Positions 1 through 64,000 of a stretch of 64,000 nt of DNA are shown piece by piece. This DNA is from Lepidurus packardi. Lineage: Eukaryota > Arthropoda > Branchiopoda > Notostraca > Triopsidae. The notes under the pieces are model-generated. The model did not search any database and was not told the DNA's origin. It was given only the letters and a program-made list of their open reading frames with translations. The stretch's first letter is position 1; every line of letters starts with the position of its first letter. Made by a program: the position numbers and the translations under genes. The DNA lies in the NCBI GenBank assembly GCA_023053545.1, contig JAKZAN010000007.1, positions 1,488,001-1,552,000 of the forward strand, read 5' to 3'.

Positions 1-27
1 TCAAGTTAACTGCTTTTCCCTAATTAG

Positions 28-869
28 GTCACTCCATCGGTAATTTAAGTGAAGGAGAGAAAGCTGTCCAGCGTGGAGCGATGTTCATTACGCATCTCTT
101 CAATGCTATGTTACCAGTAATGCTTCGTTGCAGTTTTTGTTTGTTTCTTTTTTTTAAGAAAGAAGAAGAAAGCTTTCTTTACTTCGTTTCGGTAGTTTCA
201 TCATCGAGACCCTGGATTAGTGGGCTTGTTATCATCCGATGCCATTCCTGAAGGAAAAACTATGTATTATGGAATAATAGCGGATGGTATTCATACACAT
301 CCTGCGGCTTTACGCATTGCCCATCGCACACATCCCAAGGGTAATAAGTAGCATTGTTTCGGAATTTTTGTTTTTTATTTTTTTATTTATACCATTTTGT
401 ACGTGTTCAGGACTTGTACTGGTCACAGATGCCATGTCAGCTTTGGGTTTAAAACCTGGGCGCTATAACCTAGGTTCTCAAGAAGTGGATGTGACTGATG
501 ATAGCGCCTACGTAGCGGGAACCAAAATCTTGTGCGGAAGTATCGCTCGTATGGATAAATGTGTTAGAGAATTTAAAAGTGCAACACGTAACACAACAGC
601 TTGAAGAGGGTTTTCTCTGAAACGTATACATACATTTCCTTACGTATTTAGGTTGCTCCATTGTTGAAGCCTTGGAAGCTGCCACGCTACACCCTGCTTT
701 AACTATCGGTCTTGAAAAAAAGAAAGGGACGCTTGATTTTGGTGCTGATGCAGATTTTGTATTCTTGGGACCTAACTTGGAGGTTAGGTCAACATGGATT
801 GCGAGCGAACAGGTCTACCAAAACCAGGATAGCATCGCACCTATCATATCACACGTCGACAAATTCTAA
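28..869 (+). CDS. AMDHD2: N-acetylglucosamine-6-phosphate deacetylase, 3' part
   Basis: This enzyme removes the acetyl group from GlcNAc-6-phosphate in cytosolic amino-sugar catabolism. Four exons are seen: 28-116, 196-340, 411-587 and 652-869. All junctions are GT-AG and the phases match, and the stop is TAA at 867-869. Visible family landmarks are the metal-site segment THLFNAM in the first exon, [15 protein letters not shown] in the second, the LVTDAM segment with the catalytic aspartate in the third, and LHPA...[13 protein letters not shown] in the last. The order and content match the C-terminal two thirds of animal AMDHD2. The 5' exons lie before the window. The gene ends about 215 bp from the convergent SDR gene. 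Identification is by remembered family similarity. Confidence 0.93.
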
Positions 870-1083
870 ATAGACATTATTAATACATCTACTATATTAG
901 GCAATGTAACAGCTGAACTCAGCATGTTTTATTGTTGTCCGCATTGTAATATCATAAAAGGCAGTTACAAATTCCCTCTCCCTAAACTAGCATTTATAAA
1001 AGTAATACGTAAAACGAGACAAGCACTCTTAGGCAGCTCTAGAGAATGTCATGGTTTAAAGCGAGATTTTACAACCTTAGCTT

Positions 1084-2371
1084 TCAGGGTTTGCCGAACT
1101 GTTCAATGTTCAATAATATCAGGGAAGTCTCCCAAAGTTTCTTTTGTTGTTCCAAATCTTGAGCACGAGGATTGGGTTTCACAACTTGACAGTTTTCCAC
1201 ATAACTGCCCCTCAAACCTTCCACTTCCGCCGACAGAGCCGTGTACAAACTGGTGTCGGCACCCTCAGCCTCGTTCTAGACAAAAGTGTGAATATTGAGC
1301 ATGTTATAATTTTGGGTTACTTACTATAAATACGCATCCCATCATGTTGGTCATCATGCGCGCGTACCATGTTTGACGGTACAGGTTAGTTTTGACGATG
1401 CCAGGGTGTAATGCATGGATATGCACATGAGTTCCTTCAGAAGCAAGCTGGGCATCAAGAAAGGAGGTAAACATAATTTGCGCTATTTTTGACATGCCAT
1501 ATGCGGAAACAGGGCTGTAGAACTCTCTGAAACCACAAAAGAAAGTTGGCTTAGAGAAACTAATCATGTCGACTTACTTCATCTGCAGATCGTCGAAATT
1601 TAAATATCCCATGTGATGGGCAGACGACGAAAGATTCACGACTCGTGCAGCTTGTCCTTCTTTGCCTGCGGCTTTCAATTTTGGCATCAGTAAATGGGTT
1701 AAAAGGAAATGCCCCAGGTAGTTCACAGCAAAATGGGACTCAAAACCATCAGCCGTCAAGGCATGCGGCACAAACATAATCCCAGCTTATAAGGACTAAA
1801 TATTAAGCGTGAATTCAGGACGATTTGCGAATACTCTACCATTATTAATGAGAAGATTAATAGGCTGATTTTTCTGCAATATTTTCTCAGCGAAATGCCT
1901 AACGGAATCCATAGAAAAGAGATCTAAATCAATCCATTCCACACTGCTCGATGGTAAGCCACATTTTTTAACGTTATCGAGAAGAATTTCCTTGCTAGCT
2001 CCTCCTCTGCAACCTGTTGACCGTTACATTTAGGTGTTTTACAAACAAATCAAATTAATGGATATACAATACCGACTATGACATGCATCCCAGTTTCAGC
2101 CAGCTTTTTTGTAGTTTCCCATCCTATTCCTCTATTTCCACCAGTGACTACGGCAATTTGACCTTCTCTTCGAGGAAAATCTGCGCAATAGAAGAAAATT
2201 TAAAGTTAGCGGACACGATGTAAAATTGTAACGCCGAGTCACGTATTTTCAGATTTCACCTGTAATGCTGCGATGACGACTAAATAACTGGCTAATAACA
2301 TAACCAGTCCCAACCCAATAGAGTTGAATATGAATTACAATATTGCGATAAATGTCACTTAACCAGCTCAT
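1084..2371 (-). CDS. DHRSX: DHRSX-like short-chain dehydrogenase/reductase
   Basis: NAD(P)-dependent oxidoreductase of the SDR family. Six exons give 331 residues, the usual DHRSX length: 2260-2371 (ATG at 2369-2371), 2073-2180, 1840-2013, 1578-1785, 1325-1526 and 1084-1275 (TGA at 1084-1086). Introns are 49-79 bp and all phases fit. Exon 1 encodes a hydrophobic N-terminal segment. Exon 2 carries the nucleotide-binding TGGNRGIG. The NNAG motif is assembled across the exon 3/4 junction. Exon 4 has the catalytic-serine strand NLSSSAHH, and exon 5 has the active-site YGMSK (YxxxK) followed by the HPGIV segment. The last exon resembles the DHRSX tail ([11 protein letters not shown]...). The gene is intact. 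The substrate in this organism cannot be read from sequence; other RDH/DHRS relatives are possible but fit less well. Confidence 0.9.
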
Positions 2372-3162
2372 CTTCTTAAGCAAGCTTTTTACTGGTGAAT
2401 TTTACTTGCGAGTACACCTGGTATACTGATGAGCTGTGGCGGTAGCAACAACCTGACCAAGCAATGCGTACAATGTATCCCTCAGGTGAATACTGTACTC
2501 TCTACTAAAAAACAAGACGACAGGTTGGACTGCCGAATAAGCTGTGACAACGGAATGTTAGTAGTGGTGAACGTGGGTAGGTGGCTGTTCTGGGTTCGTC
2601 TGTTGGTGGTCTGTTGTGGTCGATTTTGAAATGTGTAGAGGTTTTTAGCTGTGCCAGTCTATGATTTTTATTTACTGTTGATTTTTAAAGAAACGGCTTT
2701 GTTTGATGTCATGTCATTATTATGGCATTAATTATGGTATTCTGTAAGTCCTAAAACTATTTGATATAGAGCAGAAAACGGACTTGACTGATAGGAGAAA
2801 AGATGGTCAGTAAAAATATGAAATGTTATCAAGTTCTTATATGTATCAAAGCATTTATCAATAGATATTAAGTTGTATCAAAATTTATCAGAAATGCGAA
2901 TTAAAATGCGAACCAAATGCGAAACGATAACGAACTGAAATTGCATGTTTTTTTTTTTTTTTTTATTGGCATGTTTTAATGGTTTGCTTTTTAGCTGTGA
3001 TTTTTATTAATGTTATTAGCTGTGATTATAATATCAGAAGACATTTGCGTTATTGGTAGATATATATTTTGTAAGTTTTTCGCTAATACAGTGAATTCAC
3101 TATTACATGCAATGCAAATACAAATCTAGGTTATTTAGAATAAAAATGTTGACAAAACAATA
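2372..3162. other. intergenic, no gene seen
   Basis: AT-rich sequence between the SDR gene start and the RPA-like ORF. It contains a T-tract near 2949-2970. I see no ORF with family character and no clear RNA gene. Confidence 0.5.
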
Positions 3163-4218
3163 TTATTTTTTCTTGGTGACGTTGACGATTTCTTTTTTTT
3201 CTAGGTCTACCGTGAAGTCGAAGTCTTTTGTCGTTAGTAATTTCACGATGACAGCATTCGCAGTGTCTGGAGTCAGTTGTAGAGTTTCTTCTTGTTTGCA
3301 GAAGTCTTTTAGTATGGTTTCTGTCATCGATGCTTCGATAATGTTATTATCGTTGAAGAAACCGACTGTGCCTTGGAAAGTTAGTGGAGTCGTTTGTCTA
3401 AGTTGAATTTTTTTGCAGTTTGTGCACGTAATGGTAGGGTCATCGTTATCTGGAATGGTCGGTTGTCGTTCTGTTTTTTTTTTGCAGGCTAGGCAGGTTT
3501 GGAAAATACCAATGTTGCAGTGGGCTATGGCTTCCAGTATGATGGGCTCCGTTGTGTCGTCTAAAATGGGTTGCTGGATGTCCAGTTGGGCTTCTGTTCT
3601 TGTAAAGAACGATTGCTGCGTCAAGGCGAAGTTTTGATAATCTTGATTTTAGATGACATCGGTAATTTCGTAAACTTTGTTTTTTTCGATAGTAACTGTT
3701 TGGTTTTTCCAGGTAATTAGTGTGGAAGTACAGGTATCGTCTCCAATTGTTATTTCGCGGAACGTTTGCCCTTTGTTCGTTGTCTTCTCTTCGCTAATGT
3801 TTTGGATTTGAACGATGATTTTGTAACGGGTGTCGGGAAACTCTATACAAGTTTGAAGTGTGGCTTGTTGCTGTTTTCTTGGCGAATAATTAAATTTGAG
3901 CGTTTGATTTGTCTCGCTGATTTGCGAAGATTGGGTAATCTTAATAAGATCGTATTTAGTTCTTTTTTGTGGAGTCTGACCTGAAGGTGAGCTATTCGGT
4001 AGGATTTGGATGGTGATGGGTATCTTGGCGGTCGAATAACGTTTAATTCTGCTATAGGAGCCAGCAATAAACGACAAACATTCTTCGTATGTATTGTCCG
4101 ACGTCTGCAGAAAAAAGCGAAAATTTTGGCCTGGAATTTTGGTGTACTTCGATGGACTCTGGTTTTGGCGCAAAGGGGTTATGTCATGGACGTACCCGGT
4201 GTAAGCGTCTGCTCCCAT
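3163..4218 (-). pseudogene. RPA-like ssDNA-binding protein, interrupted by one in-frame stop
   Basis: A minus-strand reading frame runs from ATG 4218 to 3163 and is broken by a single TAA at 3649-3651. Codons on both sides are in the same phase with no stop in the 25-nt linker. The part before the stop looks like OB-fold DNA-binding domains: GYVHDITPL near the start, a typical opening of RPA70-like DBDs in mobile elements, then a second segment around YKIIVQIQNI...TWKNQ. The part after it has a Cx2C...Cx2C knuckle (CLACKKK...CTNCKKIQ) followed by a strand pattern like the zinc-containing RPA DBD-C. The start has a good AACCATGG context, and a 5' leader intron ends just upstream (TTTCCACCAG, about 4232). 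Such genes occur with Helitrons, and a Helitron ORF lies 9 kb away on the same strand. Family assignment rests on pattern, not alignment. Confidence 0.55.
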
Positions 4219-4330
4219 GGTTGCCGTTTCTGGTGGAAAGAGAATAAGACATGATGAGAAGAGTTGCAGTGAAGAACTATTGGATTAAAAAGTTGTGAAA
4301 TGAAACTATTTACTTACTTTTGCAATAGGG
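4219..4330 (-). other. putative 5' leader intron of the RPA-like ORF
   Basis: On the minus strand a consensus donor (AAAAGTAAGT, near 4311-4320) faces a pyrimidine-rich acceptor (TTCTCTTTCCACCAG, near 4232), about 85 bp apart. The ATG at 4218 follows the acceptor by about a dozen bases. This suggests the RPA-like gene was transcribed with a spliced leader exon. It is a prediction from motifs only. Confidence 0.4.
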
Positions 4331-4426
4331 TGTTTCGGAATGGTGAGGTGAAATTGCTTTCAATTTCTTTTTTGGAACTGTGTGATGAATATTGATTTGC
4401 ACTTAGTGTTTGGGAGCTGTGAGTGG

Positions 4427-5301
4427 ACTGTTTTCTGTCATTCCGTGTGAGGTCTTTTATAGTCGGGTTCTATCGTAGAGTTGATGCCTGGAAGAGTAGG
4501 TTCTTCGTAAAGTCAAGTTCGGTCAAAGTCCAATCATGGAGGCAAAGGTTCAAGTCAATTAGTCAGGTCATTTTCTTCCTTTTGTTAATGAAAAGGGTAC
4601 AATTTAGAAAGAAAAAATTTCAAAGGTGTACCAGCAGTTAGGGATGGTCAATTGAAATTTGTATCCTTAGTTCGAGTGTCAAAGCACATTTTGAAGTTTT
4701 CTTGCTTAGTAGCTGGATGCAGTTGTCTTATTGTTTGCCGCTTTTGGTGTGTTTTTAAAAGGTGTCACGTTGTGGAAGGCAGTTAAATTGCAGTTGGGTT
4801 ATGCGTATATCGAGTTAAAATAGAGAAAAATACATGATGGTTTTGTATTATACGGAAATCCCAAACTATTTATCTAAAATGCAAGAAATATATATTATGT
4901 ACCTGAGGTAAATCTTTGAAAATGAAAACATCATATTTGTTTTAAAACATACCAATATTTTGAAATGTACTAAAATTGGTAAAAAAAGTGTTGACCGTTT
5001 AATTGGGTGGGAGGGTCCAAACGTCGTGAAATTTGTATGACGCCGCATTTATGGACGTTCCCTTATTAATAGGGAATGCTTTTCCTTAAAATAGCTTTCG
5101 ATAATGATCGAAGCCATTTATTCGTAGGGCAATTCGTTTTACGACTTGATGATTTTAGAATGGTTGGAAATTTTTTGGATTGTTATTTTTACAAACGAAA
5201 TAGAATCGGTGGTATCTATGCCGGTATTGGTGCTCATGGGAAATGTTGTCATATTCCATACCTACTATAAGGAAATACTTATAGAACAACATTATAGTTT
5301 C
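4427..5301. repeat. direct repeat, copy 1 (~875 bp)
   Basis: This segment matches 6044-7080 almost throughout: the same opening ACTGTTTTCTGTCATTCC, the same interior landmarks (AATGCAAGAAATATATATTA, ATAATGATCGAAGCCATTTA) and the same end near AGTTTC. The copies differ by scattered substitutions and small indels, so the duplication is old. No coding content is apparent. Confidence 0.8.
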
Positions 5302-6043
5302 ACCTGATTATTGCTGAGCTGCGTAACTGTCCGTGTTAAGAACGTGGAATATTCGATTTGTTATTTATGATTAATAGCAGAAAAATGTATTTAAAATGTG
5401 TGATCTGAATGTACATTTTACTGTCACTGGGTGTTTGCGGAGTATATTATTGTGTCTGTCTTTTTGCGATGCGGAATTTTGTACTGCTTAGCTATATGAT
5501 GTGATTATGGCATGTTTTGTAGCTTCGTATTTACAAGTCTGACATTTGAATGTAAACAACTTTATGATCTGAATATACCGGGAGTTGAACAAATTTTTGG
5601 GCTTCGGCACAGCATGTATAAATTGGTGTGGTTGGGAGTTTTCCTTTTTTTATTTGTATTGTGTGTAAGTGGCGTATTCCGTGTAGCCTGCAGTAATAAG
5701 ACAAGGTACGTATTTGAAAGTGCTGTCGATCGAGGGATTACTGAAAGTAGTGAATTTTGTTGTTAAAGCATTTATTTTGTTAACGTACCGAAAGTTGCAA
5801 AATTCTTACGTTTCAGTTCAAAAAGGGTGTAGGGGACTTTTTTCTTTTTGTCGTATGTTTACGTTTGTACTCATCAGGGCTGAAGCTACTCGATGTCTTG
5901 ATACGACAGGGAATTTCGCCATAGTTTATGTGGACTGTAAGAAACAAAAATTATATTCATGACGTTATAAGTGAAAGAGTAACGTGGTTAAGGTCAATAA
6001 AAACGCTTACCGAAAGTTGAACAAATCCATATGTATCGGTCCA
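5302..6043. other. spacer between direct repeats, with one diverged ~200-bp unit
   Basis: No gene is recognised. Around 5650-5850 the sequence resembles the repeat units of 10.5-12.5 kb (same ACCGAAAGTTGCAA, GGGTGTAGGGGACT and GTGGCGTATTCCGTGTAGCC words). Confidence 0.4.
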
Positions 6044-7080
6044 ACTGTTTTCTGTCATTCCGTGTGAGGTCTTTTATAGTCGGGTTCTATCGTAGAGTTG
6101 ACGTGTGGAAGAGTAGATTCTTCGTAAAGTCAAGTTCGGTCAAAGTTGAATCATTAGGAGAAAGGTTTAAGTCATTAGTCAAGTCATTTTCCTCGCTTTG
6201 TTAATGAAAAGGGTAAATTAAGAAAGAAAAAATTTCAAAGGTGTAGAAGCAGTAGCGACAGTCAATTGTAATTCTCATCCTTATTTCGAGTGTCAAAGCA
6301 CGTTCTGAAGTTTTCTTGCTTGGTAGGGATAAGGGGTGGACTGGCCTATGGGGCATTGGGGCAGGTGCCTCATGTGCCGGCTCAAATGCCCCATGCGGCG
6401 GCTCAAATTCCTTCTTTATTACTCAGCGGCACCGGCAGGTAGAAAATCCCCATTGCCCGCTGTAGAGCCAGTCCGCTCCGGGTAGGGATGCAGTTAATTG
6501 TCACTGATGTTTGCCGCTTTTGTGTGTTTTTAAAGGGTGTCATGTTGTGGAAGGCAGTTGAGAAATTGTAGTTGGGCTACGTATGGAGTGGAAATATAGA
6601 AAATACTTGATGGTTTTGTATGACAGGGAAATCCGAAACTATTTATCTAAAATGCAAGAAATATATATTATGTACATGAGGTAAATCTTTGAAAATGGAA
6701 ACATCGTATTTGTTTTAAAACTTACCAATATTTTGAAATGTTCTAAAATTGGTAACAAAGTGTTGACCGTTTGGCCGGTTTGGGTGGATGGGTCTAAATG
6801 GCGTGAAATTTTTATGACGCCGCGTTTACGGACGCTCCCTTATTAATTGGGATACTGGTTTTCCTTGAAGTATAGTTTTCGATAATGATCGAAGCCATTT
6901 ATTCGTAGGGGAATTCGTTATACAAGCTGATGATTTTATAATGTTTGTAAATTTTCTGGATTGTTATTTTTACAAACGAAATAGAATCGGTGGCATCTAT
7001 ATATATAGTCGTGTTATGGGAAATCTTGTCATATTCCACCCACTATGAGGAAATACTTGTAGAACAACGTTTTAGTTTCA
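6044..7080. repeat. direct repeat, copy 2 (~1037 bp, with insertion)
   Basis: Diverged second copy of 4427-5301. It is longer by about 160 bp because of the insertion at 6331-6480 plus its duplicated target. Without the insertion the two copies have almost the same length. Confidence 0.8.
6331..6480. mobile_element. 150-bp MITE-like insertion with 9-bp target duplication
   Basis: Absent from the paralogous direct repeat at the equivalent position. It is flanked by GGTAGGGAT at 6322-6330 and 6481-6489. Its ends form imperfect terminal inverted repeats sharing a GGACTGGC core (AAGGGGTGGACTGGCC at the left, GAGCCAGTCCGCTCCG at the right). It is GC-richer than its surroundings and has no ORF. 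A target duplication of 8-9 bp would fit a hAT-like or Mutator-like non-autonomous element; the superfamily is not decided. Confidence 0.7.
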
Positions 7081-7740
7081 GTTATTTACTTACTTTAGTC
7101 TGTGGGAGTTTGGAAATGGCAGCTGAAGGCGGTGGGAAAGTGTGCTAGTGTTTGATGTAGTGTTTGTTGTAAAATGAGAATGAACGTAAGTGTTGCGGGA
7201 CAGCAAGACGTGAAAGGTCTGAGTGTGATACGCACGGTATTGTTGATGAATCCTGTATCTTGTTGAATACATGATATTCTAGGCAAAACTGTGAAAATCA
7301 ATATTTGTCAAATAGTTGTATTCCAAATTCTAGAGTGAAAGGAGCTGATTAGACTATATGTGTAGTTATATATATACACTTTTGTAGACTTTGGGACGAT
7401 TGTATAAATCTTTTTTGTTTTCGGTATTCTTTAGAATTATTTTCACATATCGTATTTGCAGATGAATTTATTTGAATTATTATTTACTTATGTACATTTG
7501 CTTTGTATAATTATATTTATATAATTTAACAGGCATTGCCCATTTTGTTATGTATTCGATGAGGCATATACATTTGTGTGATTCTGATAGGCTTGAAGCT
7601 CCGTATTTGGTAATTGAATGAAAATAACTTTGTGATCTAATAGTACGTTTCATGAACAGTTGTAGAATTAGGTATGTTTGAGTAAATATGATGTAACGTT
7701 AATGATGAATATAGCAGGCCCGTATCAGGGGGGGGGGTTG

Positions 7741-8427
7741 GGGGTTCAAACCCCCCTCCCCGAAATGTTTTTTCTCCATGACGATATTATATACTACCCC
7801 CCAAAACCCCTCCGGAACCAAAATCCTGGATAGGGGCCTGGAGTATAGTCATATGAAGTAATATATATGTTGGTTTGAGTCAGGGGTTTGAGTATGTCAG
7901 CAATTTTGAGAGCTTATGTACTGTGAGTAAAGAGTAAAAATACAACAATCGTTTTGTAGCTTTGTATCGTTGTGAAGCAGGAATTTATTAGTACGAGACT
8001 GTGGGAATACACATTTTGTAAGTTACATATAGAGTCAGGCTTGGGCGACCTTGGAGTTGAATTGGACACGGGGTTTGGGGGGGTTTGGGGGTTCAAACCC
8101 CCCTCCCCGAAATGTTTTTTCTCCATGACGATATTATATACTACCCCCCAAAACCCCTCCGGAACCAAAATCCTGGATAGGGGCCTGGAGTATAGTCATA
8201 TGAAGTAATATATATGTTGGTTTGAGTCAGGGGTTTGAGTATGTCAGCAATTTTGAGAGCTTATGTACTGTGAGTAAAGAGTAAAAATACAACAATCGTT
8301 TTGTAGCTTTGTATCGTTGTGAAGCAGGAATTTATTAGTACGAGACTGTGGGAATACACATTTTGTAAGTTACATATAGAGTCAGGCTTGGGCGACCTTG
8401 GAGTTGAATTGGACACGGGGTTTGTGT
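7741..8427. repeat. tandem duplication, period 347 bp, two copies
   Basis: The unit beginning GGTTCAAACCCCCC at about 7743 recurs at about 8090, and the later landmark GAGTTGAATTGG recurs at 8054 and 8401. Both offsets are 347 bp. The copies look identical by eye, so the duplication is recent. Each unit starts with a G-rich/C-rich palindromic head (GGGGGTTCAAACCCCC), which looks like a transposon terminus. The second copy ends beside the MOGS fragment. Confidence 0.85.
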
Positions 8428-8429
8428 TG

Positions 8430-9600
8430 TGTACAGACTGCTGAACTCGGGAATTAACGTGGAAAAAGCCAATGCTACCTAACATGTTGCTCAAGGCAAG
8501 TTGGGCGAAGTGAATTTCTTTGTCGCTAAATAGAACGATTCGGTCTCCGAGAAATAGAACGGTTTTTCGAAGCGGTTTTCGAAACTGTGGCGTCTTTCCT
8601 GGAGAAGGTTATCTCAATTTGCCTCTTTCAAGGACTGCTGAGTTCTGGCTGCGTGACTGGCAGGCTCTAATACGATATCGAGGTGGCAGGAATTTGTGCC
8701 CGTGATTTGGTTAAGTACGAAATTTGGCTGACTTTTTTTCGGCCCATAGTGCCTGGAAGACATGACATACTTTTCTTGGCCTCTCTTACAGAGTCTCAAG
8801 TTGTGGAGCACGGCGTCTTTCAACAGGACAGGACCAGGACGTATGGTGGACAGATCAGCTTTATATGAGCAACGCGATCGGGATAGCCATTGACCTTGGT
8901 CAAGACTTTTGTTGGAGACTTGCTGTCACTAGAGTCAACAAGGCGCAAATCTTCTTCCGTATTCTCGTCAACAGCAACGTAAAAATAGAAGGCTACTTCG
9001 TCGTCTTCAAGTTTTGGGACCTGGAAGGAAAAATTGACTTTGTACTGGAATTAATTGTTATTATTGCCGGAACGATAACAACAAATAAGTACGGATTATT
9101 ATGCCCAGTTTTTAACGACAATTTGTACGAATCAACCCTATTTGACTGACACGTTTGTGAACGTCAAGTCCTACTCGTATGACTTAGACAACTCGTTGGT
9201 GGAAACTCGCTGAGTTAATTAATTTACCCTAGGTTTTGCTGTAAATCTTATAGTACAGTCAACTAAGACATGTTCATCTAGCGGCTGCTTAACAAACGCG
9301 GTTTCAAGTTCTAAGTATCCATTGGGTATATGTTGAACACCAAAGGTATGTCCGTCATGCTGAAGCCAACCATAGCTGTTCACCTTACCGCCTTGGTCGC
9401 AAGTATGTTTTGAAAATAATTACGAAATTGTAGAACGCTCAGAAATGAAGCGGGATTTGACGAACCGTAGACCGCTGTGTCTCTGGCTGACTCGGCTCAT
9501 GGCGAGACATATCAAAGTGGAATCAAAGACGCCAGATCGTGGGTGTGGAGGCCCAAGTAAACTGGTATGCCGGTAAGTACCCCAAATCTAGCTCAGGTAC
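8430..9600 (-). pseudogene. MOGS: mannosyl-oligosaccharide glucosidase (ER glucosidase I) fragment, decayed
   Basis: The minus strand encodes pieces of MOGS, the ER enzyme that trims the terminal glucose from N-glycan precursors, in the right order. From high to low coordinate: a YLGLHTHDLASL-like segment near 9540-9575; GWLQHDGHTFGVQHIPNGYL with TAFVKQP (about 9240-9400); a FYFYVAVDEN segment (about 8980-9010); PNFVLNQITG and LDIVLEP (about 8650-8720); RFEKPF (about 8560-8580); and FAQLALSNMLGSIGFF (about 8465-8515). There is an in-frame TGA before RFEKPF and a frame change just after it, so this copy cannot make the normal protein. Only roughly the N-terminal 40 per cent of the family is represented. 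The fragment sits in the mobile-element region. Whether it is a captured or a degenerate local copy is not known. Confidence 0.75.
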
Positions 9601-10545
9601 AGTAAGGCCAGTGACAACCACCACCTTACAAGTCCAGTTTATTAAATTCACTTTCGAATTCTGGAAGTAACGATATAGTTTTTATCAAGATACCTTATTG
9701 GGCTCACTTGGGCTTACTTAAAGTCTTTACTCGAGTTTCCAGATAAGTTTGGTAGACGAAGTAAAATACAACTGATACGACTGCAGTAGGGAGGATACTG
9801 TAAACGCTACTGCTTTTTGAAGTACGCCGGCATGGTTTTCCTTTATTCTCTAAATTAAATAATTTGAATGTGATTTTCTATATAATATTAATAGGTTCTA
9901 CATTACTGACGTTACCGGGATGCTTTACATGATCTATCTCATTATCGCTCTTGAAAGAACGGTTTTGTCTGTAGCTTTCTTAATTTGTCGAGTACATAAC
10001 GATCCGCTATTATCTTTATAGGTATAGCATGGCTTCCCTTTGTCCTTGCGGGCTTGCGCTGTTGGGCCATTTACTGTAATATAAGTAAATTTTGTTAGCC
10101 GTTTTCATGTTTTTATATTAATATTGGGATTATAAGTTAAAAGAAAAAGGACTTCACTCGTGAAAAACTTACAGAAATACAGTATAGTAGAAATCTAATG
10201 TAAAAGAATATAAAAAAATACGTCTGTTGTTTTGAAAAAGTATGTAGAGGGCAGGCGCGTCACTTTTGCTATTGGTTGACACAAAATTAAGCCGCGCTTG
10301 TTTTGACCAACTGGCTATTAGCAAAAGATTTGAGTAACTTTTTCATGACTTCAATTTAAATTCGATACATCTGAATCAAATTTATTGGTATTTTAATTTA
10401 AAAAATAATATTTTTTTATTCATGAATTGTGTTGGAGTGCATGAAATTGATACACTCCAAAACAGTTGATGACTGGAATAGATTTTAAATGTAATTAACT
10501 GTTAGTGATGTGACGAATTCACGGATATGGTTAAATTCAATAAGA
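9601..10545. other. non-coding, AT-rich
   Basis: No recognisable coding sequence. Small inverted repeats are present: TTGGAGTG/CACTCCAA at about 10432-10460, and an imperfect CTTTTGCTA.../...TAGCAAAAG pair at about 10266-10332. Neither could be tied to a known element end. Confidence 0.4.
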
Positions 10546-11608
10546 AAAAGCTTACCGAAAGTGTTATATAAATCCTTTTGTTTTGGCTCAGAAAGCTTGT
10601 CAGAGACTTCTTTGTGTGTGCATGTGGCCGAATCCATGAAGTTGACAATGTGAAAGGGTGTAGGAAATCAAATTTGCGTCTATGAGTTTACTGAAAGTAA
10701 TCGTAAATGTCGGTATGATAATGCAATTAATGAAAGTTAATGGAAAAGCTTACCGAAAGTGACAAAGTTTTTAGGTTTCGGCCCGTAAAGTGAGGGATTG
10801 ATACTTTTCTTGTTCTTTTTTTTATGTCATGTAGGCTATATCAGTGGCGGATTCCATACAGCCTGCACTATAACGAAGGGTATGTATTTGAAGGTGTCTA
10901 GACAGGTTTGAGTGAAAGTAGTGAACTTTGTTATAATAAAGATTCATGTTGTTGAATTCTAAAAGGAAAACTTACCAGGAGTTGCAACATTTCTAGGTTT
11001 CATCTCATTAAAGGGGTGTAGGGGACTCTTATTGTTATAAAGTGATGATTCCGTAAAACCAGCAGTCTGAAAGGGGTACGCGCGTAGTTGTATTGGTCTA
11101 GCTGTTTACATTGTCTGTCTCTGAAAAAGTAATAAACCTTGTTATTATTATATATAAGCTTTATATTCTTTACTTCAAGAAAGCTTACCAAAAGGTTCAG
11201 GAATCTTTAGGATTGGTCTCGAAAAGTGTATTTGGGACCATACAGCATGCAGTGTGAACTTGAATTAGCTTCGTGTATGCAATAGTGACTTGTTTTTCAC
11301 GTACAGCGTTGCTATAGTATTCAGCATTTACGGCTGTTGTATCATTAGATTTCACTAGGGTAGGAACTACTCAGTTTCTCAATATTATACCACCGGGAAT
11401 TCTGACATATGCTTTATGTGAACTGTAAGAAAGAAAGGGTATTTTGCATTTTACCGGAATTTTTTGTTTTTGCCTGCAAACAACTTTTTTAAGCATTTTA
11501 AACGTCGCTGATTCCAAAAAAAAACAATCATTTTGCGCGGAAAGTATTATTTTACTATGTTTTATGTTGCTGTGTTTTACTATGGTTGCTGTTGAAGACA
11601 GGTATGTG

Positions 11609-11647
11609 ATTAGGTTAGGTTAGGTTACGTTAGGTTAGGTTACGTTA
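11609..11647. repeat. interstitial (TTAGG)n array, left part
   Basis: Tandem TTAGG pentamers with occasional TTACG variants. TTAGG is the canonical arthropod telomeric repeat. The array continues at 11893-11973 after the inserted MITE. Confidence 0.9.
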
Positions 11648-11892
11648 GGGCCGATTTCCACTGAAGGTTAAGGCGCTTAGCCTATATGCTTAAGACAATT
11701 CAAACAAAAATAATTCACCAAAAGGATAATTCATGATAATTCACCAAATAATTCAGTTTGATGAAGGAGGCGTAACCTCATAAAACTGAATTATTTGGTG
11801 AATTGTCATGAATTATCCTTTTGGTGAATTATTTTTGTTTGAATTGTCTTAAGCATAGGCTAAGCGCCTTAACCTTCGGTGGAAATCGGCCC
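11648..11892. mobile_element. PIF/Harbinger-like MITE, 245 bp, TTA target duplication
   Basis: A nearly perfect long hairpin: the left arm begins GGGCCGATTTCCACTGAAGG and the right arm ends with its reverse complement, with one mismatch. Arms are over 110 bp around a short loop near 11765-11780. It is flanked on both sides by TTA (11645-11647 and 11893-11895). GGGCC ends with a 3-bp TTA target duplication are characteristic of PIF/Harbinger MITEs. It has no coding capacity and the arms are nearly identical, so insertion may be fairly recent. Confidence 0.85.
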
Positions 11893-11973
11893 TTAGGTTA
11901 GGTTAGGTTACGTTAGGTTAGGTTAGGTTAGGTTAGGTTAGGTTACGTTAGGTTAGGTTAGGTTACGTTAGGT
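11893..11973. repeat. interstitial (TTAGG)n array, right part
   Basis: About sixteen TTAGG/TTACG pentamers in the same orientation as the left part, ending at about 11973. Confidence 0.9.
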
Positions 11974-12864
11974 GATGTCGATTTGGAATAAATGTTTTGT
12001 CGAAAAGGAATGATTATTACATACATAAGATTTCCATCTTTTGTGTTGCAAATTTCCATGATACAGTGTTTTCCGCGCGAAATGATTGCTTTTTTTTGGA
12101 ATTACCGACCCTTAAAATGCCAGAAAAAATTGTTTGCAGGCAAAAACAAAAAATTCCGGTAAAGTGCAAAAACTCCGAAAGAAAATATGTATTCATGAAG
12201 TTAATTGAAGGAATTATATTATTACATTCAAATAGCGAAAACTTACCGAAAGTAGTACGAATCCTTATGTTTTGGCTGACAAAGGGTGTTGGAAACTTTT
12301 TTTATATGTTTATATGTCCCGAGTCCATAAAGCCGGTAGTGTCAAAGGGTAGGTAATTGAATTCGTCTATTAGGAATCACTGAAAGTAGTAAAGTTGTTA
12401 TTATCATATTGTAATGCGATTTGAATTATGAAAGTCAATAGGATAAGCTTACCGAAAGTTCAACAAGTTTTTAGGTTTCGGCTCGGATTTTCGTTTACCA
12501 ATACCAATATTAGTAAAAAGTGGTGAGTTAACGGGTGGGTTGAACAGCAAACATCTGTTACTTAGGTTTGTGGGTGGTCCCGTAGAAGGGAACCAATCCG
12601 TGGTTTTTTCGTGTTAGTTTCATGCATGATGGTTTCATGCGATCCTGCTAATTTCATTCAGTAAGTATAAGGACATATATACGTACGGAAGTTTCACGGC
12701 GCGTGGCTGAATTGTGAAATAGTGTTAATAGTAATCGGTGATAACTTGTAGTATATCCATATTGTTGAGTATCTTGTATTGTAATTGCTGACCATCTTGT
12801 CACTTTTAGTATACAGAATATTTAACTGCTTATCCGTAGGGTATAAGAATCGGAAATGTCGTGC

Positions 12865-15800
12865 TTATGACTTTGGGATTTCAATGTAAACAATTTTATG
12901 ATCGGAGTAATATGTTTCGTATACGCCGGTTTTGGGTTGATTAAAACTGGTGTAAATATGATCTAGTGTTGACATATAGTCAGTGGTATAGGCGGTTATG
13001 TGTTGTTGAAGACGTAGGGGTTTAAGTATTTGTGTTACTTTCCATAAATCTGTTGCACGAGTGTGTATGTCTATATTGAAATCACCTATAATTACTATAT
13101 TTTCATAAGATGTATCTATATCACTTATTAAATTGTGTAGCGCATCAAAGAAATTTTCGACGTTGAACCCGTGGTGTCTGTACAAAACGTAGATTGCAAG
13201 TGATAGTTGTGCAATATGTAAACTGCAAAGTTCGAGGTATTTGTTGGAACAACGTCTAGTGAACATTCCGTCGAGTTTTGAATACATAACCATTCCATAA
13301 GGTGAATTTCCTTTGTGATTTGTAGTGAAATCCATACGGTGTAGATCAAAAGAATCTAGTTTATAATCAGCGTCGTAGTCTGCCGCGCATAAACGAGTCT
13401 CACATGCAGCAAATACAGTAGTTGCTTTGATGAACGGATCATTTACAAGGTCAAGGAAATGTTTACGCAATGAGACTATATTTAAAAATGCAATCATTTT
13501 TGTTTTTGTATGAACAATAGATCTTGGATCTAATAACGTTAACTGTTGAGGTTTCGTTCGTAAACGATCCATTTCTTTTTTGGTGTCGGAGGAAATTTTA
13601 ATACCAGGTTCATTGAGATCTTCTATAAAAAGTCCCTCAAGCCGTTTGGCCCTACTGATAGCAACGTAATGCATGTTTGACGTAGCTCTTCCTAAATTGA
13701 CAATTACCTGCTCCATTGTTTGTCCTTGTGCACGGTGAATTGTTTTCGAGCTGTTTGGCCGTAGTGGATACTGGAGTCTTTCAAATTCAGCTCGGTTGTA
13801 GGTGTATCTACAAGTTATTGGAAATATTGGCGTCCAGTTAGGCTGAAGGGTACAATCTTGCTTGTAGAGATGAGAGTACTTTTGACGACACTGTTTTCCT
13901 ATCGTCATTTCCTTGAACTCAACCCAAATAGGAGTATAAGCGGCTGACTGTAGAACTAAGCACTCGCAGACTGAGGAAGATTTCAATATTCCTTTGTCTG
14001 CAACTGGTAAGTGTAAAGGTAGTTTCTTAATAATGCATTCTGACCCATTAGCCAAGCCATCATTAACATCAGAGTTCATACTGTATTCGAAAGGCAAATC
14101 TATTGCTATATGTAAATAACGAATGCAATTGGTATTAGTAATTTTATCCGGCAGTGTGTTTAAAAGACATTTTATATCAACGCCTTTACACCCTCTTACT
14201 GGAAGGTCGGTACTGATAATTATTGCTCTCTCTTGTTTTGCGTTTTCCCATTCCTTTTGGTTGTAGAAATCAATATCATTATTCCGGTAACTGATTCGTT
14301 GTACACAATTGGGAGACGTTGAAGTGATTCGGCTACGTAGGATAGAAATATCTTCAGGAGTTTGCTTGCCTTCTCGTAACCTGTTTAGGAGTTCCGCGAA
14401 GAGAAGGTCGTCTTTTTGACGCATGATCTGCTGTAGCTCAAACATTTTAAAGTTGTCTAACCAAAGATGCTCAGATAAGCAGCGTGCTCCCGTATTCGAA
14501 TATTTAAAAACAGGCTGAGCTTTCGTTGGTGGTAGTTGAAAGAGGTCTCCGACACACAATACTGATTTACCTCCAAATATCTGCGACGAGCCAAAAATTT
14601 CTTTTAAGCGAAAGTCAATGTAATAAAGCATATTTATTCCTACCATAGAAATTTCGTCTATTATGAAAAGTTCTACATCGCGGAACAGTAAATATAATTC
14701 CGAGCGCACTTGAGATTGCAAACACAAAAAAGTATTATTAGCGTCGAACATTCTTCCTATAGGAATATGAAATGTGCTGTGTATCGTTGATCCGCCTACA
14801 TTAAAAGCGGCTTTGCCAGTGTAAGCTACAATAACCACTTTCTTTGTATCGGGATTTGAGTTCGGACCTTTGTTAAAATAACGGGTTACACATGCGTCAA
14901 TCGCTCGAACAACTAAACTTTTGCCTGTTCCGGCTCCACCGCTAAGGAATCTACAATAATTGCCAGCTTTTGTTTTATGCATGTATAACAGATCTAAGAC
15001 AAATAGTCGTTGTTCTATATTTAAACAACGCATCATAGAGAAATACTCCTCATCTCGTATACCATACTTTTCGACTGACGAAGCTGTTTTACCTAAGCTC
15101 AGATCATTAGGGTGGGTATTTGGTAAATCTCTTCCTATGTCTGCTTCAGGCATGCAGTTGTACTCAGGGTCGAAAATTTGATTGGAATCAGTTTGCAATT
15201 CCTTCAGAGTTTCTTCGTCTTCCGATTCTGAACCGTTGAAAGTGTTATGATCCACTAACTCGTGTAAAGGTTTGCTCAGTATATCGTCTACAGCATCACT
15301 GCTGGGTTCAAAAAATTGGCGTTCTTTTTGAATACGGTTGAAAACATCACGCTGGAAAAATGTAGTCTCGTAAGTTTCTTGAGTTTTAAGATCATTGTGA
15401 TCCCTCCATGGCCAGTACAACATGAGTTTACTATGGAAATATTTTTCAGGGTTTGTGTCACGACGGTAGTTCATGAACCTTAAGATTCGATGTTTTGTTC
15501 GTACATTATAGACCGAATGTTTCTTCTCTTTTTTGTCATTATCGAAAGACTCTTTATTGTCATCTTCAAGTTCTGATTCGCCAGAGTATTCGGTTTGTTC
15601 TATACAATAACCATCGTCACCAACAATATTGGAATCATTGTTATGATATTTATGCGTGTAGTTTGTGACATATTCTGCTAAGCTTGTGTTCTCTAGGTAG
15701 TTCGGTCTCTTCGAATATCTATCTAAAAAATTTTCAGATATAACATTTTCGTTTTCATCGTCCATTTTCTTAATGACTGCAAAAGGTTTCGAAAGAATTA

Positions 15801-18800
15801 CTCTATCCTCAGGTTGACATGTGGGAACGAACACAACAGCCCTGCTGAATTTTCTTAAAGGCAACTGAAGAAGTAAAAAAACAGCTTCTTGCACACCAAC
15901 CTCTGTGGAATTTAAGAATTTGTTGCCCACCATTCTAAACTTTTCTCTAAGCGTAAAATTTCCTTCATGTACTTCTTTTACCACGTTACGAAGAGTTTCG
16001 CTCATACCCTTTTGCGATTTGGTCATGTAACTTGCAATATATGAGGCAGCTGCGTAAGCATCAAATACATACTGAATGTCCATATTTGCGTCCCAGAATT
16101 CTAGGAGTAATGGATTAAAAGCATTTACCATACATTCGTTAGGCGCACGTTTCAAGAACAATGTTGTTTTGGTAATACGTGTTCGCAAAGCACCAATATA
16201 AGTTTCTAAATTAAATCCACACTCGCACAAAAAGGAGTCAAAGGTGGCAAATGTTTCACAAGAAAGGTTCATTAATTCCTTAATTTTTTTCCAAGCAAGA
16301 CTATATTTATTTATGTTGTCTTTTGGCTCGTTGGACTCGAAAGGTTTGAGCAACATTGTGTTCGGGACGGGAGGTTTCGGGAAAGCGAAGCGGCATTTCT
16401 TGTTTTTCCCTTTTACTTTACAGGTAAATGTGTGTCTGTGTTTTTGTACTTCAATGGCCTTTTCTGTGTACGGACCAGATAATTGACAAGAAACGTACTT
16501 GTCTACATACCGGATTAAGGCTTCGTCGAACGACTGTTCATCTTGAAAATCAGCGCGTAAGGGTTGGTTATCACACCAAACGAACAAATGAATATGGGGG
16601 GAGCCACGTTGTTGAAATTCCACACGTATTGCATAATCTTTAACTTTGCCAAGTGGTTCGATTGGGTCTCTGAATAACTGTAGAAGTTTGTCTACGCGGT
16701 AATTAAAGTATCTTGCACAAGTGACGTTGTCTTTGAGTAAACGACATTTGTCTAACCATGCTAACGATTTAAGTTCAACATCCGTGTACAAGCGTTTATC
16801 AACCGTTTTTCCTAATATTCGCAGGAGGTCAAGCCATCTAGTTTCTGCTGCTGAAAAGCTTAAAAAAAATGCAGGGGGTCCCAGTTGACGAATCATGGCA
16901 AATAAGTCATGGCATACGCGCTGGAAATAAGGAGGCGATCCACGTACAGATTTTAGGAAATTGAAACCTCCGTCAAACTGCAATGAACGTAAGACTTCCG
17001 GGTTTTTCAGCATCCGTGCGTTAAAAGAAGTTCCTGGTCTTTTATCCTTAGCCTTTAAAATTCTCGTCCCGAAGCGCATAGTGTCAGCTATCTTCTTTAT
17101 TTGTAGTTTCTTAACTTTGAAAAATATGTTAATTTCGTCTTGAGCAACACGACGATCGACATGTTGTAACTCAGCTTTGCAAAGAGAACTGTAAGAAACC
17201 GGTCGAGATCGAAAATGACCATTTGTATATTGATCGTTAGGATTGAGACAGTAAGCTGGTCTTGCAAAGCCACAAAAGATGTGAGGGAAGGCAAGTTCTT
17301 CGCAGTCCTTATCGCTAAGTATACCCAATGGTCGCTTGTTTTCTCCAGGTGCTATAATATGAATAACGTCGTCACCTTCCCCATGTAAAAAATTTTCGTT
17401 CAATAATATAGTATCCATATTGACTCTAGCAATATCTTCAGAAATTTCTGTGTCACTACTATCACTGTGTGGCTTTGTTTTGGAAAATATAATAGAGTCC
17501 ATTGATTCTGGATCTGATGCACCATCAGTGATGACGCTTTCTTCAACACACACTTCCGGAACATCTTCCTCTGGTACAAATTGCCAATTCTCTGCAAATG
17601 AGATATTATGTTCAATAAATAATGGACGTGTGACTAGCAGTTTAGCTGCGTTACGCACCAAGTTAGGACGAACAGTTTCTACAAACTCTGGTCGAGTATA
17701 AGTTAACTTTCTTTTCAAGGCCACTTTTATTGTTTCAAAATCTCTAAATTTTCGCGGTAATTCTGTAATGGTTTCATCAATATCATGTGGAATATTTACG
17801 ACATTTCCTTTCAATTTTGACTGACCTCCTTGTCGCTGTGGTTGTAATCTTAAGAACATGAGACGAGGGGATATCAATCTTCGTTCCATAGGGTTTAAAT
17901 CTTCAAGAACTTTAGGCAATTCTGGGAAGCCAACTTTATTTAGTTTTGACATTGGAGGAATTTTACCCTTCTGCAGATATCTGAAACACGTTATGCACAC
18001 GAATTCGGTGTGTATGGCTCGAAAACACGAAACAAATAACTGGCTTGCGCAAGATATGTCATTATCGTTAAGTTCATCGATGGCTGTTTGCAGTTTTTTG
18101 GCAGGAAACAATGAACGCTTAAAAAAAAGTTGGGAACAACTTCCGCATATAAAATCTGGTCCTTGACTCAGTAAAGTTTTCATCTTTTTCAAAGCTATAT
18201 CAACACGCGTATCTGAAGAATTTTCATTGCTCATAGAAATTAAAGGCAGTGTACTCTTGTTTATATCTATATTCACTTGTTTTTCTTCGTGACGGTTCCC
18301 AGCAGAAGCGTTAATACGCGTTGTCTTAATTTCCGTTTTCATACAAACCAATTCTGGATCTTCATTATGCATATAAGGACACATTACTATGCTGGATTTA
18401 TGACTAATACATACGTTATTGAAGTCCATAATGCATTCGAAGACACCAAGAGGCGATTGTCCTTTTAAGCAACGTGTTGTTTCTAAGGTAAAGCAGTAAA
18501 TACTGAAGTGATGTAAGTCATTCAACCCAATAAAACATTCTTTCAGTACATTAGGCAGAGCAAAAGTAGTAATATTTTTGATCTGTGCACAACGATCCAA
18601 TAACGCACAATGCACGCTACAGCTCCGTTTTGCATTATTATGACTAGTGAAAAGGTTAATAGTGTCATTTTCTGTTTTAAAGATACCAATACAGTAATTT
18701 CTGTATTCAACGACGAAGTAACTACCCTCTCGCAAGGCTAAACTGAAGTACGTACTAAATTGTGAAGGTAAAACTTTTGTACACAAAATTCGTGAAAAAC

Positions 18801-21030
18801 ACGTGAACGAAAGTCCCATATCTGGGAAAGAAAACTTACTAGGTATCTTTGTAAGTGATATTTGAGACTTGTAATCTGCGTACAAGTTATATAACGTCAT
18901 TCCAATTTTACGTATATGTCGAATCATCTCAAAGTTAGTATAGTCAATTTGAAGTAGCCCTCTAAAAATAGCACAACGTAACGCCAAAAATACAACAGTG
19001 AAAGCTACTGATTGACCACATTTGCGATCAATGTAAAAGTTGTCTGCGATTTCTATACCCTTACATAAAACAGAATGCCGAACTAAATGGCTACGATTTG
19101 AAAGCTGTAAGCCACATTCAGGACATTCAAAACTCGTAATACTGGTGGATAATAAGTTTTGACAACTAAGCTTGTGTTTATGAAGCAGGGCTCGATTAAC
19201 GATAGATTCACCACAACCTAGGCATTGCACTTCCTGGCTATTAGACGAAGAGTTACTGGTTATATTAGTATGGTCCTTAAGTAATGTTACGACTTTCGGA
19301 GAATGAGGATTTCGGATATCGTTCTGTAAGTCAGCTACTTTTGTCCCAACTTTTTGAATGAAGTTCTCTTTACTTAGAGTATCTGTTTGACAATGTTTCC
19401 CACTGTCATTTGCAGGTTTTAAGCATATATTCGTAGTCTGTTGAGAAAAAGGGAGACATATTTTGAAATGTCTTTGTAAATTCGAAGAACGAGTAAAAAT
19501 CCTATAGCAGTTCTCACATACAAATTCTTTTCGCTCCTGTTCACTAATTTCTAAAATGTTACTCGGAAGATCATACACTAAAGTTGCAGTATTCTTATTT
19601 CTTACATTAGCGCATGGTGCTGTACTTTCCTTATCCACATGAACAACTCCGATTTGTCTGTCAAATCCTGACTTAGGCGAAAAATGTGTTAGTTTGCAAA
19701 ACGAGGAATGTCGATTTAATCCACGGCGCGTAGAAAATGTTCGCAGGCAATTCCCACAAGTATTTTCATTCTTTTGTGACGTTTCACTGCCACTAAGTCT
19801 CTCCTCAATAGTCTTGGCCTTACTGATCTGTAAGTCTTCATTTCCTTCACACTTTATATTCTTAGGAGCGTGCTTACTGTAATAACTAAATGCTGAATCG
19901 TGAGTAGTTACCGTTGTCTTATTCTCTTTTGGCAAATCTGCATTCACTTTGTGGTATGTCATCACATTTAACAGCAATGTAGGCTGACAGCTGTCATCTA
20001 GATGTTGTACCTTTTTATTGTTAACGTTAATAATATCTTTCGGGAAAGCAAGGTCAGCATTCCTTTTATAGGTTTCTTTGCTAGCATTTGAACCAGTCAA
20101 ATCAATTACTACTGGTACTTCGTTTCCATGTATAAGCGGAAAAGATTTCAACTTTTGCTTCATTTCAGTCGCGATGGTAAGGTCTTCTCCACAAAATGAA
20201 TTTTGACAATCGTTCTTTTCTGATTTCAAATTTTTCGTATTATTCATTTTCGATTTTTTCGGTTTCTCTGATGTCTTTTTATCAACATCAGCAGGAAGGC
20301 ACATATTAGTAGCATAGCTAGCAGTTATATTACCGATAGTTACAGCCCGTGTTAGCCTTTCATTGCATATACCACGACTACACCTACCTACAGTTTGTAC
20401 AAGTGTATTCAGACGTGCATTTCCTAATTCTTTGCAACAAACTGGCACAATGTCATACTGCGGATTACCATGCGATAACACCGAACCATACATGTTCCGT
20501 AGGTACCCAATTAATTCATGGAATTCTAGTTCTAGCAGGACAGCAGTACCCATACTATCAGGTTTACCAGAGGCATCTCGTGCATGCGAATCAAAAAGAA
20601 AGTATTTTCCATTGCGCTCCATAATGCTTGTACAATGTGAGCAACTAATAAAAAGCACACCAGCACAGCTATGTGCAGCTCTTACGGAATCTTCCAAAGT
20701 GGTAGCATATGGATGAGTTTCCCGTGGACATATAAAACCAAACGCATCTTGCCCATGCAGAAACGTCTCTAATATACCAAATTCTTTAAAATCCAAGTAT
20801 CCCGGTAGTTCGGCAGAAAAAAAATACCTCTCACGGTGCTCGTAAGTTCGGTATATTTCATCTCCCATCGTCATTATATCACACATGTTTTTTTCAATCC
20901 ACTCGTTAGGAGGAACCAAATAACTCCATGCAATAGATACAAAAGCCATCGGTGTGCACTGAGCACCACGACTAGAAGCAGAAAAAACATGCGCAAATTG
21001 CGAATACGGCGCTCTACAGATCAACCTCAT
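12865..21030 (-). CDS. Helentron-type Helitron polyprotein: C76-like protease x2, zinc fingers, Rep, PIF1 helicase, endonuclease
   Basis: One uninterrupted frame of 2721 codons from ATG 21030. Domains in order: residues 10-190, herpesvirus-UL36/C76-like cysteine-protease fold with GAQC (Cys25) and FDSH (Asp147, His149); four C2H2/C2HC-type fingers at about 425-445, 505-525, 603-623 and 635-656; about 668-850, a second C76-like copy with GQS and FTSH, lacking Cys and Asp; a cysteine-rich segment at 960-1020; Helitron N-terminal region at 1270-1460; HUH Rep motif SPHIHLF (His1479, His1481) and two catalytic tyrosines YIASY (1664, 1668); PIF1 helicase with Walker A GGAGTGKS (2031-2038), IIDEIS and TIHRAQGQT; C-terminal exonuclease-endonuclease-phosphatase domain (2508-2720) with ETRL, GDFNID, LDHIY and SDHK. 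Rep, helicase and C-terminal endonuclease together define Helentrons, rolling-circle transposons. All core residues are present, so the protein could be active. It acts on DNA in the nucleus; the protease domains' targets are unknown. Confidence 0.93.
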   Translation of the reverse strand: MRLICRAPYSQFAHVFSASSRGAQCTPMAFVSIAWSYLVPPNEWIEKNMCDIMTMGDEIYRTYEHRERYFFSAELPGYLDFKEFGILETFLHGQDAFGFICPRETHPYATTLEDSVRAAHSCAGVLFISCSHCTSIMERNGKYFLFDSHARDASGKPDSMGTAVLLELEFHELIGYLRNMYGSVLSHGNPQYDIVPVCCKELGNARLNTLVQTVGRCSRGICNERLTRAVTIGNITASYATNMCLPADVDKKTSEKPKKSKMNNTKNLKSEKNDCQNSFCGEDLTIATEMKQKLKSFPLIHGNEVPVVIDLTGSNASKETYKRNADLAFPKDIINVNNKKVQHLDDSCQPTLLLNVMTYHKVNADLPKENKTTVTTHDSAFSYYSKHAPKNIKCEGNEDLQISKAKTIEERLSGSETSQKNENTCGNCLRTFSTRRGLNRHSSFCKLTHFSPKSGFDRQIGVVHVDKESTAPCANVRNKNTATLVYDLPSNILEISEQERKEFVCENCYRIFTRSSNLQRHFKICLPFSQQTTNICLKPANDSGKHCQTDTLSKENFIQKVGTKVADLQNDIRNPHSPKVVTLLKDHTNITSNSSSNSQEVQCLGCGESIVNRALLHKHKLSCQNLLSTSITSFECPECGLQLSNRSHLVRHSVLCKGIEIADNFYIDRKCGQSVAFTVVFLALRCAIFRGLLQIDYTNFEMIRHIRKIGMTLYNLYADYKSQISLTKIPSKFSFPDMGLSFTCFSRILCTKVLPSQFSTYFSLALREGSYFVVEYRNYCIGIFKTENDTINLFTSHNNAKRSCSVHCALLDRCAQIKNITTFALPNVLKECFIGLNDLHHFSIYCFTLETTRCLKGQSPLGVFECIMDFNNVCISHKSSIVMCPYMHNEDPELVCMKTEIKTTRINASAGNRHEEKQVNIDINKSTLPLISMSNENSSDTRVDIALKKMKTLLSQGPDFICGSCSQLFFKRSLFPAKKLQTAIDELNDNDISCASQLFVSCFRAIHTEFVCITCFRYLQKGKIPPMSKLNKVGFPELPKVLEDLNPMERRLISPRLMFLRLQPQRQGGQSKLKGNVVNIPHDIDETITELPRKFRDFETIKVALKRKLTYTRPEFVETVRPNLVRNAAKLLVTRPLFIEHNISFAENWQFVPEEDVPEVCVEESVITDGASDPESMDSIIFSKTKPHSDSSDTEISEDIARVNMDTILLNENFLHGEGDDVIHIIAPGENKRPLGILSDKDCEELAFPHIFCGFARPAYCLNPNDQYTNGHFRSRPVSYSSLCKAELQHVDRRVAQDEINIFFKVKKLQIKKIADTMRFGTRILKAKDKRPGTSFNARMLKNPEVLRSLQFDGGFNFLKSVRGSPPYFQRVCHDLFAMIRQLGPPAFFLSFSAAETRWLDLLRILGKTVDKRLYTDVELKSLAWLDKCRLLKDNVTCARYFNYRVDKLLQLFRDPIEPLGKVKDYAIRVEFQQRGSPHIHLFVWCDNQPLRADFQDEQSFDEALIRYVDKYVSCQLSGPYTEKAIEVQKHRHTFTCKVKGKNKKCRFAFPKPPVPNTMLLKPFESNEPKDNINKYSLAWKKIKELMNLSCETFATFDSFLCECGFNLETYIGALRTRITKTTLFLKRAPNECMVNAFNPLLLEFWDANMDIQYVFDAYAAASYIASYMTKSQKGMSETLRNVVKEVHEGNFTLREKFRMVGNKFLNSTEVGVQEAVFLLLQLPLRKFSRAVVFVPTCQPEDRVILSKPFAVIKKMDDENENVISENFLDRYSKRPNYLENTSLAEYVTNYTHKYHNNDSNIVGDDGYCIEQTEYSGESELEDDNKESFDNDKKEKKHSVYNVRTKHRILRFMNYRRDTNPEKYFHSKLMLYWPWRDHNDLKTQETYETTFFQRDVFNRIQKERQFFEPSSDAVDDILSKPLHELVDHNTFNGSESEDEETLKELQTDSNQIFDPEYNCMPEADIGRDLPNTHPNDLSLGKTASSVEKYGIRDEEYFSMMRCLNIEQRLFVLDLLYMHKTKAGNYCRFLSGGAGTGKSLVVRAIDACVTRYFNKGPNSNPDTKKVVIVAYTGKAAFNVGGSTIHSTFHIPIGRMFDANNTFLCLQSQVRSELYLLFRDVELFIIDEISMVGINMLYYIDFRLKEIFGSSQIFGGKSVLCVGDLFQLPPTKAQPVFKYSNTGARCLSEHLWLDNFKMFELQQIMRQKDDLLFAELLNRLREGKQTPEDISILRSRITSTSPNCVQRISYRNNDIDFYNQKEWENAKQERAIIISTDLPVRGCKGVDIKCLLNTLPDKITNTNCIRYLHIAIDLPFEYSMNSDVNDGLANGSECIIKKLPLHLPVADKGILKSSSVCECLVLQSAAYTPIWVEFKEMTIGKQCRQKYSHLYKQDCTLQPNWTPIFPITCRYTYNRAEFERLQYPLRPNSSKTIHRAQGQTMEQVIVNLGRATSNMHYVAISRAKRLEGLFIEDLNEPGIKISSDTKKEMDRLRTKPQQLTLLDPRSIVHTKTKMIAFLNIVSLRKHFLDLVNDPFIKATTVFAACETRLCAADYDADYKLDSFDLHRMDFTTNHKGNSPYGMVMYSKLDGMFTRRCSNKYLELCSLHIAQLSLAIYVLYRHHGFNVENFFDALHNLISDIDTSYENIVIIGDFNIDIHTRATDLWKVTQILKPLRLQQHITAYTTDYMSTLDHIYTSFNQPKTGVYETYYSDHKIVYIEIPKS

Positions 21031-22836
21031 GCTTTAATACCAGAAAAAACGAGCAGATGTATTATTAATTAACTGTGTAAAAGAAAGCAACCGTATAGTG
21101 AAATGTAAATAAATATTTTCAACCACGAATTACCTATCAATCGTGAAAAATCCAACAATCTCAATAAACAACGGAATCCAGCAATTATCCAAATCTCCAA
21201 CAAATAAATCGTCCGAATTCCAAAACTTCTAGTACATAAAATAGAAGTAATCAGCTCACGAAGGTAACAGGAAGTGCTGAAACATATGAAACTGTTATTC
21301 ATTGAACATTACCTGATACTCCTAAAAATTCCAAAAGATAACCAGCCGGAATAATTATTCAGAAATTATCCACTTATCATACGGGAAAGAATCGTCTAAT
21401 GACAATGCAAACAATGAGTTCAGTTCGCAAAGGCACTGCAAACAGTACAGTACATAATATAAAAGTAATCAGCTCACGAAGGTAACAGGAAGTGCTGAAA
21501 CATATAAAATTGTTATTCATTGAATATTACCTGATACTCCAAAAAATTCAAGCCGGAATAATGATTCAGAAATTATCCAGTTACCATACGGGGAAGAATC
21601 GTCTAATGACAATGCAAACAATGAGTTCAGTTCGTTCAGTTCAGTACTGCAAACAGTACAAAACAAGAAACAAGTCTAATTAACATTGCAGTCACAAAAA
21701 TTAGAGCAGGAGACTGCCGGATCGGAGAAAACAAAAAACAAGAATTTTTCCAAATATCCAAGCAAGAAATCAATCGTCCAAACAGGAAAAATGTCTACCC
21801 GTTAGATATAAGATAAGAAGAAATCAGTCCACAAAACTAACGTAAGTGCTGACATAAGAAGAAATCAGTTCACAAAACTAACGTAAGTGCTGACATAAGA
21901 AATATCAGCATAGAAAGCTACCAATAAAAACAGAATACAATTTTAGCAATTGATCTTATTTTTACCTATGAGTCCTCAAAATTCAAACTCTGCACGATAT
22001 AGTAAGCTTTTGTCACAGCTAATAACAAACGTTTACCAACGTTGATCTGCTACCCTGTCCTATTGATCCTACAGACGTGACGTCACAAGCCCAAAAACTA
22101 TCACGTGCTGGTACGTTCTAACCCGTTTTGTGATCCAATTTGCCCACTTCTGAGAATCTCATGAAAGGAGCACGAACGACCTGGCCGATGGCAATATGTC
22201 CTTATCTCCCACCCACCAAACCCACCCCAAAATAACACAGCCCTTATGGGAAAAACCCGAGCCAAGCTCAGCAACCCACCCTCCCACTGGCAAGGCTAAA
22301 GTCTGGACGATATATTAAGCTGTTGTCACAGCTAATAAGGAAGACAATCGTAGGAAACACGGAAGAAGAAACGGAATAGAAAGAGCCAAGAAAGGTGTGA
22401 GTGATGGTGATTGGTTGAAAAGGGAGCATCATGGCGGTGGAGGTGTAGTCAATATGTACTTTGCTTGCGGAAAGCTTGCTTTGGTCAGGCTTTTCGTTAG
22501 TTGTCCTGGGGTAGGTAGGTTTAAGAAAGAGGTTTAAACTTACCCTAAGCAGACTACGGTTTTCTTTGAACCTGGTTCGTCGTATCGCTAAATAAATGAA
22601 CGGGAACCATTTCATTCTTGCGGCTTGCGTTTTACCATTTGGCCTTGAGCTAGCTTTGCCAGAAAGACATGGGCGGTGTTTTGTGGATTGGCTATCACAA
22701 CCCTAATTCTAGCCCGCGGCAACCGCGGCAAACCGCTGCAAGCCGCTGCAAGCCGCTGCAACTCGCATAAAAGCGGGTTCAGCCATGTTAGGGGAGGGGC
22801 TAGCGATCCGCTGCGAGGGTTGCATGCCGCAGCACA
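21031..22836. other. divergent intergenic region with tandem repeats
   Basis: Separates the minus-strand Helitron ORF from the plus-strand OTU gene. It holds a ~228-bp tandem duplication (landmark TCAGCTCACGAAGGTAACAG at 21251 and 21479), a 41-bp tandem pair at about 21814-21900 containing ACGTAAGTGCTGACATAAG, and a direct repeat of ~45 bp (CACAGCTAATAA word near 22015 and 22328). No coding sequence is recognised. The layout suits a shared control region, but that is inference. Confidence 0.6.
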
Positions 22837-22875
22837 CTATATAAGGCCGTTGCATTGAACCATTCTTCCTTCAGT
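22686..22875 (+). promoter_or_regulatory. TATA/Inr core promoter with upstream GC-rich decamer repeats
   Basis: TATATAAG at 22838-22845 lies 35 bp before an arthropod-type initiator TCAGT (22871-22875), close to the usual TATA-to-start distance. Upstream are an inverted CCAAT box (GATTGG, about 22686) and five head-to-tail ~10-bp units of the form CCGCTGCAAG at about 22713-22763, with more GC-rich sequence to 22830. It drives the plus-strand OTU gene. A leader intron probably follows: donor CAGTAAGG at 22994, acceptor TTCTTCTTACAG ending at 23136. Confidence 0.7.
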
Positions 22876-23161
22876 CCTTCACTGTGTTTCGCATGTTAGC
22901 TAGCAATTGTAGGGTAGTGCCTTATAGTGTAGTTCTTCTAACCCGGAGTAATTATTTAATGTAGTTCCTCTTAACCTTGGATTAGATTTTTCAGTAAGGT
23001 TATTTTTTTATTGCATTCTGTGTTTCCCGTTGACTTTTTTCTTGGATTGGTTATTTAGTTCTGTTCTTCTTTAACCCGGTTTATTTTTTTTCCTCTTAAC
23101 CCTGGATTAGATTATTTGACTTTTTTCTTCTTACAGATTGACCCTTTCTCTCTTTACTAAT

Positions 23162-26016
23162 ATGAGTAAATCAAGGGCGCAGTTTTTTAAAAATTGTCTA
23201 CGCGATCTTGAACGTAGAGCAAATTTGCCTGCGTCGGCCTACGATAGTTCTTCAAGAGCGCCCATACTGATTAGTAACGAACATTTTGAGAAGTTTAGGC
23301 AGGCGTGTTTTTCAAAGAAAACAGAGTTCGATGCTTACCCTCTCCCGAAGCGTATGGCAATATGGCAATCTCAGAGTTTTAATATTGACCAAATTGACAC
23401 AACTGCTTCCAGTACTTTGCCCGAGCGTTTGAGCGAATGTTTAGCTTTGTGCAGCAATGGAGATGGGAATTGTTTCTACAATTCCGCTTCTTTGTCTTTG
23501 TTCGGCAACCAAAGGCATGCCGTTGAGTTGCGCTGCCGAGTTGTGGTCGAATTAGCAACCAATTATGAGTTGTACTCCAGGGAGTCGGCAGGATACCTCT
23601 CGATGAAACAAATTGGAACCCTAGTCGAGTACTCAGGATTCACTTTCGACCGTGTTAAATTCACGGGCGTTGACTCAGTGTGCCCTACAGGTATTCCACC
23701 GGCGGAAGACTGTTTTAAGTACTATTCCATGGAACACGCCAGGGATCGGGAATATTCGAGCATACTTGCATTCCTAGCTTTGGCTAATGTTTGTAAGATA
23801 GCCGTGGAGTCAGTTTATCCGAAAGCGGATGGAATCAGAGCATCTCATCAAGCGAATTTTTTAAACGAGACGTTTTCACCAAGCGGTGCCGTTTCCTCTG
23901 AAACTATTCGAATTTTGTGGACTGGGCTTTTGGCAAACTTCACGAAGAAGGAAAATGGACGTTTAGTCCCTCCAACATCCTGGAATCCCAATCATTTTGT
24001 GCCTGTGATTGAGCTGTTGCAGTTTCTTTTTGCAGCTCTATGCAAAATAGTAGTAGCGCTGTTAGTTCAGGGCTTCGCGAGTCGTTCTCGCATGAAAATT
24101 CAAGCTCAGATTTTGAATTGTCTGTCCCAAAAGCTTTTGCCGCAAATAATGGAGAGCACGAAGAAAATGTCACTAAAGCCATTTCATCGAATGGTAAAAC
24201 ACCTGGTGTGAAGTCAGGCAGAGTAGTATCTCATACCAAGCAAGGGCCTTCAAAATTTTCGTGCAAGGGATGTGAAACTACGTTCAAAACAAATCAAAAT
24301 TTGGTGAATCACATTAAAAACAAGCGCTGCAAGTTTCAGCTAGGAAAACAAAGCTCTAGTCAGATTCTGCTTGCCGAGCAAGGATCTAAGGGCTTTATTT
24401 GCGAAGACTGTAAAACCGTTTTCACAAGGAAGAGCACTTTAAAGGTACACATAGAAAAGAAAAGATGTAGCAAGTCTAGTTTTGAGTGTCCGCAGTGTAG
24501 TTTGCACTTTACTAGAACAGACATGCTCACCCGTCATATAGACTTAGTTCATTCTCTTGTATTAGAAGAAACACGCACTTCTGAGGAGATCCCCTTAATT
24601 GGCCCGGTAGACAAGGAGCTTTCCTTAAACATGATTTCAGTGGACAAGCAGCAATTGCCTAGCTTAGTCGAGTTAGTAGATCAGTCAGAGCCGACTTATT
24701 ACGACCCAGTAATAAATTCTGCGTTTCAGAGCAGTGTTAGTGGGAGCGTGTCTGCTGATTGCAGTACTTCAGTCACCGATTCTGACGACGAATTCTGTAA
24801 CGTTGCTAGAAAAAAGAGAAAGCTCGAACAGCTACCAAGAATAATTTGCTATCACCCTGGTTGTGAAGAGAAGCTGTCACGCCTGACGTCTTATGTTGAG
24901 CATGTTCACGATAAACATGGTTTGTCCTGCCAGCTAGAGGAATTCAGTTTTTGTAACGAGAACAGTTTCATGTCGTGGAAAACAGAGATAGAAAGAAATG
25001 CTTGTGTTAGTTTTCGTAATCGAAGGGGAGCTCGGAAGTGCACTAGTTACAGTACAGCAACCTACGTGTGCAATCGCTCTTTCTCGTATAAAAATCAGGG
25101 TACAGGCAAACGTGCCCTGAAGCGACTAAAGTCTTGTTGTACGGGTGTCCATTGTACCAGCTTTATAATTGCGCAAGTATGGCACCTTACAAAAAGAATT
25201 GAGGTTACATGTTGCCTAACTCATGTTGGCCATGATCGTTTACCAGGTCGTTGTCGCCTTCATGAAGGAACAGAAGAAGAATTACAACATAAGCTTTTGA
25301 TCGGAATCCCTAAACGCAAAATTATTGAGAGTTGTATGGCAGAACCCATCATCAGTGATGTACTTTCTAGGGACCAGGCCGTTACCATGAAAGATTTACA
25401 TAACCTCGCTCAGAAAAACAAACAAACTACTAAACCAACTAAAACAACTAAACCGCCAGCCGTTTCCTTGGCAAACATTCGTAGAGACTTGCGCGAGATT
25501 CTTAATACGTTAACAACTGATCCTGGAGCCATCCGTGATTTGGAGATTCTTGTGGCTACAGCAAGACTTGTTAACAGTAGACCACCAGAGGAAAAGATAG
25601 TAAAAGAGACGTTCGAAAAATTAACTGACGTCCGTTCTAATGCCAAATTTATACCTCAAAGAGAATTTCATCGGACGCGCAAGCCGTACAATAACAAACC
25701 ATCGAATGTCTTTCTAAGACATGGATTTACCTATCAGCCATCCGACGTTTTAGATGACATCGTACCGCAACTCTGCGCTGGTTGCAGCAAACGAAACGAT
25801 CCTGATGACGACCTTGATGATGATATTACTTGGGTTTGTTGCAGCTTGTGTAAGTCTTGGTTTCATATAACTTGCGCTCACAAGCAGCAGCCAGATTTAT
25901 GCCTAAATAGTATACCAATGGACGACTTACATGATATTCAGTACATATGCCTTGTCTGTGTTAATGAAAGGGATAATGTAGTATTGCTTTGCATTTCGCA
26001 AAGCAATACTAATTAG
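23162..26016 (+). CDS. OTU protease - C2H2 - FLYWCH/GCM-like - PHD protein, frame-shifted between halves
   Basis: The first ATG (23162) lies 25 nt after a probable leader-intron acceptor. Residues 95-285 resemble an OTU deubiquitinase (vertnin-like): GDGNCFYN with Asp101 and Cys104, and WNPNHFVPV with His278. The reading frame must then change: a second frame is open from 24013 to 26016 with four C2H2-type fingers (about 24259-24330, 24394-24465, 24484-24550, 24850-24920), a basic stretch RKKRK, a FLYWCH/GCM-WRKY-like zinc module (about 25066-25330; CC...H.GH) as in transposon proteins, and a C-terminal PHD finger (25770-25965; CAGC...WVCCSLC..WFHITC...CLVC). The two frames overlap around the T-rich stretch 24019-24035. 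This may be a one-base deletion, an assembly error or a recoding signal. The gene is divergent from the Helitron ORF and probably belongs to a mobile element. DNA or chromatin binding plus ubiquitin removal is inferred from domains. Confidence 0.75.
25979..26011 (+). other. perfect 14-bp hairpin over the end of the OTU gene
   Basis: TAGTATTGCTTTGC and its exact reverse complement are separated by the 5-nt loop ATTTC, and the 3' arm runs into the last codons before the TAG. It could be an RNA 3'-end structure or a transposon subterminal palindrome. Confidence 0.7.
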
Positions 26017-28076
26017 CAATAGCAATTTTTTGATTGACTTCGCATTTTATTGCCGTATTCATGTCAATAAGTGTCAAGGTAGTCAAAGGTAGTTTGGGAG
26101 TTTTACTCGCAGGGTGCAGCTATGTGCAGCAAAGTTGTGATTTTTAGTTTCCACGAAGTCTGATAGTCTTACTCGCAGAACGCAGCTATATGCAGCAAAG
26201 TTGTGATTCGTGTTTCCAAATAATCTGCGAGTTATACATCAGCAATTATATTCAGCAAAGTTGTGATTTAAGTTTTCAAGCTGAATTGTATTTATGATTG
26301 TGAATTCGATGTATGGTTGTGAATTGAGTTTATGGGTGTGAAGGTAAAAAGGGGTACCACACACCGTGACACGACTGAGATGTATTGGAATATTAATATC
26401 AGTACACTCGGTAACCGTGTCATCGCTGAGTGGGACCCGCAAGCACTTCGAATTGTTGTGAATTCCATTTCATTGTGTTGTGTTTTGAAATTTGAATTTT
26501 TTTAGAACATTGCAGAAATATACAATTAAACAAGAAAATTATTTTTTTTATTTTACAAAGTAATTTTTATTTTTTCAGGCATATTTTAATAGGCATTATG
26601 CGGTCACAGCATTATTACAGCGGCCACGGAAGTGTGCATAACAAAAAAGGTAACCAGAAGCAACTACTGTACATACAAAAAAGCTTAATAACTGACATGT
26701 CAGCACTCTTTTCAACTTATCCATGACACAACGCCATCAGTGGGGCAGATTAACTTTTTTTCTTTTTCAGTTCCCAAATGCTAAGTCCCTTATTATTATG
26801 AACGAACTTTTCTCCTCGCCCTAATTCGAAGTCCTTTTTCTTTTTACTCCATCAAAGTACCTTTCTGACTTTTCTCTTCGTCCAGATAACCACGAGTCGT
26901 ACCTTTTCCTTTTGTCAATTGGATTGGAACCTTAACAACTGTAGGAACACTTTCTTACAACTTCGATTTGTTTATATGAATTCCATTCTCTTCTGTGCGT
27001 TTCATTCTGAAATATGAAGTTATTGGCTTGTTACAGACATCTAACTAATAAAGAAAGTAAACTGAAAATTAAAGTGAAATTTAGCGAAAACTAAAAGAAT
27101 TAATAAAGGAAACTCTAAAGATCGCAAAAACTAAATACAACTTTGTAGACTGCTAGGTGGTTGCCTATAGTCGCTCCGGGTTTCGGCTTTTCGAGGTTTT
27201 GCCGCCTAGTCGCTCCGGGTTTAGGCTTTTAGGCAAAAAGTCAGTACTGCTCACCGTGTACTCCCTTCCTGTCTTCTCTTCCCACGGTACGTAGGCTACA
27301 CAATCTTTTCTGCTTTTTCCAGAATCTTCCTTACTTTTGCTATTGCCCCGCACCCACTACTTGTTTTTAGGCTTTTCTACCTCAAACTTTGTCTTCCAAA
27401 TTTGGCTTATATGAAGAATTTGCCATGCGGTTTAATAGTGTTGATAGAAGAAGACACTACATAGCTGATGGGCTATGTGTCTTTTCTGTTTACTGTTTTA
27501 AAAAAATGCTATCAAATAAATAAGAACTGATACAAATAAGAATAAGAATTGTAAGAACCGGTACTGATAAAGAAGCTATATACAAAGATAACTACTTATA
27601 TACAATATATGCTACTGTAATAACTAATACGAAGATAACTTACGCCAAATCAACTGGTCATAAACTTAAGCTATGAAAAAAATTTGCTTCAGCAACACCG
27701 GTTCCAGAATTCCCTAATCGGAAATTCTAAGTTGCCCTCTTTGGACCCCTTATGAGTTGTCTTCTATGTTGACTTTCTTATTGTGTTCCTTTATACTTAT
27801 TCCTTAGAAGGGCCTATTGACTTAACTTGGCTAGCACTTCCTAGACTTTTCGTAGAACAGCCTCCAATACCCTATATAGGAGATTATCTCTTGCGGATAT
27901 ATAAAGTGGAATCAGCATAGGCAAAAGATGTAATTCTTCGCCAGCGCTCACGCAATCTACGCAAGCTCTTGTAAAAGTAGCCAAGTAAAACAAGTTCCTT
28001 TAACTATAATCTAAAAAGCCCAACACTTTCATTGTCTTTTCATTTTAATTCTTGCGATCAAAATAAATGTCCTTCA
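26017..28076. other. non-coding region with short tandem repeats
   Basis: At 26105-26275 a unit of ~67 bp containing GCAGCTATGTGCAGCAAAGTTGTGATT recurs three times with decay. An imperfect inverted repeat of ~30-bp arms lies near 26350-26436 (GGGTACCACACACCGTGACACG). At about 27163-27235 a ~45-bp unit with AGTCGCTCCGGGTTT is repeated twice. The rest is AT-rich with no recognised gene. The 100-N gap begins at 28077. Confidence 0.5.
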
Positions 28077-28176
28077 NNNNNNNNNNNNNNNNNNNNNNNN
28101 NNNNNNNNNNNNNNNNNNNNNNNNNNNNNNNNNNNNNNNNNNNNNNNNNNNNNNNNNNNNNNNNNNNNNNNNNNNN
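28077..28176. other. assembly gap (100 N)
   Basis: A run of exactly 100 N, the customary placeholder for a gap of unknown length. It truncates LARGE. Confidence 0.99.
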
Positions 28177-28946
28177 GACCATGCAAGCGTTACACATGGC
28201 TGATTTTAACAAAGTACGTATGCACAGTCTCATATATTAATCCAGTAATGCTGTACAAATGTCAACTTGTGTAGGCTTTGGTCATTCCGGCCTTTGAAAC
28301 TCAGCGCTATGAACAACCTTACCCGATTAGTAAAGCAGATTTGCTTTCTATGTTAGACATGGGCAATCTTGTACCGTTCCGCAGCCAAGTCTGGCCCCAG
28401 GGACATGCACCTACGGATTATCAAAAATGGAGGACTGCCACCACGCCTTACAAAGTAAAGAGTTGAAAAAAATACGTGGAATCACTTTTAGATACGTTTA
28501 AGAAACTGAACTTACTTCAGGTTGAATGGTCGCCTGATTACGAACCCTATATTGCCGTCAAGAAAGACGTTGCTGTCTACGATACCAGATTCCTTGGTTT
28601 CGGGTGGAACAAAGTATCGCACATTATGGAATTACATGCACAAGGTTATGAGTTTACGGTATTGTCTAATGCCTTTACTATTCATATGGCCCATCCGCCT
28701 AGTCTGGACATAACTAAATTCCGGGGCTCTAGTGTATACAGAAAGTAAGTCACTTATTACCTTGAACACCATTTGGATTAATAATGTCTATTTTAATTTT
28801 ATTTTTATTATTTTCATTTGATTTGTTTTTATTTAAAAAATTTTAAGATTAATTTTATCTATTTTGTAAGGTGCATGAAAACCATGAAGACGGAGTTTAC
28901 TGAAGATCTACAAAAGCGTTACGGCCGGTCTTTCGACGTGACTTAG
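28177..28946 (+). CDS. LARGE1: LARGE xylosyl/glucuronyltransferase, C-terminal end
   Basis: LARGE is the Golgi bifunctional glycosyltransferase that polymerises matriglycan on alpha-dystroglycan. Four exons are seen: a piece after the gap ending at 28213, then 28275-28454, 28521-28744 and 28871-28946 (TAG 28944-28946). Introns are 61-126 bp and all phases agree. The sequence follows the C-terminal glucuronyltransferase domain: [86 protein letters not shown], and the tail [12 protein letters not shown]. The metal-binding DxD of this domain and the whole xylosyltransferase domain would lie upstream, in or before the gap. I did not find them in the kilobase before the gap. The visible part is intact. 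Confidence 0.93.
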
Positions 28947-31900
28947 GACTTCCAAACGTAAGTGAAAGGCCTTTGTTTTATGAATTTCATGAATCTGTCT
29001 ACTACCTACCACGCTTAAGTTGATTCCAGATTTCTTATCTGAATTGTCAGCATTCTTTCATGACAGGGCTTTGTCTAATAAAACGGTTAAATAGAGGACC
29101 ATATCTACTAGTTGTTGAAAATTTGTTTCCTCTTTTTCCGTGTCGGTATTTTTTGCGCAATTAGCTCCGCAATTATAGCATGCCGAAAATTCAGTGGGTT
29201 GAGAAAGAGGGGGAAAGGTCTAGAAAATCTGTTCTTTTTTTTGTTGTTTTTTAATAAGCTAAAGATATATAATCTGAAACAAGGAATCGGGTATTTTCTG
29301 TAAGGGAAAATACGGGTTTGAGACCAAGGCAGGTTTCCTGGCGAGAATGCCCTTTTCCACAGACATAATAGCTCCAACTGCTTCCTGGCACCTGTTTTGC
29401 ATAATCATGTTGCTGAGGTCCGAAGGGCCCTATTTTACCCCGGTATCTTTAGAAGAGACAACCGGTTTGCCAGCGAGTCCTAAACCCCAAAGCTTTCCTC
29501 CTTTAGTCAACTATCGCCAAATAACTATTGTTTTCCTCCTTCAGTAAATCTTGCTACCTCATAAACACAACGGAGAGAGATGAAACCGACTTTGCCACCG
29601 ATAACCTTTGGCAACCCAACTCTCCATCCTTTTTCTTTCTTCGGCGTCCTAACAGCGGAGTTTAGAGGTGATTATCGTTTGACGCTGTGATTTCGAGCAT
29701 TTTGACGGTTAACGAGGTCTCCCTATTCAACGCACACTTTCCTTTCCTGCAGAAAGAAATGTTGTAACTTATCAGGAGAATAGAATCAATGATTGGGATT
29801 TTTCTCGCAATGTGCGCATTCATGGGCAAAAATGGCAAGACAGTAGAACAAATCTGTCATGTCCGGTTTGAAAGCTGTCCACCTATTTTGTCTGAATTGG
29901 GATACAAAAGCCAAGACAGGTGCAACGTTCTGTTCTGTTCACTCTTTTCAACCACGTTACCTCCTAGAGACCCTTCTTTCTTGAAATTCTACCCCCTTTT
30001 TCTGAAAAGGGAAAAGTGGTTATATTATTCGCCTTTTTCGGCCTTCCAAGTGAAGGGTTTTATATAATTTTCCCTTTTCTCGGCTATTTTCAACGTGCGA
30101 GGACCGCCAATCGGCAATCGTTTATGGTAGACTATTGCGGAATCTGATATTTTTTTTTCCTCGAAAAAAGGGGGGAAAGGATCAAGTTTAAAGGTCCCTT
30201 CTTTCTGGTTTTTCCTTATTCCTTATGTTGGTCGTTGGTGGATCTTCGTCGGGTTCTATTGTTTGTTCCCAACAGGTGAGTTCGTTACCTTACCTACCAC
30301 CTACCAGTATACAATCTGTGTGCTGTGTGTCTTCCCCCCTCTGAAACCTTTGCCGGAGACGACTTCCTTTCCGGAGGCCAAAGGAAATGCCTTCTCCGCT
30401 AACCTTTTCTGTGGCTTGGTGATGGTTCTCTGCACCTTGTCGTTGTCGACCACGCACCGGGATCAAGTTTAATGCTGGTCCGAGTCTTATCCCCGAATGG
30501 TGAAACGCTAGGGAGGAAACATGATGGTCGGGGCAGGTACAATTGTCTCCCTATCTCTTCCAACACACACAGGTAAATTTTCCACCTGTTGTGATAGCCA
30601 AACGCCCAAGGGTCAGTTGACCTTTTGCCTTCACCCCTTTGATGTTCTTCATGGTGAACTAATTGCTTCAAGAGGGGTCTTAATGTGCATGTTTACTTCC
30701 CAACGTGCCAACCCATAGTACTTTTGCTTCTCTTCATGTTTCTTCTTAGTTTCATGATTTCAGACACTTGAGCACTTGAGGTAATTGCATTTTCCCTCCC
30801 CTTTTTTTTGTTATTGTAGGAAAACCTCTGTGTAGTGGACGCGGAATTATGTGTCTCCATACAAGATCAATTTTATGTTGAATTGCCCATTGCAAACGCG
30901 AGCTTTTCTTAGTAGATCTCAGAGAAAGCCAGGGAGGTTGTGTTGCAGCTTTAATGATACCTGTCTTAGAGGAACTCACCTGATTGCTTGTCGTGCCGTA
31001 GCGATATTACAAACGCGAATGGCTATTTGAAGAGAGTTAATGATGAAAAGCTGGTCAGATGAGTGAGAGGAGTGGACAAATTGACACGAAATGCCATCAA
31101 TCCCTTGGCTAGGAACAATGCTGATGCTGAATATTTGCATGCATATCACCTTTTAAAGAGGATAGGATATCTGGAAATAATTGAAAGTGCTCTACGATCA
31201 AGCGATATAATGAAATGCTGGCTTGGAAAGAACGAGTCCGTTGTTGGCATGGGAATGGCGAGGAGCCAATTTTTTTTTTCGCGACAACATCCTCTTTTAC
31301 TCGGGCTTACCGAGAACAGTGATTCCCGTGAAGTAATTTGATCAGCGTAACGCAGCAAGTGGCCGATCTTCACTCTTGTCTGTTCTGCACAACCCGAACC
31401 ACCTTGGCTGGCTTGTTCATCGTCGGATAAGGCTTCCTTTAGCTCTCTTCGTGTTCGTCTTTCTTCCCTTTTTCGCTTGCACTGCTGCACTGCTGGATTA
31501 TACTTGACGCCCAAGTGCAAGCTTGGGAAAAAGCACTGCAGCGGAAATGGGTGCTCAAAGTTCACACCGCAAATGAAAATTCCTGGCCCCCCTTTCCCCC
31601 TCGTCCGCCTGCTCTTCTTGGCTTCTTGTGTTGCTTTGGCTCTTGCTGGCCCTTTTTAACCACTTGCAGACCCAGGATAAGAAAAGAGGGGAAAACCGTT
31701 GCAAGTCCCCATGTAGGACTCGGGCCATCTTTTCTCGGAAGAAAATATTATCTTTTTTCCTTTATACATATATCATTATCATTATCTTCTATTGACGTGG
31801 GTCTGCGAATCTCGTTATGCTTATGTGTCTTTCAGCGATGAACAAAGCCAGTCTACTGATAACGCGTTTTCAGAAAGTCTACTTCCTGAAATTATAGAGG

Positions 31901-34900
31901 TGAACTAGGAAGACATGTTCTTTTTTTGCCTTGATAAGGATGACGCAGTTAAAAATTGGAGGCGAACAATCCTTCCAGCCAGACCCCTCATGTGCTTGCC
32001 TCGCTTCAGTGCTAGTGGACATCAGACTTGAAGCAACTCCACAGCCACTTGAATGATTTGTTGACGTTAACATCGCCTTCTTCCCCCTGTGCCCTCTTGG
32101 ACGTTTTTTTTAACTTGTAGTCGCTTTAGAAAAGACCCAACCGTTGCACGGCGGATGCCATAATGTCTTGAGATAGCAAAAAAGGCAGATCTACCGAATA
32201 AAAAATCGGAAGAAAAATCCGTCTTGTAAGCTTGAAGCTGCACAAGAAGAAGAGAACGGAAGGAAGCACGCCAGACTGCACAACCACCGGAGAAAAGACC
32301 CCCGAGTGATTCGACCAAGTGGCATACGGCGGACAAGATCATATTGGAAAAATTTTATGATGCGAACCGCCTCCTCGCTGTTTCTTTTTTACTTTTTATT
32401 GTGCTCTTGTGATTAAAAAAAAATCCGGATCGACAAAGAGCATTCAAAAGTCGACATTCGGGCTTGTAAGGTTCCCCCTATTATCTCATTGCATTCTTTT
32501 GTAGAGAGCCGTCCTTATTAGCCCCTTATTTTATGGAGACACGCCCCTTCCTGAAACTAAAGCAACGAAGACGCTCAGGACGGACATAATTACCAGCGTT
32601 TTTGCCGCCAAATTCCCTACGGCAGGACTGGCTTTGTGTCCGCGAGTGAGGAGGGGGGGAGAAAATTCGACAAACCCCTACTGCCTGTTGGAGGAGTTCC
32701 AGTACAGTAGTAGTACAGGCTCCGTGATTGTAGGCTACCTTATTATACACTCTCTATAACGCATTTGGTCACGTCGACGTAGTAGTAGCCGTAAGGAACG
32801 AAGGAATAGCAGGCTCAAGTGGCTAGTAGAACTGGCCGGCCATTTAACAGACACGCCGTAGAGGAAGTGGGTACTCCACCGTGGTGAAGCTCGTCGAGAC
32901 AGGAAATCGTGGGGGCAGAAGACGCTCAGGCGCTTGCTGAACTGGTCACACTGGGCGAAAAGGCCCAAACCATTCCCACTGTCTTAAGTTATACAAACTG
33001 TTTTCGCTTCGTCGCTTCATTTACGGATTCCATTGTATTCCAGAAATTAGAAGGAAATTCCTACTGCCAGTTTTGAGCCCCTGCCCGGGAATGGATTTGT
33101 ATTGTGTTGACTGCAGCCTTTTCGTTCGTGAAATTCCTTATTGAGAGTGAACCATTCTTCGGATTCATCCTTTTCCCCTAACGAACGTTGGGCTTGTGAC
33201 CAGCCCCAGGAACGTTAGACAGTAGCAAGAATCTTTGGCAATTCAAAGAAGCGGGAGTCCATCATGGAAGCATACGCCAGAACGGTGAGTGTTTTTACCA
33301 TTATGTCCTGGTTAGTTACATTTGGGGTATCCAGGTGGTTTATTCTTCAAAGATTGCGATGTGAAACCATAAGAATCAGCACGTGGTGGAGGATGTACGT
33401 ACTGTCAAATACTTTCTTGAATAGGAGAACAAGATGGAACATTTCTTTGCTCAGAGTTTCGTTATAAAGCTGACAAAGTACCACTTAGATGCATATCCGG
33501 TGATAATGTTTTATGTATTATCAGCTATCAAAGCGTCGAGGTGAAATGGGGAGGGGAGAAGAACGTTTTCATCCCCCAGTTTAAAGGTCTCCTTTCATTG
33601 AAATTTAAATGTCTTGCAAGCTTGCTGCGCGTCTCAGGTGGCGTCTTTTTGTTGTCCTCTTCTTCTGCTTTCTTTTGCAAAAGGGAAGAAACGGTCTGTG
33701 TAAAGTGTCAAGTTTACAGCGATCGCTTCCCTTTTTACGCTCATTTCAGGCTATCGACGATCCGTGTGTTGAAACCAGCAAAATAGCGATCAAATTTCTT
33801 AGATCGGAGCTCGGGATGTGCCATGTCAGGGGCGCTTGTCATCATTTCAATGCTGGCTGTTAGCCTATTCCGAAGTTGTCGACCACGTGTGGACTTTGAA
33901 AGGAACTCCGTTCAAGGATCAGGTTGTTAAGGAGGCTGTACGTGAATACGAGACGCTACAGCATGCAAGTTTCCCCTCCCCCCCCCCAACAGTTTGTAGG
34001 GAGAGACTTTATTTTGGCACCAATTGCTCGCGCTACTCTTTTGAATTCCATACACCCTTGTTCCTAGATTGCCCCCCACTCTAACCGTTGTACCACATGT
34101 GTGCAAGTGTGGATGGATTCCCTATATATTCACGCACATACCCAGAGTTTAAAGGCTAAAGTCGTTAACCCTCTCTTGGGATTCTGAAATAGAGAACAAG
34201 CAAAGTACGAAAAGATGTGGGATGTCAAAAGTCCAAAACTTGAGTCGACGGACTCGATTCAGGTTTCATAAGGGGAAACGAAGAGGACGTGAAAACGTTA
34301 AGTTTTTGCTAGCATCTCAACGTCGTCCTCTCCCGAGAGAGACAGAACGGTGTAGGGGACCATTTACCCCACATTCTCGTCAAATTCTCAGACAAACAAC
34401 CTGCAGAAATACAACGGCGTCGAAGGGGGGGGGGGGGGGGGGAGTCCCTTTTTTCGGGCAAAAGCGTACTCAGGCCTTGTTTTCTTTATTGAGCTGTTGA
34501 GGTAAAAGGAAAATAAAGAAATTTCATTGTTGCGTATCTGCTGTTCCGATTTGGCAGCGAGTTAAAAGGATAAGGAGGAAGTTTCATTGTTGCAATCCGC
34601 TGTTCCCGATTTGGAAGCGTGTGGTTGTGACTGCCGTGGGTCGTCCGTTGACCATTTTAGGATATAAAGTGTGTGGGTAGGATAAAACGGTCTCACTCGT
34701 CAGATTTTCCAATATCCGAGTATAACCGTTGACATGCTTCATACGTAAGCTGTAGTGGTTTAGCCTTTGTTGGCGCTGGCACATCCGCAGAGCCCGGAAT
34801 TCGATCAAAGCCTGTCATCCCGCCACATAGCACTTGTTCATTTCATTCTTTTTTTCTTTCCAACTTCCTTGCCACGTTTCTTGCCTTAAAGTCTATATTT

Positions 34901-37900
34901 TTCCCGAGCTTCATTTCCGTGGAACGTCATACCATGTAAGGAGAGTTTGGGTAGGGATCGCGTAGTTCTGCGACGTTACGTTGCCGTTCTCAGCCTGGCG
35001 TCGCTGGGCAAGACGGGCGGATATCCGTCATGGGGTGGGATGATATGCCTTTAGCCTTTCGTTTTCCTTGGCTTTTGCTTGTGTCGTTGTCGTTGTGTGG
35101 TGGCTTGCTTTTACTATTAAGTTCCTCGCAACCCAACAGAACTCCGTGGGCGTCAACAGCGTCTTTTCACTTGGCCTTCAGCCAAACCGGATATGTTGAG
35201 TTCCCTCTTTCTCTCTCTTTCTGGGACTAGCTTTCAAGCTTTGCAAAGTACTTGCGAGGGAAATGCCTTTTGGTTAAGCGTGACGAATTTTCTTACGTTA
35301 CTTTTTTTTAGCATTGATAAGAAAATAGCCCCCAAAAAAACACTGCAATCCTCGCTTGTAAAATGTCCAGCTTTACGTAAACGGGCTGCCAACAGGATAT
35401 GGATTAAGGGACTACAACTGATAGGTTAATTCCACTTCGTAATCATGTTATGTCTGACTACTAATAAAATAGTGTTATAGTACGCGGTCCGGTGTAGCTA
35501 AATAATCTTTTCGCGTCAAGTTTTTCGAAAGCGGAAGTAGATTAGGCATGCAGCCTCCTGCTACGTTGGCAGCGGCATAATTGACTAGATAAAAGGGTCT
35601 CGTCCTTGACAGTTTAGCTAGTTTCAGAAACGTAGCAGAAAACGGAGGAGAAAAAATAAAAAGGGCCGAAAGCGCGAGTTGGAAGTAAAGCAGAAGCAAC
35701 ACCGGAAGAGAACACGTATCTCTTGTTTATTTCTGACCGGGAAACTAGATTTCTTCGTCATAGTATGGCCATCCATGGGAGATTGTTGTGGTAGTTGAAG
35801 AGTTAGGAAGTCTTGACACGTCTGTCAAGGGAAACTGGACAAAAATTTGAAAGGAACAGGTTGCTTTGCGCAGCAGAAACACGCACATTCCGAGGATGGT
35901 CGTGCAAAGGAAGCCAGAAACAGATTGGTTCTAAAGCGTCCGTAGTCATTCGCGCAAAGCTCGTGGGCCAGAAACTAAGCCAGCCATAAGCCTCCCCGAA
36001 AGTACGACGTTTGTAAAGCGTGAGCGTGAGTGAGTCGGACACTACTCACGTAGGGGCTTGGCAGACGGACAGGCGCGCAAAAAGAGAGCCCAGCCAAAAG
36101 GCAGAGCCTCAGCGTTGAACGCCAGGAACGTGAACAGGTTCTTTCGGTACGAGCCCTGGAAGGTAGTCGTTTCCTTCAGTGACTCTTGTTGACTATCCCA
36201 AGCCGGAAGTGTTGTAAAAGGCGATAGAGCCACAGGGAAATTTAGGATTTGTGAAGAGAGCTGCAAGAAGAAAAAAAGTGGGGAGAAGGTGAAGCTGTTG
36301 GGAAACTGGCCATACTGCCAGTCGCCAGTCTTGTTACAGTTAGTGTGAGAAACCGTTTGCTGCAGTAAAAGTCGTGTTCGCAAACTCACCAAGTGGTTCA
36401 GGTAGGTGGGACAAAATTTGTTTCTAGTTTGTAAATAGAGAACAAGTGTGACCTATGTGCTTAAAGGGGTGGGTTCTTTCCGAAAAGGGTGAAGTTTTTT
36501 TGCACACATGCCAGTCAACTTGGGGAAAAGGGAGATAGGGGGCGAGTAAGAGAATCCAGGCCGATATCTACCACCGTGAGACGGAAATACTACTCCCGTG
36601 ACGTCGTCACCACGATGCGCGATGGCTTTTCTTTTTGTCTAAATTTAACCTTTTTTTCTAACGGAGAGCGCTTCGAACCATTTTTTGGTACCTTGGAACG
36701 CGTGATGAAGTCCCAGAATCCAAGATTAGCTTTACTACTGTGCTAAGCGTCGTAAGGGATTAAAGTTCCGCGCGAATGGCATGATATTCTTAGCTTTAAT
36801 GGAGATCCGGGATTTAAACCACCATTTTCTGTAAGAAGGGAAGAGAGAAAAAAAAGGCTAGGACGTTGCGAAGTGGAAATGCCAACCAATCCCTTAGCTA
36901 GCAACTGGTTTTGTCAGTGGCTCATATCCGGTCTGCTGATAAGGTTGCACATGTTGCATACAGAAACACAAGTGTTCTTATTTGCTAGCTGACTTCTGTC
37001 AAACGTGGCCCTTTTGCAACGAAGTGGCGAGATTCCATTATGTAATAACCATTTATCGCCATCATTAACGCGAAGGCTGGTGGGGAAAGTGTATTTTTGT
37101 GTTTTGTCAGACGAAGAAACCACAAAAAGGGGAAATGAGTCAAGACCTGGAATTTATATTCAATACGACAGAAACCTGTTGGATAGGATGTTACTTAATA
37201 ACGGAAGTAGCTAATCTAAAACTATTATCTTACTACGCACATGCACTGATCAAGTAGCCCTTTATTTTCGTTGACAAAGCCTGCACCCTGCACAGTAGAT
37301 CTATTATGAACTCTTTTCTTGGTCTTACGCTTGCAGTCTTATCAGTCTTATCATGTGATTTGTAACGTCTTAACGGCCCTGGCCATAAAATACCGTATAC
37401 GCGAGTAGGAAAAGGCCAGGAGATTTTCTAAAAACGAACCCCAAAAATTACTTCCGGACTCTTCACGTTCCCAAGAGCGTTGCGTCTTGGAAACAAGCTG
37501 GAAACGACGCGTGTCGAACCCGGAAGTGTGGGCTTGAGGAAAGGCTATTTTCTGGGTTGGACCTATTCCTTTCTGACTTTTTTTTCTGTGTTTTGCGTTG
37601 TCCGGTATTCGTATAGCCTCTATACGTTACTTTTGCTGCACAGCATAGTTCTTGGCTTGGGTGTTTAACTGGCGAGCAGCCGTAAGCCTGATCGATTTTC
37701 GAGGGGTTGGCTTTTTCATAGTCCGAGCAGAACGTTAGTTTGACGCAAGTTTGGATGCCACTCCGCACCCGTATAGCCTTGGCGCGGTTCCGTCCCCTTG
37801 ATACGTTTTACGTCCGTCGCAAGAATTTCCTGACATTGCTAGGGACATATTGCCAAGTGACATGCAAAACGACCGCCTCCCCCCTTTGATACGGCTCACA

Positions 37901-40900
37901 GGAAGGGAGTCTTTACACACACGGATACGGAATAGTTATGCTTGCTCGCAGCCCCCTTTTTAACTTTCCTACACTTGTATGTTCCAAACCTGCTCCAAGA
38001 TGGATGGTATGTGTTACCCGCCTTGTACATCGAATCGTCCCTTCCTTAACGGTAACGTATTCAAAACGAAAAAAAAGGCAGCTCAGTGATCTTACCGAAG
38101 AAGAAGGAGAAGGGAAACCTGTTCGGAGCATTTTCGGGTGCCTCCCATTATACTTACCCAGGAAGGAAGAGAGAACTAGGAAGAAGAAAAGCCCTGCAGT
38201 GAAGAGTCAAGAAGTGGCAATGGCATAGTTGAAAGCCATTCCGAAGAAGCTTTGTTCAACCCCCCCCCCCCCCCTCTCAGCCCTATCATCTGGCTCTATT
38301 AATGCCCTCCACTCTCCCACCTTTGGCCCAAGAGGTGCTATTGAGAGTCGCCGAGACAGAAAAAGGTGACCCTATAAAACGAGCAAGGGGACTTTACCTT
38401 TAATGGAATGGACGGCTAGGAGCAACAGAGTCGAGATACCAGTTAGGACGGGGGGATCAGTCACATTTATCTCCGTTTGACTTTGCCTTGGTGGAAAGAC
38501 AAACCAAATGGGACCATGCGTAGAAGGATAAGCGTCTTTGGTATTTCCTTGTTGGTTAGGATGGTTTTTGGTGCGGTGCGCCTCCAGGTGCAGGGCGATG
38601 TGGCGGTAACAGAAGGGGGAGGTCTCCTAAAAACAAGACCATGGTTGCTATAATGCCGGGGCATCCTTTCGCTTTGGCTTTCCAAGTTCTCACACTTGGA
38701 AGCACTCGGTCAGACAACGGTCCCGAGTTTTCTTCCCGTCTTCCGGCTCTTCTGCATATGTGTCACCTGCTGTTCCCAGGCCTTTTTTTTAGTTCACCGA
38801 CTGCAACAATGATTTCTTATTGAATTTATAAACTGTTATTATCTTGGCCTCGTTGAAATTCGCATTACGAAACGTTATCCCCTTTTTCTTAACGATTGCG
38901 TTCGAATTTGTGGGGGCTTTTCTTTTATAAATCAGCTAGACCACAGCTCAGGATGTTAAAAAAAGCTAGTCAAACGTGTGACGATTTTAAATGCAAAACC
39001 CAGGCCCATTCACTACCATAGCAGGTGATTCTCCGAATTTTATTTATTATGCTGCTCGTATCTTCGACGTATTTCTTCTTTACTTTGCGCAGACAAGGTG
39101 AACATTCAAAAAGAAGGGGACGGGAGACCTTGGCTCTTCCTTTTGGTTCAACGTTTCTATAGCGTGCCAATTCCAAGTCCAAAACGCTGAACGGCTATCT
39201 GTAACCTGCTGCTAGACAAGCCATGCCCGAAGTGGCCGAAGTTCAAAGCTCGAGCTCAGTTTGACACGTAGCAATATGTAAATAAGACGGATACTTGCTT
39301 CTTCCGGGATCTGCTTTCAGGTGAAGGAACGTCAGTCCAGCTAAAAAGGAATTACAGGATTACAGGCGAGGATGTAGGACAAAAGTTACTCGAGCGTCAT
39401 AAGAAGAAGTTTCAAGCTAACAGGTGTCTCGTCTTATTTCCTTTAACTTGCTTTCTGTCCATGGTACGTAACTTAGGAGTACCTGGATTTGGTGTGCAAT
39501 TAGCTTGTGATTAAAAGAAGCACTACTGTAACTGTAACGGTGGAATTTTGTCCAATTTTTACAAGTAAAAAGTGCCAGATCATAACAGGTGGCTGGAGTG
39601 AGAAGATGAAGATGCGAGCACCAGAATTTAGTGTGTCCTCAAATGCCACCTGATAGTTTTAGGGCCGATCTGCTACCTCGCAAATTATCTCCTTAGCATG
39701 GCAGGTTAGACAGCCAAATCAGGGTTTTCCTGCCGTCGAGCGGCGTTCGTGAGAAGAAAAGGTAACGACGTTTTTCGTTAAGAGGCCAAAAATCCGATGT
39801 CTGTTTCGTTTAAAAGGGAGGCCGGATTTACCGTCAATTGACCGGATGTGTTTTTCCAAAATACCATTCCCCGCGTGAGTAGGTTAGTGGGAGTGGGAAT
39901 GATTTGGGATCCATCCACTGATAGCGACACAAATTTAAAAAAAAGTACTTAAGCTTTAGTTCCGTGGTTACGCTCCTTCTGATGAGGAAACTAATCAGGC
40001 GGGTTTTTCTTTGAGAACGGGGATTTTTTCAGCTTGAGGTAGTGCGGTGTGATAATAAGTATCCGATGGAATATACAGGAAAGTAAAACGGAAGGACGCT
40101 GATAAGGAGATTCGCTTATTCACCGAATAGAGGATTTCAAGTCGGCTTTATTGGTTTCGTACTCTCCAAATTTTTAAAGCTGCGTTGAATTGGTATTTTG
40201 GATGGACCCAGTAGGCGACCGTATAGTGCATAATATAAATGCGTGGTCCATGGAAGATGCGCATTTCTCAGGTGTGCCCTGGAGGGAGGAAGGGAAGTTT
40301 TTCAGTCTAAAGCAACAGGAAGAGAAGTTGTGGGGAACAGTGCCCTTCTCCACGGGTAGATCCAAGCCGTGGAAGCAGCAGAATCATACTCAGTAGCTTG
40401 GGACTGGACTAGTGAGTGGTCGCCACTTGTTTGAGGCATAACGTATCGGATTTAATATGTGCCGTGGTGCTTACAATTGCGTAACGAATTCGTGACTTGA
40501 ACTGTGTACAACAAAGCGCTCAGGTAACTACGTAACCATAGCAAAATGGTGTCGAGGGTACCTTTTTCTCCCCCACCCGACAGTTTTGCTTTTCTCTTTT
40601 GCTATATGGCAGCAACTTGCTGCTTTCGGCCGAGCTCAGACCGGAAGAAGAATCTTGTTCGCCCTTCAGTGGTTGAAAACGCTCACAGCCGGATGGAGAG
40701 TTGCCCCTAGCTTGAAAAGGAATTCGTATTCTTATGACTTTAGCTTAAGGTGCTTGTATTGTCTGGTTGAATTCAGGTGGAGAACAAGGTAGAGTAGACT
40801 ACAGTATTCTCAAATGCTACCCTGGCTACCGTTGAGTGAAAACTTCAGACTATTTATTTAAAAAATCTAAAAATGTAAAGCAGTTTTTAGGCGATCTTAT

Positions 40901-43102
40901 TCAAAACAGGTTGTCTTTGGAAAACCACTTATTAATGAAAGAAATAAAAAAAATTCAGTTCTTAATTTCAGGAATCAGTTTTGATGCAGGACTTTTTTAG
41001 AATAGTTGTGGTTGGAAGAGCTGAGGTTCTGGTCGAAAAATGTATCTCTATGCGTGAAGTTCTGGGAATGCTTAACTTTGTCAATCGTCATCGCAGAGAA
41101 GAGCCAAAAAGGTTTCGGGGATGCGTTCGTCTCTTTGGTTTTTTTTCAAGCCGTTTTTACTTGGCTGTCTCCGTAATTTTAGCTTGGCAAGTTGTGCAGG
41201 AAGAAATGTTGGCCTTCACCTGTGCTCCGTTCGTTTTCGTTATTTCTGGCTTTAGGTAGAGGTAGTAGTAAGGGCGCATAGCTACGTAGTGCGTTACGAC
41301 CAGGCGGCCAAGTTTACTCGGGTGTCGTCTATCTTGGGTAATGCAAATGCAATCTATTTTTTAACGTACTCATAACCGGCATTAGCCAGTCCGCATTCCG
41401 CCCCCTTTCGCCTTTTAATGGCCAAAACCCTATAAAAAGACGAAGGCCTACATACTGATGACCAATTTGAATGAACTAAGAAGGCCAAAAATTAAAAAAA
41501 ACGGAAAGACAAAAAAAGAAGAAGACCAGCGAGGAAGAAGATTTCGGAGGCCAATGGCCGGGCAAAGGTAGGCGTCTCTGCGGGCACCTGAGGCTGGGAT
41601 ATGTTGTAAGTGTATATATACCTTTTCTGCCTCCCCCCATGTCCGTATGCGTGTTGTGCAGCAAGAACTGCCCCGGAGACTTCATCTCTTTACCTGCTCT
41701 TTTAAAGCTGCTCTGCTTTGCATAGACCAGGATGGAAGGAGATGACCAATTCCGCTACTTTGAACTCATAGAAAACCACTTGCCCGGCAACTCGAAACTG
41801 AGGTTGCAACTTCCTCTCGTCTCCACATGGACCCTTTAGGGGGAAAGTGCTGCTGTTTCTCGTACCTACAACCCACCTGTCGTTGATTATATGAAAAACG
41901 GCAGCGGAATGTGGCTTTTTGAGCATGGTAGCAGGAGGATTGTCGGCTACCATACCTAAACGATAAAAGGTTATTTCAACTTGACCCGGAAGTCTCTATG
42001 GTTTAATTACGATGAAGCGCAGTCGTTAGGTCGTAGCAGTCGTTAGGTCGTAATCCAGGAGAGGAGGAAAGGAAATGGGTGATTAGTTTACTTTGGTATT
42101 ATATCCGGATATTTCTCCTTCGTGCTTGTCCGTTCTTCTTCTCCCAGGCTTTATTTTAGCCCCGTCAATTAGTGCGGGTGAGATGGGAAAAGCAAGGGTT
42201 CGCTATTTCGGGAAGGGAACCTGCTGCCTGTCGAAAAAAGATCGTCCATTCCGAGACTAAGGCCGGCAAATTAGCATAAGAATGCTGCGGAGTTCATTAG
42301 CTGAGTCGGTGCAAGCTGGCTAGAATTTGTTGCGAGGAAAGCCCGTTTGGTTGGCTCGTTTAGCTATAGAGGAAAAGTTGCGTCAGCGTTGGCAGTTATG
42401 CCGGCTCTTACAAGGAGGATCTTGTCAATAAAAAGAAAAAAACAACGCTACCAAAAGCACGGTACAAAACTTGCGGATCGTTAGCGGGAAAACGTGTCGG
42501 CAAGGCAATCAATAAGTATTCTTCCAGCCGTTGTTGAACGGCTGGAAGTCCTCTATGTGCTTTTGTGTACGCGTGTCATGCCAGGTCGCGTTTTTTCCCT
42601 ATTTCTGTGAATATTGGTCCCGTTATCGAGTGACCTAGCTACCTTTCTAGCTGGCGAGCCTCGAAACTTAATAGCCCTAATTCTGCTTTTCAGACGGTCA
42701 GGTACAGTGACGTACGAACACATGCAGTCTAGTTTACAATACTTTAACTAGGGACGAAGCCTCAAAGTGGGCTATAATCAATACACTACAAAGGCAACGC
42801 GTTCCTAGAGTAATTTAGGTGACAGTACACTAAAAGTAGTCATAAGGTAGAAATAATGATTTAATAGCACTGTCTTGTGCTGTTCGTTTCCAACTAGCTT
42901 CAGTCCCTTACTTGGGAGTTTTTAGTCACCCTTTTACCATGACTTCTTTGAAGAATTTTCAAGAATTTGGATTGCATCATAGCGGAGGTATTGATTCCAA
43001 GTTTCATTGCTCTTATATAGAATCGAAGCGAGAGCGGGTTGCCGTCCAGCCCTGGACATAATTTGTGGAACCACGCCCACGTTACGAACACTATTCACTT
43101 AG
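28947..43102. other. 14-kb region without recognised coding sequence upstream of yan
   Basis: Many short open frames exist but none shows family similarity, paired splice sites with matching phase, or sustained coding composition. Homopolymer tracts occur (C-run near 33978, G-run near 34427-34442, C-run near 38259-38275), as does an 18-bp tandem pair near 42015-42050 (AGTCGTTAGGTCGTA). Elsewhere in the window genes are packed within a few hundred bases, so a stretch this long directly 5' of a developmental ETS repressor plausibly holds its non-coding first exon(s), first intron and enhancers. I could not locate the upstream exon. Confidence 0.5.
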
Positions 43103-45250
43103 CACCGCCTCCTATTCCGCCTATGAAAGTGCCTGTGCGGCCGCCTCCCTTGAAACCCGTACCGGTGTCGGTAGGAAATTCTGGTGGCGGAGTACCCTTG
43201 TCGCCTTTGGCCATGGATCGTTTGGGCTTGCCGTTGTCGTTGCCCTTTAGCCCGGATTTGCTGTGGCGCTATCCGCTCGCTGCCATGTCACCTGCACAAC
43301 CGCCCCAATCGCCTTTAATGGATAAATCGCAATTACCCGGTGCCCTAGGTAAGTCCCATTTGACTCACCAAAACATTCCAGAAGACTACAGCATGTTTGT
43401 TATTCTGTACTAGGTCCTGATCCTCGGTCCTGGGCTCGTGAAGACGTGGCGACGTTCTTGCGTTGGTGCGAGCGGGAATTTGATTTACCTCCCTTTGATA
43501 TGGAAAAGTTCCAGATGAACGGTAAGTTTAGAGCGCTTGTAGAGGAAAATTCCCCCAAAATGCAAGGGATAGAAATAGCATGGTAATGAGTAAAAATCCA
43601 CTTGGAAATAGCCGAGAGTATATATACAAACATAGCTAGGGAGCTGTGTGAGGGGATTGAATTTGTAAATTGATGGAATCCAGATAACTTCCCTAAAGGA
43701 TTTATACTCCCATGGTACTCCATGCTATCCCTTTGCCATTTGCATAAGAATTCGTTTTCCTGTTCCGTGTCATTCCTGAACTTTTTATTCGTAAGTAGTT
43801 TTCTAACCCGTTTGGTTTGTTTATTCCTTTGCAGGCAAAGCATTGTGTCTGCTCAATAAAAGCGATATCACGGAAAGAGCTCCTAGTGGCGGAGACGTTA
43901 TCCATAACGCGCTTCAGCTACTCTTACGAGACGTTCCTTATTTGGGTCGCATGCCCAACAGTCCACTCACACCCCATCCCTTGACGTCTCTCACGCATTC
44001 ACATTTAATACAAGGCAACCACTCCCACGGACTTTTGTCTCCTCCTGGTTCAGCACGCACGCCCACATCAGCGTCTTGGCCTTCATCCACGCCCCTCTTT
44101 GCTTCAGCCGACCTCCATAACTTGGGGCACATTATCCAGCAAACCAACTCGGTTACGCTGAGCCCTGCCCCATCCGGCGATAGCAGTCAGTCGACTGGCA
44201 GTCCACAACATGGCGAACAGGCCAATAGCCAAGGCCACGCCCATAACCATGGTCCCACCATGAATTACAGCATAGCTGGTAATGGGAATCACCAAGCCGG
44301 AGGCAGTGCGGGCAGTACGTCAGCCAGTGGGAGCCAATCAGACTCGGAGGAAAGTTTGCAAGACCAAAGTCCACAGCGGTCGCCTGTTTCGCTGAATGCC
44401 CACATACCACCCCTGTCACCTGGGCCTATGCAGACCCTTAAAGAAAATGTGACCAACGGAAGGGAAAGCGATACTTTGGATTCTAATTCGAGTAATTTTT
44501 AGTAACTTTCATAAAACAAGACAAATCCATATTAATTGACGCCTTTTTCTCTTTTCTTAAACAGATGGAAGACTACTATGGGATTTCTTGCAGCAATTAC
44601 TGAATGATCCCAGTCAACGTTATTCCCTTTACATTGCCTGGAAGAATCGTGACACTGGAGTCTTCAAGATTACCGATCCTGCCGGTTTGGCACGATTATG
44701 GGGCATCCAGAAGAATCACCCTTCGATGAATTACGATAAAATGTCCCGTGCCTTGCGTTACTATTACCGCGTGAACATTCTCCGGAAAGTTCAAGGAGAA
44801 AGGCATTGTTACCAGTAAGAAAACCCCTTACAAATGAGGACTTTCTGTTCATTTTTATTAACTTTCTTAACTCTTGACAGATTTTTGCGGAATCCTGTGG
44901 AGCTGAAAAGCATCAAGAACATTTCCCTGCTCAGACACCAAATGGTCTCTGCTGGTAGTGCCGTTTCCCAACCCGCCGCTCCCAAAGCTGTAGATTACGC
45001 AGCTGACAGCACGCCCTTGAAAGTTGGACGGTATTCTCCGAACGGAGACTATGCTTATGAAGCAGGTTACGAGGACTGTGACATGCCTACTGATTTAAGT
45101 ATGGAAAGCTGCGAAAGGCGTATTACGGCGTCGTTGGAAAGACCGCATCCTTTTTCGCCGACCGTCAAATCCGAAAATATAGCCATGGCTACGTTGGACA
45201 GACCTAACTCTTTCTTATCGACGGTAAAGTCCGAGAAAGTAGCCTCGTGA
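43103..45250 (+). CDS. aop: ETS transcriptional repressor Yan (anterior open / ETV6-ETV7 group)
   Basis: Nuclear repressor that opposes Ras/MAPK-activated ETS factors in receptor tyrosine kinase signalling. Exons: 43103-43348, 43414-43521, 43835-44491, 44565-44814, 44881-45250 (TGA). From the first in-frame ATG (43123) this gives 536 residues. The proline-rich N-terminus is followed by SPDLLWRY; the pointed/SAM domain spans exons 2-3 (DPRSWAREDVATFLRWCERE ... FQMNGKALCLLNKSDI ... DVIHNALQLLLRDV); a long serine/proline region has many S/T-P MAPK-type sites; the ETS domain spans exons 4-5 (LLWDFLQQLL, DTGVFKI, WGIQKNHPSMNYDKMSRALR, YYYRVNILRKVQGERHCYQF). The C-terminus has PTDLS (CtBP-type motif, 45086-45100) and two VKSE sumoylation-type sites. 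The first exon may extend 5' or be preceded by an unseen exon; the acceptor at 43102 is only fair and the true start is uncertain. Confidence 0.94.
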
Positions 45251-46311
45251 AAATGAGTTAGACATTTTGAGCCTCCCTGGGATTCAGAACGCCTTGCAAA
45301 ACGGGATCCGCAGACGTAAGGATGGGGGAAAGTGATGTGCAATTCTTTTGTGCCTTAATTTCACAAGGACATTAATGACAGTTTGAAGCAAGACGGAAAA
45401 GCAAAAGCGCTAAAGGATTTCAAAACGTGTTCAGTTTTGTTAATTATGTTGAATTAGCGGAGGCTTGTGCCAGTGATATATAAAGAAGCAGACTTTTTTT
45501 GGAGGGGGAGCGTTTGTGTAAATATGAAGTTCGTTGGTTTGCTTCCAACTTGTTTCGCCTGCCTCCTGGAAATTGGGAATGTGTTGTTTTCTCTTGTTCG
45601 AGGCGTTGCTTTCGCGTTTCTGCTTAAGAGTTTGAGATTGGTTTGCGCCGTTTCTGCGAAAAGTTGACCATGAAAAGGTTTTTACCCGTTGACCATGAGA
45701 TAGTTGATATTATAAGAGTTACTCGCTATATAGGGACAACGAAAGCTCAGCCATATTTCATTTCAATACGAAATCGAAAAACCCAGTGTAAGGGGAAAGT
45801 ATTGGGAGGTATTGAAGAAAAAGTAAAACTGGTTTGATCTCCTCTTAAACGAGATGCCACAAACAACAGATGATTGTAAAACGAACGCCTCTTAGCGAAA
45901 TTATAGCCCGCAGAAGTTGTCCACCAAAAAACACAAAGCTTGTTTTGTAAGATGTTATGTCCAATTATTTCGAAAGTTATTTTTTCTGTATTGGAGAACC
46001 CCCTAGAAGCCAAGAATAGAATTTTTACGATTGGGGAAAAAGGTCATACAGTTTGATTCCTGTCCGAGCATTTGGTGGAGATCCTCGTTTTTCAGTAGAA
46101 AACTCACGTGGATCACGTATTGTTGCAACCTGACTGTGTCTGTATCAAAAAAACGAGGTGAGACGGCAGGCAACAAACCAGGACCGTTGTCAGTACTCTT
46201 TGTACCTTAAACGTGGACAGAAGTTAAGGTGATATTAGTGAAGTGATTGTTTTACGGGAAAATTATACATACAATTAAATTGCTTAAGTGTGGACTAAGT
46301 TGCTAAGAAAT
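45251..46311. other. 3' flank of yan / upstream of the EAR gene
   Basis: Contains the yan 3' UTR and presumably the promoter of the next gene. No further gene, RNA or repeat is recognised. Confidence 0.45.
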
Positions 46312-49300
46312 ATGAGGTTAAAAAGCAATAGTGCCAGTGTGGGAGCTCATTTCAGTACTCTTTCTTTTACCACATTCTTGTTTTTCAGTCTGTACCACGT
46401 TACACTTGGCTTAGACCTCGCCAGCGTATCTTCTCAGAAACGTAAGTTAGCTTGTAACACATCAGGAGGATTTTGAATTTCGAGAATCTATGAACAGCAT
46501 AACTAATATTATATAATTGTTCAGGTCTACCTTATCTGGCAATTGAAGATTTTAACCAGCATCTGGCCAAGTTACTTGAGAAACAGAAAGATCGAATAGT
46601 AGAAACGCATGTTCTATCCCTTTCGCCCTCAGTTCAGCCCAGTAGAGAGAAGAGACACATCGATTCGCAGCTTTACCGAGACTCAGAAGGTAAACATTTT
46701 TTTTATTTCTTTGCTTTGTATTCGATTCCGAAGTACGTTTTGAACATGTACTCCGACTCGTGTGCAACGAGATACTCTCGGAAGGCTGCCATATCCATGT
46801 GTCGTTCTAAACCTCCGGCAAACGCGATTTCGCCGAATTGTTGGAAGCGTCTTTCCTTTCCCAGATCCGTACATATTCTCGTCTCTTTGTGTTTGATCAA
46901 AATCTTTTGCCAATTCATTGCGCGTATCTTTTGCCACATATCAAAGCAGTTTCCCTCGGAACCTTCCATGCACATTATACCGGGTTTGCCCGGTAAACAG
47001 AACCCCGTTATATCGTAGTCTTGAGCCCACGTTAACATATTTTTCCGCTTTGTGGAGCTATAAATGTGATGCGAGTAAATCCAATAGCGAGAAAATTCTA
47101 GCTCATGATTGCGGATTGTCAGTTGAGTAGCTGACGGAAAAGTCTCGGTTTCCAGTTCTGATACTTCGCTCAGCTTTTCTTGAATCCACGAAATAATCGT
47201 CCCAACACAAAGGGTTTCCACTTCGAGTTCCTGTATGTACGAAACCAGGCACTCTTGAAACTTTTCATGCCATTCTCTGTTGCATCCATCACAGCGAACC
47301 GAAACCTGGGGTTTAGCGACAGGGTAATCCAAGGGCAGGCTGACAGCTAGCGCCATTTTTCTCTTAAAAATGTAAGAGACGTACTTAGTAAACAGTCCAG
47401 GTAGAAAACGAAAACAACCTGCTCAGCTTTTATGTGAATTGTGTATTCTAATCTACCAGCGGGTACAATATTGCTACGTCCATTTACAAATGCTTCCATG
47501 TCGGCCAAAGGGACAGGATCAGAAAAGTCAAGCTCTCCATCACCTCCATACATCGCTTGCATCATTTGAAACTCACTTAACTGCAATTCGAATCTTTCTT
47601 GAGTAACATTTCGCTCCATGTTTACTTGTTTGACAGTTTAAATTCATTTGCCATCTAGGAGCTGTTTAATAAACCTTGTAGAGCAAACAGAAAGGGTTTA
47701 AATTTGTGTTTTGGTCTCGAGGTTTTTCGAAACTTCAAGGCATTCAAAAGGTCGGAGGCATCGAGTATACCATTGTAGACGCTGTTTCATTTCATGCCAA
47801 GAATCATGATTATGTTGCCGTTTGTACCACTGCAGCTTTTAATAACACCTATATTTATCTACTTAACAAGGTAAATAAAACTGCTATTCTTAGAATTATT
47901 TCATTCATTAAGGCTATTTTTTTTTCTTCTTTAAATCCACTACTCAGGACAAAACTTTCGAGAGCATGGTTTTGCACTTGGATATTCCTGATGCGAAGAT
48001 GTTGGCTATCAGTGTTATGAAAAATGAAGACATCAAGCTGATTGGAGCTGGGAACACCGAAGTAACTGGAGGCACTGTAATTTGGAATGTCGTTTTTGAT
48101 TCTGTTACTGGGCGCGCCTTTTCAAGTCGAGGCGAAACATTGGCAACGACATTTCCAAATTACGTTACCACATGGTGAGCTTTTTTCTAGGGTTTGAACC
48201 CCATTAATGCTCAGTTAAATAGGAACCAGTATGACACCAGCATGCTTGCCGTGGCCAATGGCTACACTGCGATCGGCGATGGGAAGGATTATGCCACTGA
48301 AGTTGTCATTTATCACAATCGACTGTCTTATTACGATCGTTTGGATTCCGTTCGCGCATTCAATCCTAAAAAGGTGACCCACTTCATGATATCCAACAGG
48401 CATTACCTGCTCGTCTGCAACTTCCCGAACGTTACATCCGGCTACAAGATCCAATCCGAGCTTTTTGAGTTTAGCCTATCTCAAGGAGTTTACTTGTTCT
48501 TCCAAAAGATTCCCACCGAAGGGTGCGTGGATGCGGATCACTTTACTATTGGAGTTGGTCCCAAAATGGAACATTACATCGTTGTGGCTAACTTGCTAAC
48601 CTTCCAGAATGGCGGTGTGGTATACAATGACGTCCAGTCTGTTATCTACAAATATGTGCAAGGCATGTTTATTCCCTTCCAAGGCATCCCCACCTACCAC
48701 GTCAACTCCGTTTTGCCCTATCAAGTACGTATACTGAGTTTAGTTATTTCTTGCATATTTTCTTAATCATCCATTCTCTCTCCGCAGTCCTCGAAACGCG
48801 ACTTGCTGCTTATCTTTGGTTCGTCTTCAGGCGTTGATATGTATTCCTACACCGGATTCCGCTTCGTACAGTGTGGCAGCTTTGGTCAAGGTATTCTCGG
48901 CGCAGAAATCGTCCGCATGCGTTCGCTTGATGGGATAGATCCAAATTACTTTATTGTGGCTAACAAGAACTTGGATGCGATTGGCAAACCCAATATCTTC
49001 TTACCCGAATTCCGCGACGAGCCACCTTTGGCCCAGTATTACACCGAAACCACCCAATGGTGTCTGGCTCAATTGGACGCTCTGGCGAATGAACAATGGG
49101 TTGAGCCGCTTTACAATGTCTACAATACATCTGTAAAGCTCAACGATACAAGTGCTCATCTCGCGAATGCCCACTTTGCCCATATCGAAGTTGACACCGC
49201 GTATACTGATGTGGTAAGGATCCTCAAAGAGTTTGTCAAGCCTAGCTACATCTAATGTTGAATACTCATTATGTCTATTTATCAGTTTCGGCATAACAAT

Positions 49301-52300
49301 TCCCAGATGGATTTAAGCAATATTTTTGTAAGTCGCTTGCTTGACGTCGATCGGCAAACGGAGGCTGCTTCCATGGATTTGCAAGCGTTGAAAAATTCGT
49401 ACGCCAAGATGCTGCGCAAGGAAGGCAATTTCGAACTTACTGGCCCTGTGTTTGTGGACAATTTGAAGTCTTCGTGTACCGACCGTTGCGGTGTCCAGTC
49501 CATCCAGGCGACCAAAGCTCATGGTATTGATCTGGAGGAATTACTACAAAACGCAATTTCTCTAAGCGCGGCAGAGATCGGTTCTTTGGATTTGGCACTC
49601 GTGGAAATCCAGGGCAATGTCTATGCTCCGCATTGGTCAGGAATTGATTTAGTCGACATTCTTACTACCACTCGCAACGTTTCCCTGAACGGCGTTCTAA
49701 AAGTCGATGGAGATGTGCATATGATCGGACCCGTATATGTAGGCGGCTTACTTGATGGGGTCAAAGTCACAACGCAGGATCTTTTACTCAAGTCCGGGGA
49801 TCAGATCCTAAATTGTAAATTCTTTTTTTTAAAGGAAATTCCGAGTCTTCGTATTTTTTTATCTGCCACTTTGATAATGTAGGGACGTTGCATGCGGATG
49901 CGTTGACAGCTAGAGGCTTGAACGTCTCCTCCGGCAACTTCAATGATCTCAACTTGAACTTTTACCTCGACAAGGCCGTCACTCGCACCTCAGACTTCAC
50001 TGTGAACCATCCAAGATTCTTAGCTGAAGTCGCTGTCAATCATCTGGTTTTTGCCTCCGTAGTCAACAAAGTCGATATTTCCGACATGTACTACAATGCT
50101 TTGCGTCTTTACGGTGACCAGTTCATTAGCGGTAATTTTTAGTTTTGCTAAGCTCTGTCATTTGACCTGTTATTTTGCGCACAAGGTACACATTACTATG
50201 GCATCATGTCGGTTAACGGGAATATGACAGTGGGCAACTACGTTGGAGGCCATGCATTTCCGCAGAACTTCATACTGAACGATGGCGGCGAGTACACGGT
50301 TCGAGGCAGTTGGGAGTTTACCAATGATACGCAGTTTGTCAATCTCGAAGTCTTGGAAAAACTCAACACAATTGACGTGGTAGACAGTCGGCTAGATTTG
50401 CTTTCACTTGACCAAGACAATCAGATTGTTACGGGGAAGAAAATCTTTCCCAACGTAACATCCTACGGCCCCGTTGTTGCTGATACCTACAATGGAGTTA
50501 CAATGGCCTATTTCGTTTCGGACAGTGGAGTTCATGGGGAACGTGGCGGTTCCATTGTATTGGGTAACAGCGGCGTTTAGTAGGATTCAAGTAAAAATTA
50601 CTTTTAATTGCTTCTAGATAATGTCCTTGCGGATTTGGTCGAAGTTCGTTCACCGCTTACGGTAGCTGACTTCAAAGGTGTGGATTTGCAGCGCCTTAAA
50701 AGTCATGGTTTGATGCTGGACCGTGAAATGGATTATGACAACATCGCTTTCCAGTCTGTGAAGGTCAAAGGATTTACTTCGCAGCATCAGAAGTGGTTGT
50801 TAGTAACAAGTTTTTTGCCTTTTAGGTCCACGATTTCCATGCGGTTACTATAAACGATGTTCCAACTTCGTCTTTCGTGACCAAACATGATCCCCACGTG
50901 TTTTTCACCGCAGGAAAGACTTTCAGCAAACATGTCATATTCAGCGAAGCAGCGCGTGTGGAATCTACAGTGAACGGGTTGGATCTGAGTGCGATACGAG
51001 ACACCTTGATGCTCAAGTCAGGGGACCAGCACGTCTTAGGCCACACGGTCGTGGAAGGGGATTTACTTGCGGAAATGTAAGTGAAAGTCATAGCTGTAAC
51101 CTTGGATTGGAATGACAGTTTGGTTTTAGAGTTCAAGCAGATGTCGTTTCTGTCAGTGGCCAGAATTTGGAGTCATTTGTTCGGAAAGACTTTGCTGGAG
51201 TCGTAACTGGCGTGAAAACCTTTGCAAGCGCTACTATCCAGGGAAATTTGAGCGTCGTTGATCTGTCTGCCGAACGGGTTGATGGAGTCAATGTAAGCGA
51301 CTTGGTCAACGACACGTTGTTGATAACAGGTGCGTTTCCTATATGAGTTACTAGTTGGATTACTAACATGAACTTGTTTGTTTAGGCGAGAACTTGATCC
51401 TGGGCATAAACACCTTCCCCAAGTTAACTGTTTTGGAAAACGTCGCAATTGGCTCGTTCAAGCACTTCGATATTGATTCCCTGCTTAATAACATCGCCTT
51501 GAAATCCCAACCCGTTCATCTGCAAGACGATCTTGCTTTCAGCAGTAGTTTCATTTGCTATGCAGCCCAGGTTGACGGTGTGTTACTATTTTTTCGCTAC
51601 TCTTTTCATATTTCATTTATAAAGTTGCTTGTTCCTGTAGAATCCATTGATGGAATCCAGCCAGACTCAATTTTTCACTGGATGCTGCAAGACGTGAACC
51701 AGACATTGAAAACAGTTAACGTGGCAGGTAACCTGCTAGTGGAACTTATGGAAGATCCGACTTGGATGGTGCATGATGGCAGTACCTCGGTGGATTTATT
51801 CAGACTAATCGACAGCTCCTACAGAGTCGACGAAGATGTTTATATACCCCGGGCCACATTTGGTACGATCTTTACTTCGTTGACAAATCGCTGACGGGTT
51901 AGGTTAAATTTTTTCGGTGTTTCTTAGATACCTTGGTGGTAGAGAAGCTAATAACACCATCTGTAAACAATGTGAGTTTAGCGTCCGGCGTAGTCTTGCG
52001 GAAGTCGGCTAATCCTCAGCGGTTGTCTGGCACAAAGAATTTTGGGAATTTAACGGTGGAGCGATTGCAAGCCCATGCCGATTTTGCTGCTGGTGATCCT
52101 AGTCAATTCTGTGATTCCCAGTTCATCAACCAAGCGTTGTCTTGGACAGTTTCAGGTAGGCTACTTATTCGGGGATTTTTTAAACCTTATTTTTAATTTT
52201 CGTATTTTTTAGGGGACGTCGTTCTGGATAACACTGCTTTAACTCTCGACTCACTGATTGACTACGACATGGAACAGTTGTTGACTGGTGTTTGGATGGA

Positions 52301-54875
52301 TGACGAAGACGTTGTCCTGAAAGACTCTCAGTTATTCCAAGAATTCATTTTGGAGAAGGCAGCTGTAATTGTAGGTTATTTCTCGGAATAGGCGAGTTTC
52401 CCACGACCTAATTTTGGATTTTGTAGGGTACTATCAATGGAGAAGATATGGCCACCTTAAACCAGCGTCGGATTCAACTCAATGCGACCAACATCCAACA
52501 AATCACTGCCAGTCATAGTTACGATACCATAGTCTCAGATCAGGGCTTTGTAAACCACCTTTCCAGTCACAATGTTAACGAATACGACATTGACCATATA
52601 CGGGCCTCGGCGCTAACCAAAGACACGGATCAGGAAATCACAGTCCCCATGGTTTTCAGCAACATTATTGCCAACAGTGAGCTCTTAATTGTATCTTTCA
52701 AGTAGAGTATTTACACGCCTTCCATTTTTAGGGGTTGTTTCTCATGGTCTACTGAACACAATTAATCTAACGGTTGATGTCATGCTAAAGGACAGAAAGA
52801 ACACACTAACCGGACCTAAGACCTTTGTGGAGCTGCTGTCTACAGGAGACGTTATACTAGCCACTGAAGCTTTGGTTGATCAAGTCGATCTTCCTCAGCT
52901 ACAAGAAGAGGCAGTGATGTTATCTGGAACATTCGATGTTACCGGTCATCTAACATTCATTGAAAGTGTTCAATTTATCCAACCTCTCCAGTATTTTACT
53001 TATTTCTAAATTCAAAGCATAAGTCTTTAAAAAAAACAAATCTATATTAGGGTTTTAGGCACCTTAAATGATCGTACGGCACACAATAACAATCTGATGT
53101 CGTTATCACAAAATCAAGTCATTAATACTAATCTGGTGCTCTCTTCGGCGGTGCCTCTTGGCTTTGATTCCGACAGTTACGCGATGGATAAAAAGTTCGA
53201 CAACTTGGCCGCAACGTTCAGCATGCTTCAAGTTGATGGCTCTTACCAAGGCGTTGATTTAAATCGCTTTTTTACTAAAACGGTACTACTTTCTCCCGAG
53301 CTTTTGTTCGTTAAATGAGTACGACTGTGTGTTGTTTTCTTAGGTGCGCACGAATGTTACTAACAACTTCACGTCGTATGTCTTCATTCATGGCTTGGAT
53401 ATCGATCAAGTTACCGATAATGCAGACCGGTCTACCATACAAGATATCCTGCTTTATGATGAGCGTTTAAGCGTTGTTGTGAATGACGGCCTTTCAATGA
53501 TGGAGCGTGGCGCACTATTGGGAGATTTTTTGGGCAATTTGAACTCCACGTTAGCAAGTATAATGGGAATACCCTTTTTAAGTTTGTTTTTAATTGTCCA
53601 ATATCGTAGATCAAGCAAGTGTTTTCCTCTACTACCAAGAAGTAGCGACATCTTCTCCAATTCTTGGCGTCAAGTCCGCAGTACCCGTATTTGACCAACT
53701 GACGGTTGCCGCCCTCGCTGAACAGAGCATCGAATTCCATTATTTGGAGAAGGAAAGACTTGTCAAATCCTCTCATGCCTTACCCTTGCGTTCTACGACG
53801 AAAGTTGTATCCTCTGATAACTACGTGGCTAGTGTTTCAAACGTAGGTGGATACGTGTACGAGTTTGATGGCGAGTTCTTCGTTCAAAGAGGGCAGATCT
53901 CCTTAACGCATGGAAGCGATGTTACGGTATGTTACCTGTGTATGTAAAAAAGCGTACTTAAAAAAGATTCCCGTTTCTTTAGAATTTACGTCTAAATGGT
54001 AGTGATTGCTTTCTGTTTACGGACCGAAGTACTGCGTCTTCCCCTATCATGTGCAAATCTGGTAGCGCGACCGATTTTACCAAGGTTGCCGAGTTACCAG
54101 CTAGTAACATCCAGCAGGTAAGTTGCTGCCGTTAATAGCTGCCCTATGTTACTATTTACTAATGTGGGACTTTGATTTTACTTTCAGGTCGCAGTTACCT
54201 ATGTAGACGACATACCTACTTTGGCTATTGTGCATTCAGCTCTCCCCTCTCTTACCAACTTCATCACAACGTGGAAATATTCTCGTGAATCTTCTACCTT
54301 TGTCTCGGGGCCAACTATATACAGCAGTGGTGTTCAAGATCTGGATATCGTCGCATACGGAGGCAATATTTTGGTTGCTGTAGCATCTTCTGCCCAACCT
54401 CTTACTGCCGTTCGAGGTGAAGTTAGCATTTGGAGGTAATATTTGTTCTAATTTAAAAGTACCTCTTCTTAAATGTATAGAAAATGTCTATGGCTTGCGT
54501 ATTCCATAAACTTGTTTCTCGTGTGCATTGATTTATCCGTTTTGTCTTTCCAGACTCGATGAACTTAGTCGACAAAGTTTCCGTAGCCAGCGCATTGTTA
54601 TGCCTAACCCAAAGCAAGTTTGGTTTGCGGCCCAGCCTGGTGGACAGTTGATGATGTTAGCGCAGAGTGGTTGTGACATTGAAGCTAATATCAAAGTGCA
54701 CACATACGCAGGCCTGGGTGGGTTCAAGGAGCAGTCAGCGATACTTGTATCACACGCACGTGGATTTGTCGTATCACAATCGGATACTGACATCACCGTG
54801 TTTGCCAACAGGGAAATGAGTGGTGGCGTTCAATTAACTGTTTTACGCGCGATCTTTGCCGGTGGGGACAACTGA
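46312..54875 (+). CDS. large secreted EAR-repeat protein with internal ~100-residue repeats
   Basis: About 24 exons and roughly 2040 residues. Exons: 46312-46441 (hydrophobic signal sequence), 46525-46689 (with furin-like REKR), 47722-47870, 47948-48174, 48191-48724, 48788-49213, 49286-49814, 49883-50131, 50186-50563, 50618-50763, 50826-51076, 51130-51329, 51386-51577, 51641-51862, 51928-52155, 52213-52370, 52427-52676, 52732-52965, 53059-53282, 53344-53557, 53610-53926, 53983-54117, 54188-54435, 54554-54875. Phases agree except between 48174 and 48191, where I cannot find a valid junction. N- and C-terminal parts have the beta-propeller EAR pattern (HFMISNRHYLLVC, YFIVANK, VSQSDTDITVFANRE) found in TSPEAR/LGI proteins. 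The middle is repeats around LLLKSGDQ...G and xGxLxVxxV motifs. Many N-glycosylation sequons suggest a secreted or matrix protein. A relation to insect eggshell proteins (Nasrat/polehole/closca) is possible but unproven. RWDD2 lies antisense in intron 2. Confidence 0.8.
46703..47619 (-). CDS. RWDD2: RWD domain-containing protein 2
   Basis: Two exons, 47419-47619 and 46703-47362, separated by a 56-bp intron with matching phase, give 286 residues, close to animal RWDD2A/B. The N-terminal RWD domain shows the expected pattern (LSEFQMMQAMY...; VSLPLDYPVAKPQVSVRC). The C-terminal Prp3-C/DUF1115 domain is very clear: RYWIYSHHIYSSTKRKNML, AQDYDITGFCLPGKPGIMC, MNWQKILIKHKE and FFGIEY-like tail. RWD domains are protein-interaction modules (UBC-like fold); the exact function of RWDD2 is not established. 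The whole gene sits inside intron 2 of the EAR-protein gene on the opposite strand; its stop codon is only about 13 bp from the host exon 2 donor. Confidence 0.92.
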
Positions 54876-55213
54876 AATGGTTAAAAAGTGCTCAAGTTTT
54901 ATAAGTGTCTTATAGTCTTTATTCAAATTGCTTAGTCCTTTTTATATGAAAGCTAAATGGAAAACATACGGCGTTGTTATCAAAAGTGATCTTTGATCTG
55001 TTTATTACCTGTTAAATGTTCTCATAAAAAAGTTCCTAATAAGCTTAGGCGGTCGCTTTTAAGGGTTGAGCACCCGGAAAATAAAAATTTGTCCAGAGTT
55101 ACTATTTCTCTCTCTCTTTGATCTCTTGGTTTGCGTGAATTAGAACATCTGGGTGAGAGACTGGATGCAACATGTTCATCATGTATTAATTTGAATATGA
55201 AATTAGCAATTTG

Positions 55214-57051
55214 TTAGGCTTTACAGCGACATAAAAAATCGTCTTGATTGCAACAATAACGCAGATCCCAATCCTCTCCATAATCGGCAGCTTGAGTAAC
55301 ATCATTGGCAACTGAAGTTTGGAAAATTTGGAGCTGGCTCACTATGCCTTGTAGTGCAGTTTGAGCTTGGAGATTTGTGGCGACATCCAATGGAAACTTT
55401 TCTTGGGGATCTTCTACTACGTTAAACAGAAGCGGCGGGTTATGAGCTCGTTCCGGTGCAGACTGACCTCCACAAGCAGGCCACCTTTCTCCTCCTTCAT
55501 ACATATTTCGTTAGTTTTAATCTTGACTGTAATCCGTTTACTTTACCCGTGTAGAAGACAGCTTTGTAGGGACCGAAGCGGACAGCTCCGATATCACCCT
55601 CTGGTCCAAAAGCTCCACTGTTTTGGTGGAACACAGCCTATAAAGGATAATATTGATTATAAAGTGCGTCAAACTTACATTTAGATTTCTAACCTTAGTT
55701 CTTTTCCAAGGTTTGCCTAAAAGAAGAGGGGACATGTCTTCGCCATCATGATACCGACCAGAAGGCATGATCCCTCCAGCCAGTCTGACGAGTGTTGGAT
55801 ACACATCGACCGCTGAGGTTAAAGAGGACGAATTGGACGGCTTAATAACTCCAGGCCAGTACAAAATAGATGGAACTCGGTGTCCAGCTTCCCAGACGGT
55901 CCCCTTGGCTCCGGCTCCACCTTGCGCAGTCTCCCATTCCGCCGTGAATGGACCACTAGAGCCTCCGTAATTACAGCGCATATTCCATGGTCCATTATCG
56001 CCTTTTCAGACAAAAGAGGAGATGAGAAAACTGAATAACGTGTGACTAATGGGTTGCACTCAGGTCCTTACTCATGAACCAGATGAGCGTTGAGTTTTCC
56101 AAACCGGCTGTTTTAACTGACGCAACAATGTCACCAACGAAATGGTCTAGTTCACGAACGAAATCTCCGTACGATCCGCGTTTTGAAGTATTGACGAAGG
56201 CTTTACCAGGAGTCATTGGCACGTGCGGTTGAGCAGGCGCTAACACAAGGAAAAATGGTTTTGTACTCGTAGAAATGATTTTACGAGCCCTATCCAGGTA
56301 AAGTGGCGTTAGGTTTTGCAAATCGACAGGCTGCTGTGCAACGGTGTAATTGTCTAGAAGCGGCAGTGCGTGATCTAGAAAGCAATCCACTGGGTGGCTT
56401 GTAGTGTTAACTGGAGTAGACGGGCACGCGGGGCACCACGGAAGATTGTCGCCAGGTGTATCGGTGCAACCCATACCGTTACTATAGGGCAATCCGTAGT
56501 AAGATTGAAAGCCTCGTTTCATGGGATGGAATTTGCCTGCCGCACCCAAGTGCCATTTTCCAATATACGCTGTCTGGTAATCGGCTTTGCGCAGTGTTTG
56601 GCCGAGGGTCACTTCCGCCAGAGGCAATCCCCCTGTGGCATCGACGTTAAAATTGGTGACTACTCCAGTTCTCAGTCCTAATCTAGACGTAAGTAAAGCC
56701 GCCCTTGATGGGGTACACCTGGAGGCACCACTGTGGAAATCCGTAAGCCTAGTAATGGTAAAAGAGCATTTAGTTTCCACATTATTTACGATTTATTCTT
56801 TAAAACACTAACTTTAATCCTTGACTTGCTAGATAGTCTATAGTTGGGGTGTCGGATTCGGTGCCTGGTTTCTGAAAGTACGCCCCCACATCTCCGTACC
56901 CCATATCATCTGCCATAATGATGATCACATTGGGTCTTTTTGCCTTTAGAAGTGGTGAAGCCGAGTAACTTACGACTAATTTCAGACATACTAACAGGAA
57001 CGGAGCACTTAAGATTAACAATTTTAGATGCACATAACTCGAAGGAGCCAT
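55214..57051 (-). CDS. arylsulfatase A-like sulfatase
   Basis: Lysosomal/secretory sulfate-ester hydrolase. Five exons: 56813-57051 (ATG 57049-57051), 56072-56748, 55694-56001, 55547-55637 and 55214-55494. Introns are 52-70 bp, phases agree, and the product has 531 residues. A hydrophobic signal peptide is followed by the metal-binding MADDMGYGD. SRCTPSRAALLTSR contains the formylglycine cysteine in CxPSR. The second sulfatase signature is YIGKWHLG, with GLPYSNGMGCTD as in ARSA; later PHVPMTP, ELDHFVGDIV, SDNGPW, GHRVPSILYWPG and SPLLLG follow. All catalytic landmarks are present. It resembles ARSA more than ARSB because of the GxPYS segment and the cysteine-rich tail (CCNQDDFLCRC). The 3' end faces the EAR gene convergently, about 340 bp away. 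The substrate cannot be read from sequence. Confidence 0.93.
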
Positions 57052-58159
57052 TATGACTCCGGTTTCAACCCCTGACTTCAACTTCCCTGGCTCTTCCCCT
57101 TGCTTGTAAGGCCCGTGGCTGTCTTAACTGCCCTTTACGTAGGCCCGTCTTGCTGTCTAATAACGCAGTACTTTTGTTTTTCGGGGTTGTTTTCCGACGA
57201 ACTAAAAGTTGACGAGTGCCTGCCCTCATGCTACAGTGTCTAGATAAGAGGTTCGGAACCGGAACTTTCCTGTGGTCAAAACAGGTGACGGTCAGTGGCC
57301 TTTTCAAAATGGTAAACATGTTGACCTGCTGGGATTTGGTGCTGAAATAGCCACATTGCTGATCAAATTATTTTTCCTTCAACGAACCAAAATAGGCATG
57401 AAATTTCTTTTGAATATAGTTATTCCGACTAGCTTAAATGAACAAGTTGTGTTCAAATTCAAAGCAACAAGTTTACCAAGATTTCAAATTATGGTGAAGA
57501 TGTCGAGTTCTTGCTGTCATGCTTTCACCGTATGAATAAGAAATGTATCGCAGCGCTGTAGTTGTGGTCCCAATTCCTTCAGTGCATCGAGACTTAATTC
57601 TCCTGGATTCCTCTGTATTGCTTACGCGCTTGTAGACTCGGTACTACCCTTCCCCTGTCTCCACGGCATCCCTAGCCTCAGCTTAGAGAAATTCCCTTTC
57701 TTGCATTCGAGTTGCCCTTCGCTACTGTAACCTTGTGCTGTGATGAGCACACACAAAAAGTTAAAGCTCTATAATTAGGCCTCCGGAGGCTGATTTACCT
57801 CAGAGCTAAATATGTGAAGGTAAGAGCTAAGTATATGAAGGTAAATCAGACTCGAGACATTACAGGATAACCAAAGGCAATATACTTCTACATTTACAGT
57901 AATGGATTATACACATTTTCCACTGTACATCATCGCATCAACAGAGACGGAACTCCGTGGCCCTGGTATTCCTCTTCAATGTGAAACGAATCTATTTCCT
58001 ACATCTAATTTTTCTTCGAAATCGAAAAAAGTCAAGACCATTTTTTTCATTTTTTTAGTGTTTCAAACTACGGTAACAGTAATGTATGAGAACTTGTATT
58101 TGTGAGCTTCTAGTAAAAATAATGTAAAACAAACAAATGGCCTCCCGGCAAAAAAAAAG

Positions 58160-58450
58160 TGTGGCATTTCCAAGTCAAATCCATGTAAAATTTGACGATG
58201 TGTACCATGGAATTTTCCATGGAACGAAAGCGGTTTTTTAGCCCAATTACCAATCGATTTCCATCGAAAACTCGATGGAAAATTTAACGAAAGCGATTGC
58301 TTTCGATAGATTTTTTCATAGATATTGCATCGATTTTCATTACGTTTCCATGGTTTTCAATCGATTTCCATCGATTTTTCTATTGCTTTCCATCTATTTC
58401 AATAGCTTTTCCATCAATTATCCATTTCATTTCCCTAGTCTTTTCCATAT
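58160..58450. repeat. degenerate ATCGATTTTCCAT repeat block
   Basis: About 290 bp built from variants of TTTCCATCGATTTTC and its reverse complement, including the palindrome CCATGGAATTTTCCATGG. The units are irregular in spacing and orientation, so this is not a simple tandem satellite. Confidence 0.6.
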
Positions 58451-58645
58451 AACTATCTAGGATTTTCCATTCCTCGCGTCCCATGGTAAGGTCGTCCGTA
58501 GAATGCTGCATTAAATTATTTTCTCAGTAACTAGATTTCGTATATTTATTTTGAAATGTCAAAAGTAAATCCACTGACATCCGTCATACAAATTGCATAC
58601 ACACTGAAAGGTATATTCACATACATTAATTCACACACATTATAA

Positions 58646-58716
58646 AATATAATACTTATTACTGTTATTACTGCAGTACTCCTCTCTCTCTATATATATA
58701 TATATATATCTATATC

Positions 58717-58751
<35 letters not shown>

Positions 58752-58787
58752 TACTACAGTAATAACAGTAATAAGTATTATATTTTA
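58646..58787. repeat. long palindrome with AT/CT microsatellite centre
   Basis: The left arm (about 58646-58712) reads AAAATATAATACTTATTACT... then CTCTCTCT and a TA-run. The right arm (about 58721-58787) is its near-exact reverse complement. Arms are about 65 bp around a TCTATATC centre. Confidence 0.85.
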
Positions 58788-60176
58788 TTTTTTAAACTCC
58801 CCATACCATTTATGCGAATACGCCATAGAGCGATATGCCATATACTGATTTTTGTCTCCGCCAATTCGCCATCAAACACAGTATGCTGTTGCCCTTTATC
58901 TGAGTTATTTCTTTGATAAAAGCGATTATCATATGGTTTTATGTTTTCCATATATATCACCAAGTCGAATTTTTACGCCGTTCACATAATTGCGTGCTTT
59001 GATGTAATAATTAAAGTTTCTCTCCCAGAACAATATCTTTCTGTAATAAAATAAGAAATACATATCAGTTTGAATATATAAAACGAAATTAATGCATATA
59101 TTGTCTAAGATTATAAATATAATATATCCATTACCTGCAAAAACGAGCAACTTCTCGAAGTACGTGATACCGCGGTTCTGGTATTACGTTTGTTGATGGG
59201 CACGCGTTTCCCAAGACTTTGCTGCATAGAGTTGTCGCCTCGATCGCCAGCCCCGCCCACCTCGGGGCCCCGAATGGAGTGGTTTAGATGAGGAAGAATT
59301 AGGAATTTCTTGGATATCATAATCCTACACAAAACAAATAAAAATAAAGGGTCAATTTAATTGACACACAATTTGTAAACACAAAACTACCTGTCGTTTA
59401 CTTAAAAAAAAATGAACTCGTTGGGATTGAAATATTACGAAAGCTGCTGAAGAAGTTAAAGTTCTATTTTTGAAATAAAGTAACAAAAGAGTTCTTACCG
59501 TACGTATCACTTTGACTGATGAGGCACTGATGCCGAGGCGGAACCATATTACTATCTTGAGAACTATTGTTGCCGCTTCGAGCTCGGTTCTATAAAGTGC
59601 CTGGCCAAGTGGGTATAGGCGGGGAGGGGGAGGAGCGAGGCGAAGGATTACGAGAACGAGGCTGGGAGATCGGAAACCTATGCTTAATCCATTCACGCGG
59701 TACTGCATCTCACCTTGATCCGTCTAGAATATATACTACACAAATTCGGAAAGGAAAGAGAATTAAAGAACTTGTGTCAAACAATTTCGATACAATTTTT
59801 TTAGTGAAGAACTAAATTAGCTAATGTAAACCTTACCGATTGGGATCATCCAGGTATCTTAAAGGACTTGAGGATGTGTAAACATCAGCAGTATAGATAT
59901 ATGCTAGGCCCATCACTCAAAAGCTTGCTTGACGTGCAAATTTTAAGCGCCATAGGAACTGCGCCCAATATCATTGGCAGGGTTTAACGGGTCCTCTATG
60001 CAGAGTATGCAACAGACGATATAATGGGTCTGTAAATTTAAAAACATAATTTAAAAAGAGTAAAACTGTAATGGCGACAACTTGAGCTTTCTCCAAATAG
60101 CAAATTTTACTTACCGTTTATTTTTTGTCTGTCTTAATAAAATATATGTATATACATATATAAGTTTTTCTGGAAA

Positions 60177-60276
60177 NNNNNNNNNNNNNNNNNNNNNNNN
60201 NNNNNNNNNNNNNNNNNNNNNNNNNNNNNNNNNNNNNNNNNNNNNNNNNNNNNNNNNNNNNNNNNNNNNNNNNNNN
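60177..60276. other. assembly gap (100 N)
   Basis: Run of exactly 100 N that truncates the BEN-domain gene on its 5' side. Confidence 0.99.
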
Positions 60277-60653
60277 TAAAGAGCTGGATGCCAAGAAAAA
60301 GCAAGAAAATAAAGTAAGTAATATCATCACGAGTCATATTTTAGTAATTTTGTGTATTAATGTAGTGTTAAAAATTTCGTTACAATTTTATTTTTTTCCC
60401 CCTGTAGTTCATTACTTTTGGGGATCACCATATTTCTGTTGACCAGCTGGAGTCCTGTTTGGCAGACCTCCCGTCAAGCAGTGGGAAAGACGTCACTGAC
60501 AGCTTGCTGAAGTTCTTGCTCGGGAAGAACGTTTTGGCAACCCAAACATTAACGGGAAGACCGGGCCCTGTCCCGGGTGTTCCAACCAAGCCACAACTCA
60601 ACAAGGCAACCATTGCGGCTGTAATTTCTTACGTGCGTAAAAAAAAAAAGTAG
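60277..60653 (+). CDS. BEN-domain protein, 3' end
   Basis: Two exons: a piece after the gap ending at 60313 (lysine-rich, KELDAKKKQENK) and 60408-60653 (TAG 60651-60653), with matching phase and a TTTCCCCCTGTAG acceptor. The ~80-residue terminal domain has the BEN pattern: a helix around ISVDQLESCL, then DSLLKFLLGKNVLATQTLTG, a proline-rich loop, and KPQLNKATIAAVISYVRKK. BEN domains bind DNA or chromatin factors and occur in insulator/repressor proteins and in some mobile elements. The 5' part, including any N-terminal domain, is missing in or before the gap. Assignment rests on pattern only. Confidence 0.6.
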
Positions 60654-61379
60654 ATGTAAAAACTGTAAAAAAATGGATTAAGGATACTTGCATAAGCTGC
60701 CATAAAAAGCGCTTAAGCAAGAATTTGAAAGCAAGAATTTCTGTAAATTAAACCATCGTCTACTGACTAAATTTTTTTTTTCCTTTTTGTAAATGTATTC
60801 ATTTTATGAAAATGTTTTTTGTAAATGTATTCATTTTATGTATTTTTTTTTCATTTTTTGACATATGGTAAAAATATAACGTTTTTAAAGAACTACTTAA
60901 TTGTGCATTCGCTTTCCGCTTTCTTGACCTGTGACCTCGCTATAACGACACGCGGAAATTCAATATGAACAAAAAGCAACAGCGAAATAATTCGTAAAAA
61001 TGTACAGTAATCAAACTATTGATCGTCTTATGGACTTTGCGTATTGACCAATGACAGTGCTTATCCGTCGTTTTGACCAATCCTGTCGTTTCTAGACCAC
61101 TACTACGCTTACGCAGGGTTTTTACGCAAGGTTTTTCTTTCATATATATATATATATATTTTCTTATATATTCTTTTCTTTCTATCGTCGAAATTTTTAC
61201 ACGGGCTTGTAATTATTTCGAACGATTTTGACTCACAATCCAAAAATAAGGAAGGCTTTTCTATTACACTTTTAAATACAATGCAAAGTAATAAATAGAA
61301 TGCAAACTCTAGAGAATGCAAGTCATGGCAATGGTCGAAGCGTCAAATTTATATAAATGGAACAAAAGATGAGTGCTAC

Positions 61380-61500
61380 CGTGACATTGTACACTGGGCT
61401 CAGTTATACATGAACCCATGACCGCGAGGACAACACGCACGACTGGGGACACAAAGGTCCTATGTTCGATTCCCAGTCGAGGCACTTTAATTCGTCGAAA
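61380..61500 (+). repeat. possible tRNA-derived SINE head
   Basis: ATGTTCGATTCCC (about 61464-61476) fits the RNA polymerase III B box, and GGGCTCAGTTATA about 70 bp upstream loosely resembles an A box. The T-arm does not pair as in a real tRNA, and CGACTGGGGA/TCCCAGTCG pair instead, so this is not a functional tRNA gene. Only one copy is visible. Confidence 0.25.
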
Positions 61501-62821
61501 AAACGAAATATTAAATGGCTCCCTTTCCCTGTACCATTTGCCTTCCCGGCAAGGTCCCTATTCCTATATTCGAAATGGTGATGCTTCGGCATTACGAGCT
61601 TGAATATCGAGGATAGGGAACCGAGCAGGGGAGTCAGAGAAAGGGGTGAGGCTTTCAATTTTTCACGATTTTTGAAGGGGCCCCCTTGATACAGCATTAT
61701 TCCTTATGGAGAAAAGTCGTGAAAACGCTTTCCCCAGCTCGAAAAGGAGCCACGCCCCCTTTTTAGCGCGTTCCACCAAAAGGATTCGTCCACTTCGGGA
61801 ACCACGCCTCCTTTACTAGCGGACTTTTGAAAAATCACGCAAAAATATTCAAAATTTTCACTTTTATTGCAAAAATTACAAATAATACAAAAAGGACATT
61901 TTTTGAAACTAGATTTTACGGGGAACTTTTTGGTACACTTCTCATTTGCCTAATATTAGAATCCAATTTTTAGAGCTAAGAAAAGTCACAGAACAAAAAT
62001 TCCAACAGATTTAGAAGACTAGAACAATGTTTCTGGAGGGATATATTTTACAAGAAAAACAAAAAAATACGAAACAAACCTTCTCAAAACTTACAATAAT
62101 ACACGACGTCGAACCCACAGGGTGCTTTGCAAATTTAGAAGACATAGCGCTAGAGCAATGTTTCTGGAAGGGGGCTAGGGCTAATGGCAACGCGACACAA
62201 GGACTACTCGAAAGAAGGCCGCCGGATTGTGACACAAGCCTGACGAGTCCATAATCTCGTAAGGGATCAAATCAAATTACGAAAATGACGAGCAAATTGA
62301 TCCGATCCTGGACGCTGATTTCAAATGTCTACTGCCTAACAAAAGTTGTGTCATCTACTGTTTGTCGTTTTTCCATTGTAATTCACCATTATTAGATCCT
62401 TGATTATATGTGAAACTAATTCACCTTCTGGAAGCTAGACGATGGAGGATCTGCGGTTCTCTGCTGCGGACAAATTCGCATGATGGGAACGAGGCAACAC
62501 CGCGATGGATCACTTGGGATTGTTGCTTAATTTCCACTTCAACTATAATAAGAAAAAAAAGACCAATTAATCAAATTGTTAAACCCATTCAAAAGAAAAC
62601 TTACATTTCGATTTCCTTTCCGGTCCTGGCAAAGAACTAAACCCCGGCAGTAGATTCGCATCCCTGGCCACCAGCCAGCGAGCAATGCTGGCGTCTCTCA
62701 CCTCGTTGATGTTGATACTCAGCCAATCCCTCCAGACAGGGTTCCAGGCGTTGTAGCCACAAAAATCCTCACTGATATCGCACTGATTAGGTTAACCACC
62801 GCCATAATTAACGTTCGAACT

Positions 62822-63040
62822 GCCCGCCAAAGACCGCCACTGCTGTCTAAGGTTAGCCACCATCACAATGAAAACCACCCAACGATATCTTCATCATGAA
62901 TTGCCCGCCAAAGACCGCCACTGCTGTCTAAGGTTAGCCACCGCCACAATGAAAACCACCCAACGATATCTTCACCATGAATTGCCAGCCAAAGACCGCC
63001 ACTGCTGTCTAAGTTTAGCCACCGCCATTGTGAAAACCTC
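62822..63040. repeat. 81-bp minisatellite, ~2.7 copies
   Basis: The unit starting GCCCGCCAAAGACCGCCACTG recurs at 62822, 62903 and 62984 (exact 81-bp spacing), with few substitutions between copies. The period is a multiple of three, so one frame stays open, but no protein family is recognised. Confidence 0.9.
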
Positions 63041-63449
63041 AACGATGCTCGCCTGAAAGAAACAATGAGTAGTAAAAACTTATAAATGTAAATTAAAGTG
63101 TTACAACCATCACTTCAAAGCTCCCCATGACCTTTAAACTGAAATCGGATTCGTTAGATGTTGACCTCTTGGCACAGGATTGATTTATTCGTCTTCACCT
63201 TCATTTCGCATTTCCGGTTCGGGACATCACCCATCACCCATCACGTCGCAACACCCAGGTGTCCTCCGTCTTTCGCGACCTTCCACCCACTTTAGTCGAT
63301 TAACGTTACCAAAGATCCTGCAACGAAACGTAAAATAGAAAAAAGTAAGTTCGAAATGTTTACAAACGAATCAAAATCTAAACGACATGGGAAAGAAAAA
63401 GATTATCTTTTACCTCGACTTCTCGAACACTCTGACTTACAAAAGTTGA

Positions 63450-63700
63450 CTTTGCCTTCGCAGGCAATCTTGGAAACACCGCTGAATGCGAAGAAAGCTC
63501 ACCAAGGGACCAACCCGAAGAACGGTCTATCGCTGCACTTTTCACTCTTGGAAACACTGGCATTTGAAGAAGGGGCATAAAGGAATCCAGAAGAATCCCG
63601 ATCAGGCAAATGCTTCCACAGAAGAAACTTCCATCTACACTTTTCGCTCTTGAAAACACCGGGATTTGAAGAAAGGGGCATGAAGAAATCCCAAGGATCA
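63450..63700. repeat. ~102-bp tandem repeat, two clear copies
   Basis: CACTTTTCACTCTTGGAAAC at 63536 is matched by CACTTTTCGCTCTTGAAAAC at about 63638, followed by the same GATTTGAAGAA.GGGGCAT and GGATCAGGCAAATG words. A third, weaker copy precedes them near 63450-63500. Confidence 0.75.
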
Positions 63701-64000
63701 GGCAAATGGGCGAAACTTCCATCCTTGCCAGGACTGCGTTCTTCAGTAGAGGCTCCCCAAATCCGTTGACCACCCGTTAACCATAGAAAAGCTTTGTTTT
63801 ACCATTAAAGACCTAATGAATGGCAACAACCAAGACTTTTCGCCGCCCAGGAAATTAAAATTGCGGCAAAAGACCTAACAACACTTTAACTCCTGGCATA
63901 CCTGTTCCTTCTGGTTCTCCTGATCCCCACAGAAGGTAAGTAGCTACCTCCAAGTAGTAGAGTATCAGCTTAGCAGATTAAGGTTGTAAATTGTGTCGAC

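Follow-up and report, generated by a model that had tools for sequence, protein, structure and literature searches.

Viral tegument-like deubiquitinase domains (VTDs) occur in Helentrons from vertebrates, insects, cnidarians and molluscs, as described in the sections of Erven et al. 2022 (PMC9741609) on which we draw throughout. In zebrafish, the element DrT1 has two VTDs, both active in assays, and DrT2 has a VTD plus an OTU domain (PMC9741609); the second VTD of the Helitron DrT1 is represented by a crystal structure, PDB 8ADD. Glu377 of DrT1 was proposed to contact the ubiquitin tail, and its mutation lowered activity (PMC9741609). According to the same sections, presumed autonomous Helitrons retain all VTD catalytic residues, pseudogenised sequences excepted, and inactive VTDs occur in insect proteins outside transposons; a figure of the paper draws active and inactive VTDs. 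A protective role for the VTD in transposition is put forward there as a suggestion, and Helitron VTD activity has been shown for the zebrafish domains (PMC9741609). Excerpts of other studies add a UL36 label among the domains in a Drosophila virilis transposon figure (PMC12910113), a gene with a UL36-like domain captured by a fungal Helitron (PMC4289320) and an older description of Helentrons, with OTU (PMC4067079). The original prediction for the locus described here, that an N-terminal VTD pair falls outside the description of Helentrons, is out of date, since the cited sections of PMC9741609 place VTDs in Helentrons and two of them in DrT1.

The window analysed here, a 64,000-nucleotide stretch of Lepidurus packardi DNA, holds a Helentron whose polyprotein contains an N-terminal VTD (VTD1) and a second, degenerate domain (VTD2). 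As in DrT1 and DrT2, a VTD lies within a Helentron polyprotein and VTD1 has a Cys / Asp-x-His triad, and as in DrT1 there are two VTDs per element. In contrast to DrT1, in which both VTDs are active, VTD2 is without Cys and Asp and sits on a very long branch, ~445 residues behind VTD1 and separated from it by zinc fingers. The inactive VTDs of insects (iVTDs; Drosophila CG32436 and CG939, as presented in the cited sections of PMC9741609) are likewise VTD homologues that lack active-site residues, but they have no recognisable transposon context, whereas VTD2 is part of a Helentron that exists in multiple copies and also carries an intact VTD. A database Helentron protein, P0034, also has two VTDs in tandem in one polyprotein. 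Both of its triads are intact, unlike the pair described here, and its two domains group as sisters in the tree (99/90). The P0034 pair thus seems to be of separate origin, and on the same ground derivation of VTD2 from that duplication was rejected. Peptidase C76 of herpesvirus UL36/M48 (Herpes_teg_N) has a homologous catalytic domain, carried by a virion protein rather than a transposon, and the kinship is distant: the VTD1 profile matched the tegument chain 6w2d weakly (E 0.061).

The best reading of the whole, which we consider probable, is a recently active Helentron in which VTD1 is a deubiquitinase and VTD2 a maintained pseudo-deubiquitinase. Among the open-access papers listed and in the cited text sections of PMC9741609, we found no pseudo-VTD in a Helentron, and a dead VTD copy beside an intact one inside a multi-copy Helentron appears to be new.

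The element, its polyprotein and its copies

The coding strand is the minus strand, and the plus-strand frame at 18481..20985 is stop-ridden. In DNA searches of the animal's own genome (108.6 Mb, 344 contigs), the left matches of most other copies begin at 2504-2512 and most right matches stop at ~22336-22344; the sequence common to most copies, from ~2512 to ~22338, therefore gives an element of ~19.8 kb (Table 1). Just past the shared right end, 6 other copies have flanking sequence that differs from that in the window. Inspection by eye revealed a common 12-base motif near both termini, in inverted orientation.

Judged by its domains, the 2721-aa ORF is a Helentron polyprotein. Pfam detects Rep (Helitron_like_N) together with a PIF1-type helicase, as well as a C-terminal endonuclease of the AP type (Exo_endo_phos, E 2.5e-6), and no OTU protease, a domain often but not always present in Helentrons, was found in the polyprotein at E values up to 1. 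In the linker between the two VTDs, four Cys2His2-like patterns can be recognised by eye. The stop that interrupts the accessory ORF in the window is missing from 6/6 other copies examined, and this ORF had neither a Pfam match above cut-off nor a PDB match below E 0.69.

Table 1. Features of the element, in window coordinates.
Feature	Position	Strand	Basis
Helentron-like element, whole, ~19.8 kb	2512..22338	-	DNA searches, own genome
RepHel-endonuclease polyprotein, 2721 aa	12865..21030	-	ORF; Pfam DUF6570, Helitron_like_N, PIF1, Exo_endo_phos
VTD1, residues 1-205, predicted active	20416..21030	-	8ADD match, Herpes_teg_N, triad
VTD1 codon, Cys25	20956-20958	-	
VTD1 codon, Asp147	20590-20592	-	
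VTD1 codon, His149	20584-20586	-	
Linker with C2H2-type zinc fingers	19084..20415	-	Pfam zf-C2H2, 2 stretches passing
VTD2, residues 650-860, degenerate	18451..19083	-	Motifs and profile comparison
VTD2 codon, Ser674	19009-19011	-	
VTD2 codon, Thr795	18646-18648	-	
VTD2 codon, His797	18640-18642	-	
DUF6570, residues 1021-1134	17629..17970	-	Pfam E 2.3e-14
Helitron_like_N (Rep), residues 1358-1483	16582..16959	-	Pfam E 8.7e-22
PIF1-like helicase, residues 2003-2223	14362..15024	-	Pfam E 2e-24
C-terminal Exo_endo_phos, Helentron hallmark, residues 2571-2711	12898..13320	-	Pfam E 2.5e-6
Accessory ORF, 351 aa in copy L045; one stop breaks the window copy	3163..4218	-	

The VTD1 of the window element, which defines family A, recurs at full length and 100% identity (rounded) in at least 19 matches including the window copy, and 11 of these lie within a full open frame of 2722 codons with the stop. 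Family B, 61% identical in VTD1, has at least 13 matches, 8 of them in a 2658-codon frame. These counts for A- and B-type VTD1 are lower bounds, and each family has several open full-length copies. In family C, the copy that was read (L033, on contig C8) has an ORF that breaks off after ~1340 codons and resumes ~1.7 kb further on, probably owing to an insertion (L033 ~4567-6300); a copy on contig C46 has the same frame length as that on C8. Family F comprises three decayed copies on contig C5, ~35% identical and with stops. With the C copy broken downstream and F decayed, A and B are the only open families that carry VTD2. Family D, in the same genome, is without VTD2, which makes VTD2 dispensable in at least one Helentron lineage.

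Spans of ~3 kb with matches to both element ends were found at C6:3288775-3291751, C5:8503370-8506349, C3:874741-877726 and C126:17545-20523, and these are presumably non-autonomous derivatives. Together with the identical open copies, they are signs of recent activity.

VTD1 and the homology of VTD2

Several comparisons place VTD1 in the VTD / peptidase C76 family. As a single sequence it matches PDB 8ADD at E 1.6e-6, and a VTD1 profile of four families (A-D) does so at E 8.6e-18. An outside set of 44 VTD domains from 43 proteins (E <1e-4, coverage >60%, thresholds that very degenerate copies could escape) was chosen with the VTD1 model alone from the best 120 of 655 relatives found in a Rep-helicase search, taken by score and not as a random sample. 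A profile of this set matches VTD1 at E 3.5e-36, with values of 2.4e-35 to 9.7e-45 across families A-D. Herpes_teg_N of Pfam matches VTD1 in 4/4 families at E <1 (best 8.7e-6); the value for the window VTD1 is E 0.0026, at 17.9 bits, below the curated cut-off of 25. When Herpes_teg_N was run across the animal's own genome, only 3 places were recovered, in families D and C, and the window copy was not among them. A protein search with residues 1-900 yielded no homologue, and searches of viral_contigs with VTD1 and with VTD2 found nothing. Single-sequence AlphaFold2 models reached a pLDDT of 37.2 for VTD1, which served as the positive control, and 39.3 for VTD2, and Foldseek returned no match at E 0.001 for the VTD2 model, nor for the control; with the control failing alike, these models weigh on neither side as regards the fold.

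The original prediction read GAQC and FDSH in the first domain and GQS and FTSH in the second, and took the second to have exchanged Cys for Ser and Asp for Thr. The motifs lie where it placed them, and both exchanges are confirmed in the window copy. GAQC corresponds to residues 22-25 and FDSH to residues 146-149, giving the triad Cys25/Asp147/His149; in VTD2, CGQS occupies residues 671-674 and FTSH residues 794-797, with Ser674/Thr795/His797 at the matching positions. The distance from nucleophile to His is 124 residues in VTD1 and 123 in VTD2. The Cys, Asp-x-His, Gln11 (whose equivalents we take to have an oxyanion-hole role) and Glu74 of VTD1 are invariant in 4/4 families, and VTD1 is predicted to be an active deubiquitinase. 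In the 8ADD alignment, Glu74 lies opposite DrT1 Glu377 (numbering as in the cited sections of PMC9741609).

The same prediction had called both regions UL36/C76-like. For VTD1 this is borne out by the 8ADD match, and for VTD2 by comparison with the 44-domain outside set in hhalign, which gave a probability of 91% and E 1.1e-6, a score reached in 0/300 column shuffles. Used as a single profile, the outside set finds VTD2 in register in family B at E 2.3e-4, in A at 0.027 and in C at 0.028. A VTD2 model of families A, B and C matches the VTD1 of family D, which was excluded from the model, at 18.6 bits (0/5000 shuffles). Where the alignments reach so far, they set the Ser and His of VTD2 against the Cys and His of VTD1. 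When hhalign was given only 4 VTD1 and 3 VTD2 sequences, the probability was 2% and 3/200 shuffles were as good, and the VTD2 of family A was equalled or exceeded in 3/5000 shuffles when scored with the A-D VTD1 model. On its own, VTD2 found nothing convincing in Pfam and PDB, DUF4458 being matched by one of 3 VTD2 members at E 0.0092, and a protein search with the VTD2 alignment yielded no homologue. With the catalytic Cys and Asp gone and only the His kept, VTD2 is, on the evidence of these alignments, a very diverged VTD homologue yet no C76 peptidase.

Among the best 120 of 655 Rep-helicase relatives, no VTD2 form was found outside the animal's own genome. The VTD2 model gave nothing under E 0.003 in these proteins outside its own families, and its two best outside matches, P0048 and P0073, proved to be the ordinary VTDs of those proteins.

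Apparent constraint on VTD2 and its possible roles

The catalytic positions of VTD2 were read in a single copy each of A, B and C and in three copies of F, and the remaining copies were judged by match scores. Between families, pN/pS was 0.39-0.53 in VTD2 and 0.44-0.54 in VTD1, compared with 0.72-0.75 in the linker and 0.15-0.22 in the DUF6570 region; these are rough values from 3 sequences, with pS at 0.56-0.86, near saturation. The zinc-finger linker is fast-evolving, and the constraint on VTD2 appears similar to that on VTD1. When six motif columns were taken from VTD1, five proved invariant in the VTD2 of A, B, C and F, where 31/194 columns are invariant overall (P 4e-4 for the enrichment, the motifs having been seen in VTD2 before testing). 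The Gln-Ser and Phe-x-Ser-His columns are invariant in all four lineages. VTD2s of A, B and C are 38-46% identical to one another, and in both domains A and B are the closest pair by identity. The tree unites the VTD2s in a single group on a long branch, with 5.2 changes per column and support of 100/100 from a bootstrap that had not fully settled.

These observations bear on the most serious competing explanation, that a deubiquitinase was once duplicated and VTD2 is its functionless remnant, decaying within the ORF that carries it. In its favour stand the loss of Cys and Asp, the long branch and the absence from family D, but VTD2 is retained at the above identities in A, B and C and survives in decayed F, its pN/pS resembles that of VTD1 and is well under that of the linker, and its motif columns do not vary among four lineages. 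We regard the relic as unlikely.

The preferred reading, with VTD2 as a maintained pseudo-deubiquitinase, would operate as follows. A recently active Helentron encodes a polyprotein that opens with a VTD-type deubiquitinase. By homology, VTD1 would most likely strip K48/K63-type ubiquitin off the transposase or nearby host proteins, and removal of ubiquitin may shield the transposition machinery from the proteasome. VTD2 would be an ancient copy or a paralogue in which Cys (to Ser), Asp (to Thr/Cys) and the Gln11 equivalent were lost while the motif around them was kept, apparently under constraint. It would most likely act as a non-catalytic pseudo-deubiquitinase, for example as a module that binds or positions the substrate or partner of VTD1; in an excerpt of PMC10919355, pseudo-deubiquitinases are said to be possible allosteric activators or scaffolds. 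The homology of both domains, the state of their triads, conservation across four families and a rough constraint are results of the analysis; the activity of VTD1 and the inactivity and binding role of VTD2 are what we infer. Helentrons and herpesviruses have a deubiquitinase in common, and in a recently active element family, an apparently active copy together with a preserved inactive one would mean that catalysis and binding have been separated in nature; the inactive VTD proteins of insects may thereby have a counterpart carried by a transposon. The locus also qualifies the published rule, as worded in the cited sections of PMC9741609, that presumed autonomous Helitrons keep their VTD catalytic residues.

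We aligned 51 VTD domains, comprising the 44 database domains from the best 120 of 655 relatives, 4 VTD1 and 3 VTD2. Among the active-type domains of this alignment, again limited to the best 120 of 655 and our own families, Asp-x-His is present in 48/48, Cys in 47/47 and Gln11 in 46/46 of those with a letter at the position, and position 74 is Glu or Asp in 41/48 and otherwise in 7/48. The triad is changed in 0/44 of the outside VTDs, one of which is without the Cys region. In VTD2, the nucleophile position is Ser in A, B, C and F (4/4) and the His is kept in all four, while the Asp position is Thr in A, C and F and Cys in B. Of the Ser/Thr pair that the original prediction suggested following across related elements, Ser is present in all four families and Thr in all but B. 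At the Gln11 position VTD2 has Glu, Asp or Pro (families A, B and C), and position 74 is Lys, Asn and Lys in A, B and C, respectively; with Lys or Asn at the DrT1 Glu377 position, the case for canonical ubiquitin binding by VTD2 appears weakened.

It is very unlikely, in our estimation, that VTD2 is a working Ser-His hydrolase or a reader of ubiquitin-like marks in a live transposon, and that such elements seeded the inactive VTDs of insects. That VTD2 is still an enzyme, a serine hydrolase evolved from a cysteine protease in which Ser674 serves as nucleophile and His797 is the base, would agree with the invariance of Ser and His in 4/4 lineages and with an Asp position changed solely to Thr or Cys. 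However, the Gln11 equivalent that is universal in the active-type domains is replaced in VTD2, and a cysteine-to-serine swap in papain-like enzymes usually kills activity; we regard the serine hydrolase as highly improbable. Coincidental occurrence of GQS and FTSH in a region that is no VTD, though in keeping with the results in Pfam and PDB, the small-set hhalign run and the shuffles of family A, is contradicted by the 44-domain comparison, the match to family D VTD1 and the alignment of Ser and His, and is, in our estimation, most improbable.

Minor observations within and around the element

An OTU-like ORF at 23162-24211 (+), with a Pfam OTU match of E 0.023 that falls under the cut-off, lies just beyond the 5′ end of the Helentron. 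It was considered as a part of the element and rejected because the element ends at ~22338. A C2H2-finger ORF (24040-26016, +) overlaps it, and a segment reaching into the start of the OTU-like ORF (22674-23200) occurs at 3 other sites at 94-98% identity and is possibly another mobile element. Among database proteins, P0107 of Argopecten irradians is a Helentron-type protein of 3064 aa with both OTU and Herpes_teg_N, its VTD lying at ~729-945.

Three repeated regions were noted inside the element. At 11600-11987, short arrays of TTAGG, the arthropod-type telomere motif, flank an 80-base near-perfect inverted repeat. Direct duplications occur at 4427-7000, where several 42-160-base pieces recur ~1.6-1.8 kb apart at 79-93% identity, and at 7730-8376, which contains an identical 300-base pair with a spacing of 347 bases. 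Elsewhere in the window, exon-like ORFs at 46703-47356 (-), 48194-48766 (+) and 56046-56780 (-), with Prp3_C/RWD, EPTP and sulfatase domains, probably belong to host genes.
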